A DNA stretch of 64,000 bases from Haloprofundus salinisoli (GTDB lineage: Archaea; Halobacteriota; Halobacteria; Halobacteriales; Haloferacaceae), in assembly GCF_020097815.1 (NCBI RefSeq), contig NZ_CP083663.1:2914001-2978000 (forward strand), given 5' to 3'. The position numbers and the translations under genes were made by a program. Every line of letters starts with the position of its first letter. Positions within the stretch are counted from its first letter, which is position 1. This document shows positions 1 through 64,000 of the stretch, piece by piece. A model generated the notes under the pieces. The model saw nothing but the letters and a program-made list of their open reading frames with translations, was not told the DNA's origin and ran no database searches.

Positions 1-2782
1 CGTAGGTGAACGTCTGGCCGGTCGTCTCCATCCGCATCTGGACGATCGCGCGGACTTCGCTGTTGGCGGGTGCGCCGCTGCCCTCGACCGTCGCGCCGGG
101 GACGCGCTCGAACGTCTTCACCCACTGCGGCGGCGTCTGCGTCAGGAACTGCGCGTTCAGTCCCGTAATCTGACCGGTGCTGAGCAGTTGACTGAAATAC
201 GACCGCGACTGCGTCGCCGACGACTCGCTGACCTTCACGAGGCGGTAGTGCTCCAGCGCCTCGACGCGCTCTTCGGGGTACGGACCGACGCCGCCGACCT
301 GGGCGGTGCCGTCCTCCTCGACGAAGTCGCGGGCGGCGCTCATGTTGTCGAACGTCCGCAAGAGCGTCGCGTTCTCACCCTCGCCGACGGGTGTCGGGAC
401 GCTGACTTCCTCGCCGGTCTGCTGGTTCACGGCTGGCGTCGGCTCCCAGTCGACGACAAACGGCTGCGGGTCCATCGCGCTGCCGTGATACTCGTACAGC
501 CGGACCATCGTGCTGTCGTAGTAGCGCTGGTTCTTCAGGAAGAAGCTCCCGCGGAACCCTTCGGCGTAGATGCGCTGGTAGAAGTCCGACTGCGAGAGGT
601 TCTCCTCTTCGTCGTAGAAGACGGTCGGCGCGCCGAACTTCTCGCCCGGCGTCACCATCTGCCAGTCGACCATCACGTAGCGCGTCTGATTGCCCTCGGT
701 GCTCTCGCGCGCGAGGACTTCCTCGGACTGCTGTTCGCTCGGCGCGAGCAGGAAGTTCGCCGCGGAGGTCGCACCCTGCTGGAACGGGTTCGCGTTCGGA
801 ATCCGCTCGCTCCCCATCGTTATCCAGTGCCCGTAGTCCCACCACGACATGACGCCGTAAGTTCCCTCGGGGTAGTCGTAGTCGCCGTCGGCGGGTTGGC
901 CGAAGCGCTCGTAGTAGCCGAACTCGTCGGCGTTACCCGCGCCGCCGTAGTTGCCTTCCTCCGGCGTGTTGTTCGCCATCCAATCGAGGCTGCCGTCCCA
1001 CTGGGTGTACGCGCCGGGGGCGTTGGCGGCACCGATCTGCTGCGCCGTCGCCGTCTGGGGCGATTGGCTCCCGCCGAGCGGGACGAGAAGCACCGGCGTG
1101 AGGACGAGCATGATGACCGTCGCCACGACGAGCACCTGATAGCCCTCGATGTCGTCGGCGACGCGGGCGACGGATTTCCGAAGCCCGAGGTAGCGGAGTA
1201 CCTCGCCGAGGAGATACGCGTTCATCGCGACGACGACGAGCGCGAGGTAGTAGTTGAACCGCAGTTGCGTGAACGCCGCCGCGGTCATGAACGCGGCCCA
1301 GACGACGACGAGCAGGTGTTCGGCTCTGTAACTCGTCAGCAGCGCCGCGCCGACGATGAGGCCGAAGACGACGAGGAGTCCGAAGAGCGCGTGGTCGATA
1401 CCGAGCGCACCGCCGATCGTTCGCGGAACCGCCGGAATCAGGTACAGCAGGCCGACGACGGCGACCGAGCCGGCGACGTAGCCGACTTTGCGCACGTCGC
1501 CGCCGCGGAGCAGCGGTTTCGCGAGCATCCACGTCGCCGCGGCGACGCCGGTGAAGATGGCGAGGCCGTACTCGCTGAGCAGTTGCATCGTCGCCGTCGT
1601 CCCGAACTGCGCGAGCGTGTTCGGGTCGAGAAACGGCTGCGCCTCGCTGATGGTCCGGGTTCGCGCCCCGGCGCTGAAGCCCAGAATCCGGTTGAAGTTG
1701 TTCGTCAGTTGGTGGAACGCGTCGGGGATGACGACGGCCATGAGGCCGAGCGAGACGGCGATCGCGCCGCCGACCGCGACGGGGTACAGAGAGACCGAGA
1801 GGTCGCGCGCCTCCCACTCGCGGGCCAGCCACGCGAGGAACACGCAGCCCGCGCCGACGGCGAGCGCGAGCACCGGCTGGATGAGCGAGTACTGCGTCGC
1901 GCTGAACTGGAAGGTGTCGATACGAATCGCCATCAGGAGGGCCGTGACGCCCATCGACACCGCGCCGACGAAGGCGATCGGTTCGGGCGACTCGCCGTTG
2001 ACGACGTCGCTCACCATCTTCAGGACGAGGAAGGTGCCGACGACGCCCACGAGGAGGACGCCCGGCGGCCAGACCCACATGTAGAGCGCGAGGGCGACAC
2101 CGGCGAGCGCGGACCACTTCAGCGGCGAGCGGAGGGCGTCGCGGTCGCGGTCGTCGACGAGCTCCCAGATGGGTTTCTCGCGCTCGCCGACGGCGAAGGC
2201 GACCATAAATGCCAGAACGGCGATGGCCATGAACAACGGTTCGACGCCGTTGTGGTCGGAGACGCCGACGAGCGAGCGCTGGAGGAACGACCCCGGCAGC
2301 AGCATCAAGATGACCGCGCCGAACAGTCCGGCGAACCGACCGCCGAGGCGCTTACCGATGTAGTACACCGGAATCGCGGTCAACGCGCCGAAGACGGCGG
2401 GCGCGACGAGCAGCGTCTGGGCGACGAGTTGGTCGCTGGGACTGCCGAGACCGAGAATCAGGGCGGCGGTCGCGACGATCTGGTCGTACAGCGTCCCGAA
2501 CTGCCCCTGGTAGGTGCCGTAGGGGAAGTAGGTCCACGGATCGAACGGCATGGTGAAGGGCCAGTGTCGGACGGTGTATTCGACTTCACGGAGGTGGTAC
2601 CAGGCGTCGTTTCCGGAGAAGACGACGGTACCGTCCTCGGCGAAGTAGTTGCCGTAGCCCTGTAACCGGATGTAGAGCATGACGGCGACCACTCCCAGGA
2701 GGGCGGGGACGTGGTACCAGTCTTCGAGGCGCTCGAGGTAGGAGTCCTCTGTCTCCTCGACGCTCTCTGTTCGATGACTCAT
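1..2782 (-). CDS. aglB: Oligosaccharyltransferase AglB (STT3 family), 3' end outside window
   Basis: AglB transfers the lipid-linked glycan from dolichyl phosphate to Asn in N-x-S/T sequons on the outer face of the membrane. The start is ATG at 2782 (MSHRTESVEE). A first membrane segment spans about residues 24-40. The first external loop has the acidic GNDAWYH motif (D59) that binds metal and acceptor. Many hydrophobic segments follow, and the diagnostic WWDYG motif is at residues 647-651 (830-844). About 927 codons are visible with no stop, so the C-terminus of the soluble domain lies beyond base 1; haloarchaeal AglB is about 950-1050 residues. It lies 57 bases downstream of the flippase on the same strand, and a TATA-like element in that gap suggests its own promoter. 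The identification is secure from the motif and the agl context. Confidence 0.95.
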   Translation of the reverse strand, partial: MSHRTESVEETEDSYLERLEDWYHVPALLGVVAVMLYIRLQGYGNYFAEDGTVVFSGNDAWYHLREVEYTVRHWPFTMPFDPWTYFPYGTYQGQFGTLYDQIVATAALILGLGSPSDQLVAQTLLVAPAVFGALTAIPVYYIGKRLGGRFAGLFGAVILMLLPGSFLQRSLVGVSDHNGVEPLFMAIAVLAFMVAFAVGEREKPIWELVDDRDRDALRSPLKWSALAGVALALYMWVWPPGVLLVGVVGTFLVLKMVSDVVNGESPEPIAFVGAVSMGVTALLMAIRIDTFQFSATQYSLIQPVLALAVGAGCVFLAWLAREWEARDLSVSLYPVAVGGAIAVSLGLMAVVIPDAFHQLTNNFNRILGFSAGARTRTISEAQPFLDPNTLAQFGTTATMQLLSEYGLAIFTGVAAATWMLAKPLLRGGDVRKVGYVAGSVAVVGLLYLIPAVPRTIGGALGIDHALFGLLVVFGLIVGAALLTSYRAEHLLVVVWAAFMTAAAFTQLRFNYYLALVVVAMNAYLLGEVLRYLGLRKSVARVADDIEGYQVLVVATVIMLVLTPVLLVPLGGSQSPQTATAQQIGAANAPGAYTQWDGSLDWMANNTPEEGNYGGAGNADEFGYYERFGQPADGDYDYPEGTYGVMSWWDYGHWITMGSERIPNANPFQQGATSAANFLLAPSEQQSEEVLARESTEGNQTRYVMVDWQMVTPGEKFGAPTVFYDEEENLSQSDFYQRIYAEGFRGSFFLKNQRYYDSTMVRLYEYHGSAMDPQPFVVDWEPTPAVNQQTGEEVSVPTPVGEGENATLLRTFDNMSAARDFVEEDGTAQVGGVGPYPEERVEALEHYRLVKVSESSATQSRSYFSQLLSTGQITGLNAQFLTQTPPQWVKTFERVPGATVEGSGAPANSEVRAIVQMRMETTGQTFTY

Positions 2783-2807
2783 TGGCCGAAAGGACTTGGA
2801 AAACCCG

Positions 2808-2820
2808 CATAAGCCTTATG
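2808..2820 (-). promoter_or_regulatory. Palindromic TATA region upstream of aglB
   Basis: CATAAG-C-CTTATG is a perfect 13-base inverted repeat in the 57-base gap between the flippase stop and the aglB start. On the minus strand it contains a TATA-like CTTATGC about 30 nt before the aglB ATG. It may be promoter sequence only, or a promoter overlapped by an operator. Confidence 0.4.
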
Positions 2821-2839
2821 ATACGCTAACGGCCGGAAG

Positions 2840-4303
2840 TTAGCGAATCTCGCCCGTCAGGTCCCGTACGACCCACCAGGCGTCGTTTCTGAGTCGTCCG
2901 TTCACGACGAGCAACGACGCGAAGTACGTCACACCGCCGACGCCGAGCAACAGACAGAGCGTGAGAGCGCCGGAGACGCCGTCGAGAACCGCGTACAGCG
3001 TCGCGACGACGGCCATCATGACGACGGTCGCCGCCAGTTGCGTTCCCACGTCCTTCGCGACGGCTCGGGTCGGCCGGTAGTCGAGCGTTCGCCACAGGAG
3101 CAGACAGCTGCCGCCGAAACTGAGCGTGGTCACGAGGCCGAGTCCGATAGTGCCGCCCAGTTCGGCCAGCGGGAGGACCAAGACGGCGTAGGTCACGATG
3201 AGCACGACCGAACTGAGCGCGCTGATACGGGGGCGATTCGTCCCGAGGAAGTACGATTCGAGGACGCTCCGGTAGCCGTTCGAGAGATTCGCCAGCGCGA
3301 GCACGGCGATGAGGAGGTTGCCGACGCCGACCGCGCCCAGCGCCCCCAGCGAGACCGTCCCGGGGGCGACGCCGTAGACGACCGATAGGAGGTCGTTGCC
3401 GACGACGAGGCCGCCGCCGATGGCCGGGATGGCGAACAGGCCGGCGTACGTCACCGACTTTGCGAGCAGTTCGCGTATCCGCTCGCCGCGGTCGTTCGCC
3501 TGGAGTCGGGAGAACTCCGGGAACGAGACGTCCGACAGCGCCGACGAGAACAGCATCGCCGCCTCCGTCAGCGTGAAGGAAATCTTGTACAGCCCGGCCG
3601 CTCCCGTGCCGAACAGCTGCCCGAGAACGATGTAGTCGGCCTGTTTGAACAGCTGCGAGCCGAGCGACTGCACGTAGGTGTACTTCGAGAAGGAGAAGAA
3701 GTCGCCGACGAGTTCGCGCGAGGGGAACGCCGGGACGACCCGTGCGTAGCCGAGGTAGGCGACGAGAAACGTCGCGAACTGTCCGAGAACGAGCCCCCAC
3801 AGCAGCGCGTACACACCGTATCCGGCGAGCAACAGCGCGGTCTGGAGGCCGACGATGACGACGTACCGTCCGTTCTCGATGAAGCCCGCCAGCGCAACCT
3901 CTCCTTTCCCTTCGAGGAACGCCCCGGCCACTCGCATGAGGCTCCACGAGAGGATGCCGAGCGGAACCAACAGCGCGGCGTCGGCGTCGAGAACCCCGTT
4001 CACCAGCGGCGCGGCCGCCGCGAACGCGAGCGCAGAGAGCGCCGTTCCGACGAGGACGATGAGGATGCCGCTCGTGAAGTGTTTCGCCTGGTTCTCGCCC
4101 TCGCTCACGCGCTTCGTGAGGGCGCTGAAGAGACCGAACGTGACGACTGTCGCCGCCGCCATCTGGAAACTCGTGAAGATGGCGTAGACGCCGAGTCCCG
4201 GCGCGCCGAGCTCCCGCGTGAAGAACACCGTCCCGGCGAACCCGGCGACGGTTCCGAAGACGTTCGCCAGAAACCGCTTCGAAACCTCCGCGCCGACCGT
4301 CAT
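2840..4303 (-). CDS. Polysaccharide/oligosaccharide flippase (Wzx/AglR-like)
   Basis: This is a 487-aa polytopic membrane protein of the MATE/Wzx-like polysaccharide export superfamily. It opens with KRFLANVFGTVAGFAGTVFF, followed by alternating hydrophobic helices (about 12-14) and SKYTYVQSLGSQLFKQADY-type loops typical of O-antigen flippases. In haloarchaea such proteins (AglR) are linked to moving the dolichyl-phosphate-linked sugar across the membrane before AglB acts. Its ATG shares one base with the TAA of the phosphodiesterase-like gene upstream (TAATG), so the two are probably co-transcribed and coupled. The family is clear. Which lipid-linked sugar it moves cannot be read from sequence. 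Confidence 0.85.
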   Translation of the reverse strand: MTVGAEVSKRFLANVFGTVAGFAGTVFFTRELGAPGLGVYAIFTSFQMAAATVVTFGLFSALTKRVSEGENQAKHFTSGILIVLVGTALSALAFAAAAPLVNGVLDADAALLVPLGILSWSLMRVAGAFLEGKGEVALAGFIENGRYVVIVGLQTALLLAGYGVYALLWGLVLGQFATFLVAYLGYARVVPAFPSRELVGDFFSFSKYTYVQSLGSQLFKQADYIVLGQLFGTGAAGLYKISFTLTEAAMLFSSALSDVSFPEFSRLQANDRGERIRELLAKSVTYAGLFAIPAIGGGLVVGNDLLSVVYGVAPGTVSLGALGAVGVGNLLIAVLALANLSNGYRSVLESYFLGTNRPRISALSSVVLIVTYAVLVLPLAELGGTIGLGLVTTLSFGGSCLLLWRTLDYRPTRAVAKDVGTQLAATVVMMAVVATLYAVLDGVSGALTLCLLLGVGGVTYFASLLVVNGRLRNDAWWVVRDLTGEIR

Positions 4304-5850
4304 TATTCGAGGTAACCGAGTTCGCGGAGGCGGGATTTGACCTCGGTTTCGCGCTCGTCGTCGCCGGAGACGCCGCCCTCGTTGACCGCCCCGCCGCCGA
4401 CGAAGTCGTAGTACTCGGGGTCTCGCTCGGCGGCGTCGGTGTCGGGCGCGAACACGTCGAGCACCTCGCCGTCGGTCGACGAGGGGAGCGTCCGGCCGAG
4501 CGCGTGCAGTACCGTCGGCGCGATGTCGGTGATGGCCGCGCCCTCGACGGTCCCGGTGCGGAACGACGGGCCGCGGGCGAAGAAGATGCCGTGACGAGCG
4601 TGGCCGCTCGTCGAGACATCGAACAGCGGCGACTCCGCGTCGAACCGCGAGGAGGCGTGGACTTCGGGCGTCTCGATGACCATCGCCAGATCAGGCGTGT
4701 GCGGGCCGCCGCGGTCGAGTTCGACGAAGCGCACGTCGAGGCCGACGTCGTCGGCCGCCTCGGCGAGTTTCTCCCGGGCGTGTGCGATGATTTCCGCGCG
4801 CTCGTCGGCGTCGTCGGGGAGCGCGTACACCATCGTCGTCTTCTGACCGACATCGGCGACGGCGCGAGTTCGCCCCCAGTCGACGCGCCCGAGGCTGATG
4901 GCGTTGTCCAGGCCGAGCGCCGACCCCGTCGGGAGGTCGGCGACGTAGCTCTCGGGGACGACGTTGCGCGCGAGCGTCAGCAGGCCGACGCGACCCAGCA
5001 CGTCGCTGGCGGCGTCGCGGAGTTTCCCGAGCGCCTGTTTCTTCCCGTCGCCGCTCTCGCGGAGGCCGACGAGTCCGGCCTGCGACAGCACGTAGTTCGG
5101 CGCGAACTTCTTCGAGACGGCCTCGAAGCCGTGGTCGCTCATCACGACGACGTCCTCGTCGTCGTGGGCGTCGAGGAACTCCCCCAGACGCTCGTCGACG
5201 CGGCGGTACACCTCGAACAGCGCGTTCGACTCGTCGGGGTCGGTCGACCAGTAGTGGTGGGCCACGCGGTCGGTCGCGCGAATCAGTCCCACCGCCAGTT
5301 CGGGGTCTTCCTTCCGGATGAAATGCTCGAAGCCGTCGAAGCGCTTGTCGACGAGCGAGAGGCTCTGGTCGACGTAGCGTCGGCTCCCGGGCGTCGCGTC
5401 GTTTCGGAGTTTGTACTCGCCGACGACGGACTCCAGTTCGTCCCAGCGGTCCTCGGGGTGGCTGTAGCTCTCCTTGTACTCGGGGGCGGCGGCGACGATG
5501 GTGCCGTCGATGGCCTGCCACGGGTACGACCCGGGGATGTTGAACACGACGCAGCGCCCGCCCTGGTCGTCGACGACGTCCCACATCTTTCCGGGGATGA
5601 ACTCGTCGTGGCTGAGGTCCAGTTCGCGCGTCTCGCGGTTGAAGTGGGTGAAGCCGTAGACGTCGAGTCGCTCGGGGTTCCGGCCGGTGGCGAAGGCGGG
5701 CCACGCCGGCACCGTGATCTCCGGGATGGTGCTTTCGAGGTCGCCGTGGACGCTCTCCTCGTAGAGGCGGGCGAACGTCGGCAGATGGCCCGCGTCGACC
5801 CACGGGCGAAGCAGCGAGTGGGTCGCGCCGTCCAGACCGAGGACAATCAT
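4303..5850 (-). CDS. Alkaline-phosphatase superfamily (nucleotide pyrophosphatase/phosphodiesterase-like) enzyme 1
   Basis: A soluble 515-aa protein with AlkP-superfamily metal sites: first Asp in MIVLGLDGAT (D7), candidate nucleophile Thr45 in EITVPAWPAFATGRNP, TDRVAHH (D194, H198), SDHG (D238, H239) and a late His in GHARHGIF. The Thr nucleophile with the following TGRNP matches NPP-type phosphodiesterases rather than sulfatases. It ends in RLRELGYLE. ATG 5850 was chosen over an in-frame TTG at 5877 because a TATA-like TTTTGG lies about 27 nt upstream of 5850 (leaderless mRNA). No signal peptide or membrane helix is seen. It is coupled to the flippase gene, so a role in glycan or lipid-phosphate metabolism is inferred; the substrate is unknown. 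Confidence 0.8.
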   Translation of the reverse strand: MIVLGLDGATHSLLRPWVDAGHLPTFARLYEESVHGDLESTIPEITVPAWPAFATGRNPERLDVYGFTHFNRETRELDLSHDEFIPGKMWDVVDDQGGRCVVFNIPGSYPWQAIDGTIVAAAPEYKESYSHPEDRWDELESVVGEYKLRNDATPGSRRYVDQSLSLVDKRFDGFEHFIRKEDPELAVGLIRATDRVAHHYWSTDPDESNALFEVYRRVDERLGEFLDAHDDEDVVVMSDHGFEAVSKKFAPNYVLSQAGLVGLRESGDGKKQALGKLRDAASDVLGRVGLLTLARNVVPESYVADLPTGSALGLDNAISLGRVDWGRTRAVADVGQKTTMVYALPDDADERAEIIAHAREKLAEAADDVGLDVRFVELDRGGPHTPDLAMVIETPEVHASSRFDAESPLFDVSTSGHARHGIFFARGPSFRTGTVEGAAITDIAPTVLHALGRTLPSSTDGEVLDVFAPDTDAAERDPEYYDFVGGGAVNEGGVSGDDERETEVKSRLRELGYLE

Positions 5851-5945
5851 GCCGGAAGCGATGTCGGTTTCGACCAAAAGGCGTTCGGTCTCCGGAAGTG
5901 ACGGAGGTTCGCGCCGGTTCTCGCGGTTCCGTGCGTTTCCCGAAA

Positions 5946-7565
5946 CTACTCCAGATACCCCAAATCAGCGAGTCGACCGGCCACCTCGTCGTCGTCGGTC
6001 CGCGTCCGCCCGCCCACGTCGAACTCGGGATACGTCTTGGGCTCCGGTCCCGAAACGCACGAGAGCGCCTCGCCGTCCATCTCCACGTCCGGCGCGATAC
6101 CCAACGTCGCCAACACCGTCGGCGCGACGTCGAACAGGTGCGCCTCCGAGAGGTCGGCATCGGCGTCGACGCCCGCGCCGGAGACCGAGACGACGCCGTC
6201 GAGTTTGTGGTTCCACGGTTCGGGGTCGCCGAACTGCTCGCCGACGAGCGCCGACAGCGAGTGTTCGAAGTCCGTGGGAACGGTGACAATGTCGACGGCC
6301 TCGTCGACGTACGGTCCCTCGAACAGTTCCTCGCGGGGGGCGACGCGCTCGAACACCGGCGCGCCCTCGGGCGTCTCCGCCGCGCGCAACTCCTCTATCA
6401 GCGCCTCGCGGACGGCGTCGTACTCGTCCTCCGGAATCGTCCCGTCGGGTTCTCTCCCCTCGACGTTCAGCCGAACGCCCAGTTCCGAGGGCGAGCGGAG
6501 GTACGCCTCCGAGGCCGCGAAGTCGACGGACTCGCTGGCGGCGAAGACGACGGAGACGGGAACGTGGCGGCCGACGAACTCCGCGAGGCCGACTCGGTCG
6601 AGAATCGCCTTGCCGCGCTGGTACGTCAGCCCTGCGCGCGCCGCCGCGGCCGCGACGGTCGAGAGAATCTGCGTGCCGCTGTCGCCACTGTCTTCGTCCG
6701 AACCCGACTCGTCGGTCAGTTCGCTGTCCTTAATCTGGAACCACGAGGGGACGTCCTGGCCGCCGCGGGCAGTGACGACTCGGCCCCGTTCCTTCAGGAA
6801 CTGGTTGACGCGGAACTCGTGACCGCTGTACTCGCCCATTCCGTGGTCGCTGGCGACGACGACGATGTCGGGGTCGCAGGCGTCGAGAATCTCGGCGAGT
6901 TCCTCGTCGACGGCGTGGTAGACGTCTCTGACTTTCGCCGCGTCGCCCGGGAAATCGTGGAAGACGGCGTCGGTCTTCTGGAACTGCACGAAGCCGAACT
7001 CGGGGTCGAACCGGTCGGCGAGGTAGCAGAACGTCCGCCCGCGCAGGTGCGTCAGTTCGACGTAGTCGCGGAACTTCGCCTCGTCGCTCCGCCGCTCGTC
7101 GGTCTCCCGCTCCGCGTAGACGCGGTAGGGACCGACCTCGTCCTCGATTGCTTCGAGAATCCCGTCCGGGTGACAGCGCGGGTTCTCCGCGGCCAGATAC
7201 CCCGGGACGAGCGCGCCGTCGAACTCGCGCGGCGGGTCGGTGACCGGCGCGTTGACGACGACGCTCGTCATGCCGGCTTCGTCGGCGTACTCCCACATCG
7301 TCCGCGCCTTCACGTCCGTCGAGTTGACGATGTCCCACTCGTAGCCGTCGAAGGAGAGAAAGTCGAAGACGCCGTGTTTTCCGGGGTTCCTCCCGGTGTA
7401 CAGCGAGGGCCACGCGCTCGCGGTCCACGGCGGGATCTGCGACTCCAGCGGGGCGGTCGCGCCCTCGTCGAACACGGAGCGAAGCGTCGGCAGGTCCCCG
7501 TCGTCGAACAGCGGTCGAAGCACGGGAAGACAGGCGGCGTCGAGCCCGACCAACAGGGTTCGCAT
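5946..7565 (-). CDS. Alkaline-phosphatase superfamily (NPP-like) enzyme 2
   Basis: A soluble protein of about 539 aa, related to its neighbours at 4303-5850 and 10359-11903. It starts MRTLLVGLDAAC (metal Asp9), with candidate nucleophile Thr48 in PPWTASAWPSLYTGRNP, KTDAVFHDF, ASDHGMGEYSGHE and a C-terminal RLADLGYLE. ATG 7565 is preferred over GTG 7577, because TTTTACC at about 7588-7594 on the minus strand sits 27 nt upstream. It therefore has its own promoter and is likely transcribed alone. It lacks a secretion signal, so it should act in the cytoplasm, where dolichyl-phosphate sugars and nucleotide sugars are made. The specific reaction is unknown. Confidence 0.8.
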   Translation of the reverse strand: MRTLLVGLDAACLPVLRPLFDDGDLPTLRSVFDEGATAPLESQIPPWTASAWPSLYTGRNPGKHGVFDFLSFDGYEWDIVNSTDVKARTMWEYADEAGMTSVVVNAPVTDPPREFDGALVPGYLAAENPRCHPDGILEAIEDEVGPYRVYAERETDERRSDEAKFRDYVELTHLRGRTFCYLADRFDPEFGFVQFQKTDAVFHDFPGDAAKVRDVYHAVDEELAEILDACDPDIVVVASDHGMGEYSGHEFRVNQFLKERGRVVTARGGQDVPSWFQIKDSELTDESGSDEDSGDSGTQILSTVAAAAARAGLTYQRGKAILDRVGLAEFVGRHVPVSVVFAASESVDFAASEAYLRSPSELGVRLNVEGREPDGTIPEDEYDAVREALIEELRAAETPEGAPVFERVAPREELFEGPYVDEAVDIVTVPTDFEHSLSALVGEQFGDPEPWNHKLDGVVSVSGAGVDADADLSEAHLFDVAPTVLATLGIAPDVEMDGEALSCVSGPEPKTYPEFDVGGRTRTDDDEVAGRLADLGYLE

Positions 7566-7644
7566 GGTTTCCCGCACAGGCTTGGTCGGTAAAACGTTCC
7601 CTATCTGTTCGTTCGAGGGTTGCCCTCGACCGACTCAGAGCGGG

Positions 7645-9126
7645 CTATTCGAGGTAACCGAGCTCTCGAAGATTCCGCTCGACGCCCGCGCTGTACTCCC
7701 GTTCTCTCTCGCCGTCGACGACGAACTCCTCGCCGAGCGTTTCGACCAACTGCTCGCGCAGTGCGTCTGCGACCTCGGAGTCGTCCACCTCCGCGCCCGT
7801 CCGCACGTCGTGCAGTTGCTCACTGCCGTCCGACCGCAGTTCGAGGCGATGCGTCACCGTCCGAATCGACTTCTTGCCCCGCTCGAACGCCGCGAGCGTC
7901 TCCGTCGACACCTCCGAGACCGCCTCTCGGTCGCGTTCGTCCACGACCGCGGTCTCGGCGAACACCGCGTTGCGCTCGTCGGTCGACTCGTCTCCGTCGT
8001 CCGCGCCACCGGCGAACAGCGCCCGTCCGCTCGTCGCATCCGGCGCTGCGATGCCCGAGAGGTCGCAAACCGTGTCGAACAGGTCGACGAGCGAGACGAG
8101 GTCCGAGCGGCGTTCTCCGTCGGGGACTTCGGGACCGCTGACGAGAAGCGGGACGTGCAGCAGTTCGTCGTGCAGGAAGTAACCGTGGTACATCGTCCCG
8201 TGTTCGCCGAAACACTCGCCGTGGTCGGAGGTGAGGACGACGTGCGTCTCCTCGCGACGTCCCGTCTCGTCGAGCCAGTCGAGCAGGTCGCCGAGTTGAG
8301 CGTCGAGATACCGGACGCAGGCGCGGTACCACGCCCGGAGTACCGAGAGCTCCGCGTCCGTGAGATAGTCGCCGGTCTCGTACTGCCGCATCGCAACGCT
8401 CGTCGCCGACGCGCCGTCGGCCGCCGCGAACAGCTGTTCGGGTCGCACGTCGTCGCGGTCGAACCGCACCGTAGACGGGAGAAACTCCTCCAGCAGGGGG
8501 CAGAACGGACGGTGGAGTTCGGGCGTCTCCTCGCGCATGTACGGCTTCGGCACCCAGTACGGCGCGTGGACCGTGGTGAGATTCGCCATGGCGAACCACG
8601 GCGCGTCGGCCTCGGAGACGAACCGCTGGAGCTTCTCGATCTTGATTCGAGTGTAGTAGTCGTTGCCGCGGGCGGCGAGGCGCACGAAGTCGCGGCGGAC
8701 GAACCCGTCGGTGAGCAGTTGTCGGAGGTACGGCAGCGATGGCCGCTCGGCCATCTCCTCGTACACCTCGTAGTACTCGTCGAACCCGCGGTCGAGTCCC
8801 ACCGGCGACCCCATCTTCGACGGCCCCGGTATCCCGATGGTCGCGTACCCCGCCTCGCCGAAATGTTCGGCCATCACTCTCTCATCGGCCGGCAGCGTCG
8901 GCCATGCGCCGGCGAACCCTGTCTCGGAGGGGTAGCGTCCCGTGAACAGCGCACCGTGTGAGGGCGGCGTCCACGATCCGACGGCGAAGGCGTTCTCGAA
9001 CGTCGTCCCCTCGGCGGCGAGACGGTCGAGATTCGGCGTCGGCGGCGCGTCCTCGGCGTAACAGGAGAGCGCGTCCACCCGGAGGGTATCGCAGATGACG
9101 AGGAGCACGTTGGGCGGAGAGGTCAT
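7645..9126 (-). CDS. Sulfatase-like AlkP-superfamily hydrolase without formylglycine Cys
   Basis: A soluble 493-aa protein with a sulfatase fold: NVLLVICDTLRVDAL (D13, D18) at the N-terminus, then GSWTPPSHGALFTGRYP, where the usual C-x-P-x-R becomes T-P-P-S-H, so Thr53 sits at the nucleophile position. LTSDHGECFGEHG supplies the second metal site. It ends in NLRELGYLE. Without Cys or Ser at the nucleophile position it cannot be matured to formylglycine, so arylsulfatase activity is doubtful; a phosphatase or phosphotransferase is more likely. ATG 9126 is supported by GATATTAC about 27 nt upstream. The following gene starts divergently at 9300. Confidence 0.8.
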   Translation of the reverse strand: MTSPPNVLLVICDTLRVDALSCYAEDAPPTPNLDRLAAEGTTFENAFAVGSWTPPSHGALFTGRYPSETGFAGAWPTLPADERVMAEHFGEAGYATIGIPGPSKMGSPVGLDRGFDEYYEVYEEMAERPSLPYLRQLLTDGFVRRDFVRLAARGNDYYTRIKIEKLQRFVSEADAPWFAMANLTTVHAPYWVPKPYMREETPELHRPFCPLLEEFLPSTVRFDRDDVRPEQLFAAADGASATSVAMRQYETGDYLTDAELSVLRAWYRACVRYLDAQLGDLLDWLDETGRREETHVVLTSDHGECFGEHGTMYHGYFLHDELLHVPLLVSGPEVPDGERRSDLVSLVDLFDTVCDLSGIAAPDATSGRALFAGGADDGDESTDERNAVFAETAVVDERDREAVSEVSTETLAAFERGKKSIRTVTHRLELRSDGSEQLHDVRTGAEVDDSEVADALREQLVETLGEEFVVDGEREREYSAGVERNLRELGYLE

Positions 9127-9269
9127 AGCGGCCGTTTCGAAGGAACTGTAATATCGCTTTTTGTGTCCGGTTCGTTTCCGAGCCGCTCGCGTTCCCCTTA
9201 GTTCGGACCACGCCGTTCGGCGTCGGTGTCTGAGCCGTTCGGCGTCGGCGTCGCGTCGACTCCAGCGGA

Positions 9270-9276
9270 TTTATAC
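9270..9276 (+). promoter_or_regulatory. TATA box for the glycosyltransferase at 9300
   Basis: TTTATAC lies 24-30 nt before the GTG at 9300. With no room for a ribosome binding site, this spacing indicates a leaderless transcript and fixes the unusual GTG start. Confidence 0.7.
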
Positions 9277-9299
9277 ACCTCTCGCCCGCCGCTTCTGCC

Positions 9300-10334
9300 G
9301 TGAACCGACGGACTGCGCGGGTTGCGATGCTGTACCAGGATCCTCACCCCGCCCACCGAGGCTTCGCCGAGGCCGTCGACGCCGACCTCGTCGACTTCCA
9401 GCGACATCCGCTGGGGCCGCTCTCCGACAGCGTCGTCGGCGACGTGTACAACGGCCTTCGCTACCCCTCGTACGACGTCTACCTCGTCGAGGGCTCCCGG
9501 CCGCTGTACGCGGCACTCACGCATCGGGCGGTCCGACGCTCGAAACTCGTCTACCTCTGTGCGGACCACGGCCTCTACAGCCTCGGCCGCGCCGACTTCG
9601 AGGGCAGTTCCGGCTTCAAGTCGCTCGTCGGCCGCTTCGGCAAACCGGCTATCGGCGCGGTCGGCTCTCGATTCGTCGACGGCGTCGTCGCCGTCTCCGA
9701 GTTCGCCGCCGACTTCACGCGGCCTCTCGTCGGCCCGGACACGCCCATCGAAGTCGCCCATCCCTACGTCCAACCCGAGGTGTACGACGCTCTCGGCGGC
9801 GTCTCCCCCGACATCGACGCGAACGTCGCCGTCACCGTCGGCCGGCCGTGGCGCTACAAGGGCGTCGAGATGCTGGTCGAAGCGTGGCCGACGGTCCGCG
9901 AGTCGATTCCCGACGCGGAACTGCACGTCGTCGGCGGCGGCCACCCCGAGTCGTACGCCGAGACGCCCGGCGTCGAGGTCCGCGGCTACGTCGAGAACCT
10001 GGCCGACGCGTTCGCGCCCGCCTCGCTCTACGTCCAGCCCTCGCGGATGGACACGTTCCCCGTCAGCGTGCTCGAAGCGATGCGCGCCGGACTGCCGCCG
10101 CTGGTCACCGAGACCACGGGGACGCGTTCGGAGGCCCGCACGCTCTCGCCGGACCTCGTCGTCGACGCGTCGCCCGATGCGCTCGCGGCGGGCGTCGTCG
10201 CCTACTTCGAGCAGGGTGAAGCCGAACGTCGTGAACTGTCCGCGCGCGCCCGCGAGCGCGGCGCGACGTTCGACGCTGACACTCGCAAGAACGCGTTCGC
10301 TGAGGCGTTCGACGCCGTACTCGAAGCACTTTAA
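9300..10334 (+). CDS. Glycosyltransferase family 4 (GT-B fold)
   Basis: A 344-aa GT-B glycosyltransferase. The C-terminal nucleotide-sugar domain has VTVGRPWRYKGVEMLVEAWP and SRMDTFPVSVLEAMRAGLPP, the ExxxxE-type donor-binding region of GT4 enzymes. The N-terminal acceptor domain begins VAMLYQDPHPAHRGF. It starts with GTG, supported by the TATA box at 9270-9276. No membrane segment is seen. It sits between phosphatase-like genes inside the agl locus, so it should add one sugar to the dolichyl-linked S-layer glycan; the sugar cannot be told from sequence. A gap of 24 bases to the next gene suggests a two-gene transcript. Confidence 0.8.
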   Translation: MNRRTARVAMLYQDPHPAHRGFAEAVDADLVDFQRHPLGPLSDSVVGDVYNGLRYPSYDVYLVEGSRPLYAALTHRAVRRSKLVYLCADHGLYSLGRADFEGSSGFKSLVGRFGKPAIGAVGSRFVDGVVAVSEFAADFTRPLVGPDTPIEVAHPYVQPEVYDALGGVSPDIDANVAVTVGRPWRYKGVEMLVEAWPTVRESIPDAELHVVGGGHPESYAETPGVEVRGYVENLADAFAPASLYVQPSRMDTFPVSVLEAMRAGLPPLVTETTGTRSEARTLSPDLVVDASPDALAAGVVAYFEQGEAERRELSARARERGATFDADTRKNAFAEAFDAVLEAL

Positions 10335-10358
10335 CGCGGGTGCGCCGATAGCCCGGAC

Positions 10359-11903
10359 ATGACCGTCTACGTCGTCGGACTCGACGGGGCCGACTGGTCG
10401 TTGCTCCGCGACGGCATCGACGCGGGCGACTTTCCGGGACTGGCCCGTATCGCCGACGAGGGCGTCACCGGGAATTTGGAGAGCACGCTCCCGCCCATCA
10501 CCTTCCCCGCTTGGAAATGCTACTCGACCGGGAAGACGCCCGGGAAGCTCGGGGTATACGAGTGGTTCGGCTTCGACCGCGAGTCGCAGTCGATAACGAT
10601 CAACGACTCCTCGAACTTCCGCTCGCGGGAGTACTGGGACGTGCTGGCCGACCGAGGGTTTACTCCCGCGGTCGTCAACATGCCGACGACGCACCCGCCG
10701 AACACCGACGACGGCGTGCTGACCGTCGCCGGGAGCCCCGCCTCCGAACGCGGCGAGTTCACGAAACCGAACTCGCTCAAGGCCGAACTCCTCGACGCAG
10801 TACCGAACTACCGGACGAAACCGGACCTCGTTCTCGACGAGGCGTCGCCCGACGAACTCACCTCGGAGGCGAAGACGCTCGCCGACCAGCGCTTCGACGC
10901 CGCCGAGTGGTTCGCCGACGAGAAGGGCTGTGACCTCGTCCACCTCACCGTCTTCGTCACCGACACGGTCCAGCACCGGCTCTGGGACCAACCAGAGAAG
11001 ATTCGAGAGCTGTACGAACGAATCGACCGCCGAATCGCGGCGTTGCTCGACCGCGAGGACACTGAGGCGGTGTTTCTGATGAGCGACCACGGCTTCACCG
11101 AGATCGAGGAGACGTTCCTCGTCAACCAGTGGCTCGCCGACCGCGGCGACCTCGCCGTCGGTGACGCGGGCGGGCGCGACACGCTCGCCTCCGTCGGCAT
11201 CACGCGCGAACGTCTCAAGCGCGTCGTCGACCGACTCGGCCTCGTCAACCTCGCGCAGGGGCTGATTCCGGAGTCGCTGCAGCGCTTTTTCCCCAGCGAG
11301 AGCGGCCGCGTCGCCATCCAAGACGCGCCGATAAACTGGTCGGAGACGAAGGCCATCTCGCTCGGTCGCGGTCCCATCTACCTCAACGGCGACGCCTTCG
11401 AGAGCGAGGCCGAGCGTCGGTCGTATCGCAAGTCACTCACCGAGGCGCTCTCGTCGCTGGAGACGCCCGACGGCGACCCCGTCGCGGCGGCGGTTCACCG
11501 ACCGGAGGAGATCTACACGGGCGACCTGCACCGCGCCCCCGACCTCGTCGTCGAGTACGCGACGGGCGTCGACGCGCCCGAAGCCATCGGCGGCCGTGTG
11601 TTCGGCGAGCGGACCGAGTGGCTGGCGACGCACCGCCGTCAGGGTATCTTCGGCGCGTGGGGCGAGGGGTTCAGTTCCGGCCGGTTCGACTGCACGCTCT
11701 ACGACCTCGCACCGACTATCCTCCACTGGTTCGGCGCGCCCGTCCCCCAAGATATCGACGGCGACGTCCAGCGGGCCATCCTCATCGGCGAACCCCAGCA
11801 GCGAAGCGTCGAGCAGGGGCCGGAGACGGCGACGTCAGGCGGCGGCGAGACGGCGGGCGACGAAGTCCAGGAGACGCTGCGGGATCTGGGATACATGGAA
11901 TGA
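10359..11903 (+). CDS. Alkaline-phosphatase superfamily (NPP-like) enzyme 3
   Basis: A soluble 514-aa protein and the third NPP-like paralogue of the locus: MTVYVVGLDGADWS (metal Asp9), Thr48 in PPITFPAWKCYSTGKTPGK, VTDTVQHRLW, LMSDHGF and ATHRRQGIFGAWG for the late His. It ends in TLRDLGYME. It lies 24 bases after the glycosyltransferase stop on the same strand and is probably co-transcribed with it, the clearest pairing here of a glycosyltransferase with one of these phosphatase-like enzymes. The AlkP superfamily includes phosphodiesterases and phosphotransferases; which reaction applies is unknown. Confidence 0.8.
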   Translation: MTVYVVGLDGADWSLLRDGIDAGDFPGLARIADEGVTGNLESTLPPITFPAWKCYSTGKTPGKLGVYEWFGFDRESQSITINDSSNFRSREYWDVLADRGFTPAVVNMPTTHPPNTDDGVLTVAGSPASERGEFTKPNSLKAELLDAVPNYRTKPDLVLDEASPDELTSEAKTLADQRFDAAEWFADEKGCDLVHLTVFVTDTVQHRLWDQPEKIRELYERIDRRIAALLDREDTEAVFLMSDHGFTEIEETFLVNQWLADRGDLAVGDAGGRDTLASVGITRERLKRVVDRLGLVNLAQGLIPESLQRFFPSESGRVAIQDAPINWSETKAISLGRGPIYLNGDAFESEAERRSYRKSLTEALSSLETPDGDPVAAAVHRPEEIYTGDLHRAPDLVVEYATGVDAPEAIGGRVFGERTEWLATHRRQGIFGAWGEGFSSGRFDCTLYDLAPTILHWFGAPVPQDIDGDVQRAILIGEPQQRSVEQGPETATSGGGETAGDEVQETLRDLGYME

Positions 11904-12012
11904 GTGTCGGCAGTCGAGCGCACAGACTGCGTTGGGCCGCGTAGACCCGCGACGACTCACCAGATTCGGAAAAACTCACAAAATACAAACGAGACGCCGA
12001 CGACGGTGGCGT

Positions 12013-13371
12013 ATGTCCGACCGCCCGAACACCCTCCTCGTCTCGTGGGACAGCGTTCGCGCCGACCACCTCTCAGCCCACGGGTACGAGCGTGAGACCG
12101 CCCCGTTTCTGACGAGCGTCGCCGAGGACGGTCTCGTCTTCGAAGATGCCCAGGTGCCGGGCGTCGGCACCATCACGAGTTTCACCGGCGCGTTCACCGG
12201 CGCGCACGCCGACGCGACCCAGCAGTCCATAGAACCCGCAGACTGGAAAGCGGCCAACGCCGACCGCCGCCTGCTCTCTGAGGCGCTCTCGGACGCCGGC
12301 TACTACACCGGCGCGGTCCACTCGAACGCGCTCATGAGTCGATTCTACGGTTGGGACCGCGGGTGGGACGTGTACAAGGACAACGTCGTCACCGAATCCG
12401 ACGGAGACTCCGATTCAGCGAGATGGTGGAACCGGGTGAAAAAGGAACGACTGCTGCCGACACTGCGCCGCCTCGGCGTCGCCGGTGCGGTCATCCACGG
12501 TCGTAACATCGCGCTGAAGACGCCGTCGTACGTCGAGTGGGAGCGGATGTGGGACGACGTCGAGCAGTTCGTCCGCAACGCACCCGAACCGTGGTTCCTG
12601 TGGGTCCTGCTCGTCGACACGCACCACCCCTGGTGCGCGCCGCCCGAGTACTGCGAGTGGGAGCAACCGGGCTTCCGCGGCGCGCACGCGTGGAACTACG
12701 TCATGCGGCGGTACCCCGAGCGCACCGGCGACCGCCGCCCCGCTATCGTCAACGCCTACGACAACGAGATACGCCACGCCGACGCGTTCCTCCGGAAGTT
12801 GGACGGTCTCCTCGAGGAGACGGGCAACGACGACGCGGCGCTCGTCGTCCACAGCGACCACGGCGACGAACTCGGCGAACACGGCGAGTACGGTCACTCT
12901 TCCCAGCGGATGTACGACACACTCACCCGCGTCCCGCTGGTGATGCGGAACGTCGGCGAGACGGGTCGCGTCAAGGGGCCGCACACGCTGTTGGACCTCG
13001 GGAGTACGATTCTGAAAATCGCCGGGAGCGACGAACGTCTGAGTGATCGACCCTCGCTGCTCGGCGACGAGCGAGAGACGCGAGAATCGGTCGTCGTCGA
13101 GAACTTAGCCGGCGAAGGCGACGCCCGCGCGGCGGCCGTCGGCGACGAGTGGAAGGTGCTCTATCATCCTGACACCGGCTGGCACGCCTACTTCCGGCCC
13201 GACGACCCCTTAGAGCGAAACGACCGCTGGGGCGACCACCCCGAGGAACTCGAAGCGGTGCTGAGAGCGCACCTCCGCGACCGAGAGGGCGTCACCGTCT
13301 CCGTCGAGAAAGGCGGCGACGGGATGAGCGACGTGCAGGAACGACTCACGAACCTCGGCTACATCGACTGA
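12013..13371 (+). CDS. Sulfatase-like AlkP-superfamily protein, atypical nucleophile region
   Basis: A soluble 452-aa protein. NTLLVSWDSVRADHLSAHGY (D13, D18) and VVHSDHGDELGEHGEYGHSS give the sulfatase-type metal sites. The nucleophile loop reads PGVGTITSFTGAFTGAH, with Thr53 or Thr55 and no Cys or Arg. The middle region is Trp-rich (WFLWVLLVDTHHPWCAP). It ends in RLTNLGYID. The start is ATG 12013, with an A/T-rich AAATACAAA about 28 nt upstream. It converges with the gene ending at 13408, leaving only 36 bases between the stops. A role in modifying or cleaving phosphorylated or sulfated glycan is inferred from the neighbourhood; the missing FGly motif argues against a classical sulfatase. 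Confidence 0.75.
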   Translation: MSDRPNTLLVSWDSVRADHLSAHGYERETAPFLTSVAEDGLVFEDAQVPGVGTITSFTGAFTGAHADATQQSIEPADWKAANADRRLLSEALSDAGYYTGAVHSNALMSRFYGWDRGWDVYKDNVVTESDGDSDSARWWNRVKKERLLPTLRRLGVAGAVIHGRNIALKTPSYVEWERMWDDVEQFVRNAPEPWFLWVLLVDTHHPWCAPPEYCEWEQPGFRGAHAWNYVMRRYPERTGDRRPAIVNAYDNEIRHADAFLRKLDGLLEETGNDDAALVVHSDHGDELGEHGEYGHSSQRMYDTLTRVPLVMRNVGETGRVKGPHTLLDLGSTILKIAGSDERLSDRPSLLGDERETRESVVVENLAGEGDARAAAVGDEWKVLYHPDTGWHAYFRPDDPLERNDRWGDHPEELEAVLRAHLRDREGVTVSVEKGGDGMSDVQERLTNLGYID

Positions 13372-13407
13372 CGACCGCTGATCCGGAGAATAGAATCGCC
13401 GCGACGC

Positions 13408-14325
13408 TCAGAGATAGCCGAGCGCGCCCAGTTTCTCTTCGATATCGCCGCGCTCGACGTTTCGCTCGGTCGTCGGTTCGTGCGTCCCCTCGTCCTCGGC
13501 GGTCGTCTCGTACCACGGCACCCGCCGAACCGACGGCAGCGGCACCTTCGGGTGGCCGTAGACGCCCCACTCGCCCTTCGCGTTGCCGTGGTCGGCGCTG
13601 ATAACGACCCGCTCGGCGTCGAGATTTTCGAGGAGAAGGGCGACCTCGTCCAGCACGTAGCGGAGGTTCGACCGGTAGCTCTCCCAGACTCGCGCTTCGG
13701 TGAGTTCGCCGCGTCGCAGTCGGTCCCACGGCGAGTCCCACCCGGCACCTTCGCCGAGCGTCTCGCTGTTCATCCCGCCGCCGAGGGGGTCGGGAACCGA
13801 GGGGAAGTGCGGCTGCATGTAGTGGACGACGAGGCGGTCGGCGTCGGTCTCGCGACCCGCCGCGATGGCGCGGTCGGTGATGGGTCGGGCGGGAATCGTC
13901 CCTTCGTCGTCGTCCCACGCGTAGCGCCACACGTCGTCGAGTCGAACGAGGTCATTTTCGGACAGTATTCGGTGGCTGAACGGGTTACCGGTGACGTACG
14001 CCGTCCGGCGCATCTCGTCGCGATGGTCGTCGGTGAACGTCCGCTCCATCCAGTCGATAGAGGAACTGCCGACGGAGACCAGTTCGTCAGGATGGTTCAA
14101 GAACGGATACTCGCCGGCGACTTCGCGCATCAGATCGACACGACAGGCGTCGAGGAGAATCAGCGCGTCCCACTCGCGGTCGTAGACGTTCGTGCCCGTC
14201 GGGTAGAACTCGTTGACGCGGCGCAAGCCCCCGAGATACAGTTCGTAGCCGCTCTCGCGGAGGCCCGCGACGCCGTCGTCCCGGATTCGATTCTCCGTGT
14301 CGGAGAGCCAGTCAGCGAACGTCAT
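13408..14325 (-). CDS. Divergent sulfatase-like protein, end of a four-gene glycan operon
   Basis: A short (305 aa) AlkP-superfamily member. ALILLDACRVD (D59, D64) mirrors the CDTLRVD block of true sulfatases, and VVISADHGNAKGEWGVYGHP supplies the second metal site. Between them the nucleophile region is reduced to SVGSSSIDWMERTF with candidate Ser87-89. It ends in KLGALGYL. Its ATG overlaps the upstream TGA (ATGA, 14322-14325), so translation is coupled. The family is often left as hypothetical in glycan loci. The fold assignment rests on the DACRxD and ADHG blocks and is fairly safe; the activity is unknown. Confidence 0.7.
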   Translation of the reverse strand: MTFADWLSDTENRIRDDGVAGLRESGYELYLGGLRRVNEFYPTGTNVYDREWDALILLDACRVDLMREVAGEYPFLNHPDELVSVGSSSIDWMERTFTDDHRDEMRRTAYVTGNPFSHRILSENDLVRLDDVWRYAWDDDEGTIPARPITDRAIAAGRETDADRLVVHYMQPHFPSVPDPLGGGMNSETLGEGAGWDSPWDRLRRGELTEARVWESYRSNLRYVLDEVALLLENLDAERVVISADHGNAKGEWGVYGHPKVPLPSVRRVPWYETTAEDEGTHEPTTERNVERGDIEEKLGALGYL

Positions 14326-15716
14326 TCCACGTACCCCAAGTCCCGCAGGTGTTTCTCGACCATCTCGTCGTCCTCGTCGACGGCGACGTCGCCCGCGCGG
14401 AACCGGCTCATCTTCTCTCGATGCTCGTCTAACGCCGCGCTCAGCGCCTCGTACTCCCCGGGATTCGACTCTCTGCGGTCGTCCTCGGGTTGTTCGTCGG
14501 GCGTCTCGCGGACGTTGAAGAAGAACTCGCCGTCGTCGGCGTGACGGAGCAGTTTCCAGCCGTCGGCGCGTCGGGCGTAACAGCGCCCGTAGTCGACCTG
14601 CCGGCCGACGTCGCCGAAGGCGTACTCGCGGGCGCCGATTTCGCCGCGGGCGAGTTCGAGCGCCGACTCGCCCTGCCACGTCGACGGCGCGTCGACGCCG
14701 ACCGCGTCCGCGAGCGTCGGCGCGGTGTCGAGCAGGCGTATCTGACCGTCGACGGTTTCTCGGCCCGTTTCGTCGCCACCGACGCCGTCGAGGACGAACG
14801 GCACGCGGACGACGCCCTCCCAGAACTCCGGCGGGTGGCCCGCGTGGTCGTGCTCGCCGACGAGTTCGCCGTGGTCGGCGGTGAGGCAGACGACGGTCTC
14901 CTCGCGCGTCCCTCGCTCCTCAAGTGCCTCGACGAGCGCCTCGAACTGGTCGTCGGTGTAGGCGCACTCGGCGTCGTAGAGGCGGCGAATCGTCTCCCAC
15001 TCGGCGTCGGTCATCTCCTCGGGGTGGTGGGTTCCCTTCCGCGAGAGTCGGCGGCAGTCGGCGACGCTCAGCGGCGCGTCGATGAACTGCCGTTGGTACT
15101 CGTCGGGCGCTTCGTAGGGGTGGTGGACGTCCATGTAGTGGAGCCACGCGAACCACGGTTGGTCGTCAGACACGGTGTCGACCCAGTCGAGAAAGCGCCG
15201 ATTCAGCGACTCGGCGCGCTCGTACTCGCTGGCGTCGCCGCCGGAGGCCGTCGCCATCGCGGCGTCGACGCGGTTGTAGACGCGTTCGATGGTCCGAAAG
15301 AGGGGACCGTCTTTGTCGAGGTTCGACTGGACGAACTGCTTGAGTTTGCCCGCTTCGGCGGAGCCGCTGGCGTCGTGCATCAGGTCGAAGCCGCGGTCGT
15401 AGTGGTAACTGCCGCTGGCGAAGTGGTTGTCCGTGAAGCCCGCCGTCGCGTAGCCGGCCTCGCGGAGTCGTTCGGCGAGCGTGACGACGCCGTCACCTCG
15501 CTCTCCCCGTCCCGCTTCGGGGATGCCGAGGCCTTCGATGCTCGCAAAGTGGCGGCTAGCGTGAATCGCCGGGAACGACGCGGGCGTCGACGGTCCGTTG
15601 GCGACGCAGTCCGTGAACTCTAACGCGGCGTCGGCGAACGACCGGGCGAAGGGCATCACCCGGTCGTCCACCCGGTCGGCCCGCAGCGAGTCGACGGTGA
15701 CGAGGAGGACGTTCAT
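14322..15716 (-). CDS. Sulfatase-like AlkP-superfamily enzyme
   Basis: A soluble 464-aa protein: MNVLLVTVDSLRADRV (D9), GPSTPASFPAIHASR, where Thr44 replaces the formylglycine Cys, then LTADHGELVGEHDHAGHP, and a C-terminal HLRDLGYVE. It contains WFAWLHYMDVHHPYEAP, the region that in sulfatases contacts substrate. ATG 15716 was chosen because it begins directly at the conserved block and overlaps the upstream stop as ATGA; the downstream gene overlaps it the same way. It is the third gene of an operon with GT2, GT4 and the short sulfatase-like protein. It may be a phosphatase or phosphodiesterase acting on the glycan. Confidence 0.8.
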   Translation of the reverse strand: MNVLLVTVDSLRADRVDDRVMPFARSFADAALEFTDCVANGPSTPASFPAIHASRHFASIEGLGIPEAGRGERGDGVVTLAERLREAGYATAGFTDNHFASGSYHYDRGFDLMHDASGSAEAGKLKQFVQSNLDKDGPLFRTIERVYNRVDAAMATASGGDASEYERAESLNRRFLDWVDTVSDDQPWFAWLHYMDVHHPYEAPDEYQRQFIDAPLSVADCRRLSRKGTHHPEEMTDAEWETIRRLYDAECAYTDDQFEALVEALEERGTREETVVCLTADHGELVGEHDHAGHPPEFWEGVVRVPFVLDGVGGDETGRETVDGQIRLLDTAPTLADAVGVDAPSTWQGESALELARGEIGAREYAFGDVGRQVDYGRCYARRADGWKLLRHADDGEFFFNVRETPDEQPEDDRRESNPGEYEALSAALDEHREKMSRFRAGDVAVDEDDEMVEKHLRDLGYVE

Positions 15717-16789
15717 GGCCGACCCTCCGTGTCGGAGGATAAAAGCGCACGGTACTTCGATTCGAGCGCGTCGACCACCTCGGTCCACGTCGGCAGCGGC
15801 GTCGCGGGCGCGTCGCGCTCGACCACCCGCCGGACGGCGTCGGCCACCGTCTCGGGGTCGACGCGCGAGATACCCTCGCAGTCCGCTCTGTCGGCCCAGT
15901 CGACGAGCGCGCCCGCCTCCCTGACGAGCGCCGGCGTCCCGGCGGCGAGCGACTCGGCGACGGTCATCCCGTACGCCTCGTGCGTCGACAGCGCGAGGTG
16001 CGCCGCCGCGCCCGCGTACAGAGCGGGCAACTCTTCGTCGGCAACGTAACCCAGAAACTGGACGCGGTCGTCGCCGCCGATGTCGCGCGCGAGCGCCTCC
16101 AACTCGGCGCGGTACGGGCCGCTTCCGGCGACGAGGAGGTCGTACCCCGGCAGCGAGGCGAGCGCGCGAATCGCGTGCTGGACGCCCTTGTACTCGACGA
16201 GCCGACCGACCGTGAGCAGGTACGGCCGCGAGCGCTCGAGCGGCGTCGCGTGCTCGAATCGGCCGACGTCGAGGCCGTTCGGAACCACCGTCGCGTCGAC
16301 GCCGAAATCCCGCTTCAACTGTGCTCGCTCCCACTCGCTGACCGCTACGATGGCGTCGGCGCGACGGAGCGCCCATCCCCCGATGGGGCGGTAGAGTCCG
16401 AGCAGTCGGTCGCGGAGGCTGTCGGCGCTGGAGCCGTGGTAGTGGGGCGTGGCGACGAACGCCCGCGATCCGACGCGGAGGGCGGCCAGCGCGAGCGGGA
16501 ACGAGTGGTAGTTGTGCGCGTGGACGACGTCGACATCCGCGTCGGCGTCGGCGACGACCTGCGCGACGCCCGGCGCGAAGTGGAACGCCCCGCCGGGGGC
16601 GACGCCTCGGCAGCGGCGGATTCGCACACCGTTTCGTCGTTCGCGCCGTGACACGCCGGACCCGGCGTCGGCCGTGACGACGGTGACGTCGTGGCCGCGG
16701 GCGACGAGTTCCTCGCTGACCCGCTGGACGTGCGTCTCGACGCCGCCTGTGCGGGGCGGATAGCGGTGGGTGACCTGCAGAACGTGCAT
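15713..16789 (-). CDS. Glycosyltransferase family 4
   Basis: A 358-aa GT-B enzyme. The N-terminus HVLQVTHRYPPRTGGVETHV has the glycine-rich acceptor loop typical of GT4 enzymes. VVPNGLDVGRFE, LLTVGRLVEYKGVQHAIRA and STHEAYGMTVAESLAAGTP (E-x7-E region) form the donor site. No membrane segment is seen. It starts 15 bases after the GT2 stop and its own stop overlaps the next start by four bases, so it is the second gene of the operon running from 17947 to 13408. It probably adds a sugar to the growing dolichyl-linked glycan on the cytoplasmic face. Confidence 0.85.
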   Translation of the reverse strand: MHVLQVTHRYPPRTGGVETHVQRVSEELVARGHDVTVVTADAGSGVSRRERRNGVRIRRCRGVAPGGAFHFAPGVAQVVADADADVDVVHAHNYHSFPLALAALRVGSRAFVATPHYHGSSADSLRDRLLGLYRPIGGWALRRADAIVAVSEWERAQLKRDFGVDATVVPNGLDVGRFEHATPLERSRPYLLTVGRLVEYKGVQHAIRALASLPGYDLLVAGSGPYRAELEALARDIGGDDRVQFLGYVADEELPALYAGAAAHLALSTHEAYGMTVAESLAAGTPALVREAGALVDWADRADCEGISRVDPETVADAVRRVVERDAPATPLPTWTEVVDALESKYRALLSSDTEGRP

Positions 16790-16804
16790 CGGCTTATCGG
16801 ACGC

Positions 16805-17947
16805 TCACTCGTACGCCTCGCGGAGTTCGGCGTCGACCTCCCAGATGGGGCCGCCCTCACCCTGAAGGAGTCGGACGCTCGCCCACCACAGCGATATCTG
16901 CGTGTCGAACAGGGCGTACGCCGGCTGTACCGGGCCGAGTCGCTCCGTCGAACCCAGCGCGACGACCGTCAGAAGGAGCACCGGCACCGCGAGCGCGAGC
17001 GGGCCGCCGAACGCCGCCAGCGCGAGCGTGAAAAGGACGATTCCGGCGGCGATGGCCCACGGCGACAGCACCATGAAACACCAGTTGAACGGGAGGACGA
17101 CCCAGCCGTACAGCCCGTGGCGGAACAGCGCGTCGCGGTTGCGCGAGAGCAGGCGGATGAGGCCCATCGCGCGGCGGTCCTTCTGCTTTCGTCGTTTCCG
17201 GAACGCCGAGTGCGACGCCTCCATGTAGCGAATCGCCGGGTCGAAGACGACGCGCCCGCCGTTTTTCCGAATCTTCATCGCCAGTTCGGTGTCGTCGGCG
17301 ATGGAGTCCTCGTCGATGGGGACGATGGCGTCGCGCTCGAACGCCGAGAACGGCCCGTGGAAGATGAGCGTCGAGTCGATGTGCGACTCTACCGTTTGGA
17401 TCCGCGCCTGGATGTCGCGGTAGCCTTCCTCGACCTCGCTACCGCCGAGCACGTCGACGTTCCGACCGGTGACGCCCTGTACGTCGGGGTCGGCGAGGTT
17501 CGCCACCGCCTCGCGGAGCGCGTCGGGAGCGATTTTGGAGTCGCAGTCGGTCTTGACGACGACCTCGTTCGAGGCCGCCGCGTACGCCTCGTTGAGCGCG
17601 ATGGCCAGTCCGCGACGTTCGTCCTCGCGCAGGAGCGTCAGCGTCGGGGCGTCGCGCTCGGCGAAGAACGCCTCGACGAGGTCGGGTGTCGCGTCGTCGC
17701 TGGAGTCGACGACGACGACCTCGACCTTCTCCATCGGGTAGTCGAGCGCGAGGATATCTTCGAGTTTGTTCTCGACGATGCGCTCCTCGTTGTACGTGGG
17801 GAGGACGACGCTCACGGTCGGCTCGTTCGGGCGTTTGTCGGCGGGCGACCCCTCCGGTCGGAGGAGGCCCATCAGCAGCAGGAACAGCGCGTACGGCAGA
17901 CCGACCAGGAAGAACAGCAGGCCGGCAAGCCGGGCGAGACGCTTCAT
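16805..17947 (-). CDS. Membrane glycosyltransferase family 2
   Basis: A 380-aa protein. A membrane anchor at residues 4-28 is followed by a GT-A domain: TVSVVLPTYNEERIVENKLE, VVVVDSSDDATPD, VVKTDCDSKI (DxD-type metal site) and SIADDTELAMKIRKNGGRVV (acidic catalytic block), then two or three C-terminal membrane helices. This is the layout of processive or polyisoprenyl-linked GT2 enzymes. ATG 17947 is supported by GATTTTTGTC about 27 nt upstream on the minus strand, making it the first gene of a four-gene operon (GT2-GT4-sulfatase-like-sulfatase-like). It is divergent from aglJ across 108 bases. Confidence 0.85.
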   Translation of the reverse strand: MKRLARLAGLLFFLVGLPYALFLLLMGLLRPEGSPADKRPNEPTVSVVLPTYNEERIVENKLEDILALDYPMEKVEVVVVDSSDDATPDLVEAFFAERDAPTLTLLREDERRGLAIALNEAYAAASNEVVVKTDCDSKIAPDALREAVANLADPDVQGVTGRNVDVLGGSEVEEGYRDIQARIQTVESHIDSTLIFHGPFSAFERDAIVPIDEDSIADDTELAMKIRKNGGRVVFDPAIRYMEASHSAFRKRRKQKDRRAMGLIRLLSRNRDALFRHGLYGWVVLPFNWCFMVLSPWAIAAGIVLFTLALAAFGGPLALAVPVLLLTVVALGSTERLGPVQPAYALFDTQISLWWASVRLLQGEGGPIWEVDAELREAYE

Positions 17948-18055
17948 AGCTGCCGGTATCCGGCGGGGCGACAAAAATCCCCGCGATGTGGGTTTGCAGC
18001 CCGATTCGAGAGCAGGAGGAAGCGTTTTTATGCGCCCCTCACACAGGTCACGCCA
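17948..18055. promoter_or_regulatory. Divergent promoter region between GT2 operon and aglJ
   Basis: Two back-to-back TATA elements are visible: GATTTTTGTC on the minus strand (about 17970-17979) for the GT2 operon, and GTTTTTATG (18024-18032) for aglJ at 18056. Both sit about 25-28 nt from their start codons. Confidence 0.6.
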
Positions 18056-19012
18056 ATGGACCGCGCCGACGTCTGTGTGCTCCTCCCCACGTACGACGAG
18101 GCCGAGACTATCGGCGAGGTCGTCGACGGTTACCGCGCGCAAGGCTTCTCGGACATCCTCGTCATCGACGGTCACTCCACGGACGGCACGCGCGACATTG
18201 CCCGTCAGCACGGCGCACGTGTCGAGACCCAGTCCGGGACCGGAAAGGGCCAAGCCATCCGCGAGGCGATGGAGTATATCGACGCGCCGTACGTGCTGAT
18301 GGCCGACGGCGACGGGACGAACCCGCCCAGCGACGCCGAGGCGATGCTCGAACCGTTGGACCGCGGCTACGAACACGTCGTCGGCAACCGCTTCGCCGAC
18401 ATGCGCCCCGGGGCGATGACCGGGTTGAACAAACTCGGCAACCGCATCGTCAACCGGGCGTTCGCCTACATCCACGGCGAGGAGTTCGCCGACATCCTCA
18501 GCGGCTACCGCGCCTTTACCCGCGACTCCTTCGAGCGACTCGACCTCACCTCCGACGGCTTCGGCATCGAGACCGAGATGTCCGTCGAGTGCGCCAAACG
18601 GGACGTGCGGACGGCCGTCGTTCCCGTCACCTACCACCCCCGGCCGGACGGCTCGGACACGAACCTCCGCCCGTTCCGCGACGGCAGCATCATCTTCCTC
18701 GAACTCTACCGTCGCGCGAAGACGAACAACCCGCTGTTCTACTTCGGGAGCGTCGGTGCGCTCTCGACGCTGACGGGACTGCTGTTGACGTTCTACGTCG
18801 CCTACGAGTGGTTCGTCCCGCCGCGCGTCTCGCACGAGGTCATCGCCGTCGGCGCGGCCGCGGGAATCCTCTTCGGCGTCCAACTGCTCATCTTCGGCGT
18901 CCTGGCGGACATGATTCTCACGTTCCACCGCGAGCAACTCCGGAAAATCGAGGAACTCGACGAGAAGACGGACGCCTCGACTCCGAGACGGAAGCCGAGA
19001 CAGAAGCAGTAA
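18056..19012 (+). CDS. aglJ: Dolichyl-phosphate hexose transferase AglJ-like (GT2)
   Basis: A 318-aa protein. The N-terminal GT-A domain resembles dolichyl-phosphate sugar synthases: VCVLLPTYDEAETIGEVVDG, ILVIDGHSTDGTRDIA, ADGDGTNPPSDAEAM (DxD-like) and DILSGYRAFTRDSFERL. Two C-terminal membrane helices follow (about residues 225-252 and 262-289). In Haloferax volcanii AglJ attaches the first hexose of the N-glycan to dolichyl phosphate, and this protein matches it in length and layout. ATG 18056 lies 25 nt after a TTTTTATG box, so the mRNA is probably leaderless. With aglB it bounds the glycosylation locus. The main alternative is another Dol-P hexosyltransferase such as AglD-type. Confidence 0.8.
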   Translation: MDRADVCVLLPTYDEAETIGEVVDGYRAQGFSDILVIDGHSTDGTRDIARQHGARVETQSGTGKGQAIREAMEYIDAPYVLMADGDGTNPPSDAEAMLEPLDRGYEHVVGNRFADMRPGAMTGLNKLGNRIVNRAFAYIHGEEFADILSGYRAFTRDSFERLDLTSDGFGIETEMSVECAKRDVRTAVVPVTYHPRPDGSDTNLRPFRDGSIIFLELYRRAKTNNPLFYFGSVGALSTLTGLLLTFYVAYEWFVPPRVSHEVIAVGAAAGILFGVQLLIFGVLADMILTFHREQLRKIEELDEKTDASTPRRKPRQKQ

Positions 19013-19052
19013 TCACTCCGTGTCATACGGGTCGAACAGCGCGACGGACGAC

Positions 19053-19379
19053 TCAGAACGGTATCAGTGCGCGGAGGCGGCCGAAGACGCTCTTGCTGAC
19101 GGCCGCTCGTTCCTCCTCGAACACCGGGTGGAGTTTGTCGAGCAACTCCGTCTTGTTCTCGAACCGGTCCTGGTGAATCCGGTCTAACGCCTCCGAGAGG
19201 CTCAACGTGTTTCCCGAAGCGTCGCAGGGAATCTCGGTGGCGTCTATCTCGGCGACGAGTTCGCCGCTCGTCGCGGGGAACTGTACCCCGGCGTCCGATA
19301 GTCGCGCGTCGAGAGCGGCGATGCCGAACTCGATCTGGTCGGGCTCGGAGCTATCGCGCTGTGGGGGCCGCGCTGCCAT
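19053..19379 (-). CDS. Small conserved haloarchaeal protein (DUF5789-like)
   Basis: A 108-aa acidic cytoplasmic protein starting MAARPPQRD. The core FPATSGELVAEIDATEIPCD, followed by LSLSEALDRI, resembles the small haloarchaeal DUF5789 family of unknown function. The C-terminus turns basic (SVFGRLRALIPF). ATG 19379 was chosen over an in-frame GTG 36 bases upstream, because GGTTTTTGTCC lies about 27 nt before it on the minus strand. It is divergent from the RHH protein at 19460 and convergent with aglJ. Family assignment is from memory of the motif and only moderately sure. Confidence 0.65.
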   Translation of the reverse strand: MAARPPQRDSSEPDQIEFGIAALDARLSDAGVQFPATSGELVAEIDATEIPCDASGNTLSLSEALDRIHQDRFENKTELLDKLHPVFEEERAAVSKSVFGRLRALIPF

Positions 19380-19459
19380 GACCCGGTGTTGGGACTCGAA
19401 GGACAAAAACCCCAACGGCAGTCAGCGTCTTTATCCGGACGCCGTCCCTGAGATGGCGT

Positions 19460-19669
19460 ATGACGGAGTACACGACCGTCTCCATCCCGAAGGAGCTCGC
19501 CGAACGCGTCGACGACACCATCGAAGGGACGAGTTTCTCTAGCACGAGCGACCTCGTCCGCTTCCTGCTCCGGAGTATCGTCATCCAACACCAGCGACAG
19601 GGCCATCTCACCGAAGCGGAGTTCGAGGAGATCGCCGACCAGCTGACCGACCTCGGCTATCTGAAGTAG
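19460..19669 (+). CDS. Ribbon-helix-helix (CopG-type) DNA-binding protein
   Basis: A 69-aa protein. TEYTTVSIPKELAERVDDTI gives the beta strand and first helix of an RHH fold, and SSTSDLVRFLLRSIVIQHQR gives the second helix. Such proteins bind operators as dimers. A TTTATCC box at 19430-19436 places the transcript start at the ATG (leaderless). It ends in QLTDLGYLK, oddly similar to the LxxLGY tails of the seven phosphatase-superfamily proteins in the agl locus. No toxin partner is adjacent, so it is more likely a stand-alone regulator than an antitoxin. Its target is unknown. Confidence 0.8.
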   Translation: MTEYTTVSIPKELAERVDDTIEGTSFSSTSDLVRFLLRSIVIQHQRQGHLTEAEFEEIADQLTDLGYLK

Positions 19670-19723
19670 CGTCGCGGTCGGAGAACGACCGCCGTTGGAC
19701 CGGCGTAGCACCGGTCGCCCGAC

Positions 19724-20137
19724 TCACGTAAACGACTCTTGCGGCGGTTCGGCGTCGAGAATCGACAGTTCCAGCCGCGTCCCCGACCGGTCGAACGCCG
19801 CGAGCGAGCGGTCCTCCCACGGGGGGACCGCGACGAGGACGACGCCCGCGAGGTCGTCGCTCTTCGTCACTTCGAGCTTTCCCTGCGGGTGGCTGACGAA
19901 CCGTGCTCGCCCCCGGCCCGCGGGCGTCGCTAGGTCGACGCCGAAGATCGCGTTGACCGCTTGCCCGGCATCCGGCAGGTAAAAGTGCGTCAGAATGGGG
20001 GTCTCGGGGTCCACCCCGAGGTCCGCCTCGAACTCGCCGGCGGGCGTCGTCGCCAGCACGACGTTCGTCCGTTCGGGTTCGGCGTCCTCGGCGAGATCCA
20101 AGAGCACGTCGACCAGTCCGCGGGTTACGTAGACCAC
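19724..20137 (-). CDS. Haloarchaeal protein with possible degenerate JAB/MPN fold
   Basis: A 137-aa protein not firmly recognised. The region EPERTNVVLATTPAGEF followed by RARFVSHPQGKLEVTKSDDL resembles the layout of JAMM/MPN proteases (substrate Glu, then HxHP...S..D), but the first His of HxH is Val, so zinc binding would be weakened. It could be a non-catalytic MPN scaffold or an unrelated family. The start is GTG 20137: GGTTATATC lies 23-31 nt upstream on the minus strand, indicating a leaderless mRNA. No membrane helix or signal peptide is present. Confidence 0.6.
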   Translation of the reverse strand: MVYVTRGLVDVLLDLAEDAEPERTNVVLATTPAGEFEADLGVDPETPILTHFYLPDAGQAVNAIFGVDLATPAGRGRARFVSHPQGKLEVTKSDDLAGVVLVAVPPWEDRSLAAFDRSGTRLELSILDAEPPQESFT

Positions 20138-20207
20138 GCGCGAGCGTTCCGGGTGCGGTGATATAACCTCGTTGACTCGCCGTGAGGACCGAGTCGACGC
20201 TGCTCCG

Positions 20208-20891
20208 CTACCCCGAGACCATCATCTTCAGCGTCTTCCCGTACAGCGACGGCGTCCGTCTCCGCGAGTTCTCGAGCGCGTCGGTGAGCGCCTCGCTCGC
20301 GTTCTCGTGGACGCCGGGGCCGTGGCTGACGAGAATCCGCTCGGGGTCGAGTCCCGAGAGCGCACGAGTCGGCGGGAACAGCCGAATCATCGGGTGGACG
20401 CCCAGGCGTTCGCCCTCGGCGAGGAAGTACGCCACCGTCCCGAGCGCCTCGGGGACGACGAGCGTCCCGGTCGACTCGTCGTAGAGGCCGACCTCCTGCC
20501 ACGGCGGTATCGTCGAGTTGCGGACGGTGAGCGCGCGAACGCCCGTGTCGCCGAGTTCGCGGCCGAACCGCTCGACGTCGGCGTTCAGTTTCTTTGCGAC
20601 CCCGCTCATCCAGTCGGGGACGTACACGGTAACGCCGTGTCGACGGGCCAGCACCGCGGCGTCGCGTTTGTGTCGGTCGAGGCCGACGACGACGCCGGCG
20701 ACGTCGCCGAACTCGGCGAGCAGTTCGTCGACGCCGTCGGTGTCTACGGGGTCGACGACCCACACTTCGCCGTCGAGTTCCAGTGCGTGACTCGCGCGCT
20801 GCATCTCCTCGTCGGGGTGAGCCATCCACCCGACTCCGTGTTCCCACCGGTCTATCTCGCGGAGCTCCTCGCGGCCACCTTTCATCGGCAT
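20208..20891 (-). CDS. Metallo-beta-lactamase-like haloarchaeal protein (degenerate)
   Basis: A 227-aa protein. The order of elements recalls an MBL fold: EVWVVDPVDTDGV, then VVVGLDRHKRDAAVLARRHG where HxHxDH would be, GTLVVPEALG for the late Asp strand, and ILVSHGPGVHENA for a final His. The canonical HxHxDH is absent (only DRHKRD remains), so catalysis may differ or be lost. ATG 20891 fits a TTTATCC box about 27 nt upstream; ATG 20885 and GTG 20897 are in frame and possible. Function unknown. Confidence 0.6.
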   Translation of the reverse strand: MPMKGGREELREIDRWEHGVGWMAHPDEEMQRASHALELDGEVWVVDPVDTDGVDELLAEFGDVAGVVVGLDRHKRDAAVLARRHGVTVYVPDWMSGVAKKLNADVERFGRELGDTGVRALTVRNSTIPPWQEVGLYDESTGTLVVPEALGTVAYFLAEGERLGVHPMIRLFPPTRALSGLDPERILVSHGPGVHENASEALTDALENSRRRTPSLYGKTLKMMVSG

Positions 20892-21059
20892 ACGCACAGA
20901 GTCGGCCGGAAGACGGATAAATGACGCTCCGATCGCACCCCGCCGAGCCTCAACAGCGCGTCCTCGTCCGGTTCCGCGCGGCCGGTTCCCTCCAGTCGAC
21001 TCGGACTCTCAGTTCCGTCGAACAGAACGTTCAAGTTCGACTGCTGATTTCTCCCGACT

Positions 21060-21524
21060 ATGGTCAGTCTCCGACGGCTGAAGCCGTTCATCGCCGGTGC
21101 GCTCGGGATGCTCATCGCCGGACTCGGCCACCTGTATCTGCGCCGGTGGCGGCGCGCTATCGCGTGGATGGCGCTCGTCATCCTCGTCGGAGAACTGTTC
21201 TTCTCTCCGGCGACGGTCGAGTTTCTCGACTCCACGATCTCGCAGGGGTCGCCGTTCGTCGCCGGCCAGGCTCCCAGCTCGCCGGCCGTCCTCGAAGAGC
21301 TGCTGCTCGTCTCGTTCGTCATCGTGGCGAGCGCGCTCGACGCCGTTCTCGTCGGCGTCCGCACGCTCCGCGCCGAGGATGCGGCCGCCGCAAGCGAGGG
21401 CGACAGCAGCACGATGGACGCCGAAGCCACGTGGAACTGTCCGAACTGCGGGAAAGAGGTCGAAGCCGAGATGGAGTTCTGCCCCTGGTGCGCGGAGCGA
21501 ATCGACTCCGACACCGACGGCTGA
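21060..21524 (+). CDS. Membrane protein with C-terminal zinc ribbon
   Basis: A 154-aa protein. Two or three N-terminal hydrophobic stretches (residues about 9-27, 33-50 and 80-100) precede a cytoplasmic zinc ribbon WNCPNCGKEVEAEMEFCPWC (CPxC...CPxC). The pattern of short membrane domain plus zinc ribbon is common in haloarchaea and of unknown role. The N-terminal AGLGHLYLRRWRRAIAW resembles TM2/DUF-type helical hairpins. It lies upstream of the TetR regulator on the same strand with a 65-base gap that holds a TATA-like CTATAAG, so the two are probably separate transcripts. Confidence 0.75.
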   Translation: MVSLRRLKPFIAGALGMLIAGLGHLYLRRWRRAIAWMALVILVGELFFSPATVEFLDSTISQGSPFVAGQAPSSPAVLEELLLVSFVIVASALDAVLVGVRTLRAEDAAAASEGDSSTMDAEATWNCPNCGKEVEAEMEFCPWCAERIDSDTDG

Positions 21525-21589
21525 CCCGACGGGCGCGGGGCGCAGAGACAGAAGCTATAAGCGACGCGTTCGACGAGTCAAATCGACCG

Positions 21590-22204
21590 ATGGGTGACAC
21601 CGAGGAGACGACGACGGACCGGCCGACGCGCGACGCCATCATGGAGGCGACGTTCCGCGCGCTGACCAAACACGGGTACGCCGGGCTGACGATGCAGAAG
21701 ATCGCCGACGAGTTCGACAAGAGCAAATCGCTGCTACACTACCACTACGACACCAAAGACGAGCTGCTCGTCGCGCTACTCGACTACATGCTGGCGCAAC
21801 TCGACGAGCGGCTCGCGCTCGACGAGGAGTCGGACCCGTTAGAGCGCCTGACGACGCTCGTCGACATGCTGCTGTTCGGCCCGGACCGCGAGGCGCACAA
21901 GGCGTTTCAGACGACGCTTCTCGAACTCCGCGCACAGGCACCCTACAACGACGCGTTCCGCGACCAGTTGGCGACCAACGACGCCGCCGTTCACGACCTG
22001 TTCGCCGACATCATCGCCGACGGCGTCGAACAGGGGACGTTCCGCGAGGTCGACCCCGACGCCGTCGCGAAACTCGTTCTCTCGGCGCTACAGGGCGCTC
22101 GGGTCCGCTGGGTGACGCTCGACGAAGACGACGCGCCGGACGAACTCCGCGACGCGCTGTTCACCTACCTCATCGACGAACTTCAGCCCGAAGCCGACGC
22201 GTAA
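21590..22204 (+). CDS. TetR/AcrR-family transcriptional regulator
   Basis: A 204-aa protein. The N-terminal HTH DAIMEATFRALTKHGYAGLT, continuing MQKIADEFDKSKSLLHYHYD, is a textbook TetR DNA-binding domain. The C-terminal all-helical ligand domain carries DRLATND-like acidic helices (FRDQLATNDAAVHDLFADI). ATG 21590 follows a GCTATAAGC element by about 28 nt. Its ligand and operator are unknown. The closest downstream gene is a glyoxalase-type protein on the same strand, a frequent but unproven partner. Confidence 0.9.
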   Translation: MGDTEETTTDRPTRDAIMEATFRALTKHGYAGLTMQKIADEFDKSKSLLHYHYDTKDELLVALLDYMLAQLDERLALDEESDPLERLTTLVDMLLFGPDREAHKAFQTTLLELRAQAPYNDAFRDQLATNDAAVHDLFADIIADGVEQGTFREVDPDAVAKLVLSALQGARVRWVTLDEDDAPDELRDALFTYLIDELQPEADA

Positions 22205-22328
22205 GGGCCGTTTCTCGTCGTCTTCTCGCTTCTCACCTCCTCTCGTCGTCTTCTCACCTGTCGCGCTCGCGTCTCGCCTCCGCCTTCTCGCCGACGCGCT
22301 CTTGCCAGTCACGGGCGTACGACTCCAC

Positions 22329-23123
22329 ATGCTGGTCAGCCTCGCACATCTCGGCCTCGAAGTGAAGTACCTCGACCGCGCGCGGGCGTTCTACGGCGAC
22401 CGACTCGGTCTCGACGCCGCGAGCGACGACGGGCGAACGGTCGTCTACCCCGTCGGTCCCGTCGACCTCCGGATTCGACGGCCGACGGGCGTCCCGCGCG
22501 GCGGCCTCCACACCCACTTCGCGTTCTCCGCGCCCGGCGACGAGTACGACCGGTGGCTCGACCACCTCTCGAATCTGGACCCCGAGGAGGTGCAGTTCGG
22601 GTCGTACCGCTCGCTGTACGTCGACGACCCCGACGACCACTGCGTCGAAATCGGGGGCACCGACGGCGACGACGGTGACGAAGCCGACGGCGGTGACGAC
22701 GAGGCGGGCGAGCGCCGAGACGCCTCCGGTGGTCCCACGCCCTCCCTCACGGGCGTCTTCGAGGTCGTTCTCGAGGTGACCGACCTCGACGCCGCGGAGC
22801 GACGCTACGCCGAACTCGGCTTCGAGGTGGTCGACCGCGGCGAGAAGCGACGGCGCGTCCGTCTCCGCGGGCCCGGCGAGCGCCGGCAGCGCTCGCCGTT
22901 CCGTCCCTTCGACCTCGAACTGTGGGAGCCGCAGTTGGGACTCGCGGACGCCCGCGGCGGCGTGCACGTCGAGTTAGGCCTGGTCGTCGACGACCCCGAC
23001 GCGGCCGCCGAGGCGTTCTCAGAGTTCGCCTGCGAGTCGTTGCCGACCGAGAGCGACGGTGACCGACGGCTCCGCGACTCGGACGGCCACGTGCTGACGT
23101 TCGTCGACGCGGCGGACGAGTAA
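22329..23123 (+). CDS. Two-domain VOC (glyoxalase/dioxygenase-like) protein
   Basis: A 264-aa protein with two tandem vicinal-oxygen-chelate modules. Module 1 (about 1-110) starts LAHLGLEVKYLDRARAFYGD and closes with DDPDDHCVEIGG, giving the His and Glu metal ligands. Module 2 (about 135-262) has FEVVLEVTDLDAAERRYAEL and ends DSDGHVLTFVD, where the first His is absent. A run rich in Asp and Glu (DGDDGDEADGG) links the modules. VOC enzymes include glyoxalase I, extradiol dioxygenases and bleomycin-resistance proteins; the substrate is unknown. ATG 22329 begins at the conserved core. Confidence 0.8.
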   Translation: MLVSLAHLGLEVKYLDRARAFYGDRLGLDAASDDGRTVVYPVGPVDLRIRRPTGVPRGGLHTHFAFSAPGDEYDRWLDHLSNLDPEEVQFGSYRSLYVDDPDDHCVEIGGTDGDDGDEADGGDDEAGERRDASGGPTPSLTGVFEVVLEVTDLDAAERRYAELGFEVVDRGEKRRRVRLRGPGERRQRSPFRPFDLELWEPQLGLADARGGVHVELGLVVDDPDAAAEAFSEFACESLPTESDGDRRLRDSDGHVLTFVDAADE

Positions 23124-23176
23124 CCAGTTCTGCCGCGGCCCGCGGACCTAAAGGTGAGAGGTTCGAACGCCGGTCT

Positions 23177-23659
23177 ATGCCCGAGTACCGCAAGGTGTCT
23201 GTCGAGTCGGTGCCGAACACGCCGAACCCGACGCGCGAGAAGAAGGAGATCGACGAGGCGGTCGGCGCGAGCGAGTTCGGGTTCAACGTGTTCACCGCCG
23301 ACCCCGGCGAGCAGGTGCCGTGGGGCTACCACCGCCATCCCGACCACGAGGAGCTGTTTTACGTGCTCTCGGGTGAACTGCGCGTCGAGACTCCCGACGG
23401 CGACTTTCTGGTCGAGGCCGACGAGGTCTTTTTCGTCCCTCGGGACGCGCCGAACCGCGCCGTCGCCGCGGGCGAGGAACCGTGTCGATTCGTCGCAGTC
23501 GGCGCGCCGAAAGACGCAGCCGGTGCGGTTATCGAGGAGCAGTGTCCGGCGTGCGGCGAGCAGACCGACCGAACGTACGACGCGGTCGAAGACGACGGCC
23601 GAACGGTGTACGTGCTCTCGTGTGCGGCGTGCGACGCGGAGACGCGGCGCTTCGAGTGA
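23177..23659 (+). CDS. Cupin domain protein with C-terminal zinc ribbon
   Basis: A 160-aa protein. The cupin motif WGYHRHPDHEELFYVLSGEL supplies two His and the Glu, and a second motif VFFVPRDAPNRAV has Asn where the usual His stands, so the metal site is altered. A zinc ribbon EEQCPACGEQ...SCAACD closes the protein. It may bind or isomerise a small metabolite; no specific family is recognised. It lies 53 bases after the VOC gene on the same strand and could share its transcript. Confidence 0.8.
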   Translation: MPEYRKVSVESVPNTPNPTREKKEIDEAVGASEFGFNVFTADPGEQVPWGYHRHPDHEELFYVLSGELRVETPDGDFLVEADEVFFVPRDAPNRAVAAGEEPCRFVAVGAPKDAAGAVIEEQCPACGEQTDRTYDAVEDDGRTVYVLSCAACDAETRRFE

Positions 23660-23689
23660 GTGTCGGCGAGCGTCGCGGCTCGGGTGTCT

Positions 23690-23980
23690 CTATCGGAGTC
23701 GGTCGGTGTCGATATCGACGCCCGGCGGACTGACGACGAGGAACGTCCGGAAGTGCATCAGTTGCCCGCCCATGTCCTTGACCTCGCGGGCGAACCCGGC
23801 GGCGAGTTTGTTCAGATCGCCCTGTACAGACAGCACCAGTACGTTTCCTTCCTTGACGTTTCGGACCCACTCGGACGGCTCCGCCGACCCGTCGAGCACG
23901 CCGAGAACGACGTCGCCGCGAATTTCGCCGTTCTCGATGTGGGATTCCGCAGTTCGGAGGTCGAGGTCGAACTCGCTCAT
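23690..23980 (-). CDS. Conserved haloarchaeal protein, DUF5779 family
   Basis: A 96-aa acidic cytoplasmic protein: MSEFDLDLRTAESHIENGEI, ...VVLGVLDGSAEPSEW..., then NVLVLSVQGDLNKLAAGFAR and LVVSPPGVDIDTDRLR. This matches what I recall of the haloarchaeal DUF5779 family, whose function is not known. ATG 23980 was chosen because ATTTTTGATACC lies about 25-30 nt upstream on the minus strand. It converges with the cupin gene. Confidence 0.8.
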   Translation of the reverse strand: MSEFDLDLRTAESHIENGEIRGDVVLGVLDGSAEPSEWVRNVKEGNVLVLSVQGDLNKLAAGFAREVKDMGGQLMHFRTFLVVSPPGVDIDTDRLR

Positions 23981-24409
23981 ACGCGGCACTTGCGCGAGGG
24001 TATCAAAAATCCTCGCCTTCTCGGCGCGTCTCGGCCCCGCACCGGCCTCTCGTTTCGCACGCACCTCTGAGCGCGTTCGACAGCCGCTCGTTGTGACCGA
24101 ACGGGCACCTGGAACGCGCTGCGTAGTCCCCTCTCGAACGGCTGTCCAGTTTTTCATCACTCCTCGTGACAATTCGCGCGCGACTCGGTGGCACAGTGAA
24201 CCGCGGCCGTTTTACGGCAGTTTCGTCCGGACGCCGTCGACTGCCGACCTTCGGTAATATTATCGAATATAAGGAGTAGGGTTGAATGATAGGGCGTCGC
24301 CCTCACGCGATTCGCCGGTCGTTCACGAACGTTCGTTTCGCCCGCGAGCGGATCCGAATCTGTTGGAGAGACAGATTTATATGTGTGGTTCCCCCGAGCA
24401 CGGGACACG
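23981..24409. other. Intergenic region between DUF5779 gene and leuA promoter
   Basis: About 430 bases without a convincing gene. It holds the minus-strand promoter near 24000 and an A/T-rich block at 24252-24272 with the inverted repeat ATATT-ATCG-AATAT followed by ATAAGG, which may be a regulator site or an extra upstream promoter. Open frames extending leuA upstream through this stretch have poor start and spacing evidence. Confidence 0.5.
24376..24383 (+). promoter_or_regulatory. TATA box of leuA
   Basis: TTTATATG lies about 27-34 nt before an ATG at 24410. Transcription should begin at or just before 24410, so the first ATG on the message is out of frame with LeuA. Confidence 0.7.
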
Positions 24410-24440
24410 ATGTCTCACAACGACACGGAGGACACGTCGG

Positions 24441-25634
<1,194 letters not shown>

Positions 25635-25654
25635 TGTCCCGGCGCGGCGTCGCA

Positions 25655-25737
25655 GGCTCCGCAGAGCCACGGGTGAACCACCCGGCGAGCAGTCGCGTTT
25701 CCGATTCGCTCCGCGAGGCCAGAGCACCGCCTCGCGG
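25655..25737 (+). terminator. Hairpin cluster downstream of leuA
   Basis: Three inverted repeats follow the leuA stop: GGCTC-CGCA-GAGCC (about 25655-25668), CGGGTG-AAC-CACCCG (25670-25684) and CCGCGAGGC with GCCTCGCGG (25711-25719 and 25729-25737). They lie before the ilvB promoter and could mark the leuA 3' end or stabilise it. No T-tract follows, so termination is only a possibility. Confidence 0.45.
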
Positions 25738-25810
25738 GCGAGCCACCGAGGAGAGAGCACCGTCCCGTGCGAGCGCGACCCGTTCGGGCAACGTTTGCAC
25801 GGCGCGAAAG

Positions 25811-25820
25811 GGTTTTTACC
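25811..25820 (+). promoter_or_regulatory. Promoter (TATA) of the ilvB leader transcript
   Basis: GGTTTTTACC is a haloarchaeal TATA-like box centred about 29 nt before the ATG at 25845. It predicts a transcript that starts almost at the leader ORF and runs about 255 nt before ilvB. Confidence 0.65.
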
Positions 25821-25844
25821 GACCGGTGATACGGGGCGAACGAG

Positions 25845-25946
25845 ATGCGACAGTCAGGCACACGCCGCACGTCCGCGACGGCCCCCGAGCCGTCGCTTCG
25901 CGGCGAGGCTGTCCTCGGTTCGCTCATTATTGTAGGGGCCGCCTAG
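25845..25946 (+). CDS. Candidate ilv leader peptide (33 codons, Leu/Ile/Val-rich end)
   Basis: ATG 25845 to TAG 25944-25946. The first 17 residues contain no branched-chain residue. The last 16 contain seven, ending AVLGSLIIVGAA. The consecutive Leu-Ile-Ile-Val codons are CTC ATT ATT GTA at 25923-25934; ATT and GTA are A/T-ending codons that are scarce in the GC-rich genes around. The frame starts at the predicted leaderless mRNA start and its stop lies inside a hairpin. This is the expected design of a leader peptide that stalls ribosomes when Leu, Ile or Val is scarce, placed before ilvBNC-leuCDB. No experimental support can be seen here. Confidence 0.6.
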   Translation: MRQSGTRRTSATAPEPSLRGEAVLGSLIIVGAA

Positions 25947-25951
25947 CCCCT
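25875..25951 (+). promoter_or_regulatory. Attenuator-like RNA structures in the ilvB leader
   Basis: Hairpin A: GCGACGGC (25875-25882) pairs with GCCGTCGC (25889-25896), eight perfect pairs. Hairpin B: AGGGGC (25934-25939) pairs with GCCCCT (25946-25951), six pairs spanning the leader stop codon. A competing pairing exists: CGGCCCC (25879-25885) with GGGGCCG (25935-25941), seven pairs that would break both hairpins. A ribosome held at the Leu-Ile-Ile-Val codons would cover hairpin B. The logic resembles bacterial attenuation, but no T-tract follows hairpin B. Confidence 0.5.
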
Positions 25952-26100
25952 TACCACCCCCTCTTCCGACACCGTTTCGCACCGTTTCCGAGAGCGAGCC
26001 GCGCGACCGGTTCGCGCGCTCCGCGACACCAAGCCACGCGCACACCACCGATGCGACCGAACCGACCAGCCACACACCGACAGCAGAGAGGGAGCACAGC
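25947..26100 (+). other. Remaining ilvB 5' untranslated region
   Basis: About 150 bases between the leader stop and ilvB. It begins pyrimidine-rich (CTTACCACCCCCTCTTCC) and holds a third hairpin, GCGCGA (26001-26006) with TCGCGC (26012-26017). A purine-rich GAGAGGGAG about ten bases before the ilvB ATG is a plausible ribosome binding site. No gene is seen. Confidence 0.55.
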
Positions 26101-27861
26101 ATGAGTGAACAACAGCCAGCGCCGACAGCCGAAGAGACCGCCGAGGCCGAGCAGACGACCGAGACGACGCGGATACCGGTCACGACCGGCGCGTCGTCGG
26201 TCGTCCGCGCGCTCGAAAACGCGGGCGTCGAAACCGCCTTCGGCGTGCAGGGCGGGGCGATCATGCCCATCTACGACGCGCTGTACGACTCCGACGTCCG
26301 CCACGTGACGATGGCGCACGAACAGGGCGCGGCGCACGCCGCCGACGCCTACGGCGTCGTCACCGGCGAACCGGGCGTCTGCCTCGCCACCTCGGGGCCG
26401 GGCGCGACGAACCTCGTCACCGGCATCGCCGACGCCGACATGGACTCGGACGCCATCCTCGCGCTGACGGGACAGGTTCCGTCGACGATGGTTGGGTCGG
26501 ACGCGTTCCAGGAGGCCGACACCACCGGCGTCACCGCCCCCATCACGAAGCACAACTACTTCGCGAACGACGTCGACACCGTCGGCGACACGGTGAGTGA
26601 GGCGTTCGCGCTCGCCGCCGAAGGCCGACCGGGACCGACGCTGGTCGACCTGCCGAAGGACATCTCCCTCGGGGAGACCGACCGCGAACCCGGTCCGGCG
26701 AAAGCGCCGGAGACGACGACTCCGCCGACCGAAGCCGATTCCGAATCGGTGGAAGCGGCCGCCCGCGCCATCGAGCGCGCGGAGAAACCGCTGCTTCTGT
26801 TCGGCGGCGGCGTCGTCAAGGCCAACGCCACCGAGGAAGCTCGCGCCTTCGCCATCGAAAAGGGGATTCCGGTCGTCACGACGATGCCCGCCATCGGGTC
26901 GATGCCCGAGGACCACGAACTCTGCCTGTCGTGGGCGGGGATGCACGGCACCGGCTACGCGAACATGGCGGTCACCCACTGCGACCTGCTCGTCGCCGTC
27001 GGCTGTCGGTTCGACGACCGACTCACCGGCGGCGTCGACACCTTCGCACCCGAAGCCGAGGTCGTCCACGTCGACGTCGACGAGGCCGAAATCTCGAAGA
27101 ACGTCCACGCGGACTACCCCGTCGTCGGCGACGCGAAAGCCGTCCTCGACCAACTGGCCGAGGAAGTCGAGCAGTCGCCGGACGCCCGCGAGTGGCGGCA
27201 GCAGTGTCGGACGTGGAAAGAGGAGTACCCGCTGGCGTACAAAACGCCCGAGGACGAGCCGCTGAAGCCGCAGTTCGTCGTCGAAGCCTTAGACGAGGCG
27301 ACGCCCGACGACGCCATCGTCACCACGGGCGTCGGCCAGCACCAGATGTGGGCCGCCCAGTTCTGGACGTTTACGAACCCGCGCACGTGGGTCTCCTCGC
27401 ACGGCCTCGGGACGATGGGATACGGTCTCCCGGCTGCTATCGGCGCGAAACTCGCGGCACCCGACACGGACGTGGTCTGCGTTGACGGCGACGGCTCCTT
27501 CCTGATGACGCTCCAGGAGCTGTCGGTCGCCGTCCGCGAGGAGCTCGACATCACCGTCGCCGTGCTCAACAACGAGTACATCGGGATGGTCCGGCAGTGG
27601 CAGGACGCGTTCTTCGAGGGCCGGCGGATGGCCGCCGAGTACGACTGGTGTCCGGACTTCGCCAAACTCGCGGAGGCGTTCGGCGCGCGCGGCTTCAGCG
27701 CCGAGACGTACGACGAAGTGCCCGAAGTCATCGAGAGCGCGCTCGCCTACGACGGTCCCTCGGTCATCGACTTCCGCATCGACCCCGCCGAGAACGTCTA
27801 CCCGATGGTCGCAAGCGGCGGCGCGAACGGGAGATTCGCCCTCTCGGAGGATCAGCTATGA
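26101..27861 (+). CDS. ilvB: Acetolactate synthase, large (catalytic) subunit
   Basis: A 586-aa ThDP enzyme making 2-acetolactate or 2-aceto-2-hydroxybutyrate, the first common step of Val/Leu/Ile synthesis. Domain order is Pyr (about 30-190, with the activating Glu in MAHEQGAAHAADAYG), a central FAD/DHAP-like domain, and PP (about 390-560) with the ThDP motif VDGDGSFLMTLQELS...LNNEYIGM. An acidic N-terminal extension of about 25 residues precedes the fold. It is the first enzyme gene of the operon and overlaps ilvN as ATGA. A long 5' leader with a Leu/Ile/Val-rich ORF suggests control by amino-acid supply. Confidence 0.95.
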   Translation: MSEQQPAPTAEETAEAEQTTETTRIPVTTGASSVVRALENAGVETAFGVQGGAIMPIYDALYDSDVRHVTMAHEQGAAHAADAYGVVTGEPGVCLATSGPGATNLVTGIADADMDSDAILALTGQVPSTMVGSDAFQEADTTGVTAPITKHNYFANDVDTVGDTVSEAFALAAEGRPGPTLVDLPKDISLGETDREPGPAKAPETTTPPTEADSESVEAAARAIERAEKPLLLFGGGVVKANATEEARAFAIEKGIPVVTTMPAIGSMPEDHELCLSWAGMHGTGYANMAVTHCDLLVAVGCRFDDRLTGGVDTFAPEAEVVHVDVDEAEISKNVHADYPVVGDAKAVLDQLAEEVEQSPDAREWRQQCRTWKEEYPLAYKTPEDEPLKPQFVVEALDEATPDDAIVTTGVGQHQMWAAQFWTFTNPRTWVSSHGLGTMGYGLPAAIGAKLAAPDTDVVCVDGDGSFLMTLQELSVAVREELDITVAVLNNEYIGMVRQWQDAFFEGRRMAAEYDWCPDFAKLAEAFGARGFSAETYDEVPEVIESALAYDGPSVIDFRIDPAENVYPMVASGGANGRFALSEDQL

Positions 27862-28565
27862 GCGGCGAGGAGTCGACGGACGCCCCCGAGTACGAGTTCG
27901 AGGGGCCCGGCATGCCCGGACCCGCCCCCGACGAGCGCCCCCACCCCAAGGGTCGGCGCAGCGCCCACGGCGTCCGTATCGACCCCGAGGCGGAGGCCAA
28001 CCCGCGCCAGCGGACGGCCGTCGTCTCGGCGCTCGTCGAACACGAACCGGGCGTGCTCTCTCGCGTCTCGGGGCTGTTCTCCCGGCGGCAGTTCAACATC
28101 GAGAGCCTGACCGTCGGGCCGACGACGGTCGACGGCCACGCGCGAATCACGCTCGTCGTCGAGGAGACCGACGCCGGCATCGATCAGGTGAAAAAGCAGC
28201 TGTCGAAGCTCAAACCCGTCATCCAGGTCGGCGAACTCGACGACGACGCCGTGCGCGCCGAGCTCGTCCTGCTGAAAGTGCGGGGCGACGAGCCCGACAA
28301 GGTCCACGCCATCACCCAGATGTACGAGGGCCAGACGCTCGACGCCGGCCCGCGGACCATCACGGTCCAGATCACGGGCGACCAGCAGAAGATCGACGAC
28401 GCCGTCGACGCGTTCCGCCAGTTCGGCATCATCGAAATCGCTCGAACCGGGCAGACGGCGCTGGCCCGCGGCGACACGCCGACGACGCCCGGCGAAGAAC
28501 CCGGTCACTCCACCGAACCGAAGGACTCGACGTATCGTGACGGAACCGACGCGGACGAAAATTGA
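27858..28565 (+). CDS. ilvN: Acetolactate synthase, small regulatory subunit
   Basis: A 235-aa protein with an N-terminal ACT domain ([30 protein letters not shown]) and a second ALS small-subunit domain ([31 protein letters not shown]). It binds valine or related effectors and tunes IlvB. The N-terminus of about 50 residues and the C-terminal tail after residue 205 are acidic and disordered-looking, longer than in bacterial IlvN. Its start overlaps the ilvB stop by four bases (ATGA), implying coupled translation and balanced subunits. Confidence 0.93.
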
Positions 28566-28575
28566 CACACCAACC

Positions 28576-29632
<1,057 letters not shown>

Positions 29633-29640
<8 letters not shown>

Positions 29641-29920
29641 GCGAAATCAACGAGGCGGACGAGAGCGCGGAGACGAGAGACAGACGATGGCCGACGTGAG
29701 CCACACGCACCCGACCACCCACGAGACGTTCGGCGCGGTGTTCCAGCGGGGCCCGGCGATGGCGGATGGTGGAGCGGGCCATCGAGGCAACGCCATGCGC
29801 GACGTAGACCACACGCCCCGACACGGCGAGGACGTCTCGGAGGTGTGGGCGCGCGGCGGCAACGAACGGCAGACCGTACGCGACGCGCGACGGAGCGAGG
29901 GTGAGCCGGTAGATGAGTGA
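29633..29920 (+). CDS. Small uncharacterised protein of the ilv-leu operon
   Basis: A 95-aa polar, Arg/His-rich protein without membrane segments or known motifs. The central part ([40 protein letters not shown]) looks constrained, while the ends are low-complexity. It overlaps ilvC and leuC by eight bases each (ATGACTGA and ATGAGTGA), so it is translated in lockstep with both enzymes. Haloferax volcanii has, as far as I recall, a hypothetical gene at the same place. A role as assembly factor, regulator or translational spacer is possible, but none is shown. Confidence 0.75.
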
Positions 29921-31334
29921 GGGCACGCTGTACGACAGAGTGTGGGACCGCCACGCCGTCGCCGAACTGCCGACCGGACAGACGCAGCTGTTCGTCGGCC
30001 TCCACCTCATCCACGAGGTGACGAGTCCGCAGGCGTTCGGCATGCTGCGCGAGCGCGACATGGAGGTCGCCTACCCCGAACTCACCCACGCAACGGTGGA
30101 CCACATCGTCCCCACGGCGGACCAGTCGCGGCCCTACGGCGACGACGCCGCCGAGGAGATGATGGCCGAACTGGAGGAGAACGTCCGCGAAGCCGGGATC
30201 GACTTTTCGGACCCGACCACCGGCGACCAGGGTATCGTCCACGTCATCGGGCCGGAGCAGGGTATCACCCAGCCCGGCAAGACCATCGTCTGCGGCGACA
30301 GCCACACCTCGACGCACGGCGCGTTCGGTGCGCTCGCCTTCGGCATCGGCACGAGCCAGATTCGAGACGTGCTCGCCACCGGCTGCGTGGCGATGGAGAA
30401 ACAGAAGGTACGGAAGATAGAGGTCACCGGCGAGCTGTCGGAGGGCGTCGAGGCCAAGGACGTCATCCTCGAAGTCATCCGCCGCCTCGGCACCGACGGC
30501 GGCGTCGGCTACGTGTACGAGTACGCCGGCGAGGCCGTCGAGAACCTCGACATGGAGGGGCGGATGAGCATCTGCAACATGTCCATCGAGGGCGGCGCGC
30601 GCGCGGGCTACGTCAACCCCGACGAGACCACCTACGAGTGGCTCGCCGAAACCGACGAGTTCGCGGACGATCCCGAGAAGTTCGAGCAACTGAAGCCGTA
30701 CTGGGAGTCGATTCGCTCCGACGACGACGCCGAGTACGACGACGTGGTCGTCATCGACGGCGACGAACTCGAACCGGTCGTCACGTGGGGCACCACGCCC
30801 GGCCAGGGCGTCGGCGTCACCCAGCCGATTCCCGCACCCGAAGAACTCCCCGAGGAGAAGCAGGACACCGCGAGAATGTCGCAGGAACACATGGGCGTCG
30901 AACCCGGCGACACGATGGAGGGCTACGAGATCGACGTCGCCTTCCTCGGCTCGTGTACGAACGCCCGCCTGCCCGACCTGCGCCGTGCGGCGAAGATCGT
31001 TGAGGGGCGACAGGTCCATCCGGACGTCCGCGCGATGGTCGTCCCCGGCAGCCAGCGCGTGCAGGAGCAAGCGGAGAAGGAAGGGCTGGCGGACGTGTTC
31101 CGCGAGGCCGGCTTCGACTGGCGCAACGCCGGCTGTTCGATGTGTCTCGGCATGAACGAGGACCAACTGGAGGGCGACGAGGCCTGTGCCTCCTCGTCGA
31201 ACCGGAACTTCATCGGACGACAGGGGTCGAAGGACGGTCGCACCGTGCTGATGAACCCGCAGATGGTCGCGGCGGCGGCGCTCGAAGGGAGAGTAACCGA
31301 CGTGCGGAACCTCTCGGAGGTGACGACGGTATGA
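29913..31334 (+). CDS. leuC: 3-isopropylmalate dehydratase, large subunit
   Basis: A 473-aa aconitase-family subunit that isomerises 2- to 3-isopropylmalate with a 4Fe-4S cluster. [20 protein letters not shown] and the three cluster cysteines ([13 protein letters not shown] and CSMCLGMN) are in place, and the His/Asp substrate residues near [10 protein letters not shown] are present. Length and motif order match LeuC; the same fold also serves citraconate in the citramalate route to isoleucine. It overlaps the 95-aa gene upstream and leuD downstream (ATGA). Confidence 0.95.
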
Positions 31335-31963
31335 GCGCCGGCGAGGAGAACGGCGGCCCCGCCGACACCGTCCGGCACGTCTCCGGCACGGGCGTCCCCG
31401 TCCGGGGCAACGACATCGACACCGACCAGATAATCCCGGCGCGCTTCATGAAGGTCGTCACGTTCGACGGCCTCGGTCAGTTCTCCTTTTTCGACCAGCG
31501 GTTCGGCGACGACGACGACCCGAAGGAGCACCCGTTCAACGAGGACCGCTTCCGCGACTCCTCGGTGCTGGTCGTCAACGCCAACTTCGGCTGCGGCTCT
31601 TCCCGCGAGCACGCCCCGCAGGCGCTGATGCGCTGGGGCATCGACGCCCTCGTCGGCGAGTCGTTCGCCGAAATCTTCGCGGGCAACTGCCTCGCGCTCG
31701 GCATCCCGACGGTCACCGCCGATTCGGAGACCGTAGAGGAACTACAGGCGTGGGTCGACGAGCACCCCGACGGCGACCTCGACGTCGACGTCGAAGCCGA
31801 GACCGTCACCTACGGCGACACCACCGTCGACGTCGAGGTCGACGACGCCCAACGGAAGGCGCTCGTCGAGGGCGTCTGGGACACGACGGCGCTGATGAAA
31901 TCGAACAGAAACGCCGTACGGGAGACGGCCGAGTCGCTGCCGTACGTGGAGAGCGATGACTGA
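31331..31963 (+). CDS. leuD: 3-isopropylmalate dehydratase, small subunit
   Basis: A 210-aa swivel-domain partner of Leu[21 protein letters not shown] is the substrate-binding loop, and [20 protein letters not shown] carries the catalytic Ser-Arg. The C-terminus [20 protein letters not shown] is typical of LeuD. ATG 31331 overlaps the leuC stop by four bases, giving a one-to-one pair. A 13-codon micro-ORF bridges its stop to leuB. Confidence 0.94.
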
Positions 31964-31997
31964 GACGGCGAAGTCAGACGAGGAGGCCCGACGATGA
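31956..31997 (+). other. Bridging 13-codon micro-ORF between leuD and leuB
   Basis: ATG 31956 lies inside the last codons of leuD, and the frame reads [13 protein letters not shown] before a TGA that overlaps the leuB ATG as ATGA (31994-31997). It closes the only 30-base gap in this run of overlapping genes. It may serve only to hand ribosomes on to leuB; whether the peptide matters is unknown. Confidence 0.35.
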
Positions 31998-32974
31998 CCG
32001 ACGAAATCGCCGTCATCCCCGGCGACGGCATCGGTCAGGAGGTCGTTCCGGCGGCCGTCCGCGTGCTCGACGAAGTCGGCGAGTTCGAGTTCGTCGAGGC
32101 CGAGGCCGGCGACCGGGTGAAGGCGGATACGGGCGAAGCGCTGCCCGAGGGAACGTACGACCTCGTCGCCTCCGCGGACGCGACGCTGTTCGGTGCGGCC
32201 GGCGAGACGGCGGCGGACGTCATTCTCCCGCTTCGCCGCGCGGTGGACTCGTTCGTCAACGTCCGCCCGGCGAAAGCGTACCCCGGCGTCGACGCGCTCC
32301 GTCCCGAGACGGACCTCGTCTTCCTCCGCGAGAACACCGAGGGCGTCTACTCGGGCCACGAGAACCGCCTCAGCGACGACCTCTCGACGCTCACCAGAGT
32401 CGTCACCGACTCCGCGTCGCGACGACTCGCGGAGTACGCCTGCGAGTTCGTTTCCGCGGGAGAGGACGCCGGCGGATTCACGGTCGCACACAAAGCGAAC
32501 GTGATGCGCGAGACCGACGGTCGCTTCCGCGAGGCCGTGCTCTCGGTCGCCGACGAGCGCGGCGTCGACACCGACGAGGTGCTGATGGACGCGTTCGCCA
32601 CGCGGGTCTGTCTCGACCCGACGCAGTTCGGCGTCGTCGTCTGCCCCAACCTGGCGGGCGACGTGCTCTCGGACCTCGCCGCCGGGCTCGTCGGCGGCCT
32701 CGGACTTCTCCCGTCGGCGAACGTCGGCCCCGAGCGGGCGCTCTTCGAACCGGTCCACGGCACCGCCCCCGACATCGCGGGCGAGGAGGTCGCCAACCCG
32801 GCGGCGACGCTGTTCTCGGCGGCGATGTTGCTCGAACACCTCGGCCACGACGAGGCCGGGCGAAACGTCCGCTCGGCGGTCGAGTCCGTCCTCGAAGACG
32901 GCCCCCGGACGCCGGACCTCGGCGGCGACGCGTCCACGGAGGACGTGACGAGCGCCGTCGTCGAGCGACTCTGA
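31994..32974 (+). CDS. leuB: 3-isopropylmalate dehydrogenase
   Basis: A 326-aa isocitrate/isopropylmalate dehydrogenase family enzyme giving 2-ketoisocaproate. [19 protein letters not shown] opens the Rossmann-like fold, [12 protein letters not shown] and [16 protein letters not shown] bind substrate, and [20 protein letters not shown] binds the cofactor. The residues after GTAPDIAG favour NAD, as expected for LeuB. It is the last gene of the operon; a short T-tract lies about 50 bases downstream. Confidence 0.93.
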
Positions 32975-33009
32975 ACGTCGCAACGGAGAACGCGACGACG
33001 TGGAACGCA

Positions 33010-33030
33010 GCGACGCGCGCCGCGGTTTTT
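33010..33030 (+). terminator. Possible terminator of the ilv-leu operon
   Basis: A GC-rich stretch (GACGCGCGCCGCGG) runs into TTTTT at 33026-33030, 52 bases after the leuB stop. Archaeal termination favours short T-runs, and this is the only one between leuB and the glpR promoter. Confidence 0.45.
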
Positions 33031-33086
33031 GGCATCTCTCATCGTCGACCCGAAGCCGCCACCCCGCGTAGCCGAGCGAGAATACA

Positions 33087-33100
33087 CATAAACAATTATG
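33087..33100 (+). promoter_or_regulatory. Inverted repeat in the glpR-pfkB promoter
   Basis: CATAA-ACAA-TTATG, a perfect 5-bp inverted repeat with four-base spacer, covers the TATA-like region about 40-50 nt before the glpR start. GlpR is a DeoR-type repressor known in Haloferax to act on sugar-kinase promoters including its own, so this is a candidate operator. GGAGG at 33125-33129 is the ribosome binding site. Confidence 0.45.
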
Positions 33101-33138
33101 CTCGAAGAAAAACAGTCACAAACGGGAGGGACCCCGAG

Positions 33139-33903
33139 ATGCTACCCGCGGAGCGAAAACGGAGAATCGTCGAACTGGTGACCGAATCGGACGGACGGTC
33201 GGTCGAAGCGCTGGCGTCGACGCTGGAGTTCTCGAAGGCGACGATACGCCGGGACCTGCGCCAGCTCGAGGAGAAGGGAATGGTCGAGCGCTCGCACGGC
33301 GGCGCGGTCCCGGCGACGACGGTCGGCCGCGAGCAGACGTACGACCAGCGGGAGGTGCAGAACCTCGAACAGAAGGTCGCCATCGGGAAGCGTGCCGCCG
33401 AGGAACTCGTCGACGGGCAGGTCGCGTTCTTCGACGCGGGGACGACGACGATGGAGGTGGCGCGCCGGACGTCGCCCGACCGGTCGTTTCTAGCGGTGAC
33501 GAACGCGCCGCGGTTGGCCGTCGAACTCGGCGAGTCCGAGACCGAGGTGAAACTCACCGGCGGCACGCTCCGCGAGCGGACTCGCGCGCTCGTCGGGCCG
33601 ACGGCGGAGTCGTTCATGAACCGAACGAACTTCGACGTACTCTTTCTGGGGACGAACGGCGTCTCGCCGGAGTCGGGGCTGACGACGCCGAACGAGGACG
33701 AAGCCCGGATGAAGGAACTGATGGTCGAACGGGCCGAGCGGGTCGTCCTCGTCGCCGACGCGACGAAAGTCGGCAAGCGAAGTTTCGTGCAGTTCGCCGA
33801 CCTCCCGGACGTGGACCTGTTCGTCACCGCGGGCGACGTCCCCACTGAGGCCCGCGACGCGTTCGACGCCGCCGGCCTCGCGCTGGAGGTGGTGTCGGCG
33901 TGA
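33139..33903 (+). CDS. glpR: DeoR-family repressor GlpR
   Basis: A 254-aa protein. The N-terminal winged helix MLPAERKRRIVELVTESDGR, then VEALASTLEFSKATIRRDLR, is a DeoR HTH. The C-terminal sugar-phosphate sensor has VAFFDAGTTTMEVAR and TNAPRLAVEL. In H. volcanii the co-transcribed glpR-pfkB pair represses fructose and glucose catabolic genes on glycerol. Here too the start of pfkB overlaps its stop (GTGA). ATG 33139 is preceded by a good GGAGG nine bases upstream, so unlike many neighbours the message has a leader. Confidence 0.9.
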   Translation: MLPAERKRRIVELVTESDGRSVEALASTLEFSKATIRRDLRQLEEKGMVERSHGGAVPATTVGREQTYDQREVQNLEQKVAIGKRAAEELVDGQVAFFDAGTTTMEVARRTSPDRSFLAVTNAPRLAVELGESETEVKLTGGTLRERTRALVGPTAESFMNRTNFDVLFLGTNGVSPESGLTTPNEDEARMKELMVERAERVVLVADATKVGKRSFVQFADLPDVDLFVTAGDVPTEARDAFDAAGLALEVVSA

Positions 33904-34817
33904 TTCTCACGGTGACGCCGAACCCCGCGCTGGACCACACGCTCACCGTCGACGAACCGCTGGAACCCGAGCGGGTGACCCGCACCGACGCCGCGCGGTA
34001 CGACCCCGGCGGGAAGGGCATCAACGTCTCGAAGTACCTCGACGCGCTGGGGACGGAGACGCTCGCGACGGGGTTTCTCGGCGAGTCGTTCGGCGCGTTT
34101 CTCGAACGGAGACTCCGCGACGCCGACCTCGCAACCGATTTCGTCGAAATCGACGGCGTGACCCGGCTCAACACGACGGTTCTCGCGCCGAACGGCGAGT
34201 TCAAAGTGAACCAGAACGGTCCCGAGGTGTCCGCGTCGGCCGTCGACGCCGCCGTCGACGCCGTCGTCCGACACGACCCCGAGACGGTGGTCGTCGCCGG
34301 GAGCCTCCCGCCGGGGACGGGTCCGGAGACGGTCGACCGCATCGCCGACGCCGGCGCTTGGGACACCGTCGTCGACGTCGACGGTCCGCTGCTCCGTCGG
34401 CTGGACGCCGACTACGCGCTCTGCAAGCCGAACCGCGAAGAACTCGCCGTCGCCGCTGACGCGCCGGTCGACACCGTCGAACAGTGTCTCGACGCGGCCG
34501 AACGGCTTCGGGACGGGCGAAACGGACGCTACGAGCGCGTCGTCGCCTCGCTCGGCGACGACGGGGCGATCCTCGTCTCCGACGACGGGGCGTACCACGC
34601 GTCGGCGCTGGAGACATCGGTCGTCGATACCGTCGGGGCGGGCGACGCGTTGCTGTCGGGCGTGCTGTCGGCGTTCGCTGTCGGCGCTTCTGAACCGGAA
34701 GCGCTCAAAACCGGAATCGCCGTCGCGGCGGCGGTCGTCGCCGTCTCGGGAACCCGAGTCCCGCCGTTCGCGGATGTTTCGGAGCGAACGGAACGCGTCT
34801 CTCTCAGCCGACTGTGA
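33900..34817 (+). CDS. pfkB: 1-phosphofructokinase
   Basis: A 305-aa ribokinase/PfkB-family sugar kinase that phosphorylates fructose 1-phosphate delivered by the PTS to fructose 1,6-bisphosphate. The N-terminus MILTVTPNPALDHTLTVDEP is the signature of 1-PFK. RYDPGGKGINVSKYL binds sugar, and VDTVGAGDALLSGVL holds the catalytic Asp and anion hole. It starts with GTG overlapping the glpR stop, so both are made together. The PTS genes follow after 117 bases. Confidence 0.93.
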   Translation: MILTVTPNPALDHTLTVDEPLEPERVTRTDAARYDPGGKGINVSKYLDALGTETLATGFLGESFGAFLERRLRDADLATDFVEIDGVTRLNTTVLAPNGEFKVNQNGPEVSASAVDAAVDAVVRHDPETVVVAGSLPPGTGPETVDRIADAGAWDTVVDVDGPLLRRLDADYALCKPNREELAVAADAPVDTVEQCLDAAERLRDGRNGRYERVVASLGDDGAILVSDDGAYHASALETSVVDTVGAGDALLSGVLSAFAVGASEPEALKTGIAVAAAVVAVSGTRVPPFADVSERTERVSLSRL

Positions 34818-34858
34818 ACGCCGATCCGCGGCGACGCTGTCGCCGAGTGATTATCTCG

Positions 34859-34915
34859 AACTATAACAAAAGCAAACGAACCTATCCGAAACTATTTTTG
34901 AACAGTTACAGTAAC
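34859..34915 (+). promoter_or_regulatory. ptfC promoter with palindrome
   Basis: Two A/T-rich boxes are present: ACTATAAC (about 34860-34867) and ACTATTTTTG (34891-34900). The perfect inverted repeat GTTAC-A-GTAAC at 34905-34915 lies just after the second, where transcription would start. That position suits a repressor site, possibly GlpR, though it does not resemble the repeat before glpR. Confidence 0.45.
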
Positions 34916-34934
34916 AATCGTGAGGGTAAGAGCC

Positions 34935-36107
34935 ATGTCAGCACGAGACTCCACAGAACGCGCGCTTCGTTCGCACATCACCTCGGTCAAAGAGGACCTG
35001 ATGACCGGCGTATCGTTCATGATTCCGTTCGTCACCATCGGTGGCATCTTTCTGGCGCTGGGGTACGCCGTCGCGTCGCTGCCCGGCACCGGCGCGACGG
35101 TCGAGAACGTCTTCGACGCCACCGGGTCCGCGGGGTGGTTCCTCGCCCAAGTGGGCACCGCCGGGCTCACCATCATGGTGCCCATCCTCGGCGCGTACAT
35201 CGCCTACGCCATCGCCGACAGACCCGGGTTAGCGCCCGGCTTTCTGTTGTCGTATCTCATCCAACAGGGGGAGGTGTTGCAGGCGGCGGGGCAGGTGACG
35301 GGACTCGGCGGCGGCGAGGCGGGCGCGGGCTACCTCGGTGCGCTCGTCGCGGGCTTTCTCGCCGGCTACGTCGCGCGGTGGTTCAAGCGACGTAACGTGC
35401 CGAGCGTCCTCGACCCGATGATGCCGGTGCTCATCATCCCGGTGGCGACGATGGCCGTGCTCGCGCCGGTCATCATCTTCGTCCTCGGCGTCCCGGTCGC
35501 CATCGCCAACGCGGCGTTGACGGCGACGCTCGAAGGGATGCAGGGCGGGCAGGCGCTCTTCGTGGGGGCGATTCTCGGCGGGATGATGGCGGTCGACATG
35601 GGCGGTCCGGTGAACAAGGTCGCCTACGTGTTCTCGGTCGGCCTCATCAGCGAGGGTATCTACGCGCCGATGGCCGCCGTGATGATCGCGGGGATGACTC
35701 CGCCGCTGGGACTCGCGCTGTCGAACTTCGTCGCCCCGCAGAAGTACACCGCCGAGATGTACGAGAACGCCAAGAGCGCCGTCCCGCTCGGACTCTCGTT
35801 CATCACCGAGGGCGCGATTCCGTACGCCGCGGCCGACCCGCTCCGCGTCATCCCGAGCGCCATCGCCGGCAGCGCCGTCGCCGGCGCAGCGTCGATGGCG
35901 CTGGGCATCACCGTCCGCGCGCCTCACGGCGGTATCTTCGTCGTCCCGCTGTCGAACAGCCCGCTGCTGTTCCTCGGCTGTATCGGACTCGGCGCGCTCG
36001 TCACCGCCGTCATCGCGACGGTTATCAAACCGGACTTCGAGACGACCGTCGCCGACCTCCAGCAGTCGACGGAGCAACTGGACGGCACCGCACAGACCTC
36101 CGACTAA
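34935..36107 (+). CDS. ptfC: Fructose PTS membrane component EIIC
   Basis: A 390-aa polytopic membrane protein of the fructose-type EIIC family: MTGVSFMIPFVTIGGIFLAL, GFLAGYVARWFKRRNVPSVL, then the conserved MAVDMGGPVNKVAYVFSVGL and FITEGAIPYAAADPLRVIPS, which form the sugar-binding re-entrant region. It imports fructose as it is phosphorylated. ATG 34935 is preferred because the mature family begins near ALRSHITSVKEDLM; an in-frame GTG at 34920 is also possible. It heads a five-gene PTS cluster. Confidence 0.93.
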   Translation: MSARDSTERALRSHITSVKEDLMTGVSFMIPFVTIGGIFLALGYAVASLPGTGATVENVFDATGSAGWFLAQVGTAGLTIMVPILGAYIAYAIADRPGLAPGFLLSYLIQQGEVLQAAGQVTGLGGGEAGAGYLGALVAGFLAGYVARWFKRRNVPSVLDPMMPVLIIPVATMAVLAPVIIFVLGVPVAIANAALTATLEGMQGGQALFVGAILGGMMAVDMGGPVNKVAYVFSVGLISEGIYAPMAAVMIAGMTPPLGLALSNFVAPQKYTAEMYENAKSAVPLGLSFITEGAIPYAAADPLRVIPSAIAGSAVAGAASMALGITVRAPHGGIFVVPLSNSPLLFLGCIGLGALVTAVIATVIKPDFETTVADLQQSTEQLDGTAQTSD

Positions 36108-36145
36108 CCGAAACTAAACTTTCGCTGCGCCCCGTACACACTACA

Positions 36146-36610
36146 ATGGACCCAAACGACATCGACCGACTGATGCCGACCGAACTGATTTCGCTCGACG
36201 ACCCGCCGGCGGAGAAGGAGGCGTGCATCGAGTACCTCCTCGACGTCGTCGCCGACGCCGGACGCGTCGAGGACCGAGACGCCGCGCTCTCGGCGCTATT
36301 CCAACGCGAGGAGGAGACGACCACGGGAGTCGGAAAGGGAATCGGCATCCCGCACGCGAAGACCGACGCCGTCAGTCGACCGTCGGTGGCGTTCACGCGC
36401 TCGGAGGCGGGCGTCGACTTCGCGTCGATGGACGACGAACCGGCGCATCTCGTGTTCATGATTCTCGTCCCCGAGAGCGGCGAAGACGAGCATCTCACTA
36501 TCCTGAGTACCCTCTCGCGTTCGCTCATGCACGACGAGGTGCGCAAGGGTCTCTACGACGCCGAGACGCCCGGAGACATCCAGTCGGTGATGAAGGAGGC
36601 GATGGCGTGA
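36146..36610 (+). CDS. ptfA: Fructose PTS component EIIA
   Basis: A 154-aa EIIA of the fructose/mannitol family (PTS_EIIA_2). The phosphate-accepting His70 sits in GVGKGIGIPHAKTDAVSRPS. It receives phosphate from HPr and passes it to EIIB. It lies 38 bases after ptfC and its stop shares one base with the ptsH start (TGATG), consistent with one transcript. Confidence 0.93.
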   Translation: MDPNDIDRLMPTELISLDDPPAEKEACIEYLLDVVADAGRVEDRDAALSALFQREEETTTGVGKGIGIPHAKTDAVSRPSVAFTRSEAGVDFASMDDEPAHLVFMILVPESGEDEHLTILSTLSRSLMHDEVRKGLYDAETPGDIQSVMKEAMA

Positions 36611-36924
36611 TGGAGCGAATCGTCACTATCGTTCCGGAGGCGGGGCTACACGCCCGCCCCGCCTCGCAGTTCGTGCAGACGGCGAACGAACACGACGCCG
36701 AAGTGACCATCGAGAAGGTAGACGGCGACGGCGGCCCGGTGAACGCCGCCAGCATGCTCTCGGTGACGAGCCTCGGCGCAGCCCACGGCGACGAGGTGCG
36801 ACTCGTCGCGGAGGGCGACGACGCCGAGGCGGCGCTCGACGCGCTCGAAGAAGTGCTCACGACGCCCGAATCCGGCGAGAGCGGCGAAGGAGACGGCGAG
36901 AACGGCGGGGGCGACGAGGAGTGA
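36610..36924 (+). CDS. ptsH: Phosphocarrier protein HPr
   Basis: A 104-aa HPr. The active His14 is in PEAGLHARPASQFVQTANEH. A Ser at position 48 in NAASMLSVTSLG aligns with the regulatory Ser46 of Gram-positive HPr, although no HPr kinase gene is seen in this window. A tail of about 20 acidic/Gly residues follows the normal 85-residue domain, as expected for salt adaptation. It overlaps ptfA by one base and ptsI by four (GTGA). Confidence 0.93.
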   Translation: MERIVTIVPEAGLHARPASQFVQTANEHDAEVTIEKVDGDGGPVNAASMLSVTSLGAAHGDEVRLVAEGDDAEAALDALEEVLTTPESGESGEGDGENGGGDEE

Positions 36925-38642
36925 CCGCGAGCGAACGAACGCTGTCCGGCGTCGGTGCGACGCCGTTGTCGGGTGTCGGAACCGTCGTCTGGTACCGCCC
37001 CGGCGAGGCGCTCGAACTCGACGACCCGCCGGAACCGAACGAGGTCGACGCCGGCGCCGAGCGCGAACGCTTCGAGGACGCCAGAGACGCCGCCCGCGAG
37101 GAGTTGGAGACCGAACGCGAACGCGCCCGCGAACGCGTCGGCGACGAGGAGGCTGCCGTGTTCGACGCGCACCTCCAGTTCCTCGACGACCCGCAGATAG
37201 ACAGCGCAGTCGACGACGCGCTCGCGACCGGGCTTCCGGCCGAGCACGCCGTCCGCGAGGGCTTCGCCGGCCCCATCGAGCAGTTCGAGGGGATGGAGGG
37301 CCGGATGGCCGAGCGCGCCGACGACCTCCGCGACATCCGCGACCGGCTCGTCCGCCTGCTCGTCGGCGGCGAGCGGACCGACCTCTCGGCGCTGCCCGAG
37401 GGGAGCGTCGTCTTCGCCGAGCGGCTCACCCCGAGCGACACGGCGCAGCTCGACCCCGAGGTCGTCTCGGGGTTCGTCACCGCCACAGGAGGAAGAACGT
37501 CGCACGCCGCCATCTTCGCGCGGTCGCTCGCGCTCCCCGCGGTCGTCGGCGTCGGCGATGACCTGTTCGCCGTCGAGGAAGGCACCGATGTCGTCGTCGA
37601 CGGCGACACCGGCGACGTGATTCTCGACCCGAGCGAGGTGACGCGCGCGGCGGCCGCCGAGTCCGACCGCGCGGAGGTTCGCCACGAACCGGTGGCGACG
37701 GCCGACGGCGAACCCGTCGAGGTGGCGGCGAACGTCGGCCAACCCGCCGAACTGGAAGGCACGGTCGAACAGGGTGCCGACGGTATCGGCCTCTACCGGA
37801 CCGAGTTCCTCTTTCTCGAACGCGAGTCGCCGCCGGACGAGGAGGAGCAGTACGAGACGTACGTCGAGGCGCTGGACGCCTTCCCCGACGGTCGGGTCGT
37901 CGTCCGGACGCTCGACGTCGGCGGCGACAAACCTATCCCCTACCTCGAACTGCCAGAGGAGGAGAACCCGTTCCTCGGCGAACGTGGCATCCGGCGCTCG
38001 CTCGGCGTCGACGCCGCCCTCTTCGAGACGCAACTGCGCGCGCTCCTTCGGGCGGCCGCAGACGGCGCGGGCGACCTGGCGGTGATGGTGCCGATGGTCG
38101 CCACCGTCGAGGAGTTCGAGTCCGCACGCGAGACGGTCGAATCGGTCGCCGCCGACCTCGACGCCGAGGGAATCGACAACGAGACTCCGGAGTTCGGACT
38201 GATGATAGAGACGCCGTCGGCGGCGTTCATGGCCGACGAGTTCGCCGCCCGCGCGGACTTTCTCTCTATCGGGACGAACGACCTCACACAGTACGTCATG
38301 GCCGCCTCTCGGGGGAACGAACGCGTCTCGGAACTGCACGACCCGCGGTACCCGCCGGTGCTCCGCGCCATCGCGCGGACCGTCGAAGGAGCGGAGGGGA
38401 CCGACGCCTGGGTCGGCATGTGCGGAGAGATGGCGGGCGACCCCACCCTCACCGAACTACTCGTCGGCCTCGGGCTCGACGAACTGAGCATGAGCGCCGT
38501 CACCATCCCCGACGTGAAGGCGAACGTCGCGGCGACCGAACGCGAATCGGCGTCGGCGCTCGCGGAGCGAACGCTCCGTGCTAGCACGAAACGTGAAGTA
38601 GAACGACTGATAACCGACACTACGGAGAACCCAGAACCATGA
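36921..38642 (+). CDS. ptsI: PTS enzyme I (phosphoenolpyruvate-protein phosphotransferase)
   Basis: A 573-aa protein with three parts: an HPr-binding helical domain (1-150), a swivel domain with the phospho-His195 in ATGGRTSHAAIFARSLALP, and a PEP-binding TIM barrel (GIGLYRTEFLFLERE, FGLMIETPSAAFMADEF, FLSIGTNDLTQYVMAASRGN, WVGMCGEMAGDP). It takes phosphate from PEP to start the relay to HPr. It starts with GTG, overlapping the ptsH stop, and ends overlapping ptfB (ATGA). All key residues are present, so the relay should be functional. Confidence 0.95.
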   Translation: MTASERTLSGVGATPLSGVGTVVWYRPGEALELDDPPEPNEVDAGAERERFEDARDAAREELETERERARERVGDEEAAVFDAHLQFLDDPQIDSAVDDALATGLPAEHAVREGFAGPIEQFEGMEGRMAERADDLRDIRDRLVRLLVGGERTDLSALPEGSVVFAERLTPSDTAQLDPEVVSGFVTATGGRTSHAAIFARSLALPAVVGVGDDLFAVEEGTDVVVDGDTGDVILDPSEVTRAAAAESDRAEVRHEPVATADGEPVEVAANVGQPAELEGTVEQGADGIGLYRTEFLFLERESPPDEEEQYETYVEALDAFPDGRVVVRTLDVGGDKPIPYLELPEEENPFLGERGIRRSLGVDAALFETQLRALLRAAADGAGDLAVMVPMVATVEEFESARETVESVAADLDAEGIDNETPEFGLMIETPSAAFMADEFAARADFLSIGTNDLTQYVMAASRGNERVSELHDPRYPPVLRAIARTVEGAEGTDAWVGMCGEMAGDPTLTELLVGLGLDELSMSAVTIPDVKANVAATERESASALAERTLRASTKREVERLITDTTENPEP

Positions 38643-39178
38643 AACTCGTCGCAGTCACGTCCTGTCCGACCGGAATCGCGCACAGTCAGATGGGCGCGGA
38701 GAACTTAGAACAGACCGCAGAACGACTCGGCCACGAGATCAAAGTCGAGATTCAGGGGGCGATGGGCGCGGAGAACGAACTCACCGCGGCCGAGATTCGG
38801 GAGGCCGACGCCGTCATCATCGCCGCCGACACCTCGGTCAACCGCGACCGATTCGCGGAGAAACCGCTGGTGAAGGGGACCATCAAAGACGCCGTCAACG
38901 ACCCCGAGGGACTCATTGAGGAGGCGCGGGCGACCGCGGGCGTCGAGGAGGAAGCGCCCGAGGGAGGGGCGGCCGAAGCCGGCGAATCGAGCGTCGACAC
39001 CGACACCGCCGGTACCGACGCGAGTGCGGCGACGAGCGCCGGCGCGAGAGAGGAGAGCACCGCAGCGACGACCGACCGTCCGGACGGGACGGTGCAGGCG
39101 GACGCGCCGAACCCGGACCAGATCGGCGGCGACCCGAACAAGGGTCTGTTCGCCCGTCTGAAGCGACTGTTCTCCTGA
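38639..39178 (+). CDS. ptfB: Fructose PTS component EIIB with long C-terminal tail
   Basis: A 179-aa protein. The first 100 residues are a fructose EIIB domain: KLVAVTSCPTGIAHSQMGAE with the phosphorylated Cys9. After residue 105 comes a linker of about 60 residues rich in Ala, Glu, Thr, Ser, and then a basic amphipathic end (KGLFARLKRLFS) that may touch the membrane or EIIC. Separate EIIA, EIIB and EIIC chains differ from the fused bacterial fructose permease. It is the last PTS gene; in H. volcanii a fructose-bisphosphate aldolase follows, but none is found here. Confidence 0.92.
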   Translation: MKLVAVTSCPTGIAHSQMGAENLEQTAERLGHEIKVEIQGAMGAENELTAAEIREADAVIIAADTSVNRDRFAEKPLVKGTIKDAVNDPEGLIEEARATAGVEEEAPEGGAAEAGESSVDTDTAGTDASAATSAGAREESTAATTDRPDGTVQADAPNPDQIGGDPNKGLFARLKRLFS

Positions 39179-39290
39179 GGCGCGACGTTTTCGCCGTCGT
39201 AGCCGCGGACCGCGAGGAGCGCTCGCGCTCTTGCCGAGCGCGTCGGATGCGTGGTCGGTGCTTAAGAGCGTGGCCCGTGAAGATTCGACC

Positions 39291-39440
39291 ATGCCGGAGA
39301 TACACCTCGACGACGAAACCGTCAGCCGACTCGACAGCCTCCGCGAGGAGGACGAGGAGTACGACGAGATCATCACCGAACTTATCAACATCTACGAAGC
39401 GGGCGAACTGACGCTGTTTCACGGCGGCGACGAGGTCTGA
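39291..39440 (+). CDS. Very small conserved haloarchaeal acidic protein
   Basis: A 49-aa protein: MPEIHLDDETVSRLDSLREE, ...YDEIITELINIY..., ending LTLFHGGDEV. The helix-helix pattern recalls the dimerisation part of antitoxin-like RHH proteins, and the ending is a pattern I recall from a small haloarchaeal family of unknown function (possibly DUF7557). GCTTAAGAG lies about 26 nt before ATG 39291, implying a leaderless message. No toxin lies beside it. Function unknown. Confidence 0.65.
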   Translation: MPEIHLDDETVSRLDSLREEDEEYDEIITELINIYEAGELTLFHGGDEV

Positions 39441-39479
39441 CGACGGTCCCTCGTCTTCGGTCGCGCGCTCTCGCGTCGC

Positions 39480-39926
39480 TCACTCCTGATAGGCGACGCG
39501 AACCTGCTGCCACTTTCCCTTCCGTTCGAGATGCGACTGCAGCTCGTCGGCGTACTCCTGGGTGAGTCGCTCGGCGCGTTCGAGTTCGTCCTGATTGACG
39601 CCGCCGCTCCCGCCGAGGCCGAGCGCCCCCTTTATCGAGTCGAAGATGCCGCCGCCACCGCCGCGGTTGCTCCGCTCGGGCGCGCCGCCCATCGACTGCA
39701 TCTGCGAACGGACGTTCTCCAGTTCGGGCAGTATCTGCGGTACTTTCTCGGTGTTAGCGACGATGCGGGCGTTCTCGGAGTCGTCGGCGTTCTCGATCTC
39801 GAACTCGGTGGCAGTCATGATGAGCCCCCACTCCTGGCTCGTGAGCGCCGAGTCCCGAATCCGCTGGTTGAACTCTCTGTCGACGGTCATCCGCTCGCCG
39901 ACGATGCTGTCGGTCCAGTTCTGCAT
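39480..39926 (-). CDS. Conserved haloarchaeal protein, DUF5799 family
   Basis: A 148-aa soluble acidic protein. TSQEWGLIMTATEFEIENAD and ILPELENVRSQMQSMGG match what I recall of DUF5799. A Gly/Ser-rich middle (GGGGGIFDSIKGALGLGG) links to a helical end (ERLTQEYADELQSHLERKGK). No enzyme motif is seen. It is on the opposite strand to, and converges with, the small gene before it. Function unknown. Confidence 0.8.
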   Translation of the reverse strand: MQNWTDSIVGERMTVDREFNQRIRDSALTSQEWGLIMTATEFEIENADDSENARIVANTEKVPQILPELENVRSQMQSMGGAPERSNRGGGGGIFDSIKGALGLGGSGGVNQDELERAERLTQEYADELQSHLERKGKWQQVRVAYQE

Positions 39927-39996
39927 ATCGAACGATTAGCACACCGCGAGTATCAGCGTTGTGTCCCGACGGACGAGGGAAAATCCGTGCGCCCGG

Positions 39997-41838
39997 TCAG
40001 CGCCGCCGCGCGAGTAGCAGGCCGGCAGTCAGTGCCGCGAGAAGCGCAGCGTGCGGTCCGAACCCGGGGAACGTCGTCTCGGTCGTCGGACTGTTGGCGT
40101 CGGTCTCCGCGTCTGCCGTCGGGGTAGCTGTCTCCGTGAGCGCCTTATCCGGCGTTGCCGCAGTGGTCTGCACCAGCGAGTCGGGTTCCGAAGTCGTCGT
40201 CTCCGTCTGGGGCGTCGCCGTCTCGGTTGCGACGGTGGTCGTGGTCGTGTTCTCCGTCTCGGTCGTCTCGTTCCCGTCGGTCGGAGGCGTCGTCGTTGGC
40301 GGCGGCGTGGTCGTCGTCTCGTCTACGTTCTCGCTCTGGGCGTCGCTCGAACCCGGTCCAGCGCCGTTCGTTTCGTCGTCAGCGTCGTCCGTCTGCGGCG
40401 GAGTGCTGCTGTCGCCCGACGGTGCGTTTGCGGTGTCGTCGGAGTCGTCTACAGACTGGTCGTCAGTCTCGGTATCACTTTCGTCGGATTGGTTGTCTCC
40501 TCCCGAGTCTGCAGACTGATTGTCGCCACTCTGTTCGTCGCCGGCGGACTCGTCAGTTCGGTCGTCGTCGGTCTCGCCGCCCGGCGATTCGAGCACGACC
40601 GTGACGCTGCGGTCTTCGGTGACCGTGACGTTCTTCCAGACGAGTTCGGAGTCGAACCCAGTTACGCTCTCTCTCGCGAAGACCCCGATTTTGATGTCGC
40701 CGGTGAGTTCACCGCTGACCCGACCATCGCTATCGGTCAGTTGCTGAATCCACGCCGAGCAGTCGATACAGTCCACGTTGTGATACCAGTCGACGATGGC
40801 GTTTTCGACCGGATTACCGTCCTCGTTGACCACCTTCACCTCCAGCGCGTGACCCTCGGGAATCACCACGTCGCCCAAGTCAACGTCCTCGGAGCGTTCC
40901 GTGAGATCTCGATTATCGAACGTGTAGATGTCGACCGCCTCGTGACCCCCCGAGATGATTTCGCTGTTCCCGTCCGACTGGAAGAACGTGAGCTGGTTTC
41001 GGGCGTCGGCCACACCGGCGACGGTGAAGTGGCCGTCTTCGTCGGTCCGAACCGACGAGTAGTCTCTCGCTGATTCGTCCCAGTAGTCGTGGTGTACGAC
41101 CCGATTCGTAATCGGCTCACCGTCCTCGGTCACGAGGCGACCGCTGATGGTCGTCGGAGTGTCGAGTGTGACTGTGAGCGTTCGGTCCTCGGTCACGGTG
41201 AGCGACTGTTCGCTCGTGGCCAGACCGTCCGGTCCTTCGACGTACACCAAGACGTCGCCAGCGACTTCGACGCCGCTCGGTTCCTCCGGCGAGTCGAACA
41301 TGCCCTCGGCGTTCGTCTTCTCGAAGAGCGACCATCCCTCTTGTACCTCCGGTCGGTCGTGGTACACTCGGACGGACGCGTCTTCGACGGGCTCTCCGTC
41401 CTCGTCGACGACCTGGATGTCCAAAACGTGGCCCTCCGGAAGCTCGATGTCACCGAAGTCGGTCTCCTCGTTGGGACCGACCTCACCGAGGGTATAGAGG
41501 TCGACGACACCGTCACGCGGCCCGTACGACCCGTCTTCGGCCCGCTGGTAGTACGCGAGCTGGTGCGATGCCGTCGAGTTCGATTCGAACGTGAACTGTC
41601 CGTCGTCTCCGGTCGTGACGTTCGTAGAGCCAACCGGACCCTCTTCGTCCGAGAGCATGACTTCGATATCGTCACCGGATAGCGACCCGCCGTCCGCCGA
41701 GACGAGCCGTCCGGAAATCGTCGGTACGTCTGACTCCGAGTCCGTCCCGTGCGCACTGACGGCCATCGGCGCGAACGCACCGAGAACCACCAGTACCGTC
41801 ACGAACACCGTAAAGCCCGCACGTAGTCGTGAACTCAT
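39997..41838 (-). CDS. Secreted PGF-CTERM surface protein with carboxypeptidase-regulatory-like domains
   Basis: A 613-aa exported protein. Residues 1-29 are a Sec signal peptide (FTVFVTVLVVLGAFAPMAVS-AHG). Two homologous blocks follow, each opening with TISGRLV and continuing VDLYT/VDIYT, GDIELPEGH/GDVVIPEGH and VEDASVRVYHD/VENAIVDWYHN; they look like CNA-B/carboxypeptidase-regulatory beta-sandwiches. Residues about 435-585 are a Thr/Asp/Ser-rich stalk with many N-x-S/T sequons (NQS, NET, NTT). The end, FPGFGPHAALLAALTAGLLL plus RRR, is a PGF-CTERM signal processed by archaeosortase A. GGAGG lies seven bases before ATG 41838. It is a likely AglB substrate. Confidence 0.88.
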   Translation of the reverse strand: MSSRLRAGFTVFVTVLVVLGAFAPMAVSAHGTDSESDVPTISGRLVSADGGSLSGDDIEVMLSDEEGPVGSTNVTTGDDGQFTFESNSTASHQLAYYQRAEDGSYGPRDGVVDLYTLGEVGPNEETDFGDIELPEGHVLDIQVVDEDGEPVEDASVRVYHDRPEVQEGWSLFEKTNAEGMFDSPEEPSGVEVAGDVLVYVEGPDGLATSEQSLTVTEDRTLTVTLDTPTTISGRLVTEDGEPITNRVVHHDYWDESARDYSSVRTDEDGHFTVAGVADARNQLTFFQSDGNSEIISGGHEAVDIYTFDNRDLTERSEDVDLGDVVIPEGHALEVKVVNEDGNPVENAIVDWYHNVDCIDCSAWIQQLTDSDGRVSGELTGDIKIGVFARESVTGFDSELVWKNVTVTEDRSVTVVLESPGGETDDDRTDESAGDEQSGDNQSADSGGDNQSDESDTETDDQSVDDSDDTANAPSGDSSTPPQTDDADDETNGAGPGSSDAQSENVDETTTTPPPTTTPPTDGNETTETENTTTTTVATETATPQTETTTSEPDSLVQTTAATPDKALTETATPTADAETDANSPTTETTFPGFGPHAALLAALTAGLLLARRR

Positions 41839-42060
41839 CGACGCCTCCGCAAACGAATCGGTGCGCTCGCGTCGCCGCCGTGCGCACCCTCTCCAGTTGC
41901 CGGGTATTGCATGGTCGACTCGACCAACACGAAGAGGCGGGTTTGTAATGACAGTTATTCTGGAATTCTGGGACAGCCTGAGCGGAGGAATGCACCGCCT
42001 ACCCCGCCAACGGCGGCGTTTCGTCGCCGCGTTTATCACGCCGGCGCACCCTCTCGAACC

Positions 42061-43323
42061 ATGGAGCGGTACGACCTGCTGTATCGGCTATACGACGAGT
42101 TCGACACGAAGACGCTGCGGGAGTATCAGGACTTCGTCGACGTCTTCCCGCCGGTCGACTCGCGCGTCGCACTCGACCACTGGCAAGAGGCCAACGACGA
42201 ACTGGAGGAGCGAAAAGACGAGATTCGTTCGGCGTTCGCGATGGGCGCGACGTACGCCGAAGTCGCCGCGCGCGCGACCCGAGAGCAGGCGTTCACCGCG
42301 TTGGACCTGCACTCGAAGTACGACCGAGCGGTGAACGCGCTCGTGTTGGACGTCGACGAGACGCTCCGCTCGGCGGGGCGCACCGACAACGAGATCCCGC
42401 GCGACGCGCTGCACATGCTCACCGAGTTCCACGAGGCTGACGTCCCCATCGTCATCTGTACCGGTCAGACCTTGGAGAACGTCAAGGGGTTCGCGATTCA
42501 GGGGCTCGGCAACGAACTCGTCCACTCCGGCGACGTGAGCATCGTCTACGAGGCCGGAACCGGCGTGTTCACGCCCGGTCACGGCTCCGACACCAAACGA
42601 CTGCTGTACGAGAGCCTCGACCCCGAGATTCAGTCGGTGTTCGGCGAGATTCGCTCGCGGGTGTTGCCCGACGCCCCCGACGACCTCCGGCGGTCGGTCC
42701 ACCTCCAGGGCAACGAGTTCAACGTCACGCTCAAGCCGAACTTCGAGACGGGGAGTCAGAGAGCCGCCGCGGTCATCGACGAGGGACTCGTCTACCTGCT
42801 CGACCTGGTCGGCGAAGCGGTCGTCAACTCGCTGGACGAAGACGATAACGAGTTCGAGAGGCCAGAACGCGGCCCGTCGTGGGCGCGGGCGTACTACGCG
42901 GACGCGGACAACGAAATCCGCGAGGTGCTCGAATCGGAGCACGCCGCCCCCGAGGTGTCGCTCGGAGACGTTCCGTCGGCCGCCTCCGAGCGCTTCGACC
43001 GCATCGACGTGGCGTACTACCACGCCGACGCCGCCGAGGTCGGGTCGCTCGAACTCAACAAGGCCGCGGGCGTCGAGTCCGCACTGGACGTGCTCGGCGT
43101 CGACGAGCCGTTCGTCGTCGTGATGGGCGACAGCAAGTCCGACCTCAGAGTGATGCAGTGGACAGCCGACAACGACGCCGGACTCGCCGCCGCTCCGGAC
43201 CACTCCTCGCGCGACGTGCTCGCGCACGTGATGGACACCGACGAACTCGTGTTCGACCGCGGGAAGTCGGCAGCGATGTTGGAGACGATTTACGTTCTCA
43301 ACCTGCTGGCGAAGCTCGGATGA
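42061..43323 (+). CDS. HAD-superfamily hydrolase
   Basis: A 420-aa protein. The haloacid-dehalogenase core has motif I LVLDVDETLRSAG (DxDxT), motif II around IVICTGQTLENVKG, and motif IV FVVVMGDSKSDLRVMQW. A helical N-terminal extension of about 95 residues (YDLLYRLYDEFDTKTLREYQ) precedes it. The Cof-type cap suggests sugar-phosphate phosphatase activity, but the substrate is unknown. A GTTTATCACG box at 42031-42040 puts the mRNA start at the ATG. It is divergent from the PGF-CTERM gene across 222 bases. Confidence 0.85.
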   Translation: MERYDLLYRLYDEFDTKTLREYQDFVDVFPPVDSRVALDHWQEANDELEERKDEIRSAFAMGATYAEVAARATREQAFTALDLHSKYDRAVNALVLDVDETLRSAGRTDNEIPRDALHMLTEFHEADVPIVICTGQTLENVKGFAIQGLGNELVHSGDVSIVYEAGTGVFTPGHGSDTKRLLYESLDPEIQSVFGEIRSRVLPDAPDDLRRSVHLQGNEFNVTLKPNFETGSQRAAAVIDEGLVYLLDLVGEAVVNSLDEDDNEFERPERGPSWARAYYADADNEIREVLESEHAAPEVSLGDVPSAASERFDRIDVAYYHADAAEVGSLELNKAAGVESALDVLGVDEPFVVVMGDSKSDLRVMQWTADNDAGLAAAPDHSSRDVLAHVMDTDELVFDRGKSAAMLETIYVLNLLAKLG

Positions 43324-43362
43324 GGCGTGTCGACAGCAGCCCTCTCTCGAACGTTTTGCGCG

Positions 43363-43392
43363 CCTCGAACGACCTCGAACGACCTCGAACGA
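43363..43392 (+). repeat. Three tandem copies of a 10-bp unit
   Basis: CCTCGAACGA is repeated exactly three times in the gap after the HAD gene, about 100 bases before the promoter of the next gene. It is probably a slippage product, with no known role. Confidence 0.8.
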
Positions 43393-43487
43393 CTTTGCGC
43401 CGAGTTGAGCCGAACCGTCGGTACCGAGCGTTGAACACTCTCGTTTAACGTAAATACTATATATTTAATACGTATTCTATCGGAACG

Positions 43488-43871
43488 ATGCGGTTACTCC
43501 CCTCGAGGTCGATATCCGCCCTTAGCGACCGACTCTCGTTGGCGGAGACGCCGTTCGACGAAGGGGAGTTCACGAACCTCTGGTTTCTCGCCGCGCTCGG
43601 CTACGGCGTCGGCGACACCGTCACCACCATCGCGCTCATGGGCTACAGTCCGACCGTCATCGAGGGGAATCCGGTCCTCCGGTGGGCCGTCGCCCAGTTC
43701 GGCCAGAGCGGCCTCGTCGGGCTGAAACTGGTCGCGTTCTTCGCGTGTCTCGCGCTCAGTATCGACGCCGCACGGGACGGTGACAGACTCTGGTACTACG
43801 CGCCGCCGCTGGTGTTGACCGCCGTCGGCGTGTTCACGACCGTCTACAACGTCCGCTTGATGATTGGATAA
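43488..43871 (+). CDS. Small haloarchaeal membrane protein (DUF5658-like)
   Basis: A 127-aa protein with three or four membrane helices (about 30-52, 68-95, 103-126). NLWFLAALGYGVGDTVTTIA, then GYSPTVIEGNPVLRW, resembles the DUF5658 pattern of a GDxxTT helix and an E-x-NP turn. Function unknown. An A/T-rich ATATATTTAATAC box is centred about 27 nt before the ATG. Neighbours give no hint of role. Confidence 0.75.
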   Translation: MRLLPSRSISALSDRLSLAETPFDEGEFTNLWFLAALGYGVGDTVTTIALMGYSPTVIEGNPVLRWAVAQFGQSGLVGLKLVAFFACLALSIDAARDGDRLWYYAPPLVLTAVGVFTTVYNVRLMIG

Positions 43872-44105
43872 CGGTCGAAGCGTCAACCGACCGCTCTTGA
43901 GGCGCACCGAATCGGCGGATTCGCACTGGACCACTGAGGGACGAACACCGTCCATATCGTTCGGACCGAAACGCAACGCTCTCTCCCGCCAGAGGCATCG
44001 GCTGATGCGGAATACGGTGCCTGGATGTCCGGCTGTGTACGTCGGGTCTATCTCAGATTATTTCAGTAGGAGATTTTAAATATCATCACAATTGACTACT
44101 CTGCG

Positions 44106-44684
44106 ATGCGTGTCTCCAAAGTAGACGAGGGGGAGTACTCACTCTCACGCGAGGACGCGTTCGAGACACTGAGTAATCGGCGGCGGCGATACGCGATACA
44201 CGCGCTCTTGCAGGAAGACGCGCCGGTCGAACTCGGTGAGCTCTCACGGCAGGTCGCGGCGTGGGAGACGGGTCAGTCGCCGTCCGCGGTCACCTCCGAG
44301 GAGCGTCGGCGAGTCTACAACGCCTTACAGCAGTCTCACCTCCCGAAGATGCACGATGTCGGCGTCGTCGAGTACGACCGCGACCGAGGAATTATCTCGA
44401 CGACGACGGAAGCATCGAATCTCCACGTCTACCTGGAGATCGTCCCCGGAAACGACATCCCGTGGAGCGTCTACTACCTCCTCTTGGGTGCGTTCTCGCT
44501 CTCGTTCGCCGGCGCCGTCGTCGGCGGTCTCCCGCCGTTCGGCGCAATTCCGGCGCTGGTCGGCGCGCTCGTTCCGGGTCTGCTGATCGTCACGTCGGCG
44601 GCCGTCCACACGTTCCACAGCAGGGGGCAGCGGCTCGGCCGCGACGGGTTGCCGCCGGAACTTCGCCACCAGCAGTCGGAGTAA
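44106..44684 (+). CDS. DUF7344-type HTH protein with C-terminal membrane helices
   Basis: A 192-aa protein. The N-terminal winged helix (EDAFETLSNRRRRYAIHALL, ...RRRVYNALQQSHLPKMHDVG) is the DUF7344 haloarchaeal regulator-like domain. Two membrane helices follow (about 118-140 and 145-167), which would tether a DNA-binding domain to the membrane. A TTTTAAATATC box (44074-44084) precedes the ATG by about 27 nt. Such proteins are numerous in haloarchaea and mostly uncharacterised. Confidence 0.8.
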   Translation: MRVSKVDEGEYSLSREDAFETLSNRRRRYAIHALLQEDAPVELGELSRQVAAWETGQSPSAVTSEERRRVYNALQQSHLPKMHDVGVVEYDRDRGIISTTTEASNLHVYLEIVPGNDIPWSVYYLLLGAFSLSFAGAVVGGLPPFGAIPALVGALVPGLLIVTSAAVHTFHSRGQRLGRDGLPPELRHQQSE

Positions 44685-44712
44685 CGTCACCATCGACCCG
44701 CCACACCGGGCG

Positions 44713-44988
44713 CTAAGCGACATCCGATTCACCGACCTTTGAATTCGATGTCAGAGAGTGGAGCGCCTCGGCGGCCGTCGGTGGTTCGTAGGCGTACACG
44801 CGCGTATCGGTGGCGACGTAGTACATCTCGTCGTCCGGGTCGGCGACGACGCCGTACGGAGAATCGGCAACCAGGTGAACGGGCAGAACGCTCTTACTCC
44901 CGGAGCCAAAATCAGGTGATGATGGGCCTCTCGACAGCCGTACGCTTTGAGACGGTCTCAAAACATTTACTTCACATCGAGTAAACAT
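44713..44988 (-). pseudogene. Possible 5'-truncated gene remnant
   Basis: The last 50 residues of this frame, from PVHLVADSPYGVVADPDDEM through YYVATDTRVYAYEP, read like a genuine haloarchaeal protein, unlike the usual arginine-rich antisense frames. Upstream of them there is no good start: the only ATG (44988) lies inside the gad promoter, and no TATA precedes it. The stop is at 44713-44715. It may be the tail of a gene broken when gad and its promoter arrived, or a small gene with an unusual start. Confidence 0.35.
44946..44962 (+). promoter_or_regulatory. Perfect 17-bp palindrome upstream of the gad TATA box
   Basis: TTTGAGAC-G-GTCTCAAA is a perfect inverted repeat. It ends directly before ACATTTACTTC (44963-44973), the TATA-like box about 27 nt before the gad ATG. 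Its location fits an activator or repressor site for sugar-acid catabolism. Confidence 0.65.
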
Positions 44989-44994
44989 CCGACC

Positions 44995-46233
44995 ATGACA
45001 CGCAACTACGCAGAACTCCACGACCCGAACGCGGAGTACACGATGCGGGACCTCTCCGCCGAGACGATGGGTGTCACGGGCGAACGTGGCGGCGCTCGTG
45101 ACGTCGAAATCACCGACGTTCAGACGACGATGATCGACGGGAACTTCCCGTGGACGCTCGTCCGCGTCTACACCGACGCGGGCGTCGTCGGCACCGGCGA
45201 GGCGTACTGGGGCGCGGGCGTCCCCGAACTCATCCAGCGGATGACCCAGTTCGTCGTCGGCGAGAATCCGCTCGACATCGACCGAATCTCCGAGCATCTC
45301 ATCCAGAAGATGTCCGGCGAGGGCTCCATCGGCGGCGTCACCGTCACGGCGATTTCGGGCATCGAAATCGCGCTGCACGACCTCGTAGGGAAGCTTCTCG
45401 ACGTGCCCGCCTACCAGTTGCTCGGCGGGAAGTACCGCGACAGAGTTCGCGTCTACTGCGACTGCCACACCGAGGAGGAGGCCGACCCCGAGGCCTGCGC
45501 CGACGAGGCCGAACGCGTCGTCGAGGACCTCGGCTACGACGCGCTGAAGTTCGACCTCGACGTCCCCTCGGGGCTGGAGAAGGACCGCGCGAACCGCCAC
45601 CTCCGCCCGGGCGAGATCCGCCACAAAGCCGAAATCGTCGAGAAGGTCACCGAGCGCGTGAAGGACCGCGCCGACGTCGCCTTCGACTGCCACTGGACGT
45701 TCTCGGCGGGTAGCGCCAAGCGCCTCGCGCGAGCCATCGAGGACTACGACGTCTGGTGGCTCGAAGACCCCGTGCCGCCGGAGAACCACGACGTCCAGCG
45801 CGAGGTGACCCAGTACACCTCGACGCCAATCACCGCCGGCGAGAACGTCTACCGCAAGCACGGCCATCGCCGCCTCCTCGAAGAGCAGGCCGTCGATATC
45901 ATCGCCCCCGACATGCCGAAGGTCGGTGGCATGCGCGAGACGCGGAAAATCGCCGACATGGCCGACACCTACTACGTCCCGGTGGCGATGCACAACGTCT
46001 CCTCGCCCGTCGCGACGATGGCGTCCGCGCACGTCGGCGCGGCCATCTCGAACTCCCTCGCGGTGGAGTACCACTCCTACGAACTCGGTTGGTGGGAGGA
46101 CCTGGTCGAAGAAGACGTCATCGAGAACGGTTACATCGAAGTACCCGAAAAGCCCGGCCTCGGCCTGACGCTCGACATGGACGTCGTCGAAGAGCGCAAG
46201 GTCGAGGGTGAAGAGCTGTTCGACGAGGAGTAG
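44995..46233 (+). CDS. gad: D-gluconate/D-galactonate dehydratase
   Basis: A 412-aa enolase-superfamily enzyme (mandelate racemase/muconate lactonising branch) that dehydrates gluconate to 2-keto-3-deoxygluconate in the semi-phosphorylative Entner-Doudoroff pathway. YDALKFDLDVPSG, VAFDCHWTFSAG, WLEDPVPPENH and TPITAGENVYRKHG carry the Asp/Glu metal ligands, and VPVAMHNVSSPV the catalytic His. Length and motifs fit haloarchaeal gluconate dehydratase (gnaD/gad). The 3' end of the gene is partly duplicated downstream. It starts at ATG 44995, right after a palindrome and TATA box. Confidence 0.88.
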   Translation: MTRNYAELHDPNAEYTMRDLSAETMGVTGERGGARDVEITDVQTTMIDGNFPWTLVRVYTDAGVVGTGEAYWGAGVPELIQRMTQFVVGENPLDIDRISEHLIQKMSGEGSIGGVTVTAISGIEIALHDLVGKLLDVPAYQLLGGKYRDRVRVYCDCHTEEEADPEACADEAERVVEDLGYDALKFDLDVPSGLEKDRANRHLRPGEIRHKAEIVEKVTERVKDRADVAFDCHWTFSAGSAKRLARAIEDYDVWWLEDPVPPENHDVQREVTQYTSTPITAGENVYRKHGHRRLLEEQAVDIIAPDMPKVGGMRETRKIADMADTYYVPVAMHNVSSPVATMASAHVGAAISNSLAVEYHSYELGWWEDLVEEDVIENGYIEVPEKPGLGLTLDMDVVEERKVEGEELFDEE

Positions 46234-46315
46234 CTTCGTCGGGTCAGCAAATCTTCGATTTGCGCTGTTCAACGAGGAGTAGCGTCATCGGACACGTGAC
46301 GCGAGCCGTCACGTG
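46215..46315 (+). repeat. Duplicated gad 3' end and two perfect hairpins
   Basis: About 26 bases at the gad end (from GCTGTTCGACGAGGAGTAGC) recur at 46264-46290 with three differences, separated by a hairpin GCAAATC-TTC-GATTTGC (46247-46263). A second hairpin, CACGTGACG-CGAGC-CGTCACGTG (46293-46315), has nine perfect pairs. The hairpins may end the gad transcript; the duplication suggests a past small insertion or replication slip. Confidence 0.6.
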
Positions 46316-46532
46316 CTCGACGAAGCGCGAGTTTCGCCGGCCGCACTGTACTGACCACATCCCGTGCGCTCGTAGGACGGGAAACCGCGTTTTGGATACG
46401 TCCGAGCCGCCTAATTTCGGGCAGTTCGAGGTCTATATCCTGCGCAGACGTCAATACGGGGTCTGCGTAGCTCTGACACACTTGACCCTCCGCGCTTCGG
46501 TCGACTGTGGTTCGCCTACGGACGGGCGTCTC
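46316..46532. other. Intergenic stretch after gad
   Basis: About 220 bases between the hairpins and the stop of the MOSC gene. An A/T-rich element and a CGAA...TTCG inverted repeat near 46320 are seen. No gene or RNA is recognised. Confidence 0.4.
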
Positions 46533-47039
46533 TCAGAGTCCCAACCGCTCGACGATCTTTCGGCCCATCGTTCTGGGGTCCGCTTCGACGACTTCGAGTT
46601 CGTCGCCGGCGCGAATCGTCCCCGGTTCGACGACGTCGGCGCAGATACCGCCGCGTCGGTTCTTCAGCGCCCGCGCGACGCCCTCCTCGCCGGCGACCTG
46701 TTCGACGTGCGCGCAGGGCGGGCGCGGGCGCGTGCCGCGCAGCAGCGCGTCACCGACGCGGAACGTGGTGTGCAGCAGGTCGTGGACCTCGGCGCCGCGA
46801 GTGACGACGTTTCGACGGTGGCGACCGTCGGTGAGGTCGAGGCCGAACTCCTCGCGTATCTCGTCGATGGCCTCTGCTTCGATGAGCGTCACCTCGCAGA
46901 CGTCGTACGGCGAGTAGTAGCCGCGGCCGGTCTGGTAGCGGTCACCGCTGAGTCCGCCCTCGACGGCGTCGACGCTGTCGAGTTCCTCCATCGGCGCGCT
47001 GTCCTCGGGGGCGACGAAAATCGTTTTGACGTGGGCCAT
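46533..47039 (-). CDS. MOSC domain protein
   Basis: A 168-aa protein of the molybdenum-cofactor sulfurase C-terminal fold. GGLSGDRYQTG, CEVTLIEAEAIDEIREEFGL, RRNVVTRGAEVHDLLHTTFR and PRPPCAHVEQVAG match MOSC, with the conserved Cys that may carry sulfur. Such stand-alone proteins may move sulfur for metal centres or act on N-hydroxylated compounds; the role here is open. It is divergent from the SDR gene, with 173 bases between the starts. Confidence 0.85.
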   Translation of the reverse strand: MAHVKTIFVAPEDSAPMEELDSVDAVEGGLSGDRYQTGRGYYSPYDVCEVTLIEAEAIDEIREEFGLDLTDGRHRRNVVTRGAEVHDLLHTTFRVGDALLRGTRPRPPCAHVEQVAGEEGVARALKNRRGGICADVVEPGTIRAGDELEVVEADPRTMGRKIVERLGL

Positions 47040-47212
47040 ACCCTCGGTACCGTCTCCAGCGACAAAGCGATTCGTCGCGGGAACGAGCCGGTGACTCTCG
47101 GCGAGCGGTGGACAGCCTACGTCGACGACGGCAGTCCCAGGCGACCGACGCGAGTTGCACGCGGTGCCACCGCCCGCCCCGTTTTATGTGCTCTACGAGA
47201 GTATCGGGAGAC

Positions 47213-48043
47213 GTGACACGGGTCGTACTCATCACCGGTTGCGACGAGGGTATCGGACGACGGGCGGCGCGGGCGTTCGCGGACGCCGACTGGACCGTCT
47301 ACGCGACGGGTCTCGACGAGGGGGCGCTCAACCCGCTCGAAGACGACGGCTGTGAGACGGCCGTCCTCGACGTGACCGACGTCGACGCGGGGTCGGTCGT
47401 CGACGACGTCGTCAAGGAGGCGGGCCGACTCGACTGTCTCGTCAACAACGCCGGCGTCGGCCACGTCGGGGCCGTCGAGGAGACCGAGGCCGAGGACGTC
47501 GCCGAACTGTTCGAGGTGAACGTCGTCGGGATGCACCGCCTGACGAAGGCCGCGCTCCCGCACCTCCGCGACTCCGAAATCGGCCGCGTCGTGAACCTGT
47601 CGAGCGTCGTCGGGCGCTACCCGCTGCCGGGGATGGCCGCCTACACCGCCTCGAAGTTCGCCGTCGAGGGGTGGACGGAGGCGCTCCGCGGCGAACTCGA
47701 ACCGTTCGGCGTCGACGCGATACTCGTCGAACCCGGCGTCGTCGGTACCGGCTTCGTCGACGACCTCTTCTCGGAGTTGGAGGACCGCGCCGATGAAGGC
47801 GGCCGCTACGCCGACCTCTACCGGATGCTCAACTACTGGCTGCCTGATCTCGCCGACCTCGGCGGTGACGCCGACGAGACGGCGGAGACTATCGTCCGCG
47901 CCGCGAGCGCGCCGAAACCGCGCGAGCGATACCCCGTTGGAATGCAGGGTCGCGCGCTCGTCCTCGGGGGACATCTGCCGCCGTGGGCCCGCGACGCCGG
48001 ATGGCGCGTCGCTCGGGACGTCTCGCGCGTGTTCGGGAAGTAA
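47213..48043 (+). CDS. Short-chain dehydrogenase/reductase
   Basis: A 276-aa SDR: VLITGCDEGIGRRAARAFAD (TGxxxGIG cofactor loop), CLVNNAGVGHVG, VVNLSSVVGRYPLPGMAAYT (catalytic Ser) and the YTASK Tyr/Lys pair. ATDVDAG-type NAD residues precede NNAG; the substrate is unknown. The start was set at GTG 47213, because GTTTTATG (47181-47188) is centred 28 nt upstream. Starting further upstream would put the promoter inside the gene. Confidence 0.87.
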   Translation: MTRVVLITGCDEGIGRRAARAFADADWTVYATGLDEGALNPLEDDGCETAVLDVTDVDAGSVVDDVVKEAGRLDCLVNNAGVGHVGAVEETEAEDVAELFEVNVVGMHRLTKAALPHLRDSEIGRVVNLSSVVGRYPLPGMAAYTASKFAVEGWTEALRGELEPFGVDAILVEPGVVGTGFVDDLFSELEDRADEGGRYADLYRMLNYWLPDLADLGGDADETAETIVRAASAPKPRERYPVGMQGRALVLGGHLPPWARDAGWRVARDVSRVFGK

Positions 48044-48075
48044 CGACGGGCGACTTCGGGGGCGGCGTTCGGTGT

Positions 48076-48390
48076 TCAGTCGAGTTTGACCGCCGTCCCG
48101 TACGCCAGCAACTCCGCGCCGTTCTGGGCGATGTTCGAGGTGACGAATCGGACGTTGACGACGGCGTCCGCGCCCAGTTCCTCGGCTTCCGCTTCCATCC
48201 GGGAGAGCGCCTCCTCGCGGGCGTCGGACATCAGGTCGGTGTAACCCTTCAGTTCGCCGCCGACCACGTTGCGGAGACCCTGCGTGATGTCGCGGCCGAT
48301 GTTCCGGGCGCGAACGGTGTTTCCGCGGACGACGCCGAGCGACTCGGTACTCTCGCGGCCCGCGATCTCGTCGGTGTTGGAGAGCTCCAT
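48076..48390 (-). CDS. YbjQ/UPF0145 family protein
   Basis: A 104-aa protein: ESLGVVRGNTVRARNIGRDI, then LMSDAREEALSRMEAEAEEL and GADAVVNVRFVTSNIAQNGA. This is the UPF0145 (YbjQ, heavy-metal-binding-like) family, which forms pentamers; its function is unclear. ATG 48390 was chosen because GATAAATCC on the minus strand is centred 27 nt upstream. The same element read forward serves the next gene. Confidence 0.85.
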   Translation of the reverse strand: MELSNTDEIAGRESTESLGVVRGNTVRARNIGRDITQGLRNVVGGELKGYTDLMSDAREEALSRMEAEAEELGADAVVNVRFVTSNIAQNGAELLAYGTAVKLD

Positions 48391-48412
48391 ACGCACCGAA
48401 CTGTCGTTCGGG

Positions 48413-48420
48413 GATTTATC
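48413..48420. promoter_or_regulatory. Single TATA element shared by two divergent leaderless genes
   Basis: GATTTATC on the plus strand and GATAAATC on the minus strand are the same eight bases. Their centre (about 48417) is 27 nt from the ATG at 48444 and 27 nt from the ATG at 48390. Only 53 bases separate the two starts, so one TBP site probably drives both genes. Confidence 0.6.
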
Positions 48421-48443
48421 TCTTCGCCCGACGAAGCGCGGGT

Positions 48444-48827
48444 ATGCAGTTCGACCATGCAGGCGTCGCCACCCGCGATGCCGACGCGCTCGCGGAGTTG
48501 TTCGACCAGTTGTTCGACGCCCCGGAGGTCCACCGCGAGGAGTTCGACGGGATGACTATCGTCTTCCTCGAACTCGACGACGGCTACTTCGAACTCCTCG
48601 AACCGCACACCGGCGGCGCGATTGAGCAGTACCTCGACAGCAACGGACCCGGCTTACACCACTTCGCGCTCGCCACCGACGACATCGAGGCGGCGCTCGA
48701 AACGGCCGGAGACGCGGGCGTCGAACTCATCGACGAGGAACCGCGACCCGGGGCGTGGGGACATCAGGTTGCCTTCCTGCATCCGAAATCGACCGGCGGC
48801 GTGCTCGTCGAGTTCGTCGAACACTGA
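48444..48827 (+). CDS. VOC protein, probable methylmalonyl-CoA epimerase
   Basis: A 127-aa single-chain VOC protein: MQFDHAGVATRDADALAELF (metal His5), VFLELDDGYFELLEP (Glu), GPGLHHFALATDDIEAAL (His) and GGVLVEFVEH (Glu). These four ligands with length about 130 fit methylmalonyl-CoA epimerase, which interconverts the R and S forms in propionate metabolism. Methylmalonyl-CoA mutase genes are not in this window. A T-rich terminator follows the stop. Confidence 0.8.
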   Translation: MQFDHAGVATRDADALAELFDQLFDAPEVHREEFDGMTIVFLELDDGYFELLEPHTGGAIEQYLDSNGPGLHHFALATDDIEAALETAGDAGVELIDEEPRPGAWGHQVAFLHPKSTGGVLVEFVEH

Positions 48828-48837
48828 GCGAGAGACG

Positions 48838-48849
48838 AGTTTTCTTTTT
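48838..48849 (+). terminator. T-rich terminator after the epimerase gene
   Basis: TTTTCTTTTT (48840-48849) begins 12 bases after the stop codon. Archaeal RNA polymerase terminates at such T-tracts. Confidence 0.65.
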
Positions 48850-48953
48850 CGGCATCACGGTGTTCGTCTAAGAGCTGTAGTCGATTACGACAGCTGATAC
48901 CGCCGAGAGATACCGATGCAAAGACAGTAGTGCTCCGCCTGCCATCCCGAGGT

Positions 48954-50909
48954 ATGCGCGATTGGCTCTCGCACCGGGCACAGACGTCTCCGACGGCGAC
49001 GGCGGTCGTCGTCGCCGACTCGGGCGCGGAGTGGACCGTCACCGAACTCGACGCCGCCGTCGAGGAGACGGCGGGCCGCCTCGCGGCCCTCGGCGTCGAA
49101 GCGGGCGACCACCTCGGCGTTCTCATGGACAGTCGCGTGGCGTACGTGCTGTTCGTCCACGCCTCGATGCGACTCGGTGCGACGCTCGTGCCGCTGAACG
49201 ACCGCCTCACCGCCGCCGAACTCGGCCCGCAGATCGACCACGCGGACCTGACGACGCTCGTCTGCGGCGAGACGACGGAGGAGACGGCCGTCGAGGCGGT
49301 CGAGCGGGCCGCGAACGGTGATGGTGATGCGACCGAAGAACGCGACGCGAACGAAACGGTGCCGCTCGTCTCGGTCGACGAACCGCAGTTCGACTCGGTC
49401 GCGTCGTTCAAAGACGTGACCGCCGAGGGGTTCGTCCCCGCCGAGTGGGAGCGTTCGGACCCGCTGGTGCTCCTCTTTACCTCCGGGACGACCGGCGACC
49501 CGAAGGCGGTAGTTCTCCAGATGGGCAACGTGCTGTCGAGCGCCGTCGCCTCGGCGTTTCACCTCGGCATCTCCCCGGACGACCGCTGGCTAGTTCCCCT
49601 CTCGCTGTACCACATGGGCGGTATCGGACCCATCCTGCGCGGGCCGCTGTACGGCATCACCGTCGTCCTCCGCGAGGAGTACGAACCGGGTTCGACCGCC
49701 GACGACATCGGTCAGTACGACATCACGTGCGTCTCGCTCGTTCCGACGATGCTCACGCAGATGCTCGACACGCGCGGGACGCTGGCCGACTCGCTGCGGG
49801 TCGTCCTCCTCGGCGGTGCGCCGGCCCCGCGGTCGCTCGTCGAACGCTGCCGCGACTACTCCATTCCGGTGCACCCGACGTACGGGATGACCGAGACGGC
49901 CTCTCAGATCGCGACCGCTCGCCCGCAGGAAGCGTTCGACAACCCCGGGACGGTCGGCCGACCGCTGTACTGGACGCAACTGACCGTCGTCGACGGAGAC
50001 GATACCGAGCTCCCGCCGAACGACGTCGGCGAGTTGGTCGTCGACGGCCCGACCGTCTCGCCGGGCTACTACGGCGACGAGGCGACGACCGACGAGGCGT
50101 TCGGCCCGAACGGGCTCCACACCGGCGACGTCGGCTACCGCGACGCAGAGGGTCGTGTCTACGTGCTCAACCGCCTCGATGACCGAATCATCACCGGCGG
50201 CGAGAACGTCGATCCCGGCGAAATCGTCGAGACGCTCCGCTCGCACCCCGACGTTGCCGACGCCGCCGTCGTCGGCGTTCCCGACGACGAGTGGGGCGAA
50301 CGGGTCGCGGCGCTTCTGGTGCCGAAGAACCCCGGCCTCACCGCCGAGGAGGTCGAATCGTTCTGCCGTGAGCGACTCGCGGGGTTCAAACTTCCGCGGA
50401 CTGTCGAGTTCGCCCACGAACTGCCGCGGACGGTGTCGGGCACCGTCGACCGGGCGGCGCTCCGGGACCGATTGGACGACGGCGTCCGCATCGAGGACGC
50501 CGAGTCGGCGGAGCCAGCGCGCGAACTCGACAGAGCGACCGACGCGTCGAGTGGACCCGACCGGACGGTGGCCGACGAGACAGAGGCGCGCGAGGGTGAC
50601 GATGCAGTAGTCGAAGAGGCAGAATCGGTCGACGTCACCCACGGAAACGAGACGCCGGAAGCAGACGACAAGGCCGCCGGCATCGATAGCGACGATGGTG
50701 ACGATAGGGCCGCGGGAAGCGCCGGTGGCGACGGCAACGCCGATGACGCCGGAAGTACCCATGACGCCGGAAGTGCCGGTGACGCCGGAAGCACCGGTGA
50801 CAACGGCAACGCCGGTGATGACAGCAACGACGCTGATGACGAGGTAGCCTCCGAAGAAATCGGCGGCAGCGCGGACGAGTCTCGGGAGGCGTCGGACGCC
50901 GGCCAGTGA
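48954..50909 (+). CDS. menE: O-succinylbenzoate-CoA ligase (menaquinone synthesis) with long acidic repeat tail
   Basis: A 651-aa acyl-adenylate-forming enzyme. LLFTSGTTGDPKAVVLQMGN (P-loop), TYGMTETASQ and GDVGYRDAEGRVYVLNRLDD are intact, and the first 520 residues match haloarchaeal MenE from MRDWLSHRA onward. At the C-terminus the usual PRTxxGK lysine, which helps adenylation, is Thr (RTVSGTVDRAAL). The last 130 residues are a low-complexity Asp/Gly/Glu tail with six-residue repeats (GDAGST). Specificity for succinylbenzoate is inferred from recalled similarity; another acyl-CoA ligase is possible. Confidence 0.75.
   Translation: MRDWLSHRAQTSPTATAVVVADSGAEWTVTELDAAVEETAGRLAALGVEAGDHLGVLMDSRVAYVLFVHASMRLGATLVPLNDRLTAAELGPQIDHADLTTLVCGETTEETAVEAVERAANGDGDATEERDANETVPLVSVDEPQFDSVASFKDVTAEGFVPAEWERSDPLVLLFTSGTTGDPKAVVLQMGNVLSSAVASAFHLGISPDDRWLVPLSLYHMGGIGPILRGPLYGITVVLREEYEPGSTADDIGQYDITCVSLVPTMLTQMLDTRGTLADSLRVVLLGGAPAPRSLVERCRDYSIPVHPTYGMTETASQIATARPQEAFDNPGTVGRPLYWTQLTVVDGDDTELPPNDVGELVVDGPTVSPGYYGDEATTDEAFGPNGLHTGDVGYRDAEGRVYVLNRLDDRIITGGENVDPGEIVETLRSHPDVADAAVVGVPDDEWGERVAALLVPKNPGLTAEEVESFCRERLAGFKLPRTVEFAHELPRTVSGTVDRAALRDRLDDGVRIEDAESAEPARELDRATDASSGPDRTVADETEAREGDDAVVEEAESVDVTHGNETPEADDKAAGIDSDDGDDRAAGSAGGDGNADDAGSTHDAGSAGDAGSTGDNGNAGDDSNDADDEVASEEIGGSADESREASDAGQ
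50740..50830 (+). repeat. 18-bp tandem repeats in the menE tail
   Basis: Units of about 18 bases beginning GACGCCGGAAG are repeated in frame three times (about 50744, 50762 and 50782) and then decay, giving GDAGST-like hexapeptides. Such repeats expand and shrink by slippage. Confidence 0.7.
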
Positions 50910-51100
50910 CGCCGGCGCGGGCATCGAGAAACCACCCGAGTTGCGTTTACTTCGGTCCTCTCTTTAGTCTCCGGCGCGAGACCCGCCGAAATCTGGAGCG
51001 TCGGCGAATAAACCGCCTCGTCGTCGCTCTCCGAGTAAACCTCACGCACGTTAGTTACCGTTCCACGAGCTATTTTACCACGTGCCACTGACGTGTCTCC

Positions 51101-52249
51101 ATGGACCTTCTAGACGACACCATCGTCCCGGAGCACGCCCGCGAGGTCAAGCGGGCGGCCCGGGAGTTCGCCGAGGAACAGATCGAACCGAACGCCGAGG
51201 AGTACTTCCGGACGGGCGACTACCCGTGGGAGGTGCTGGAAGCGGGGCAGGAAGCCGGCCTCATCGCCCAGGACATCGGCGAGGAGTACGGCGGCAAGGG
51301 CTTCGACATGTATCAGGTGCTCGCGCTGGCCGAGGAGTTCTACCGCGCCGACGCCGGCATCGGTCTGACGCTCATGCTCGCCAGTTTCGGCTGCGAAATC
51401 GTCGAGCACTACGGTAGTGAAGAGCAGAGGGAGGAGTATCTCCGCCCCGTCGCCGAGTGCGAGCAGATTTCGGGGCTCGCGGTCTCCGAACCCGACACCG
51501 GGTCGGACATGGCCGGCATGACGACGAGCGCCGAGAAGACCGACGAGGGCTACGTCCTCAACGGCGAGAAGTACTGGATCGGCAACGCCGTCGAGGCCGA
51601 CTGGCTCACCGTCTACGCGAAGACCGGCGACTCCGAGGACCGCTACTCGAACTACTCGATGTTCATCGTCGAGACCGACACCGACGGCTACGAGGCCGAG
51701 CACATCCCCGAGAAGATGGGGATGCGCGCCTCCAAACAGGGCCACATCGTCTTCGACGACTGCGTGATTCCCGAGGAGAACCTCGTCGGCACCGAGGGCG
51801 GCGGCTTCTACATGCTCGCGGACTTCTTCAACCACGGCCGCGTCGCCGTCGGCGGCCACGGCCTCGGCCTCGCCGCCGCGGCTATCGAGGAAGCGTGGTC
51901 GTTCGTCCACGACCGCGAGGCGTTCGGCCGCAACGTCTCGGAGTTTCAGGCCGTCCAGCACATCCTCGCGGACATGCGCATGGAGTTCGAGGCCGCCCGC
52001 GCGCTCAACTGGCGCGCCGCGCAGAAAGTCGCCGACAACGAGGACGCCGGCTTCTGGGCCGCCGCGACGAAGACGAAGTCGACGGAAGTCGCCAACTTCT
52101 GCGCCGAGCGCGGGATGCAGCTGCACGGCGGCCGCTCCATCCTCACCGACCGCCGCATCGCCCGCGTCTACCGCGACGTGCGTATCCCGGTCATCTACGA
52201 GGGCGCGAACGAGATTCAGCGCAACCTCATCTACCGGCAGTCGCGGTAG
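51101..52249 (+). CDS. Acyl-CoA dehydrogenase
   Basis: A 382-aa FAD enzyme. Domain order is N-terminal helical, middle beta (GLAVSEPDTGSDMAGMTTSA, YWIGNAVEADW), then C-terminal helical with FQAVQHILADMRMEFEAARA. The catalytic Glu is in IPVIYEGANEIQRNLIYRQS, the usual YEGxxEIQ position for short/medium-chain enzymes. GDFDDCVIP-type loops fit acyl-CoA binding. A GCTATTTTACC element is centred about 28 nt before the ATG. The exact chain length is not determined. Confidence 0.92.
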   Translation: MDLLDDTIVPEHAREVKRAAREFAEEQIEPNAEEYFRTGDYPWEVLEAGQEAGLIAQDIGEEYGGKGFDMYQVLALAEEFYRADAGIGLTLMLASFGCEIVEHYGSEEQREEYLRPVAECEQISGLAVSEPDTGSDMAGMTTSAEKTDEGYVLNGEKYWIGNAVEADWLTVYAKTGDSEDRYSNYSMFIVETDTDGYEAEHIPEKMGMRASKQGHIVFDDCVIPEENLVGTEGGGFYMLADFFNHGRVAVGGHGLGLAAAAIEEAWSFVHDREAFGRNVSEFQAVQHILADMRMEFEAARALNWRAAQKVADNEDAGFWAAATKTKSTEVANFCAERGMQLHGGRSILTDRRIARVYRDVRIPVIYEGANEIQRNLIYRQSR

Positions 52250-52515
52250 ACGAAAATGTCGTTCGAGGCGGCCCGACTCTGCCGACGCCAACGAACAGCC
52301 TGACGGCCGATTCGAGTGGGGGATTTTCGCTCATCGTCACCGACGAAACGCGTGTCTGAATACCCGAGCTACCGGACACCAACGCTACATTCACCTCCGA
52401 CTGCGCATTCGCAATCGACTCGTCGAGACGCGGGTGAGGTCGTAAATTACCTACCAACGAACACGACAAAACGCTTAGTCGCGTCCGCGTTGTCCCCGCC
52501 CCCGTCGGACATCTC
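52250..52515. other. Intergenic region before the AlkZ-like gene
   Basis: About 265 bases. Apart from a TATA-like CGCTTAGTC near 52473 nothing is recognised; no small ORF has convincing codon use. Confidence 0.4.
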
Positions 52516-53709
52516 GTGACGCTGAAGCCACGGGAGGATTCGGCGAAGGAACTTACAGTGCCGCTCGAACTCACCCCCACTGACGCCGCCCGTTACCGCC
52601 TCCGCTCGCAACGACTGACACCGCGTACCGACGACGAAAGTTCCCCTTCGGAGCTGCTCTCGTCGGTCTGCGGCGTCCAAGCCCAAGAGAAACGAGCGGC
52701 CGCGCTCGGCGTCCGCGCCCGAAGTCGGACGCTGACCGAGGCGGACCTCGAACGAGCACTGTACGAGGACCGGTCGGTCGTCAGAACCTGGTGTATGCGC
52801 GGGACGCTCCACCTCGTCGCCACTGCCGACCTCCCCCTGTTGCTCTCGCTGTTCGGTGAGACGTTCGCGTCGCGCGGGCCGGAGCCGAAGCGCCTCGAAG
52901 CGATGGGTCTCGGCGACACCGACATCGACCGGGCGATGGAACAGATTCGCACAGCGCTCGGCGAGGACGGACCGCTGACCCGCGAGGAACTCGCGACGCG
53001 ACTCCAGCGGGGCGGCGTCGACGTGGACCCATCGAGTCAGGCACCGTACTTTCTCGTTCGCCGCGCCGCGTTGCTCGGTATCGCCTGCGAAGTCGCGCCC
53101 AAGGAGGGACAGATGGCCTACGATCTGCTCGACGAGTGGGTGTCGGTCGACGAATCGCCGGACAGACAGACCGCACTCGTCGACCTCGCTCGTCGCTACT
53201 TACGGGCGTTTCAACCCGCCTCCGTGGACGACTTCGCGGCGTGGTCGGGGTTGTACGTGCGCGACGTGAAGCTCGCGTGGGGACTCGTCGCCGACGAGAC
53301 GACCGAAGTCGTCGTCGACGGCCGCGACGCGGCGATGCTCACCGAAGACCTCGAAGCGTACGAGTCGGCGATGGAATCGAGGGCGGAATCGACGGTCGAA
53401 GCGGCCGACCGCGTTCGGTTGCTTCCCGGCTACGACTCTCTCTTGCTCGGCTACGAGAAGGAGGCCCGGCCAATCCCGCGGGGGTACGAGTCGCAGGTCT
53501 GGCCGGGTTCCGGAATCATCCGCCCGACGCTCGTCGCCGACGGCGAAGTGACTGGGACGTGGCGTCTCGACCGCGCCCGAGCGACGACGGCAGTCGTCGT
53601 CGACCCCTTCGAGCGGCTCGCCCCCGAACTCGAAGCGCCGCTCCGAGACGAAGTCGAGGCTATCGGGGAGTTCTTCGACACCGACGTCGAACTCCGATTC
53701 GCCGACTGA
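52516..53709 (+). CDS. Winged-helix protein of the AlkZ/YcaQ-like DNA glycosylase group
   Basis: A 397-aa protein with repeated winged-helix modules. The Q-x-Q motif of AlkZ/YcaQ-type glycosylases is present as GVQAQEKRAAALGVRAR (Gln55, Gln57). WCMRGTLHLVATADLPLLLS and LLPGYDSLLLGYEKEARPIP, then GIIRPTLVADGEVTGTW, follow the family plan (HTH_42). Relatives in bacteria remove bulky or crosslinked bases; a repair role is therefore plausible but not proven. It starts with GTG 52516 if the N-terminal 20 residues belong, otherwise further in. Confidence 0.7.
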   Translation: MTLKPREDSAKELTVPLELTPTDAARYRLRSQRLTPRTDDESSPSELLSSVCGVQAQEKRAAALGVRARSRTLTEADLERALYEDRSVVRTWCMRGTLHLVATADLPLLLSLFGETFASRGPEPKRLEAMGLGDTDIDRAMEQIRTALGEDGPLTREELATRLQRGGVDVDPSSQAPYFLVRRAALLGIACEVAPKEGQMAYDLLDEWVSVDESPDRQTALVDLARRYLRAFQPASVDDFAAWSGLYVRDVKLAWGLVADETTEVVVDGRDAAMLTEDLEAYESAMESRAESTVEAADRVRLLPGYDSLLLGYEKEARPIPRGYESQVWPGSGIIRPTLVADGEVTGTWRLDRARATTAVVVDPFERLAPELEAPLRDEVEAIGEFFDTDVELRFAD

Positions 53710-53716
53710 CCGGACG

Positions 53717-55015
53717 CTACTCTGCCGTCGCTGTCGTTCTCGACGCGCTCGCTCCGTTCTCGGCGGGCGTCACGCGGCGCTCCAGCGCCAGCACGCCCGC
53801 CGCGAGACCCACACAACCGAACGCGAGCGTCGGCCAGAGCCAAAATCCGATACCGAAATCGAAGAACGCGCCGCCGAGCGCCGCGCCGATACCGAAGCCC
53901 AGACGCTTGGCGATCTCGACGAGCGACAGTCCGGACCCGCGCTCGGCCTCGGGAGAGATGTCGCTGGCGAGCGAGGAGACGAGCGGCGAGTGTAAAATCT
54001 CGCCGAGCGTCCGGAGCACGAGAAACGCGCCGACGAACGCGACGCCGACGGCGACGGGAACCGACACGCCGACGACGGGACCGAGCGCAACGACCCAGAT
54101 GGCGAGCATCGCCGCCGCCCAGAAGCCCGCCGAGACGACGAGGCCACGCGTGCGCCGCCACTCCCCGATTGCGGCGACCAACGGCAGCTGGAGCGTGACG
54201 ATGACGACCGGGTTGAGGACGTAGAGCGTGCCCAGTTCGGCCGACGAGAGGCCGAGCGTCTCGGTGGCGACGACCGGGACCGTCGCCTGCATCTGCGCGT
54301 ACATCACCGCGAAGCCGACGTTGAGCAGGGCGAGAGAGACGATTCGCGGTCTGGTGACGGCGCGCCGCCAGTCGGAGAGCGCCGTGACGAGTGAGGATTT
54401 GGCGTCCGCCGCGGCTTCTGAGCCGGCGTCGCCGCGCCGCATCCGTGGGAGCGTCGCCCAGAGTAACACGGCGACGACGCCGCAGGTGAGGCCGTCGGCG
54501 ACGAAGACGGCCAACTGCGCGATGCTGTAGAGGACGCCGCCGGCGACGAATCCGAGACCGAACCCGGCGTTGTTGGCGACTTTGAGTAGCGCAAACGCCC
54601 GGTCGCGCTCGCTGCCGTCGGTCAGGTCGGCGATCATCGCCTGACTCGCGGGCGGGAACAGCCCCAGCGTCAGACCGGCGGCGGACGCGACGGCGACGAA
54701 CCCAGTTGCATCGGTCACCGCGGCGTAGGCGGCGAGCGTCGCCGTCGACAGCGCCATGCTCGTCACCATCACCGGCTTTCGGCCGACTCGGTCGGCGGCG
54801 AACCCGCCGACGGCCGTCCCGACGGCGGTGGCGACGTTGTTGAGAAGTAGACCGAAGCCGACGACGCCGAGCGAGATACCGACTTCGAGGTGGAAGTGAA
54901 CCGTCGCAAACGGGTAGACGAGGCCGGAGCCGAACAGGTTGACGAGTTGGCCGAGCGCGACGAGGTAGACGGGCCGACGAAAGCCGCGCAGGGCGTCCAG
55001 CGAGGGAGTTCGCAC
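53717..55015 (-). CDS. MFS transporter
   Basis: A 432-aa protein with 12 predicted membrane helices. The loop GGFAADRVGRKPVMVTSMAL is MFS motif A. It looks like a drug/metabolite antiporter-like exporter (many Gly and Ala helices, FPPASQAMIADLTDGSERDR after helix 4). The C-terminal tail is short and polar. Substrate unknown. It converges with the AlkZ-like gene, leaving only seven bases between stops. Confidence 0.88.
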   Translation of the reverse strand: MRTPSLDALRGFRRPVYLVALGQLVNLFGSGLVYPFATVHFHLEVGISLGVVGFGLLLNNVATAVGTAVGGFAADRVGRKPVMVTSMALSTATLAAYAAVTDATGFVAVASAAGLTLGLFPPASQAMIADLTDGSERDRAFALLKVANNAGFGLGFVAGGVLYSIAQLAVFVADGLTCGVVAVLLWATLPRMRRGDAGSEAAADAKSSLVTALSDWRRAVTRPRIVSLALLNVGFAVMYAQMQATVPVVATETLGLSSAELGTLYVLNPVVIVTLQLPLVAAIGEWRRTRGLVVSAGFWAAAMLAIWVVALGPVVGVSVPVAVGVAFVGAFLVLRTLGEILHSPLVSSLASDISPEAERGSGLSLVEIAKRLGFGIGAALGGAFFDFGIGFWLWPTLAFGCVGLAAGVLALERRVTPAENGASASRTTATAE

Positions 55016-55078
55016 GGGGAGCGGTTCTCCGGCAGCCCTCCTGAACGGTTCGGTGGCGGCCCGCGTTTCCGCGATTCG

Positions 55079-55417
55079 CTACGTGTCTTTCGACGCGAAC
55101 ACGCGGTAGCTATCGAGCGTCGTCCGCATCTGCTCGTCTCCCTCGGTTCCCTTCTGTTCCGTTCCGTACTCCATCCAGCGCGCGCCGTCGTTGTCGCGGG
55201 TGTAGCTGTACATCCGGTACTCGTCGTCGGTTTCGAGGACGAGTTCGATGATGGCCTCGTCCGGACCGGGGTCGTCGTCGCTGAGAATCACGCCGCGCGT
55301 CGCCGGGTCGTGGTCCATCACGTGGACGGCGGTCACTTCCTCGTCCAGCAGGTCACGGGTTTCCTCGCCGGTCAGCGGTCGGTCGGGCCACCCCTCCGCG
55401 ATGGTCGGTTCGTCCAT
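55079..55417 (-). CDS. Uncharacterised acidic haloarchaeal protein
   Basis: A 112-aa soluble protein with no recognised domain: MDEPTIAEGWPDRPLTGEET, ...VMDHDPATRGVILSDDDPG..., ...YRMYSYTRDNDGARWMEYG.... Its composition is strongly acidic, as usual here. It is divergent from the lactonase-type gene at 55503 (85 bases between). Function unknown. Confidence 0.7.
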   Translation of the reverse strand: MDEPTIAEGWPDRPLTGEETRDLLDEEVTAVHVMDHDPATRGVILSDDDPGPDEAIIELVLETDDEYRMYSYTRDNDGARWMEYGTEQKGTEGDEQMRTTLDSYRVFASKDT

Positions 55418-55502
55418 ACCGATTCTTCGACGCGTGAGGGCTTTGCTCGTCGCATCTCTCGGCGTGCTGAACAGTTATCGCCGGGCCGGCCATAGACGGA
55501 GT

Positions 55503-56306
55503 ATGGTTGATTGCAGCATCCACCTGCTCGACCGGGGACGCGTCCGCGCGGACCTGAACTACGTCGTCGACGGCTACGCGATGGCCAGCGCCGACGACCC
55601 CGACCCCGACCACGAGATCGCGGAGTTCGTCGTCTGGAGCGCCGTCGTCGACCACCCCGAGGCGACGGTGCTGTGGGACACCGGGTCGCACCCGGAGGCG
55701 GCCGACGGCTACTGGCCCGCATCGCTGTACGGCGCGTTCGAGCACTACGACGCCGCCGACCACGACCTCGAATCCGACCTCGATGCCGCCGGCTACGAGC
55801 TCTCGGACATCGACGCCGTCGTGATGAGTCATCTCCACCTCGACCACGCGGGCGGCCTCTACCACTTCGCCGACGCGGACGTCCCCGTCTACGTCCACGA
55901 GGAGGAGCTCAAGTTCGCCTACTACAGCGCGAAGACGATGGAAGGCTCCATCGCGTACCTCGCCTCGGACTTCGACCACGACCTGAACTGGGAGATAGTT
56001 CACCGCCACCGTACCACCTTGTCCGAGGGGTTCGAGCTTCTCCATCTGCCGGGTCACACCCCCGGCGTGATGGGCGCGAAAATCGAACTCCCGGACGAAA
56101 CCGTGCTCGTCGCGGGCGACGAGTGCTACGTCGACGCCAACTACACCGACGAGGTGCCGCTCGGGCCCGGCCTGCTGTGGAGCGACCGCGACTGGTTCGA
56201 CAGCCTCCAGCTCCTCAAGGAGCTCCAGCGACGCCACGATGCGGACGTGCTGTACGGCCACGACCTCGAACGGTTCGAGTCGTTCGACGGCGGGTGGAAC
56301 CGGTGA
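55503..56306 (+). CDS. Metallo-beta-lactamase fold hydrolase (N-acyl homoserine lactonase type)
   Basis: A 267-aa protein. VVMSHLHLDHAGGLYHFADA is the HxHxDH zinc motif; LLHLPGHTPGVMGAKI gives the next His, and VLVAGDECYVDANY the bridging Asp; VLYGHDLERF supplies the last His. The order matches the AttM/AiiA-like lactonase group. Whether it hydrolyses lactones is unknown, and quorum-type lactones are not established in haloarchaea. AGTTATCG lies about 30 nt before ATG 55503. Confidence 0.85.
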   Translation: MVDCSIHLLDRGRVRADLNYVVDGYAMASADDPDPDHEIAEFVVWSAVVDHPEATVLWDTGSHPEAADGYWPASLYGAFEHYDAADHDLESDLDAAGYELSDIDAVVMSHLHLDHAGGLYHFADADVPVYVHEEELKFAYYSAKTMEGSIAYLASDFDHDLNWEIVHRHRTTLSEGFELLHLPGHTPGVMGAKIELPDETVLVAGDECYVDANYTDEVPLGPGLLWSDRDWFDSLQLLKELQRRHDADVLYGHDLERFESFDGGWNR

Positions 56307-56465
56307 ACTCGATTCGGCAACCGACTCGACGAAATCGGCTCTCCAATCCGATGTCTAGATATCTATCCAGAAAGCTTTGTAGATGTCCAACAGCAGCGAG
56401 CTGAATAGTCCGCGGACTCGCCTCACCGTGTCGCTTACCCGGCTTCGGCCCTAAGGAGGCTCGCA
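56307..56465 (+). other. Leader before the UPF0058 gene with strong ribosome binding site
   Basis: The region contains a 10-base palindrome TAGATATCTA (56356-56365). AAGGAGG at 56453-56459 lies six bases before the ATG, the strongest Shine-Dalgarno sequence in the window, which contrasts with the leaderless neighbours. Confidence 0.55.
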
Positions 56466-56705
56466 ATGAAAAAGCAGGAACTCGTCCAGTATCACTCCCT
56501 GCTCGTCCTCCTCGGTCAAGAGTACATCCGCCGCGGTGTCGCGGCGCGGGCGGACTTCGAACCGTACCGAAAACTCGGCGTGACGCCGATGTCGCTGCAG
56601 GCCTCGCGGGCCGACCACGAAGAGGCAGTGATGACGCTGGCTCACATCCTCGCCTCGCAGTCGAGGCCGGACACCGCGACGCGGTCGACCGCCACATTCG
56701 ACTGA
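56466..56705 (+). CDS. UPF0058 family protein
   Basis: A 79-aa helical protein: MKKQELVQYHSLLVLLGQEY, ...YRKLGVTPMSLQASRADHEE..., MTLAHILAS. It matches the archaeal UPF0058 family, which forms small helical oligomers of unknown role. ATG 56466 is fixed by the ribosome binding site. Translation is likely high, since the ribosome binding site is perfect. Confidence 0.85.
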   Translation: MKKQELVQYHSLLVLLGQEYIRRGVAARADFEPYRKLGVTPMSLQASRADHEEAVMTLAHILASQSRPDTATRSTATFD

Positions 56706-56763
56706 GCTCCTCCTGCGGCGCCGAACGAGTAACCACTAAGACGCGTCCGTGTCAGCGACGACC

Positions 56764-58569
56764 ATGCGACTGCAGGAGTACTGGGGAGTTGGGCCGAAGA
56801 CGAGCGAGCGACTCCAAGAGACACTGGGCGTCGCCGCCGCTGTCGAAGCCATCGAATCCGCCGACGTGCGGGCGCTGACCGAGGCGGGCATCCCCGCCGG
56901 CCGCGCGACGCGCATCCTCCGCCGCGCCAACGGCGACGCCGGGATGGCGACGCTCGGGACGAGAGACGCGCGCTCGGTCTACGACGAACTGCTCTCGCTG
57001 GCGGGCGAACACGCTGTGACGCGCCACGCCGGCGACCGAATCCGCGTGCTCACGCCGCTCCCGGCGAGAGCCGAGCGCGAAGCGCGACTCGACGAGATCG
57101 AAGCCGCCCGGGAGATGTGGGCCGGGTTGGACGATGACGCCCGCGAGCGTGTGCTCGACGCCTTCACCGCCTACGACGAGGCTGGCGGAACCGAGCGCGC
57201 CGCCGTCGAAACCGCGCTCACCTTGCGCGACATCGGCCTCGACGCGGGACCGTTCGCGCCGCTGGCCGACACCGACGAGGGGGCGCTCTCGGAGGCCGTC
57301 GGCGCGCTCGGCTACGTCGACAGCGACGAACGAGGTTCGTCTGGCCGACGAACGAAGTCCGTCGACGGCGACGAGGTACTGTCGGGCGCAGACGAGAAAC
57401 TTGACCGTCTCCGCGACCGACTGGAAGCCGCCGAGCGCCTCGAATCCGGCGCGTTCGACCTCCTGGAGACGGTGCGGGAGGCGGGCGCGCGCAACCTCGA
57501 CGACTTCGAACACGCGGTGGCCGACTACGTCGCCGCCGAGACGGAGCTCTCGCGCGAGGACGTGCTCGGCGCGGCGGCCGACGACCCCGTCGACGCCGCG
57601 GACTTCGTCAGCACCACGCTCCGGACGCTCGCCGCAGACCTCGGCGAGCGGGTCGCCGAACGCGAGGAAGTCGTCGCCGCAGACCTCCGCGAGACCATCG
57701 AAGCCGCCCGCGACGACATCGACGCGGCCGTCGAAGCGGTCGAGGACAGCGCCTTCGCGCTCTCGTTGGCCCAGTTTGCGGACGCCTACGACCTCGTTCG
57801 ACCCGAGTTGGGCGGCGGCGACGGCCCCTTCGGTGTCGCCGCCGTCGACGCGCGACATCTCTTCTTGGACGGCGACGTCCAACCTGTCACCTACGCCGTC
57901 GGTCACCACACGCTCTCTGCGGACCCGCAACCGCCCGCCGACGAGCGCGTGACCGTCCTGACGGGCGCGAACTCCGGCGGGAAGACGACGCTCTTAGAAA
58001 CGCTGTGTCAGGTCGCGCTTCTGGCCGCGATGGGCCTGCCCGTTCCGGCGGGCCGCGCGCAGGTCGGCGACTTCGACACCGTCGTGTTCCACCGTCGGCA
58101 CGCGAGTTTCAACGCCGGGGTGCTGGAATCGACGCTGAAATCTATCGTCCCGCCGCTGTCGGGCGAGGGTCGGACGCTGATGCTCGTCGACGAGTTCGAG
58201 GCCATCACCGAACCCGGGCGGGCGGCCGATTTGCTCGGCGGTCTCGTCGGCCTGACCGTCGACCGAAACGCCGTCGGCGTCTACGTCACTCACCTCGCCG
58301 AGGACCTGAGTCCGCTGCCGGCGGCGGCGCGCATCGACGGCATCTTCGCGGAGGGACTGACTCCCGAGTTGGCGCTCCGCGTCGACTACCAACCGCGGTT
58401 CGGCACCATTGGCAAGTCGACGCCGGAGTTCATCGTCTCACGACTCGTGGCGAACGCGAGAAACCACGTCGAACGACAGGGCTTTCAGACGCTCGCGGCG
58501 GCCGTCGGCGAGGAGGCGGTGCAACAGACGCTGTCGGACGCCCGCTGGCGCGGCGAAACGACGGACTAG
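56764..58569 (+). CDS. MutS-family ATPase with N-terminal helix-hairpin-helix
   Basis: A 601-aa protein. Residues 1-60 carry helix-hairpin-helix elements (YWGVGPKTSERLQETLGVAA and GIPAGRATRILRRA) that bind DNA. A long helical lever region follows (about 95-360), then the MutS ATPase: Walker A VTVLTGANSGGKTTLLETLC, Walker B RTLMLVDEFEAITEPG, and NAVGVYVTHLAED. It lacks the mismatch-recognition domain of MutS and the Smr nuclease of MutS2, so it is a MutS5-like archaeal variant of uncertain job. The start MRLQEYW was chosen because it begins the HhH. Confidence 0.82.
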   Translation: MRLQEYWGVGPKTSERLQETLGVAAAVEAIESADVRALTEAGIPAGRATRILRRANGDAGMATLGTRDARSVYDELLSLAGEHAVTRHAGDRIRVLTPLPARAEREARLDEIEAAREMWAGLDDDARERVLDAFTAYDEAGGTERAAVETALTLRDIGLDAGPFAPLADTDEGALSEAVGALGYVDSDERGSSGRRTKSVDGDEVLSGADEKLDRLRDRLEAAERLESGAFDLLETVREAGARNLDDFEHAVADYVAAETELSREDVLGAAADDPVDAADFVSTTLRTLAADLGERVAEREEVVAADLRETIEAARDDIDAAVEAVEDSAFALSLAQFADAYDLVRPELGGGDGPFGVAAVDARHLFLDGDVQPVTYAVGHHTLSADPQPPADERVTVLTGANSGGKTTLLETLCQVALLAAMGLPVPAGRAQVGDFDTVVFHRRHASFNAGVLESTLKSIVPPLSGEGRTLMLVDEFEAITEPGRAADLLGGLVGLTVDRNAVGVYVTHLAEDLSPLPAAARIDGIFAEGLTPELALRVDYQPRFGTIGKSTPEFIVSRLVANARNHVERQGFQTLAAAVGEEAVQQTLSDARWRGETTD

Positions 58570-58784
58570 CGCATCTCTTCGAGACCGACGAACGCGTCGA
58601 GGTCTGCGGTGAGCCAGACGGTCATCCGTTCTTCGGCGGGCGTGTCACGGGGGTAGATGGTACAGCGGTCGGGGTCGCGCTCGTACCGGACGGTGACGCT
58701 GTGGAGGTCGAACGCGCGACCGTCTATCTGGTAGTCGTGCGCGGCGGGAACGTCGGACCGGTTGTCGCTCTTGTTCAGGCTCAT
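58566..58784 (-). CDS. Small haloarchaeal protein (DUF7511-like)
   Basis: A 72-aa protein. YERDPDRCTIYPRDTPAEER, then MTVWLTADLDAFVGLEEMR, resembles a small haloarchaeal family I recall as DUF7511; no function is known. Its stop overlaps the end of the MutS-family gene by four bases (convergent). Confidence 0.65.
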   Translation of the reverse strand: MSLNKSDNRSDVPAAHDYQIDGRAFDLHSVTVRYERDPDRCTIYPRDTPAEERMTVWLTADLDAFVGLEEMR

Positions 58785-59060
58785 GGAGAGTTGCCCCGTT
58801 ACCGGGTGAGAAGAAATCCCACAGTCGAGTACATAACCGCTGCTAAGACCACTCTATAGCGAGCAATATCGGTGGTGAGATTCCCGGAGCGGTTCTCACA
58901 GGGTGAAAATCCGACGATTCAGCCGTCGACGGAGTGCAGCACCCTCATCTTCTGATGCTGACTCTATATCTCCGCCCGGAAGTCGATACTCGACTCGCGT
59001 CCCCTGCCGGATGGTATCACGCCGGGCATCCGTTATCTCGGTAGCCGACGTACCGACGCT

Positions 59061-59507
59061 ATGAGTTCGACCACACCCACCCGCGAACGGCTCGTCGACC
59101 GTCTCACCGCCGACGCCGCGACGTGGCCCGGCATCGAAGTCGCCCCGCACCGCTTCGACGGCAGCGAGTTCAGCCTCGGCCCGCGCGAAGTCGGTCACGT
59201 CCACCGCTTCGGCATTCTCGACATCAACTACCCCAAACGCCTCCGCGACGCCCTCGTCGAGGACGGTCGGACGGGCGACCACCACGTCGTCCCCGACTCC
59301 GGGTGGACGACGTTTCGGATTCGGACCGACGCGGACGTCGACGCCGCGCGCTGGCTCCTGCGACTCTCGTATCTCTACCACGTGGCAACGCTGCGGCAGC
59401 GGCCTGAGTTCGCCGAAACGTTCGGCGACGTCGACGTCGCGGCGGAACTCGACGCGATGGAACTGAGCTCACGCGTGCGAGACATCTTCGGCGGCGTGCT
59501 TCGGTGA
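59061..59507 (+). CDS. Luciferase-domain protein (DUF5519-like)
   Basis: A 148-aa protein: GIEVAPHRFDGSEFSLGPRE, VGHVHRFGILDINYPKRLRD, then HHVVPDSGWTTFRIRTDADV. This is the small luciferase-like/DUF5519 family found in archaea and plants; the name does not imply light production. CGTTATCTCGG lies about 27 nt before the ATG (leaderless). Function unknown. Confidence 0.78.
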   Translation: MSSTTPTRERLVDRLTADAATWPGIEVAPHRFDGSEFSLGPREVGHVHRFGILDINYPKRLRDALVEDGRTGDHHVVPDSGWTTFRIRTDADVDAARWLLRLSYLYHVATLRQRPEFAETFGDVDVAAELDAMELSSRVRDIFGGVLR

Positions 59508-59633
59508 CTCGACCCCTGCGCCGCTCTCCTCGCCGTCGGCGGCGGTCCGAGGACCGGACACGGCGACGAGTTTCAACCTGACGACGACGCCCCGAGACCG
59601 GTCACTCTTATAGCCGGACCCACTGAAACGGAT

Positions 59634-61001
59634 GTGTTTCAGGAGCGCTCCGACCTGATCGCTACCAACCCCTCGTTCAAGGGGTACGGCGCTGCGGTCA
59701 CGGTCGGACCGCGGGGGCCGCTCACCTACGTCACCTCCAGCAGCGGCGCGAACAGACTGCTCAGGTGGAACGAGCGCGAGGGAGCCGACGGCGCGCTCGT
59801 CGACATCGCCACCGGCATCATCGCCGACAAACGGCGGCGCGGAATCGCCGTCGCCGCCGCCGACGTGGACGGCGACGGCCGAGAGGAGGTGTACGTCCAG
59901 AACGCCGGCGGCTACGGCCGGATGAGTGGCGCGGTCGACCGCCTCTACGACTGCGACGGCACCGAGTGGATAGATGCGTTCTCGCTGGAGGTCAACGCCG
60001 GGCGGAGCAACCGACGCGACGGCTGGTCGGTCGCGGCCGTCGACCGCCACGGCACCGGCCGCTACGGGATACTCGTCGCGGGCGACGGGTCGCCGATGCG
60101 CTGTTACGAACTCGGCGACGACGGGGAAGTGACCGACATGGCGGAGTCGGTCGGCCTGGACGTCGAAGCGGACGTTCGCGCGCTCGCGAGCGGCCCGCTC
60201 GTCACCGAGCGGATGGACGTGTTCGCGGCGACCGAGCGCGGTCCGAACCGACTCCTGCGAAACGACGGCGGTCAGTTCACCGACGTCGCCGCCGGAAGCG
60301 GCGTCGTCGACACCGCCTGCGACGCCCGCTCTGTCTCGTTCGTCGGGACCGGCGCGGAACCAACCGGGGAGTTCGTCTGCGGCAACTGGGAGGGTCCGAC
60401 GCGGCTGTTCGCGCGGACCGGTTCCCGGTTCCGCGACGTCGCGCCGCCCGAACTCGCCCAGCCGACGCGTACGCGTTCGGTCGTCACCGCCGACTTCGAC
60501 AACGACGGGGCGCTCGAACTGTTCGTCAACGCCCTCGGCGCGCCGAACCGCGTGTTCACGCGGTCGGACGGCACGTGGCGACGGGTGAGCGCGGGCGAGG
60601 CGCTCGAACCGCGCGGACTGGGCACGAGCGTCACCGTCGCGGACTTCGACGGCGACGGGACGCTCGAACTGCTCGTCGTCCACGGCGAAGCGGGAGCGCA
60701 ACCGCTGTCGATTTTCCGCGCGCCGAACGACAACGGCTGGCTCAGAATCCGACCGCTCACCGAGGCGGGCGCGCCCGCCCGCGGCGCGAGCGTCACGCTG
60801 GAGACGACCGACGGCGTCCAGTCACGACTCGTCGACGCCGGCAGCGGCGGACACAGCCAGTCCGAACCCGTCGCGCACTTCGGTCTCGGCGACGCGACGC
60901 CGACACGTCTCGTCACGCGGTGGCCGGACGGCCGAGTCCGCGTCGACGACGACCCCGTGCCGCGAACCGAGCAGACGGTCGTACATCCCTCCGGCGGGTG
61001 A
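59634..61001 (+). CDS. FG-GAP/ASPIC-UnbV beta-propeller protein without signal peptide
   Basis: A 455-aa protein. Calcium-loop repeats DVDGDGREEVYVQNAGGY, TADFDNDGALELFVNAL and ADFDGDGTLELLVVHGEAG are FG-GAP blades, and the C-terminus (GWLRIRPLTEAGAPARGASV, then GGHSQSEPVAHFGLGDATPT) is an ASPIC/UnbV domain. Most relatives are exported; this one starts MFQERSDLIATNPSF with no signal. GTG 59634 is supported by CTTATAGCC about 27 nt upstream, so a missing N-terminus is unlikely. It may be a cytoplasmic scaffold; function unknown. Confidence 0.8.
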   Translation: MFQERSDLIATNPSFKGYGAAVTVGPRGPLTYVTSSSGANRLLRWNEREGADGALVDIATGIIADKRRRGIAVAAADVDGDGREEVYVQNAGGYGRMSGAVDRLYDCDGTEWIDAFSLEVNAGRSNRRDGWSVAAVDRHGTGRYGILVAGDGSPMRCYELGDDGEVTDMAESVGLDVEADVRALASGPLVTERMDVFAATERGPNRLLRNDGGQFTDVAAGSGVVDTACDARSVSFVGTGAEPTGEFVCGNWEGPTRLFARTGSRFRDVAPPELAQPTRTRSVVTADFDNDGALELFVNALGAPNRVFTRSDGTWRRVSAGEALEPRGLGTSVTVADFDGDGTLELLVVHGEAGAQPLSIFRAPNDNGWLRIRPLTEAGAPARGASVTLETTDGVQSRLVDAGSGGHSQSEPVAHFGLGDATPTRLVTRWPDGRVRVDDDPVPRTEQTVVHPSGG

Positions 61002-61094
61002 GCCGGAGGGTCGGATTCGCGGGGTCGCCCTCCACCTCGGCAAAACGAGCAACTGAGACAGCAGTAAAGTGCCCCCGATACCAACACCGACGAC

Positions 61095-61280
61095 ATGGTC
61101 GACCCCACTTCGTCGCTCGGCGACGACGTAGACGAGGAGAACGCCCCCGAGTGTGCCACCTGTGGCGAGAAGATCGTCCAGTCGCCGACGCATCGCGTCG
61201 TCACGTGGGTCGAGGACGGGGCCGTCCAGCATCGACACTTCTGCGACGACGACTGCCGCGAAGGATACGACGCGGACTGA
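61095..61280 (+). CDS. Small zinc-finger protein (DUF7576-like)
   Basis: A 61-aa protein with CATCGEKIVQSPTHRVVTWV, then RHFCDDDCREGYD: two Cys pairs that can hold one zinc. Such small zinc-finger proteins (possibly DUF7576) are common in haloarchaea and several affect regulation; its role is unknown. Confidence 0.75.
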   Translation: MVDPTSSLGDDVDEENAPECATCGEKIVQSPTHRVVTWVEDGAVQHRHFCDDDCREGYDAD

Positions 61281-61309
61281 GGAGGGCGCAGCGACTCACC
61301 GCAGACGGC

Positions 61310-63757
61310 TCACCGACCCGACCAGAACCGCTCCAATCCGAACCCGAGCATGTCCGGACTCACCGGCTGGAACTCCTCGCGTTCGTACTCGGGGAAGTAT
61401 TCGCGTACGCCGTTCCACGACTCGCGAGCGTAGCGGGCGTCGACGAAGACGCGTACCCCGACCTCGTCGTCGCCGCGGATGACGCGGCCGATCGCCTGCC
61501 GCGCCTTTCTGACCGCCGGCACCGTCAGCGCCGTCTCGAACCCAGAGCGGGACGTCGACGCGCCTCGCGTGCCACCACTCGCTTCGTCCGCGGGAACGTC
61601 TCCGAACTCGCGGTCGTACGCCGTCTTCACCGCCTTCGTCCGCGGACTCGACGTGTTGACGAGCGGGACGCCGCAGACGACCGCCGCCGAGAGGCGATCT
61701 CCGCGGTAGTCGACGCCCTCGGTCAAGGTTCCGCGGAGGCTCGTGACGAGCACCTTCCCCTCGCCGCCGAAGAACTCCGCCTTCAACGACTCGGTCGTTC
61801 CGTCGTCGCTCGATTCGTCGAGGAGAACGGGTTTGTCGACGCGGCGTTCGAGCACCCCGGCCATCCACTCGGCCTCGCCGTAACTCGGCATCCCGACGAG
61901 GACGTTGCCCGGCGATTGCGCAACTTCCGAGACGGCGTCCTCGTACGCCTGCCGCGTCGGGTTCTCCTCGTCGGGCGCGCCGCGGTTCGCGTAGGTGAAC
62001 TTCGGCGCGTCGACGGCGAAACTCGCGCGGTTCTCCTCGGGGAACGTCAGCCCGTAGGTCCGCTCTTCGACCGGGCGACCCGATTCGGCGAGCGCGTCGA
62101 GGCCGGAGACGGTCCGGAAGATATCCATCGGTGCGAGCGTGGCGCTCATCAGGACACCGCCGCCGAACTCCGCGAGCCGGTCACCGATGGCGTCTGAGGG
62201 GACGCAGTTGTACAGTGCGAGGCGCGCGTTGTACGCGCGACGCCACGAGTCCGGCGGTTCCATCTCGTCCCACGTCCGCTCCAGTTCGAGTTCGCGGAAG
62301 TAGCGCTCGTGGTCGCAGCGATACCACTCGCCGAGCACGCGACCGACGCCCGGCGCGGCCCGGCGCTTGTCGTCCTCCTCGGCCGAGTTGAGGATGCGGC
62401 CGACGACGGCACCGACGGTCTCGGCGCGGACCCACGTCCCGCCGTCGTAGCTGGCCTCCTCGGCCCACTCGCTTATCTCGTCGACCGCGGGCGCTTCGGG
62501 GTCTCTGAGCGGGATTTCGGCGTCGTCGAGCCTCGTGAGATCCGCTCTCCAATCCGGGAGCTCGCTGTCGAGGTGGGCGACGACGCGGCGGTCGAGTTCC
62601 TCGCGAAGGTCGCGGAGGAACTCACGCGTCTCCTTCAGTTCGCGGAGGGTCACGTCGCTCTTCTTCAGTTCGCCGCGGACGAGGTCGGCGTCGGCCGTCG
62701 ACCCGCGTGTCTCCCTGCCCGCGTCGTCGAACTCGACGGGTTGGATGACGCGCGTCAGTTCGTTCTCGGCGTCGCGGAGGCTCCGGTCGCCGACGCCCGA
62801 ACTGACGAGGTCGCGGACGCGCGGTTCGAGCATGTGCGCCTCGTCGCAGACGAGAAACGTCGTCTCGTCGACTAGAGTGCCCGTAAACGTCGCCACCGTC
62901 GTCGGGTCGAACGCGTGGTAGTAGTTGCCGAGGACGACCTCCACGTGGGGAAGCACCGCGCCCATCGTCGAGTGCGGGCAGGTGCCGAAGCCGGCCGAGA
63001 GCGAGACGAGGTCGGCCGGTTCCAGTACTCCTGCGTCCTCGAAGTCGAACGGTACCGCCTCGACCGGGTCGCCGTCCTCGGGCAGGTCGTCGAGAAACTG
63101 CGCGTAGAAGGGACAGAACTCGGTGTCGCCGTGTTCCGGCATCTCGGGGAGATACGGCGTCGGCTCGCTCGCCGTTTGGAGGTAGGAGGGACCACTCGCG
63201 CCGGTGTCGGCGAGGCCGGTCTGGGCGCGGCGCGCCTCGCCCGCCAACGCCGACGCGGTGGTCGGCCCGCTCTCGCTGGCGAGGTTTCTGGTCCGTTCGC
63301 GGAGCCCTTCGCAGCGCTCGTAGACGTTCGAGTCGTCGACGCCCGCGACGCGTTCTCTGCTATAGGGGCAGACGTCGGACTTGCCGACGAGCGTCAGTCC
63401 CGAGACCGGTCGCCACTCGTCGGGGAGGTTCGCGTTGATGGTCCAGAGGTCGTCTTCGAACTGCCGGAGCTGCTGTTTGACGCTGGTCAGGACGACGACG
63501 CGCTCGTACGGCGAGTCGGGGTCGCGCACCCGGTCGATGCCGGCGGTCAACGCGAGCATCGTCTTGCCAGTCCCGCAGGCACCCTCGATGACGGTGAAGC
63601 CGCCGTCGTCGGCCGTCTCGACGGCGGTGTCGATGCCGTCGGCCTGCTCGGGATACGGCTCGTCGTGTCCGAACACCTCGCGCCAAGTCACGCCCGACTC
63701 TCGCCGGGGCGGACGCTTATCGGTGTCGGAGGACGGTTGTGGGTTCGGTGTCGACAC
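61310..63757 (-). CDS. XPD/Rad3-like superfamily 2 DNA helicase
   Basis: An 815-aa protein. Walker A FTVIEGACGTGKTMLAL (residues 54-70), DEAH box FLVCDEAHMLEPRV (305-308), VVLGNYYHAFD, and motif VI ARQAIGRVIRGDDEVGVRVF are all present. Cys130, Cys149, Cys215 and Cys260, in the insert between motifs I and II, occupy the place of the XPD 4Fe-4S cluster, though their spacing differs from XPD itself. It likely unwinds DNA 5' to 3' in repair. It starts with GTG 63757, about 28 nt after CTTTTTGTGC on the minus strand. Confidence 0.88.
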   Translation of the reverse strand: MSTPNPQPSSDTDKRPPRRESGVTWREVFGHDEPYPEQADGIDTAVETADDGGFTVIEGACGTGKTMLALTAGIDRVRDPDSPYERVVVLTSVKQQLRQFEDDLWTINANLPDEWRPVSGLTLVGKSDVCPYSRERVAGVDDSNVYERCEGLRERTRNLASESGPTTASALAGEARRAQTGLADTGASGPSYLQTASEPTPYLPEMPEHGDTEFCPFYAQFLDDLPEDGDPVEAVPFDFEDAGVLEPADLVSLSAGFGTCPHSTMGAVLPHVEVVLGNYYHAFDPTTVATFTGTLVDETTFLVCDEAHMLEPRVRDLVSSGVGDRSLRDAENELTRVIQPVEFDDAGRETRGSTADADLVRGELKKSDVTLRELKETREFLRDLREELDRRVVAHLDSELPDWRADLTRLDDAEIPLRDPEAPAVDEISEWAEEASYDGGTWVRAETVGAVVGRILNSAEEDDKRRAAPGVGRVLGEWYRCDHERYFRELELERTWDEMEPPDSWRRAYNARLALYNCVPSDAIGDRLAEFGGGVLMSATLAPMDIFRTVSGLDALAESGRPVEERTYGLTFPEENRASFAVDAPKFTYANRGAPDEENPTRQAYEDAVSEVAQSPGNVLVGMPSYGEAEWMAGVLERRVDKPVLLDESSDDGTTESLKAEFFGGEGKVLVTSLRGTLTEGVDYRGDRLSAAVVCGVPLVNTSSPRTKAVKTAYDREFGDVPADEASGGTRGASTSRSGFETALTVPAVRKARQAIGRVIRGDDEVGVRVFVDARYARESWNGVREYFPEYEREEFQPVSPDMLGFGLERFWSGR

Positions 63758-63845
63758 GGTGAGCCGGGCTGGTCCCGTCTTCGCACAAAAAGTCGAGGTG
63801 GACGTCGGCGGCGACGGAGGCGACGGTGCCGACGCCGACGCGGAG

Positions 63846-64000
63846 TCACTCGGCGGGGTGACACTCGAAAGAACTCCCGTCGGGGCCGGGTCGCTCCGCG
63901 GCTTCGACCGCTCTTGTCGCTTCGACGACGGCGACCGAGTCGGGCGTGTATCGGCCGTCGGTCGCGGAGCTTCGGAGCAGCTCGACGAGTTGGTCGGACC
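63846..64000 (-). CDS. 3' end of an unidentified gene (partial)
   Basis: The last 51 codons of a minus-strand frame end at TGA 63846-63848: LVELLRSSATDGRYTPDSVA, ...VVEATRAVEAAERPGPDGS..., SFECHPAE. Composition is typical of coding sequence here and no stop interrupts it up to the window edge. The product cannot be recognised from this piece. Confidence 0.6.
   Translation of the reverse strand, partial: SDQLVELLRSSATDGRYTPDSVAVVEATRAVEAAERPGPDGSSFECHPAE

What the first reader, a model, noticed from the sequence alone, without database searches (positions are those of the whole stretch)
5946..15716. Shared C-terminal LxxLGY tail on all seven phosphatase-superfamily proteins
The endings read RLRELGYLE, RLADLGYLE, NLRELGYLE, TLRDLGYME, RLTNLGYID, KLGALGYL and HLRDLGYVE. 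The NPP-like and sulfatase-like members are otherwise very different, so the tail is kept across two subfamilies. LGY-type endings are known in many sulfatases, but its constancy here suggests a common docking or assembly function.
Basis: partly seen in the sequence, partly recalled or inferred. Interest (0 to 1): 0.6.

Follow-up and report, generated by a model that had tools for sequence, protein, structure and literature searches.

The report
Shared tail on sulfation enzymes
Seven neighbouring archaeal enzymes that decorate surface sugars end in the same short helix, and that helix also ends unrelated sulfate-handling proteins across bacteria and archaea, which suggests a tag that brings sulfation enzymes together.

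Summary
In detail: all seven AlkP-superfamily proteins at 4303-15716 end in L-x-x-L-G-Y. An eighth tailed protein, a 69-aa RHH-like one, lies at 19460-19669.

The tail is not local. It ends 99 of 113 complete relatives of the NPP-like members, found across many phyla with a query lacking it. It is conserved (mean identity 0.56) behind a variable linker (0.15; core 0.34). Among haloarchaeal sulfatase-like proteins it sits on 68 with Thr/Ser at the nucleophile position and on 0 of 13 formylglycine-type (Cys) ones. AlphaFold does not pack it confidently on the core. Primers in a 2025 paper show it on Agl30 and Agl31, proven N-glycan sulfotransferases.

The new part: a profile built only from AlkP tails finds the same tail on APS kinases (17 of 53 examined; mostly operon neighbours of AlkP genes), on PF00685-type sulfotransferases and on DUF2061 membrane proteins. 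The best shuffled C-terminus scored E 0.12; APS-kinase tails reach 3e-8.

Most likely it is a portable docking helix assembling sulfate-activating and sulfate-transferring enzymes. The partner is unknown. Most haloarchaea sampled lack a clear APS kinase, so the picture there is incomplete.

The parts
4303..5850 (-). NPP-like AlkP protein (PF01663), tail RLRELGYLE
   Evidence: Pfam E 5.7e-38
5946..7565 (-). NPP-like AlkP protein (PF01663), tail RLADLGYLE
   Evidence: E 2.8e-31
7645..9126 (-). Sulfatase-like AlkP protein (PF00884), Thr at the nucleophile position (TPPSH), tail NLRELGYLE
   Evidence: (E 4.9e-42)
9300..10334 (+). GT4-type glycosyltransferase (context; my gene caller starts it at 9327)
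10359..11903 (+). NPP-like AlkP protein (PF01663), tail TLRDLGYME; modelled: core well predicted, linker and tail helix 500-509 not
   Evidence: (E 3.1e-37)
12013..13371 (+). Sulfatase-like AlkP protein (PF00884), Thr at the nucleophile position, tail RLTNLGYID
   Evidence: (E 2.1e-39)
13408..14325 (-). Short (305 aa) divergent AlkP-like protein, tail KLGALGYL
   Evidence: (PglZ E 0.017, Sulfatase E 0.078, both under the cut-off)
14322..15716 (-). Sulfatase-like AlkP protein (PF00884), Thr at the nucleophile position (TPASF), tail HLRDLGYVE; modelled
   Evidence: (E 1.9e-35)
19460..19669 (+). 69-aa RHH-like protein ending DQLTDLGYLK: eighth tailed protein of the window
   Evidence: RHH_1 E 0.0013, below cut-off; AlkP-tail profile E 6e-5
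2..2782 (-). AglB/STT3 oligosaccharyltransferase, cut by the window edge (context)
   Evidence: STT3 E 6.6e-25, AglB core E 2.7e-21
2840..4303 (-). Polysaccharide flippase (context)
   Evidence: E 2.4e-23
15713..16789 (-). GT4-type glycosyltransferase (context)
16805..17947 (-). GT2-type glycosyltransferase (context)
18056..19012 (+). GT2-type glycosyltransferase (context)

Best explanation
The LGY ending is a portable C-terminal docking module: a short capped amphipathic helix (consensus Y-S-x-E-E-E-x-x-[IV]-x-x-R-L-x-x-L-G-Y-[LI]-[ED]) held on a variable, acidic, flexible linker. SHOWN: it is conserved across phyla, sits 1-3 residues from the C-terminus, and occurs as the same module on AlkP proteins (NPP-like and Thr/Ser sulfatase-like), on APS kinases, on PF00685-type sulfotransferases, on DUF2061 membrane proteins and on small RHH-like proteins, often in one operon. 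SHOWN BY OTHERS: two tailed haloarchaeal AlkP proteins (Agl30, Agl31) are N-glycan sulfotransferases. INFERRED: the helix docks in trans onto a shared partner, or onto other tails, and so holds sulfate activation, sulfate transfer and lipid-linked glycan assembly together at the cytoplasmic face of the membrane. In this window it would gather the seven AlkP enzymes beside AglB, flippase and glycosyltransferases, where at least the sulfatase-like ones are likely glycan sulfotransferases.
For: 99 of 113 complete relatives found with a tail-free query carry the tail. Mean pairwise identity: core 0.34, linker 0.15, tail 0.56; G and Y in 74 of 75 rows, L507 in 75 of 75. AlphaFold: core mostly above 90, linker 59 and tail helix 60-66; sulfatase-like linker 32, tail helix 61; PDB matches end at model residues 484 and about 442. 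A profile from 222 AlkP tails ranks APS-kinase C-termini first among 6,092 (E 3e-8 to 2e-3; best shuffled 0.12) and also finds DUF2061, sulfotransferases and RHH-like proteins. Frames ending in L..LGY number 31 against 0 for each of the five permutations of LGY, and 110 against 0 in other loci. Tailed APS kinases have an AlkP gene within 3 kb in 12 of 14 loci, untailed in 7 of 34, after dropping loci that overlap the AlkP loci used to choose genomes (p 4e-5). Agl30, Agl31 and VNG1063H end in HLEDLGYL, LEELGYT and KELGYIE.
Against: No partner is identified and no complex could be modelled. Only 3 of 59 haloarchaeal genomes have a strong APS-kinase match, so an APS kinase cannot be the general partner there. 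AlkP genes next to tailed APS kinases are mostly untailed. In haloarchaea, 14 of 16 tailed non-AlkP small proteins inspected have no AlkP gene in the fetched stretch. Agl30 and Agl31 carrying a tag right after the tail still sulfated glycans in another host, so a free C-terminus, and perhaps the tail, is dispensable for activity. A sulfotransferase role for the NPP-like members is not shown.
Confidence: 0.52

Rival explanations
1. Homotypic association: tails bind other tails (dimer or bundle), so that each enzyme oligomerises with itself and tailed neighbours mix. No separate receptor exists.
For: One amphipathic face (I/V, L, L, Y, L) and near-identical tails on all members suit self-association; a tailed membrane protein (DUF2061) could recruit tailed enzymes directly.
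Against: Not tested. An isolated bundle of such short helices would be weak (inference).
Confidence: 0.2
2. Cis element: the helix packs onto its own catalytic domain, as a lid or stabiliser, at a site the models miss.
For: Conservation equal to catalytic residues. In the NPP-like family the distance from the last core glycine to the tail Leu is 32-53 residues (median 45), which a fixed cis site could tolerate.
Against: Low model confidence despite 75 aligned sequences; the same tail on unrelated folds; untailed AlkP of the same fold exist.
Confidence: 0.12
3. C-terminal signal for stability or turnover (for example recognised by a protease adaptor), shared by proteins whose level must be matched.
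For: The extreme C-terminal position is kept: Tyr is 1-3 residues from the end in 132 of 134 haloarchaeal and 94 of 94 other tails; RHH-like regulators share it.
Against: Fusing a tag directly after the tail of Agl30 and Agl31 left detectable, active protein.
Confidence: 0.08
4. Inherited ending without a shared function, spread by descent and by fusion of neighbouring gene ends.
For: Within the haloarchaeal sulfatase-like tree only 3 changes of the tail are needed, so much of its presence is descent; some tailed small proteins lie far from any AlkP gene.
Against: Tail identity exceeds core identity across phyla, which drift would not keep; presence on several unrelated families of one pathway.
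Confidence: 0.06

Closest known systems
Agl30 (VNG1056C) and Agl31 (VNG1057C), N-glycan sulfotransferases of Halobacterium salinarum (PMC11980604; passages and section 7 read)
   Same: AlkP superfamily, encoded in an aglB cluster, and end in HLEDLGYL and LEELGYT (translated from the cloning primers). The paper's DALI hits (6HHM, 5G2U) rank 1 and 6 for the window's 14322-15716 model.
   Different: Activity of the window proteins is untested; I could not get the full Agl30/31 sequences, so orthology is not shown. The passages I read do not discuss the tail.
NPP-like 'alkaline phosphatase family' proteins (PF01663; COG3379 by recall, no call gave that label)
   Same: Window proteins align end to end, tail included, with members from many phyla at 24-32% identity in the rows listed; best PDB matches are ENPP enzymes and Xac NPP, Z about 30.
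   Different: The solved NPPs match only as far as model residue 484, so the tail has no counterpart in those matches. No substrate is known to me for this group.
Formylglycine sulfatases (S1 family)
   Same: Fold: 6HHM, Z 33.7, rmsd 4.1, 377 aligned.
   Different: Thr instead of Cys at the nucleophile position, and a tail that 0 of 13 Cys-type haloarchaeal members have.
Short C-terminal docking tags in general, such as docking peptides of multi-enzyme assemblies (recalled)
   Same: Short conserved helix on a flexible linker, shared by enzymes of one pathway.
   Different: No partner known here; spans many phyla and several unrelated folds.

Membership tests
Agl30/Agl31-type N-glycan sulfotransferase | AlkP-superfamily fold of the sulfatase kind | tested here: met
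   PF00884 E 1.9e-35 for 14322-15716; model matches 6HHM Z 33.7 and 5G2U Z 32.8
Agl30/Agl31-type N-glycan sulfotransferase | encoded in an aglB-anchored glycosylation cluster | tested here: met
   STT3/AglB at 2-2782, flippase and glycosyltransferases around
Agl30/Agl31-type N-glycan sulfotransferase | LGY C-terminus | tested here: met
   primers of PMC11980604 translated; window endings
Agl30/Agl31-type N-glycan sulfotransferase | sequence orthology to VNG1056C or VNG1057C | not tested
   a 24-base exact pattern from the Agl30 primer had 0 hits in 391 haloarchaeal genomes, so I never held the full sequences
Agl30/Agl31-type N-glycan sulfotransferase | sulfate transfer to the lipid-linked glycan | not testable with these tools
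   needs mutants and mass spectrometry
Formylglycine (S1) sulfatase | Cys/Ser-x-Pro-x-Arg with a nucleophile turned into formylglycine | tested here: not met
   Thr at that position in the three window sulfatase-like proteins (TPPSHG, TITSFT, TPASFP)
PF01663 NPP-like family | Pfam domain above cut-off and Thr nucleophile | tested here: met
   three window proteins at 109-132 bits, cut-off 23; Thr read for 10359-11903 (TFPAWK) and 5946-7565 (TASAWP)
Portable C-terminal docking module | same short sequence on unrelated folds of one pathway | tested here: met
   AlkP-only tail profile finds APS kinases, DUF2061, PF00685-type sulfotransferases and RHH-like proteins
Portable C-terminal docking module | binds a defined partner | not testable with these tools
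   no complex prediction or binding data

The most novel reading that the evidence does not exclude
A pan-prokaryotic sulfation assembly marked by one C-terminal helix: APS kinase, PF00685-type sulfotransferase, AlkP-type glycan sulfotransferases and a DUF2061 membrane anchor carry the same tag and dock on one hub. A candidate hub, only an idea, is the untailed ~450-aa AlkP protein (the 'MGLF' type) that lies beside many tailed APS kinases and has a 39-41% identical haloarchaeal counterpart in this genome. PAPS would then be made and used within one membrane-bound complex next to the glycan assembly line.
Probability: 0.3. Interest if true: 0.85.

Novelty: new variant of a known kind. Interest (0 to 1): 0.7.

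Why it matters
How prokaryotes sulfate surface glycans is barely known. One recognisable tail links proven archaeal N-glycan sulfotransferases to APS kinases and PF00685-type sulfotransferases in many phyla. It therefore gives a sequence handle for finding sulfation gene sets, predicts that many 'alkaline phosphatase family' or 'sulfatase' annotations in glycan loci are really transferases, and makes a sulfation complex directly testable by removing ten residues.

Tried and rejected
Viral contigs: three scans gave no relatives. PDB: an AlkP-tail profile found no solved AlkP with the tail; the best hit was a chain of entry 4v91 at E 0.0042. Plasmid-borne bacterial sulfatases: none of the sulfatase-type proteins read had the terminal tail; these are mostly choline-sulfatase or catabolic types. 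Plasmid APS kinases: of 30 listed, 28 matches stop at or before query residue 188 of 212, and the other two, bifunctional enzymes, stop at 203 and 209, so none covers the end of the tail. The idea that the tail marks only glycan loci was dropped: 12 of 49 tailed haloarchaeal AlkP lack such neighbours. The idea that it is AlkP-only was dropped. The link tail/no-Cys rests on few events (3 tail changes, 1 Cys clade) and is not independent evidence. The tailed ABC ATPase L316:6484-7683 (E 0.008) may be chance. Literature: no paper held all of 'alkaline phosphatase superfamily', 'C-terminal', 'LGY', 'sulfatase', none held 3 of 'sulfatase', 'C-terminal helix', 'conserved motif', 'LGY', and none of the 10 papers listed (of 22) for APS kinase with sulfotransferase held DUF2061; I saw listings only, except PMC11980604 (passages and section 7).

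Counting caveats. The haloarchaeal sample L070-L125 comes from the strongest listed hits (every fourth of the first 80 non-own PF00884 hits, then part of the rest; PF01663 hits picked by hand; a few added), not at random. In one search the row 'all' counts the native ending of L307 as a tail, so I use the second row. The figure of 17 tailed APS kinases is the 16 plus L323, whose tail is printed there but failed a length filter. A5 used 72 of 102 eligible non-window sequences plus three from the window. Of 79 genomes behind the loci, 50 were searched for APS kinase and DUF2061 and 40 for PF00685. One search used a looser tail pattern; its 14 misses include two frames broken by masked bases.
Full report
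WHAT IS THERE. The window opens with an AglB/STT3 oligosaccharyltransferase (cut by the edge), a flippase, then seven AlkP-superfamily genes mixed with glycosyltransferases. Three are NPP-like (PF01663), three sulfatase-like (PF00884), and one is a short divergent member. An eighth protein with the same ending, a 69-aa RHH-like protein, lies at 19460-19669.

IS IT MORE THAN CHANCE. The strict DNA pattern for the tail plus stop has 6 hits in the whole genome against 0 for the pattern read backwards, all six at the ends of AlkP genes. In 59 haloarchaeal genomes it has 141 hits (my sum) against 1. Of the 79 hits in fetched DNA, 63 end AlkP genes. In this genome 12 of 17 AlkP genes examined have the tail: seven here and five elsewhere.

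IT IS ANCIENT. It returned 79 loci from bacteria and archaea of many phyla. Of 113 complete frames, 99 carry the tail and 14 do not (9 more are cut). Window protein 10359-11903 aligns with them end to end, tail included. Over 75 sequences, mean pairwise identity is 0.34 in the core, 0.15 in the linker and 0.56 in the tail; the tail Leu is invariant and G and Y occur in 74 of 75. The Tyr lies 1-3 residues from the C-terminus in 132 of 134 haloarchaeal and 94 of 94 other tails. Neighbour families in these loci include glycosyltransferases (29 and 20 loci), flippases (21) and an O-antigen ligase type (9).

WHICH ALKP HAVE IT. Among 89 haloarchaeal sulfatase-like proteins, 68 have the tail, with Thr (61) or Ser (7) at the nucleophile position. 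The 13 with Cys, the formylglycine kind, all lack it. On a tree the tail needs only 3 changes, so this is a clade-level split, not many independent events. Of tailed AlkP in the family-drawn sample, 37 of 49 have a glycan gene within 6 kb, against 10 of 30 untailed (p 3e-4); 12 tailed ones do not.

STRUCTURE. AlphaFold predicts the NPP-like core well (mean pLDDT 87.3), but the linker falls to 59 and the tail helix (500-509) to about 60-66. The sulfatase-like model gives 32 for the linker and 61 for the helix, with only 10 aligned sequences. PDB matches span the core and stop at residue 484 and about 442. So a helix is predicted, but no confident place on the core. This fits a mobile tail and does not prove one.

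A LINK TO KNOWN FUNCTION. PMC11980604 (passages and section 7 read) shows that the Halobacterium salinarum AlkP proteins VNG1056C and VNG1057C (Agl30, Agl31) are N-glycan sulfotransferases. Its cloning primers translate to C-termini HLEDLGYL and LEELGYT, and a primer for VNG1063H gives KELGYIE. So three of three AlkP proteins that the paper considered in that aglB cluster have the tail. The versions expressed in Haloferax had a StrepII-His tag right after the tail and still sulfated the host glycan, so a free C-terminus is not required.

THE SAME TAIL ON OTHER SULFATE PROTEINS. In the bacterial loci, tailed proteins that are not AlkP included APS kinases (Pfam E 5.6e-63 and 7.9e-50) and a DUF2061 membrane protein. 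I searched 50 of those genomes for APS kinase; 39 have one. I read 53 regions, three of them haloarchaeal. Seventeen of 53 APS kinases end in the full tail, one of them in a haloarchaeon. After dropping loci that overlap the AlkP loci used to choose genomes, 12 of 14 tailed and 7 of 34 untailed APS kinases have an AlkP gene within 3 kb (p 4e-5), with gaps as small as 7 bases. In 14 of 16 cases the nearest AlkP gene is on the same strand (first-row set). DUF2061 occurs in 6 of the 50 genomes and is tailed in 3. PF00685-type sulfotransferases were searched in 40 genomes; 3 of 30 loci read are tailed, plus a second copy in L283, from three Nitrospirota-type genomes. RHH-like tailed proteins lie in several of the same regions. 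One operon-like set, L305, holds a tailed DUF2061, an untailed AlkP, a tailed APS kinase, another untailed AlkP and a tailed RHH-like protein.

CONTROLS. A profile built from 222 AlkP tails only was run on 6,092 C-termini and their shuffles. APS kinases top the list at E 3e-8; the best shuffle is 0.12. Frames ending in the tail pattern number 31 for LGY and 0 for each of the five other orders of L, G and Y, and 110 against 0 in further loci.

HOW IT MOST LIKELY WORKS. One short helix with a conserved hydrophobic face ([IV], L, L, Y, [LI]) and a conserved Arg, on a variable linker, shared by enzymes that make the sulfate donor, enzymes that transfer sulfate, and a membrane protein, is best read as a docking tag. 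I put this at 0.52. Whether it binds a hub, other tails or the membrane machinery is open. A cis role is less likely because unrelated folds share it.

WHAT DOES NOT FIT. Only 3 of 59 haloarchaeal genomes have a strong APS-kinase match, although haloarchaea are rich in tailed AlkP; this genome's own APS kinase has no tail. The AlkP genes beside tailed APS kinases are mostly untailed. In haloarchaea 14 of 16 tailed small proteins inspected, the window's own and L025 excepted, have no AlkP gene in the fetched stretch. The NPP-like members have no activity known to me.

VERDICT. None of the literature searches listed in Tried and rejected found a description of it; that library is partial.

Noticed in passing
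window:19460-19669: RHH-like 69-aa protein with the tail. Its haloarchaeal relatives in L028, L030 and L059 also sit beside a GT2 gene but mostly without AlkP neighbours.
   Followed up: partly
G000:C1:670620-671738 (L006:6579-7922): Untailed 447-aa NPP-like protein (MGLFDRLRG...); relatives of this type are among the top PF01663 hits of the haloarchaeal genomes searched. It is 39-41% identical to untailed bacterial AlkP (L308, L310) beside tailed APS kinases: candidate hub, untested.
   Followed up: partly
L027, L042, L046, L063: A small (about 73-87 aa) haloarchaeal protein family of unknown function ends in the same tail (for example RKRLQELGYID), with no AlkP nearby.
   Followed up: no
L032, L033, L043, L050-L052: A second RHH-like small family (YTTISLRKEFV...) ends in the tail, with no AlkP or glycan gene detected nearby.
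   Followed up: no
L093:4421-11909: Five untailed Thr-type sulfatase-like genes in tandem in genome G043; on the tree they are the nearest rows outside the trio of window protein 12013-13371 and apparently lost the tail.
   Followed up: no
L324 (G000:C2:340000-356276) around 7568-8476: This genome's own APS-kinase match is an untailed 302-aa frame on the second contig.
   Followed up: no
L127 (Paenibacillus cellulositrophicus plasmid): Two sulfatase genes and two sugar oxidoreductases flank a cysC gene; the one sulfatase read here in full has no tail.
   Followed up: no
window:13408-14325: 305-aa AlkP-like protein that no Pfam model reaches at its cut-off; the best are weak PglZ and Sulfatase matches. 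Relatives with the tail occur in L044, L045 and L071.
   Followed up: no

Follow-up and report, generated by a model that had tools for sequence, protein, structure and literature searches.

A conserved Ile/Val-ending reading frame before ilvB in Halobacteria: a candidate ribosome-sensed leader in Archaea

Why should a reading frame of only 33 codons, ending in codons for branched-chain amino acids, stand in front of the ilvBNC-leuCDB genes of a haloarchaeon, and does its translation have any bearing on their expression? The question arises from Haloprofundus salinisoli (contig NZ_CP083663.1), of which a stretch of 64,000 nucleotides (positions 2,914,001 to 2,978,000), referred to here as the window, was analysed; the closest named relative of the chromosome is Haloprofundus marisrubri (L007). 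The leader ORF occupies the gap between the end of leuA (25634) and the start of ilvB, and its 3' end reads ATT-ATT-GTA-GGG-GCC-GCC-TAG, with the stop codon at 25944-25946 lying 154 nt short of ilvB, which is itself followed by ilvN, ilvC, leuC, leuD and leuB (Table 1). A preliminary description of the locus had read this arrangement as an attenuator-like leader, and its sequence, its ORF (25845-25946, ATG at 25845) and its codon and stop positions all held. So did its TATA-like box at 25811-25820, within which lies the T-rich element TTTTTA (25813-25818), 32 nt 5' of the ATG, and its remark that ATT and GTA are uncommon here, for in eight neighbouring genes of the window ATT accounts for 11% of Ile codons and GTA for 3.7% of Val codons. 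A scan of 30 tRNA loci in the genome returned one separate tRNA-Val(UAC) and one tRNA-Ile(GAU), with the caveat that most of the other 21 hits were left untyped.

Table 1. Features of the leader region and ilvB in the H. salinisoli window.
Feature	Position	Strand	Remarks
Predicted promoter	25803..25818	+	Purine-rich stretch resembling a BRE, and the T-rich box TTTTTA at 25813-25818, which is TATA-like
Leader ORF, 33 codons, predicted leaderless	25845..25946	+	Translation MRQSGTRRTSATAPEPSLRGEAVLGSLIIVGAA, then stop; in-frame homologues before ilvB in every listed locus
Hairpin A, from the ORF body	25849..25913	+	Outer helix 25849-25853/25909-25913
Hairpin A, inner helices		+	Middle 25863-25868/25900-25905; tip 25875-25882/25889-25896
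Control codons CTC ATT ATT GTA	25923..25934	+	In the linker separating hairpins A and B
Hairpin B, AGGGGC-CGCCTA-GCCCCT	25934..25951	+	Stop codon within loop and 3' arm
G-free C/U-rich tract, CCCCTTACCACCCCCTCTTCC	25947..25967	+	Adjoins the stop codon; G depletion kept across loci
Second conserved block, CGCACCGTTTCC	25978..25989	+	Consensus CGCAYCGTTTTC, a T-run ending in C, from alignment
ilvB (acetolactate synthase large subunit)	26101..27861	+	First gene after the leader; identified by translation and homologues

Could such an ORF be there by chance? The first loci examined, comprising the window locus, four other genomes of the genus and 80 ilvB loci across the Halobacteria, all (85/85) have a short ORF before ilvB with a conserved end, in which Ile or another branched-chain codon is followed by GTA, then GGG, then G[C/T]N. 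A pattern search that ignores position found the signature ATYGTAGGGGY...CCCC in 280 of 294 Halobacteria genomes (72/78 genera), a reversed control pattern matching only in a small minority of genomes; position relative to ilvB was checked in 117 loci, a set that includes a few species twice, e.g. L006 and L007. All 14 genomes without the signature possess ilvB, and seven of them have a variant leader, in which the end reads GTA-GTA-GGG (L119, L120), GTC-GTA-GGG (L126) or CTC-GTA-GGG (L128), the next base of the pattern is replaced by G (L121), the 3' arm is altered (L127) or the hairpin is compensated, GTAGGGCC...GGCCCTAC (L122). The remainder comprise two genomes with a degenerate ORF that retains GTA (L123, L125), one where the contig is cut (L132) and four in which the leader ORF is absent (L124 and the distant L129-L131). 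An ORF with an Ile/Val-GTA-GGG end is thus conserved before ilvB class-wide, and the observation is therefore not chance. Failure to find the ORF or its branched-chain codons in close relatives would have refuted the preliminary description; this was tested and did not refute it, and the expectation that related haloarchaea would have a short ORF with conserved codons upstream of ilvB was met. The degenerate leaders of L123 and L125 (...SIRVRAA...) have kept the promoter, GTA and a GGGCC/GGCCC hairpin and have lost the Ile beside GTA, a state that may reflect either decay or retuning of the system. No second copy of the leader was found, the sole other ATYGTAGGGG site in the genome (L087) not being leader-like, and none of 30 haloarchaeal trpC loci has a matching Trp leader upstream.

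The frame is conserved along with the ORF. In 115/117 loci a TATA-like box is followed, at about 32 nt (29-35), by an ATG in frame with GTA, even though the distance from box to GTA ranges from 74 to 186 nt and the length of the ORF from 19 to 55 codons, and out-of-frame ATGs within the same interval were seen in six loci only. The variants of the box were picked after inspection of the data, and the spacing result is therefore descriptive. Since the in-frame ATG holds its place relative to the box despite the varying length, a single transcript from upstream of the ORF is predicted, with the ilvB operon mRNA starting at or beside the leader ATG, i.e. leaderless. That the mRNA begins at this ATG had already been proposed, and agrees with the conserved spacing, although the start itself remains a prediction.

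What, then, is conserved within the peptide? Both GTA and GGG are invariant (117/117), and the codon preceding GTA is ATT in 91 loci, ATC in 21, GTA in three, GTC in one and CTC in one, so that the residue is Ile in 112, Val in four and Leu in one, and where Ile is lost it becomes Val or Leu. The first requirement of an attenuator, end-product codons within the leader ORF, is satisfied: in every one of the 117 loci the ORF has, at its end, an I/V/L codon followed by GTA. Whereas GTA occupies 100% of loci at the leader site, it makes up only 11 of 3617 Val codons (0.3%) in haloarchaeal ilvB genes. Base pairing was considered as the cause of GTA fixation and rejected, as the T of GTA is paired in only 34% of loci. 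The residue is I, L or V in 70% of loci at position -3 and in 53% at position -2, while the N-terminal part contains 13% branched-chain residues. Residue conservation is confined to the last four or five positions, with a C-terminal I-V-G-A/V in the Halobacteria, while the N-terminal peptide is under little or no constraint (ratio 0.45 to 1.5) and drifts in sequence, which fits a leader where translation itself, rather than its product, matters. The comparison shows that the conserved control codons are Ile and Val(GTA); the proposal of Leu/Ile/Val control codons was thus only partly upheld, Leu being merely a frequent extra.

The RNA of the leader is structured in two parts. The ORF body folds more stably than codon-shuffled versions of itself, with a mean z of -2.26 vs -0.30 for ilvB windows and z below -1.5 in 77% of loci vs 17% of the ilvB windows. 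The arms of hairpin A vary between clades, and two-sided changes were found in 6 of 24 consensus pairs in the Natrialbales-type alignment and in none in two other clade alignments. Hairpin B is predicted in 112/115 homologous loci, mostly with 5-9 bp and a loop of 3-10; its GGGG/CCCC is paired in all 117 loci (folding z -2.69), and because these bases are nearly invariant there is little covariation to be seen, limited to one compensated double change (that of L122) and an inner pair that is C-G, U-G or U-A. GTA adjoins or enters hairpin B in every locus, and the leader stop, found 9 nt (50 loci), 12 nt (61) or 24 nt (6) past the start of GTA, usually lies within it. The six loci in the last class (L061, L066, L069, L071, L074 and L078) belong to one Natrialbales-type group, and in these the stop is past hairpin B while GTA-GGG and the hairpin itself are retained. 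Thus, of the structures put forward in the preliminary description, hairpin B (25934-25951) with the stop codon in it held, hairpin A (25875-25896) held as the tip alone of a longer hairpin (~25849-25913), and the alternative pairing between A and B failed on conservation. The seven-pair alternative (25879-25885/25935-25941) is present in the genus but is not conserved: across loci the GGGG arm pairs with the ORF body no better than after codon shuffling (mean longest 4.5 vs 4.9), and such pairing has an ensemble probability near 0. A second requirement of an attenuator, mutually exclusive terminator and antiterminator hairpins, is therefore not met, and a classical switch between them is unsupported.

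Beyond the stop codon the conserved element is one of composition. In the first 18 nt G amounts to 3-4% vs 16-31% from 24 nt on; a G-free run of at least 18 nt from the stop is present in 63% of loci vs 0.4% of random positions; and T peaks at 38%, 12-18 nt beyond the stop. There is no strong U-tract directly 3' of hairpin B, where the sequence is C/A-rich. Hairpin B and a T-enriched pyrimidine tract are conserved, but within 26 nt T-runs mostly reach a length of 1-4 at most. Some 40 nt past the stop, a block with TTTTC is matched in about half of loci (52-58/115), and no conserved structure was found 28-140 nt past the stop (z near 0). In Haloferax volcanii, T-stretches that end in C are sites of termination, and one tested hairpin gave 59% termination (PMC7237163). 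The CGCAYCGTTTTC block resembles this T-stretch-then-C motif and might, by analogy, serve as a terminator; on the same analogy a weak conditional terminator between leader and ilvB is plausible, although unproven.

A further line of evidence comes from outside the class. Of 40 regions upstream of ilvB in other families of the phylum, the only ones with leader-like ORFs were the seven that belong to family f15, which we take to be the Archaeoglobaceae. In the larger set for this family (L233-L280; 48 loci, 12 genera with ilvB hits), 46/48 loci have a TATA-preceded, predicted leaderless ORF shortly before ilvB with a Val/Ile/Leu-rich end, defined as at least five I/L/V among the last eight residues, for instance MNTALRNKINELFLRVVILAVIIVVLL and MKKFSGKELVVVLLVLLF. 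Such a leader appeared in 1.1% of shuffled sequences and in 0/33 loci of other families. The Val codons of these leaders are GTA in 91% (125/138) vs 9% in ilvB, and the Ile codons ATT in 87% vs 29%. The two kinds of leader are alike in being predicted leaderless ORFs before ilvB that end in Val(GTA), Ile(ATT) and Leu codons, and differ in that the f15 leaders have more control codons, varied C-terminal residues (VVVQ, VVVC, VLLF), no GTAGGGG hairpin and a stop within ~40 nt of ilvB, mostly 10-40 nt upstream, where translational coupling of leader and ilvB is conceivable. The recurrence of these amino acids and of the rare Val codon in a separate lineage, whether through shared ancestry or convergence, speaks for codon sensing rather than for a nucleotide motif peculiar to one class.

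How might such a leader act? In the mechanism we propose, the ilvBNC-leuCDB mRNA would start at or next to the leader AUG, with a ribosome loading at the 5' end, unfolding hairpin A and reaching the branched-chain codons, which end with Ile (AUU/AUC) and the rare GUA just before hairpin B. With ample Ile or Val the ribosome would pass, finish at the stop inside hairpin B and depart, whereupon hairpin B would form beside the G-free C/U-rich tract now left exposed, and many transcripts would stop before ilvB; it is this juxtaposition of hairpin and exposed tract that points to premature termination as the off state. Under a shortage of charged tRNA-Ile or tRNA-Val(UAC), the ribosome would wait at the ATY/GTA codons and cover the GGGG 5' arm, so that hairpin B is blocked and transcription continues into ilvB. 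What comparison shows is the ORF, its frame and predicted leaderless start, the identity of the codons, hairpin B, the structured body and the G-free tract. Regulation, translation and stalling are inferred from sequence comparison alone, without expression, Ribo-seq or 3'-end data for the locus, and we regard it as likely, at roughly 0.66, that a ribosome-sensed Ile/Val leader controls ilvBNC-leuCDB. To this extent the attenuator-like reading is supported, by the conserved ORF, frame, start and Ile/Val end and by the analogous f15 leaders, with regulation of ilvB still an inference. The output is less secure: premature termination is the likeliest single route, yet an inference as likely to fail as to hold, with effects on RNA decay or translation sharing the remainder, which remains compatible with the original remark that termination need not be involved. 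Against the main reading stand (i) the lack of a strong U-tract after hairpin B and of a conserved antiterminator pairing, (ii) the GGG of GTAGGGG, which is fixed at the DNA level too and leaves an RNA or DNA signal not excluded, and (iii) the six loci with the stop codon past hairpin B. A bolder reading, towards which the balance tips only slightly, is that archaea of at least two classes sense branched-chain amino acids by ribosome-mediated attenuation, using leaderless leader peptides and the rare GUA (tRNA-Val(UAC)) as the Val control codon that sets ilvB expression, with the Halobacteria doing so through a hairpin and pyrimidine-tract terminator without a bacterial-style antiterminator.

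Of the other explanations, the one that survives best keeps the same sensor and changes the output, such that stalling at the Ile/Val codons alters translation or decay of the ilvB mRNA. This is possible though less probable, and is favoured by the lack of a visible strong terminator in the Halobacteria and by the short distance from leader stop to ilvB in f15, which would allow coupling or masking of the ribosome site. However, in the Halobacteria the stop lies ~100-370 nt before ilvB, which is far for re-initiation and makes it unlikely there, and the conserved downstream part is the pyrimidine tract beside the stop, with no conserved structure further on. An unlikely alternative is that AUYGUAGGGG, hairpin B and the C/U tract together form an RNA or DNA signal for a protein sensing branched-chain amino acids or their precursors, with the ORF as a by-product. 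In its favour GTAGGGG is almost invariant in nucleotides, synonymous positions included, and the pyrimidine tract is strongly G-depleted; against it, ORF start and frame are kept in nearly all loci despite changing length, replacements of the Ile codon are confined to Ile/Val/Leu, the varying distance from the TATA box is unlike that of an operator acting on the promoter, and the f15 family has the codons without the motif. Less likely still is a nascent-peptide arrest, in which a peptide ending ...IVG(A/V) would itself respond to an effector by stalling the ribosome; the conserved C-terminus would suit this, but residues deeper in the exit tunnel, whose conservation marks an arrest peptide, are not conserved, GTA is fixed although any Val codon yields the same peptide, and the f15 peptides end differently. 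Finally, that the ORF is a functional micropeptide or a constitutive brake is very unlikely, for although it occurs in nearly every species, its amino acids drift outside the last codons while the rare codons and hairpin B are fixed, and a matching codon theme recurs in another archaeal family.

If the ribosome-sensed leader is taken as the preferred reading, what does it most resemble? By analogy the nearest known layout is that of the actinobacterial ilvB leaders of Corynebacterium, Mycobacterium and Streptomyces (PMC1262725), where a short ORF before ilvBNC has Ile/Val/Leu codons overlapping a GC-rich hairpin. In every halobacterial locus examined, codons of this kind likewise adjoin or enter a GC hairpin in front of ilvB, but the poly-U run that should follow the hairpin is not found; the actinobacterial leaders have poly-U terminators, and for C. 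glutamicum a three-hairpin model exists (PMC11857589), neither of which applies to the halobacterial leader. The latter differs further in being archaeal and predicted leaderless and in having a short hairpin B, a G-free C/U tract and one invariant rare codon (GTA). Formation of the C. glutamicum leader peptide without a ribosome binding site has reportedly been described by Morbach et al. (2000). For a comparable ilvB leader in S. coelicolor, changes to the presumed control codons were reported to be without effect (PMC1262725), which cautions against inferring function from layout. The ilvL, ivbL, leuL and trpL leaders of E. coli share with the halobacterial leader end-product control codons, rare codons, a variable peptide and a structured leader; unlike them, the halobacterial leader has few control codons, an archaeal promoter, no conserved antiterminator pairing and no bacterial-type intrinsic terminator. 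In E. coli tnaC, an example of Rho-type attenuation, the stop is likewise followed immediately by an unstructured tract, rich in C and poor in G, which could be masked by a stalled ribosome, but the halobacterial leader lacks a conserved arrest peptide. Archaea use aCPSF1/FttA, not Rho. Rfam covariance models (T-box, Leu leader, ilvB-OMG and others) gave no match up to E = 5 in 25600-26200. The preliminary description knew of no archaeal counterpart, and neither did we find a leader-peptide attenuator described in archaea in the open-access literature searched; since most subscription journals were outside the scope, novelty is unproven. Nor is the ilvB leader mentioned in the papers searched that deal with start sites, Ribo-seq under oxidative stress and 3' ends in H. 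volcanii.

Were the reading correct, archaea would couple translation of a leader to expression of a downstream operon, as bacteria do, but the initiation would be leaderless, the polymerase archaeal and the termination probably archaeal as well. Haloferax, which is genetically tractable, carries the leader, making coupling, codon-specific tRNA sensing and regulated termination testable in archaea. Because ilvB itself almost never uses GTA, the leader also offers a test of the bacterial idea that attenuators use codons whose tRNA loses charge first.

Two minor observations concern codon usage around the leader. Across L007-L086, ilvB, which comes first after the GTA leader, has GTA at 0.3% of its Val codons, as against 5.8% for the neighbouring ilvC and 3.3% for leuA (six genes), amounting to a roughly 20-fold depletion. 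Within the leader, the second codon 5' of GTA (-6 to -4 relative to it) mostly takes the form NNT, with T in 80%, a form otherwise rare in these GC-rich genomes, and either several slow codons in succession or a linker kept unpaired might explain the preference.
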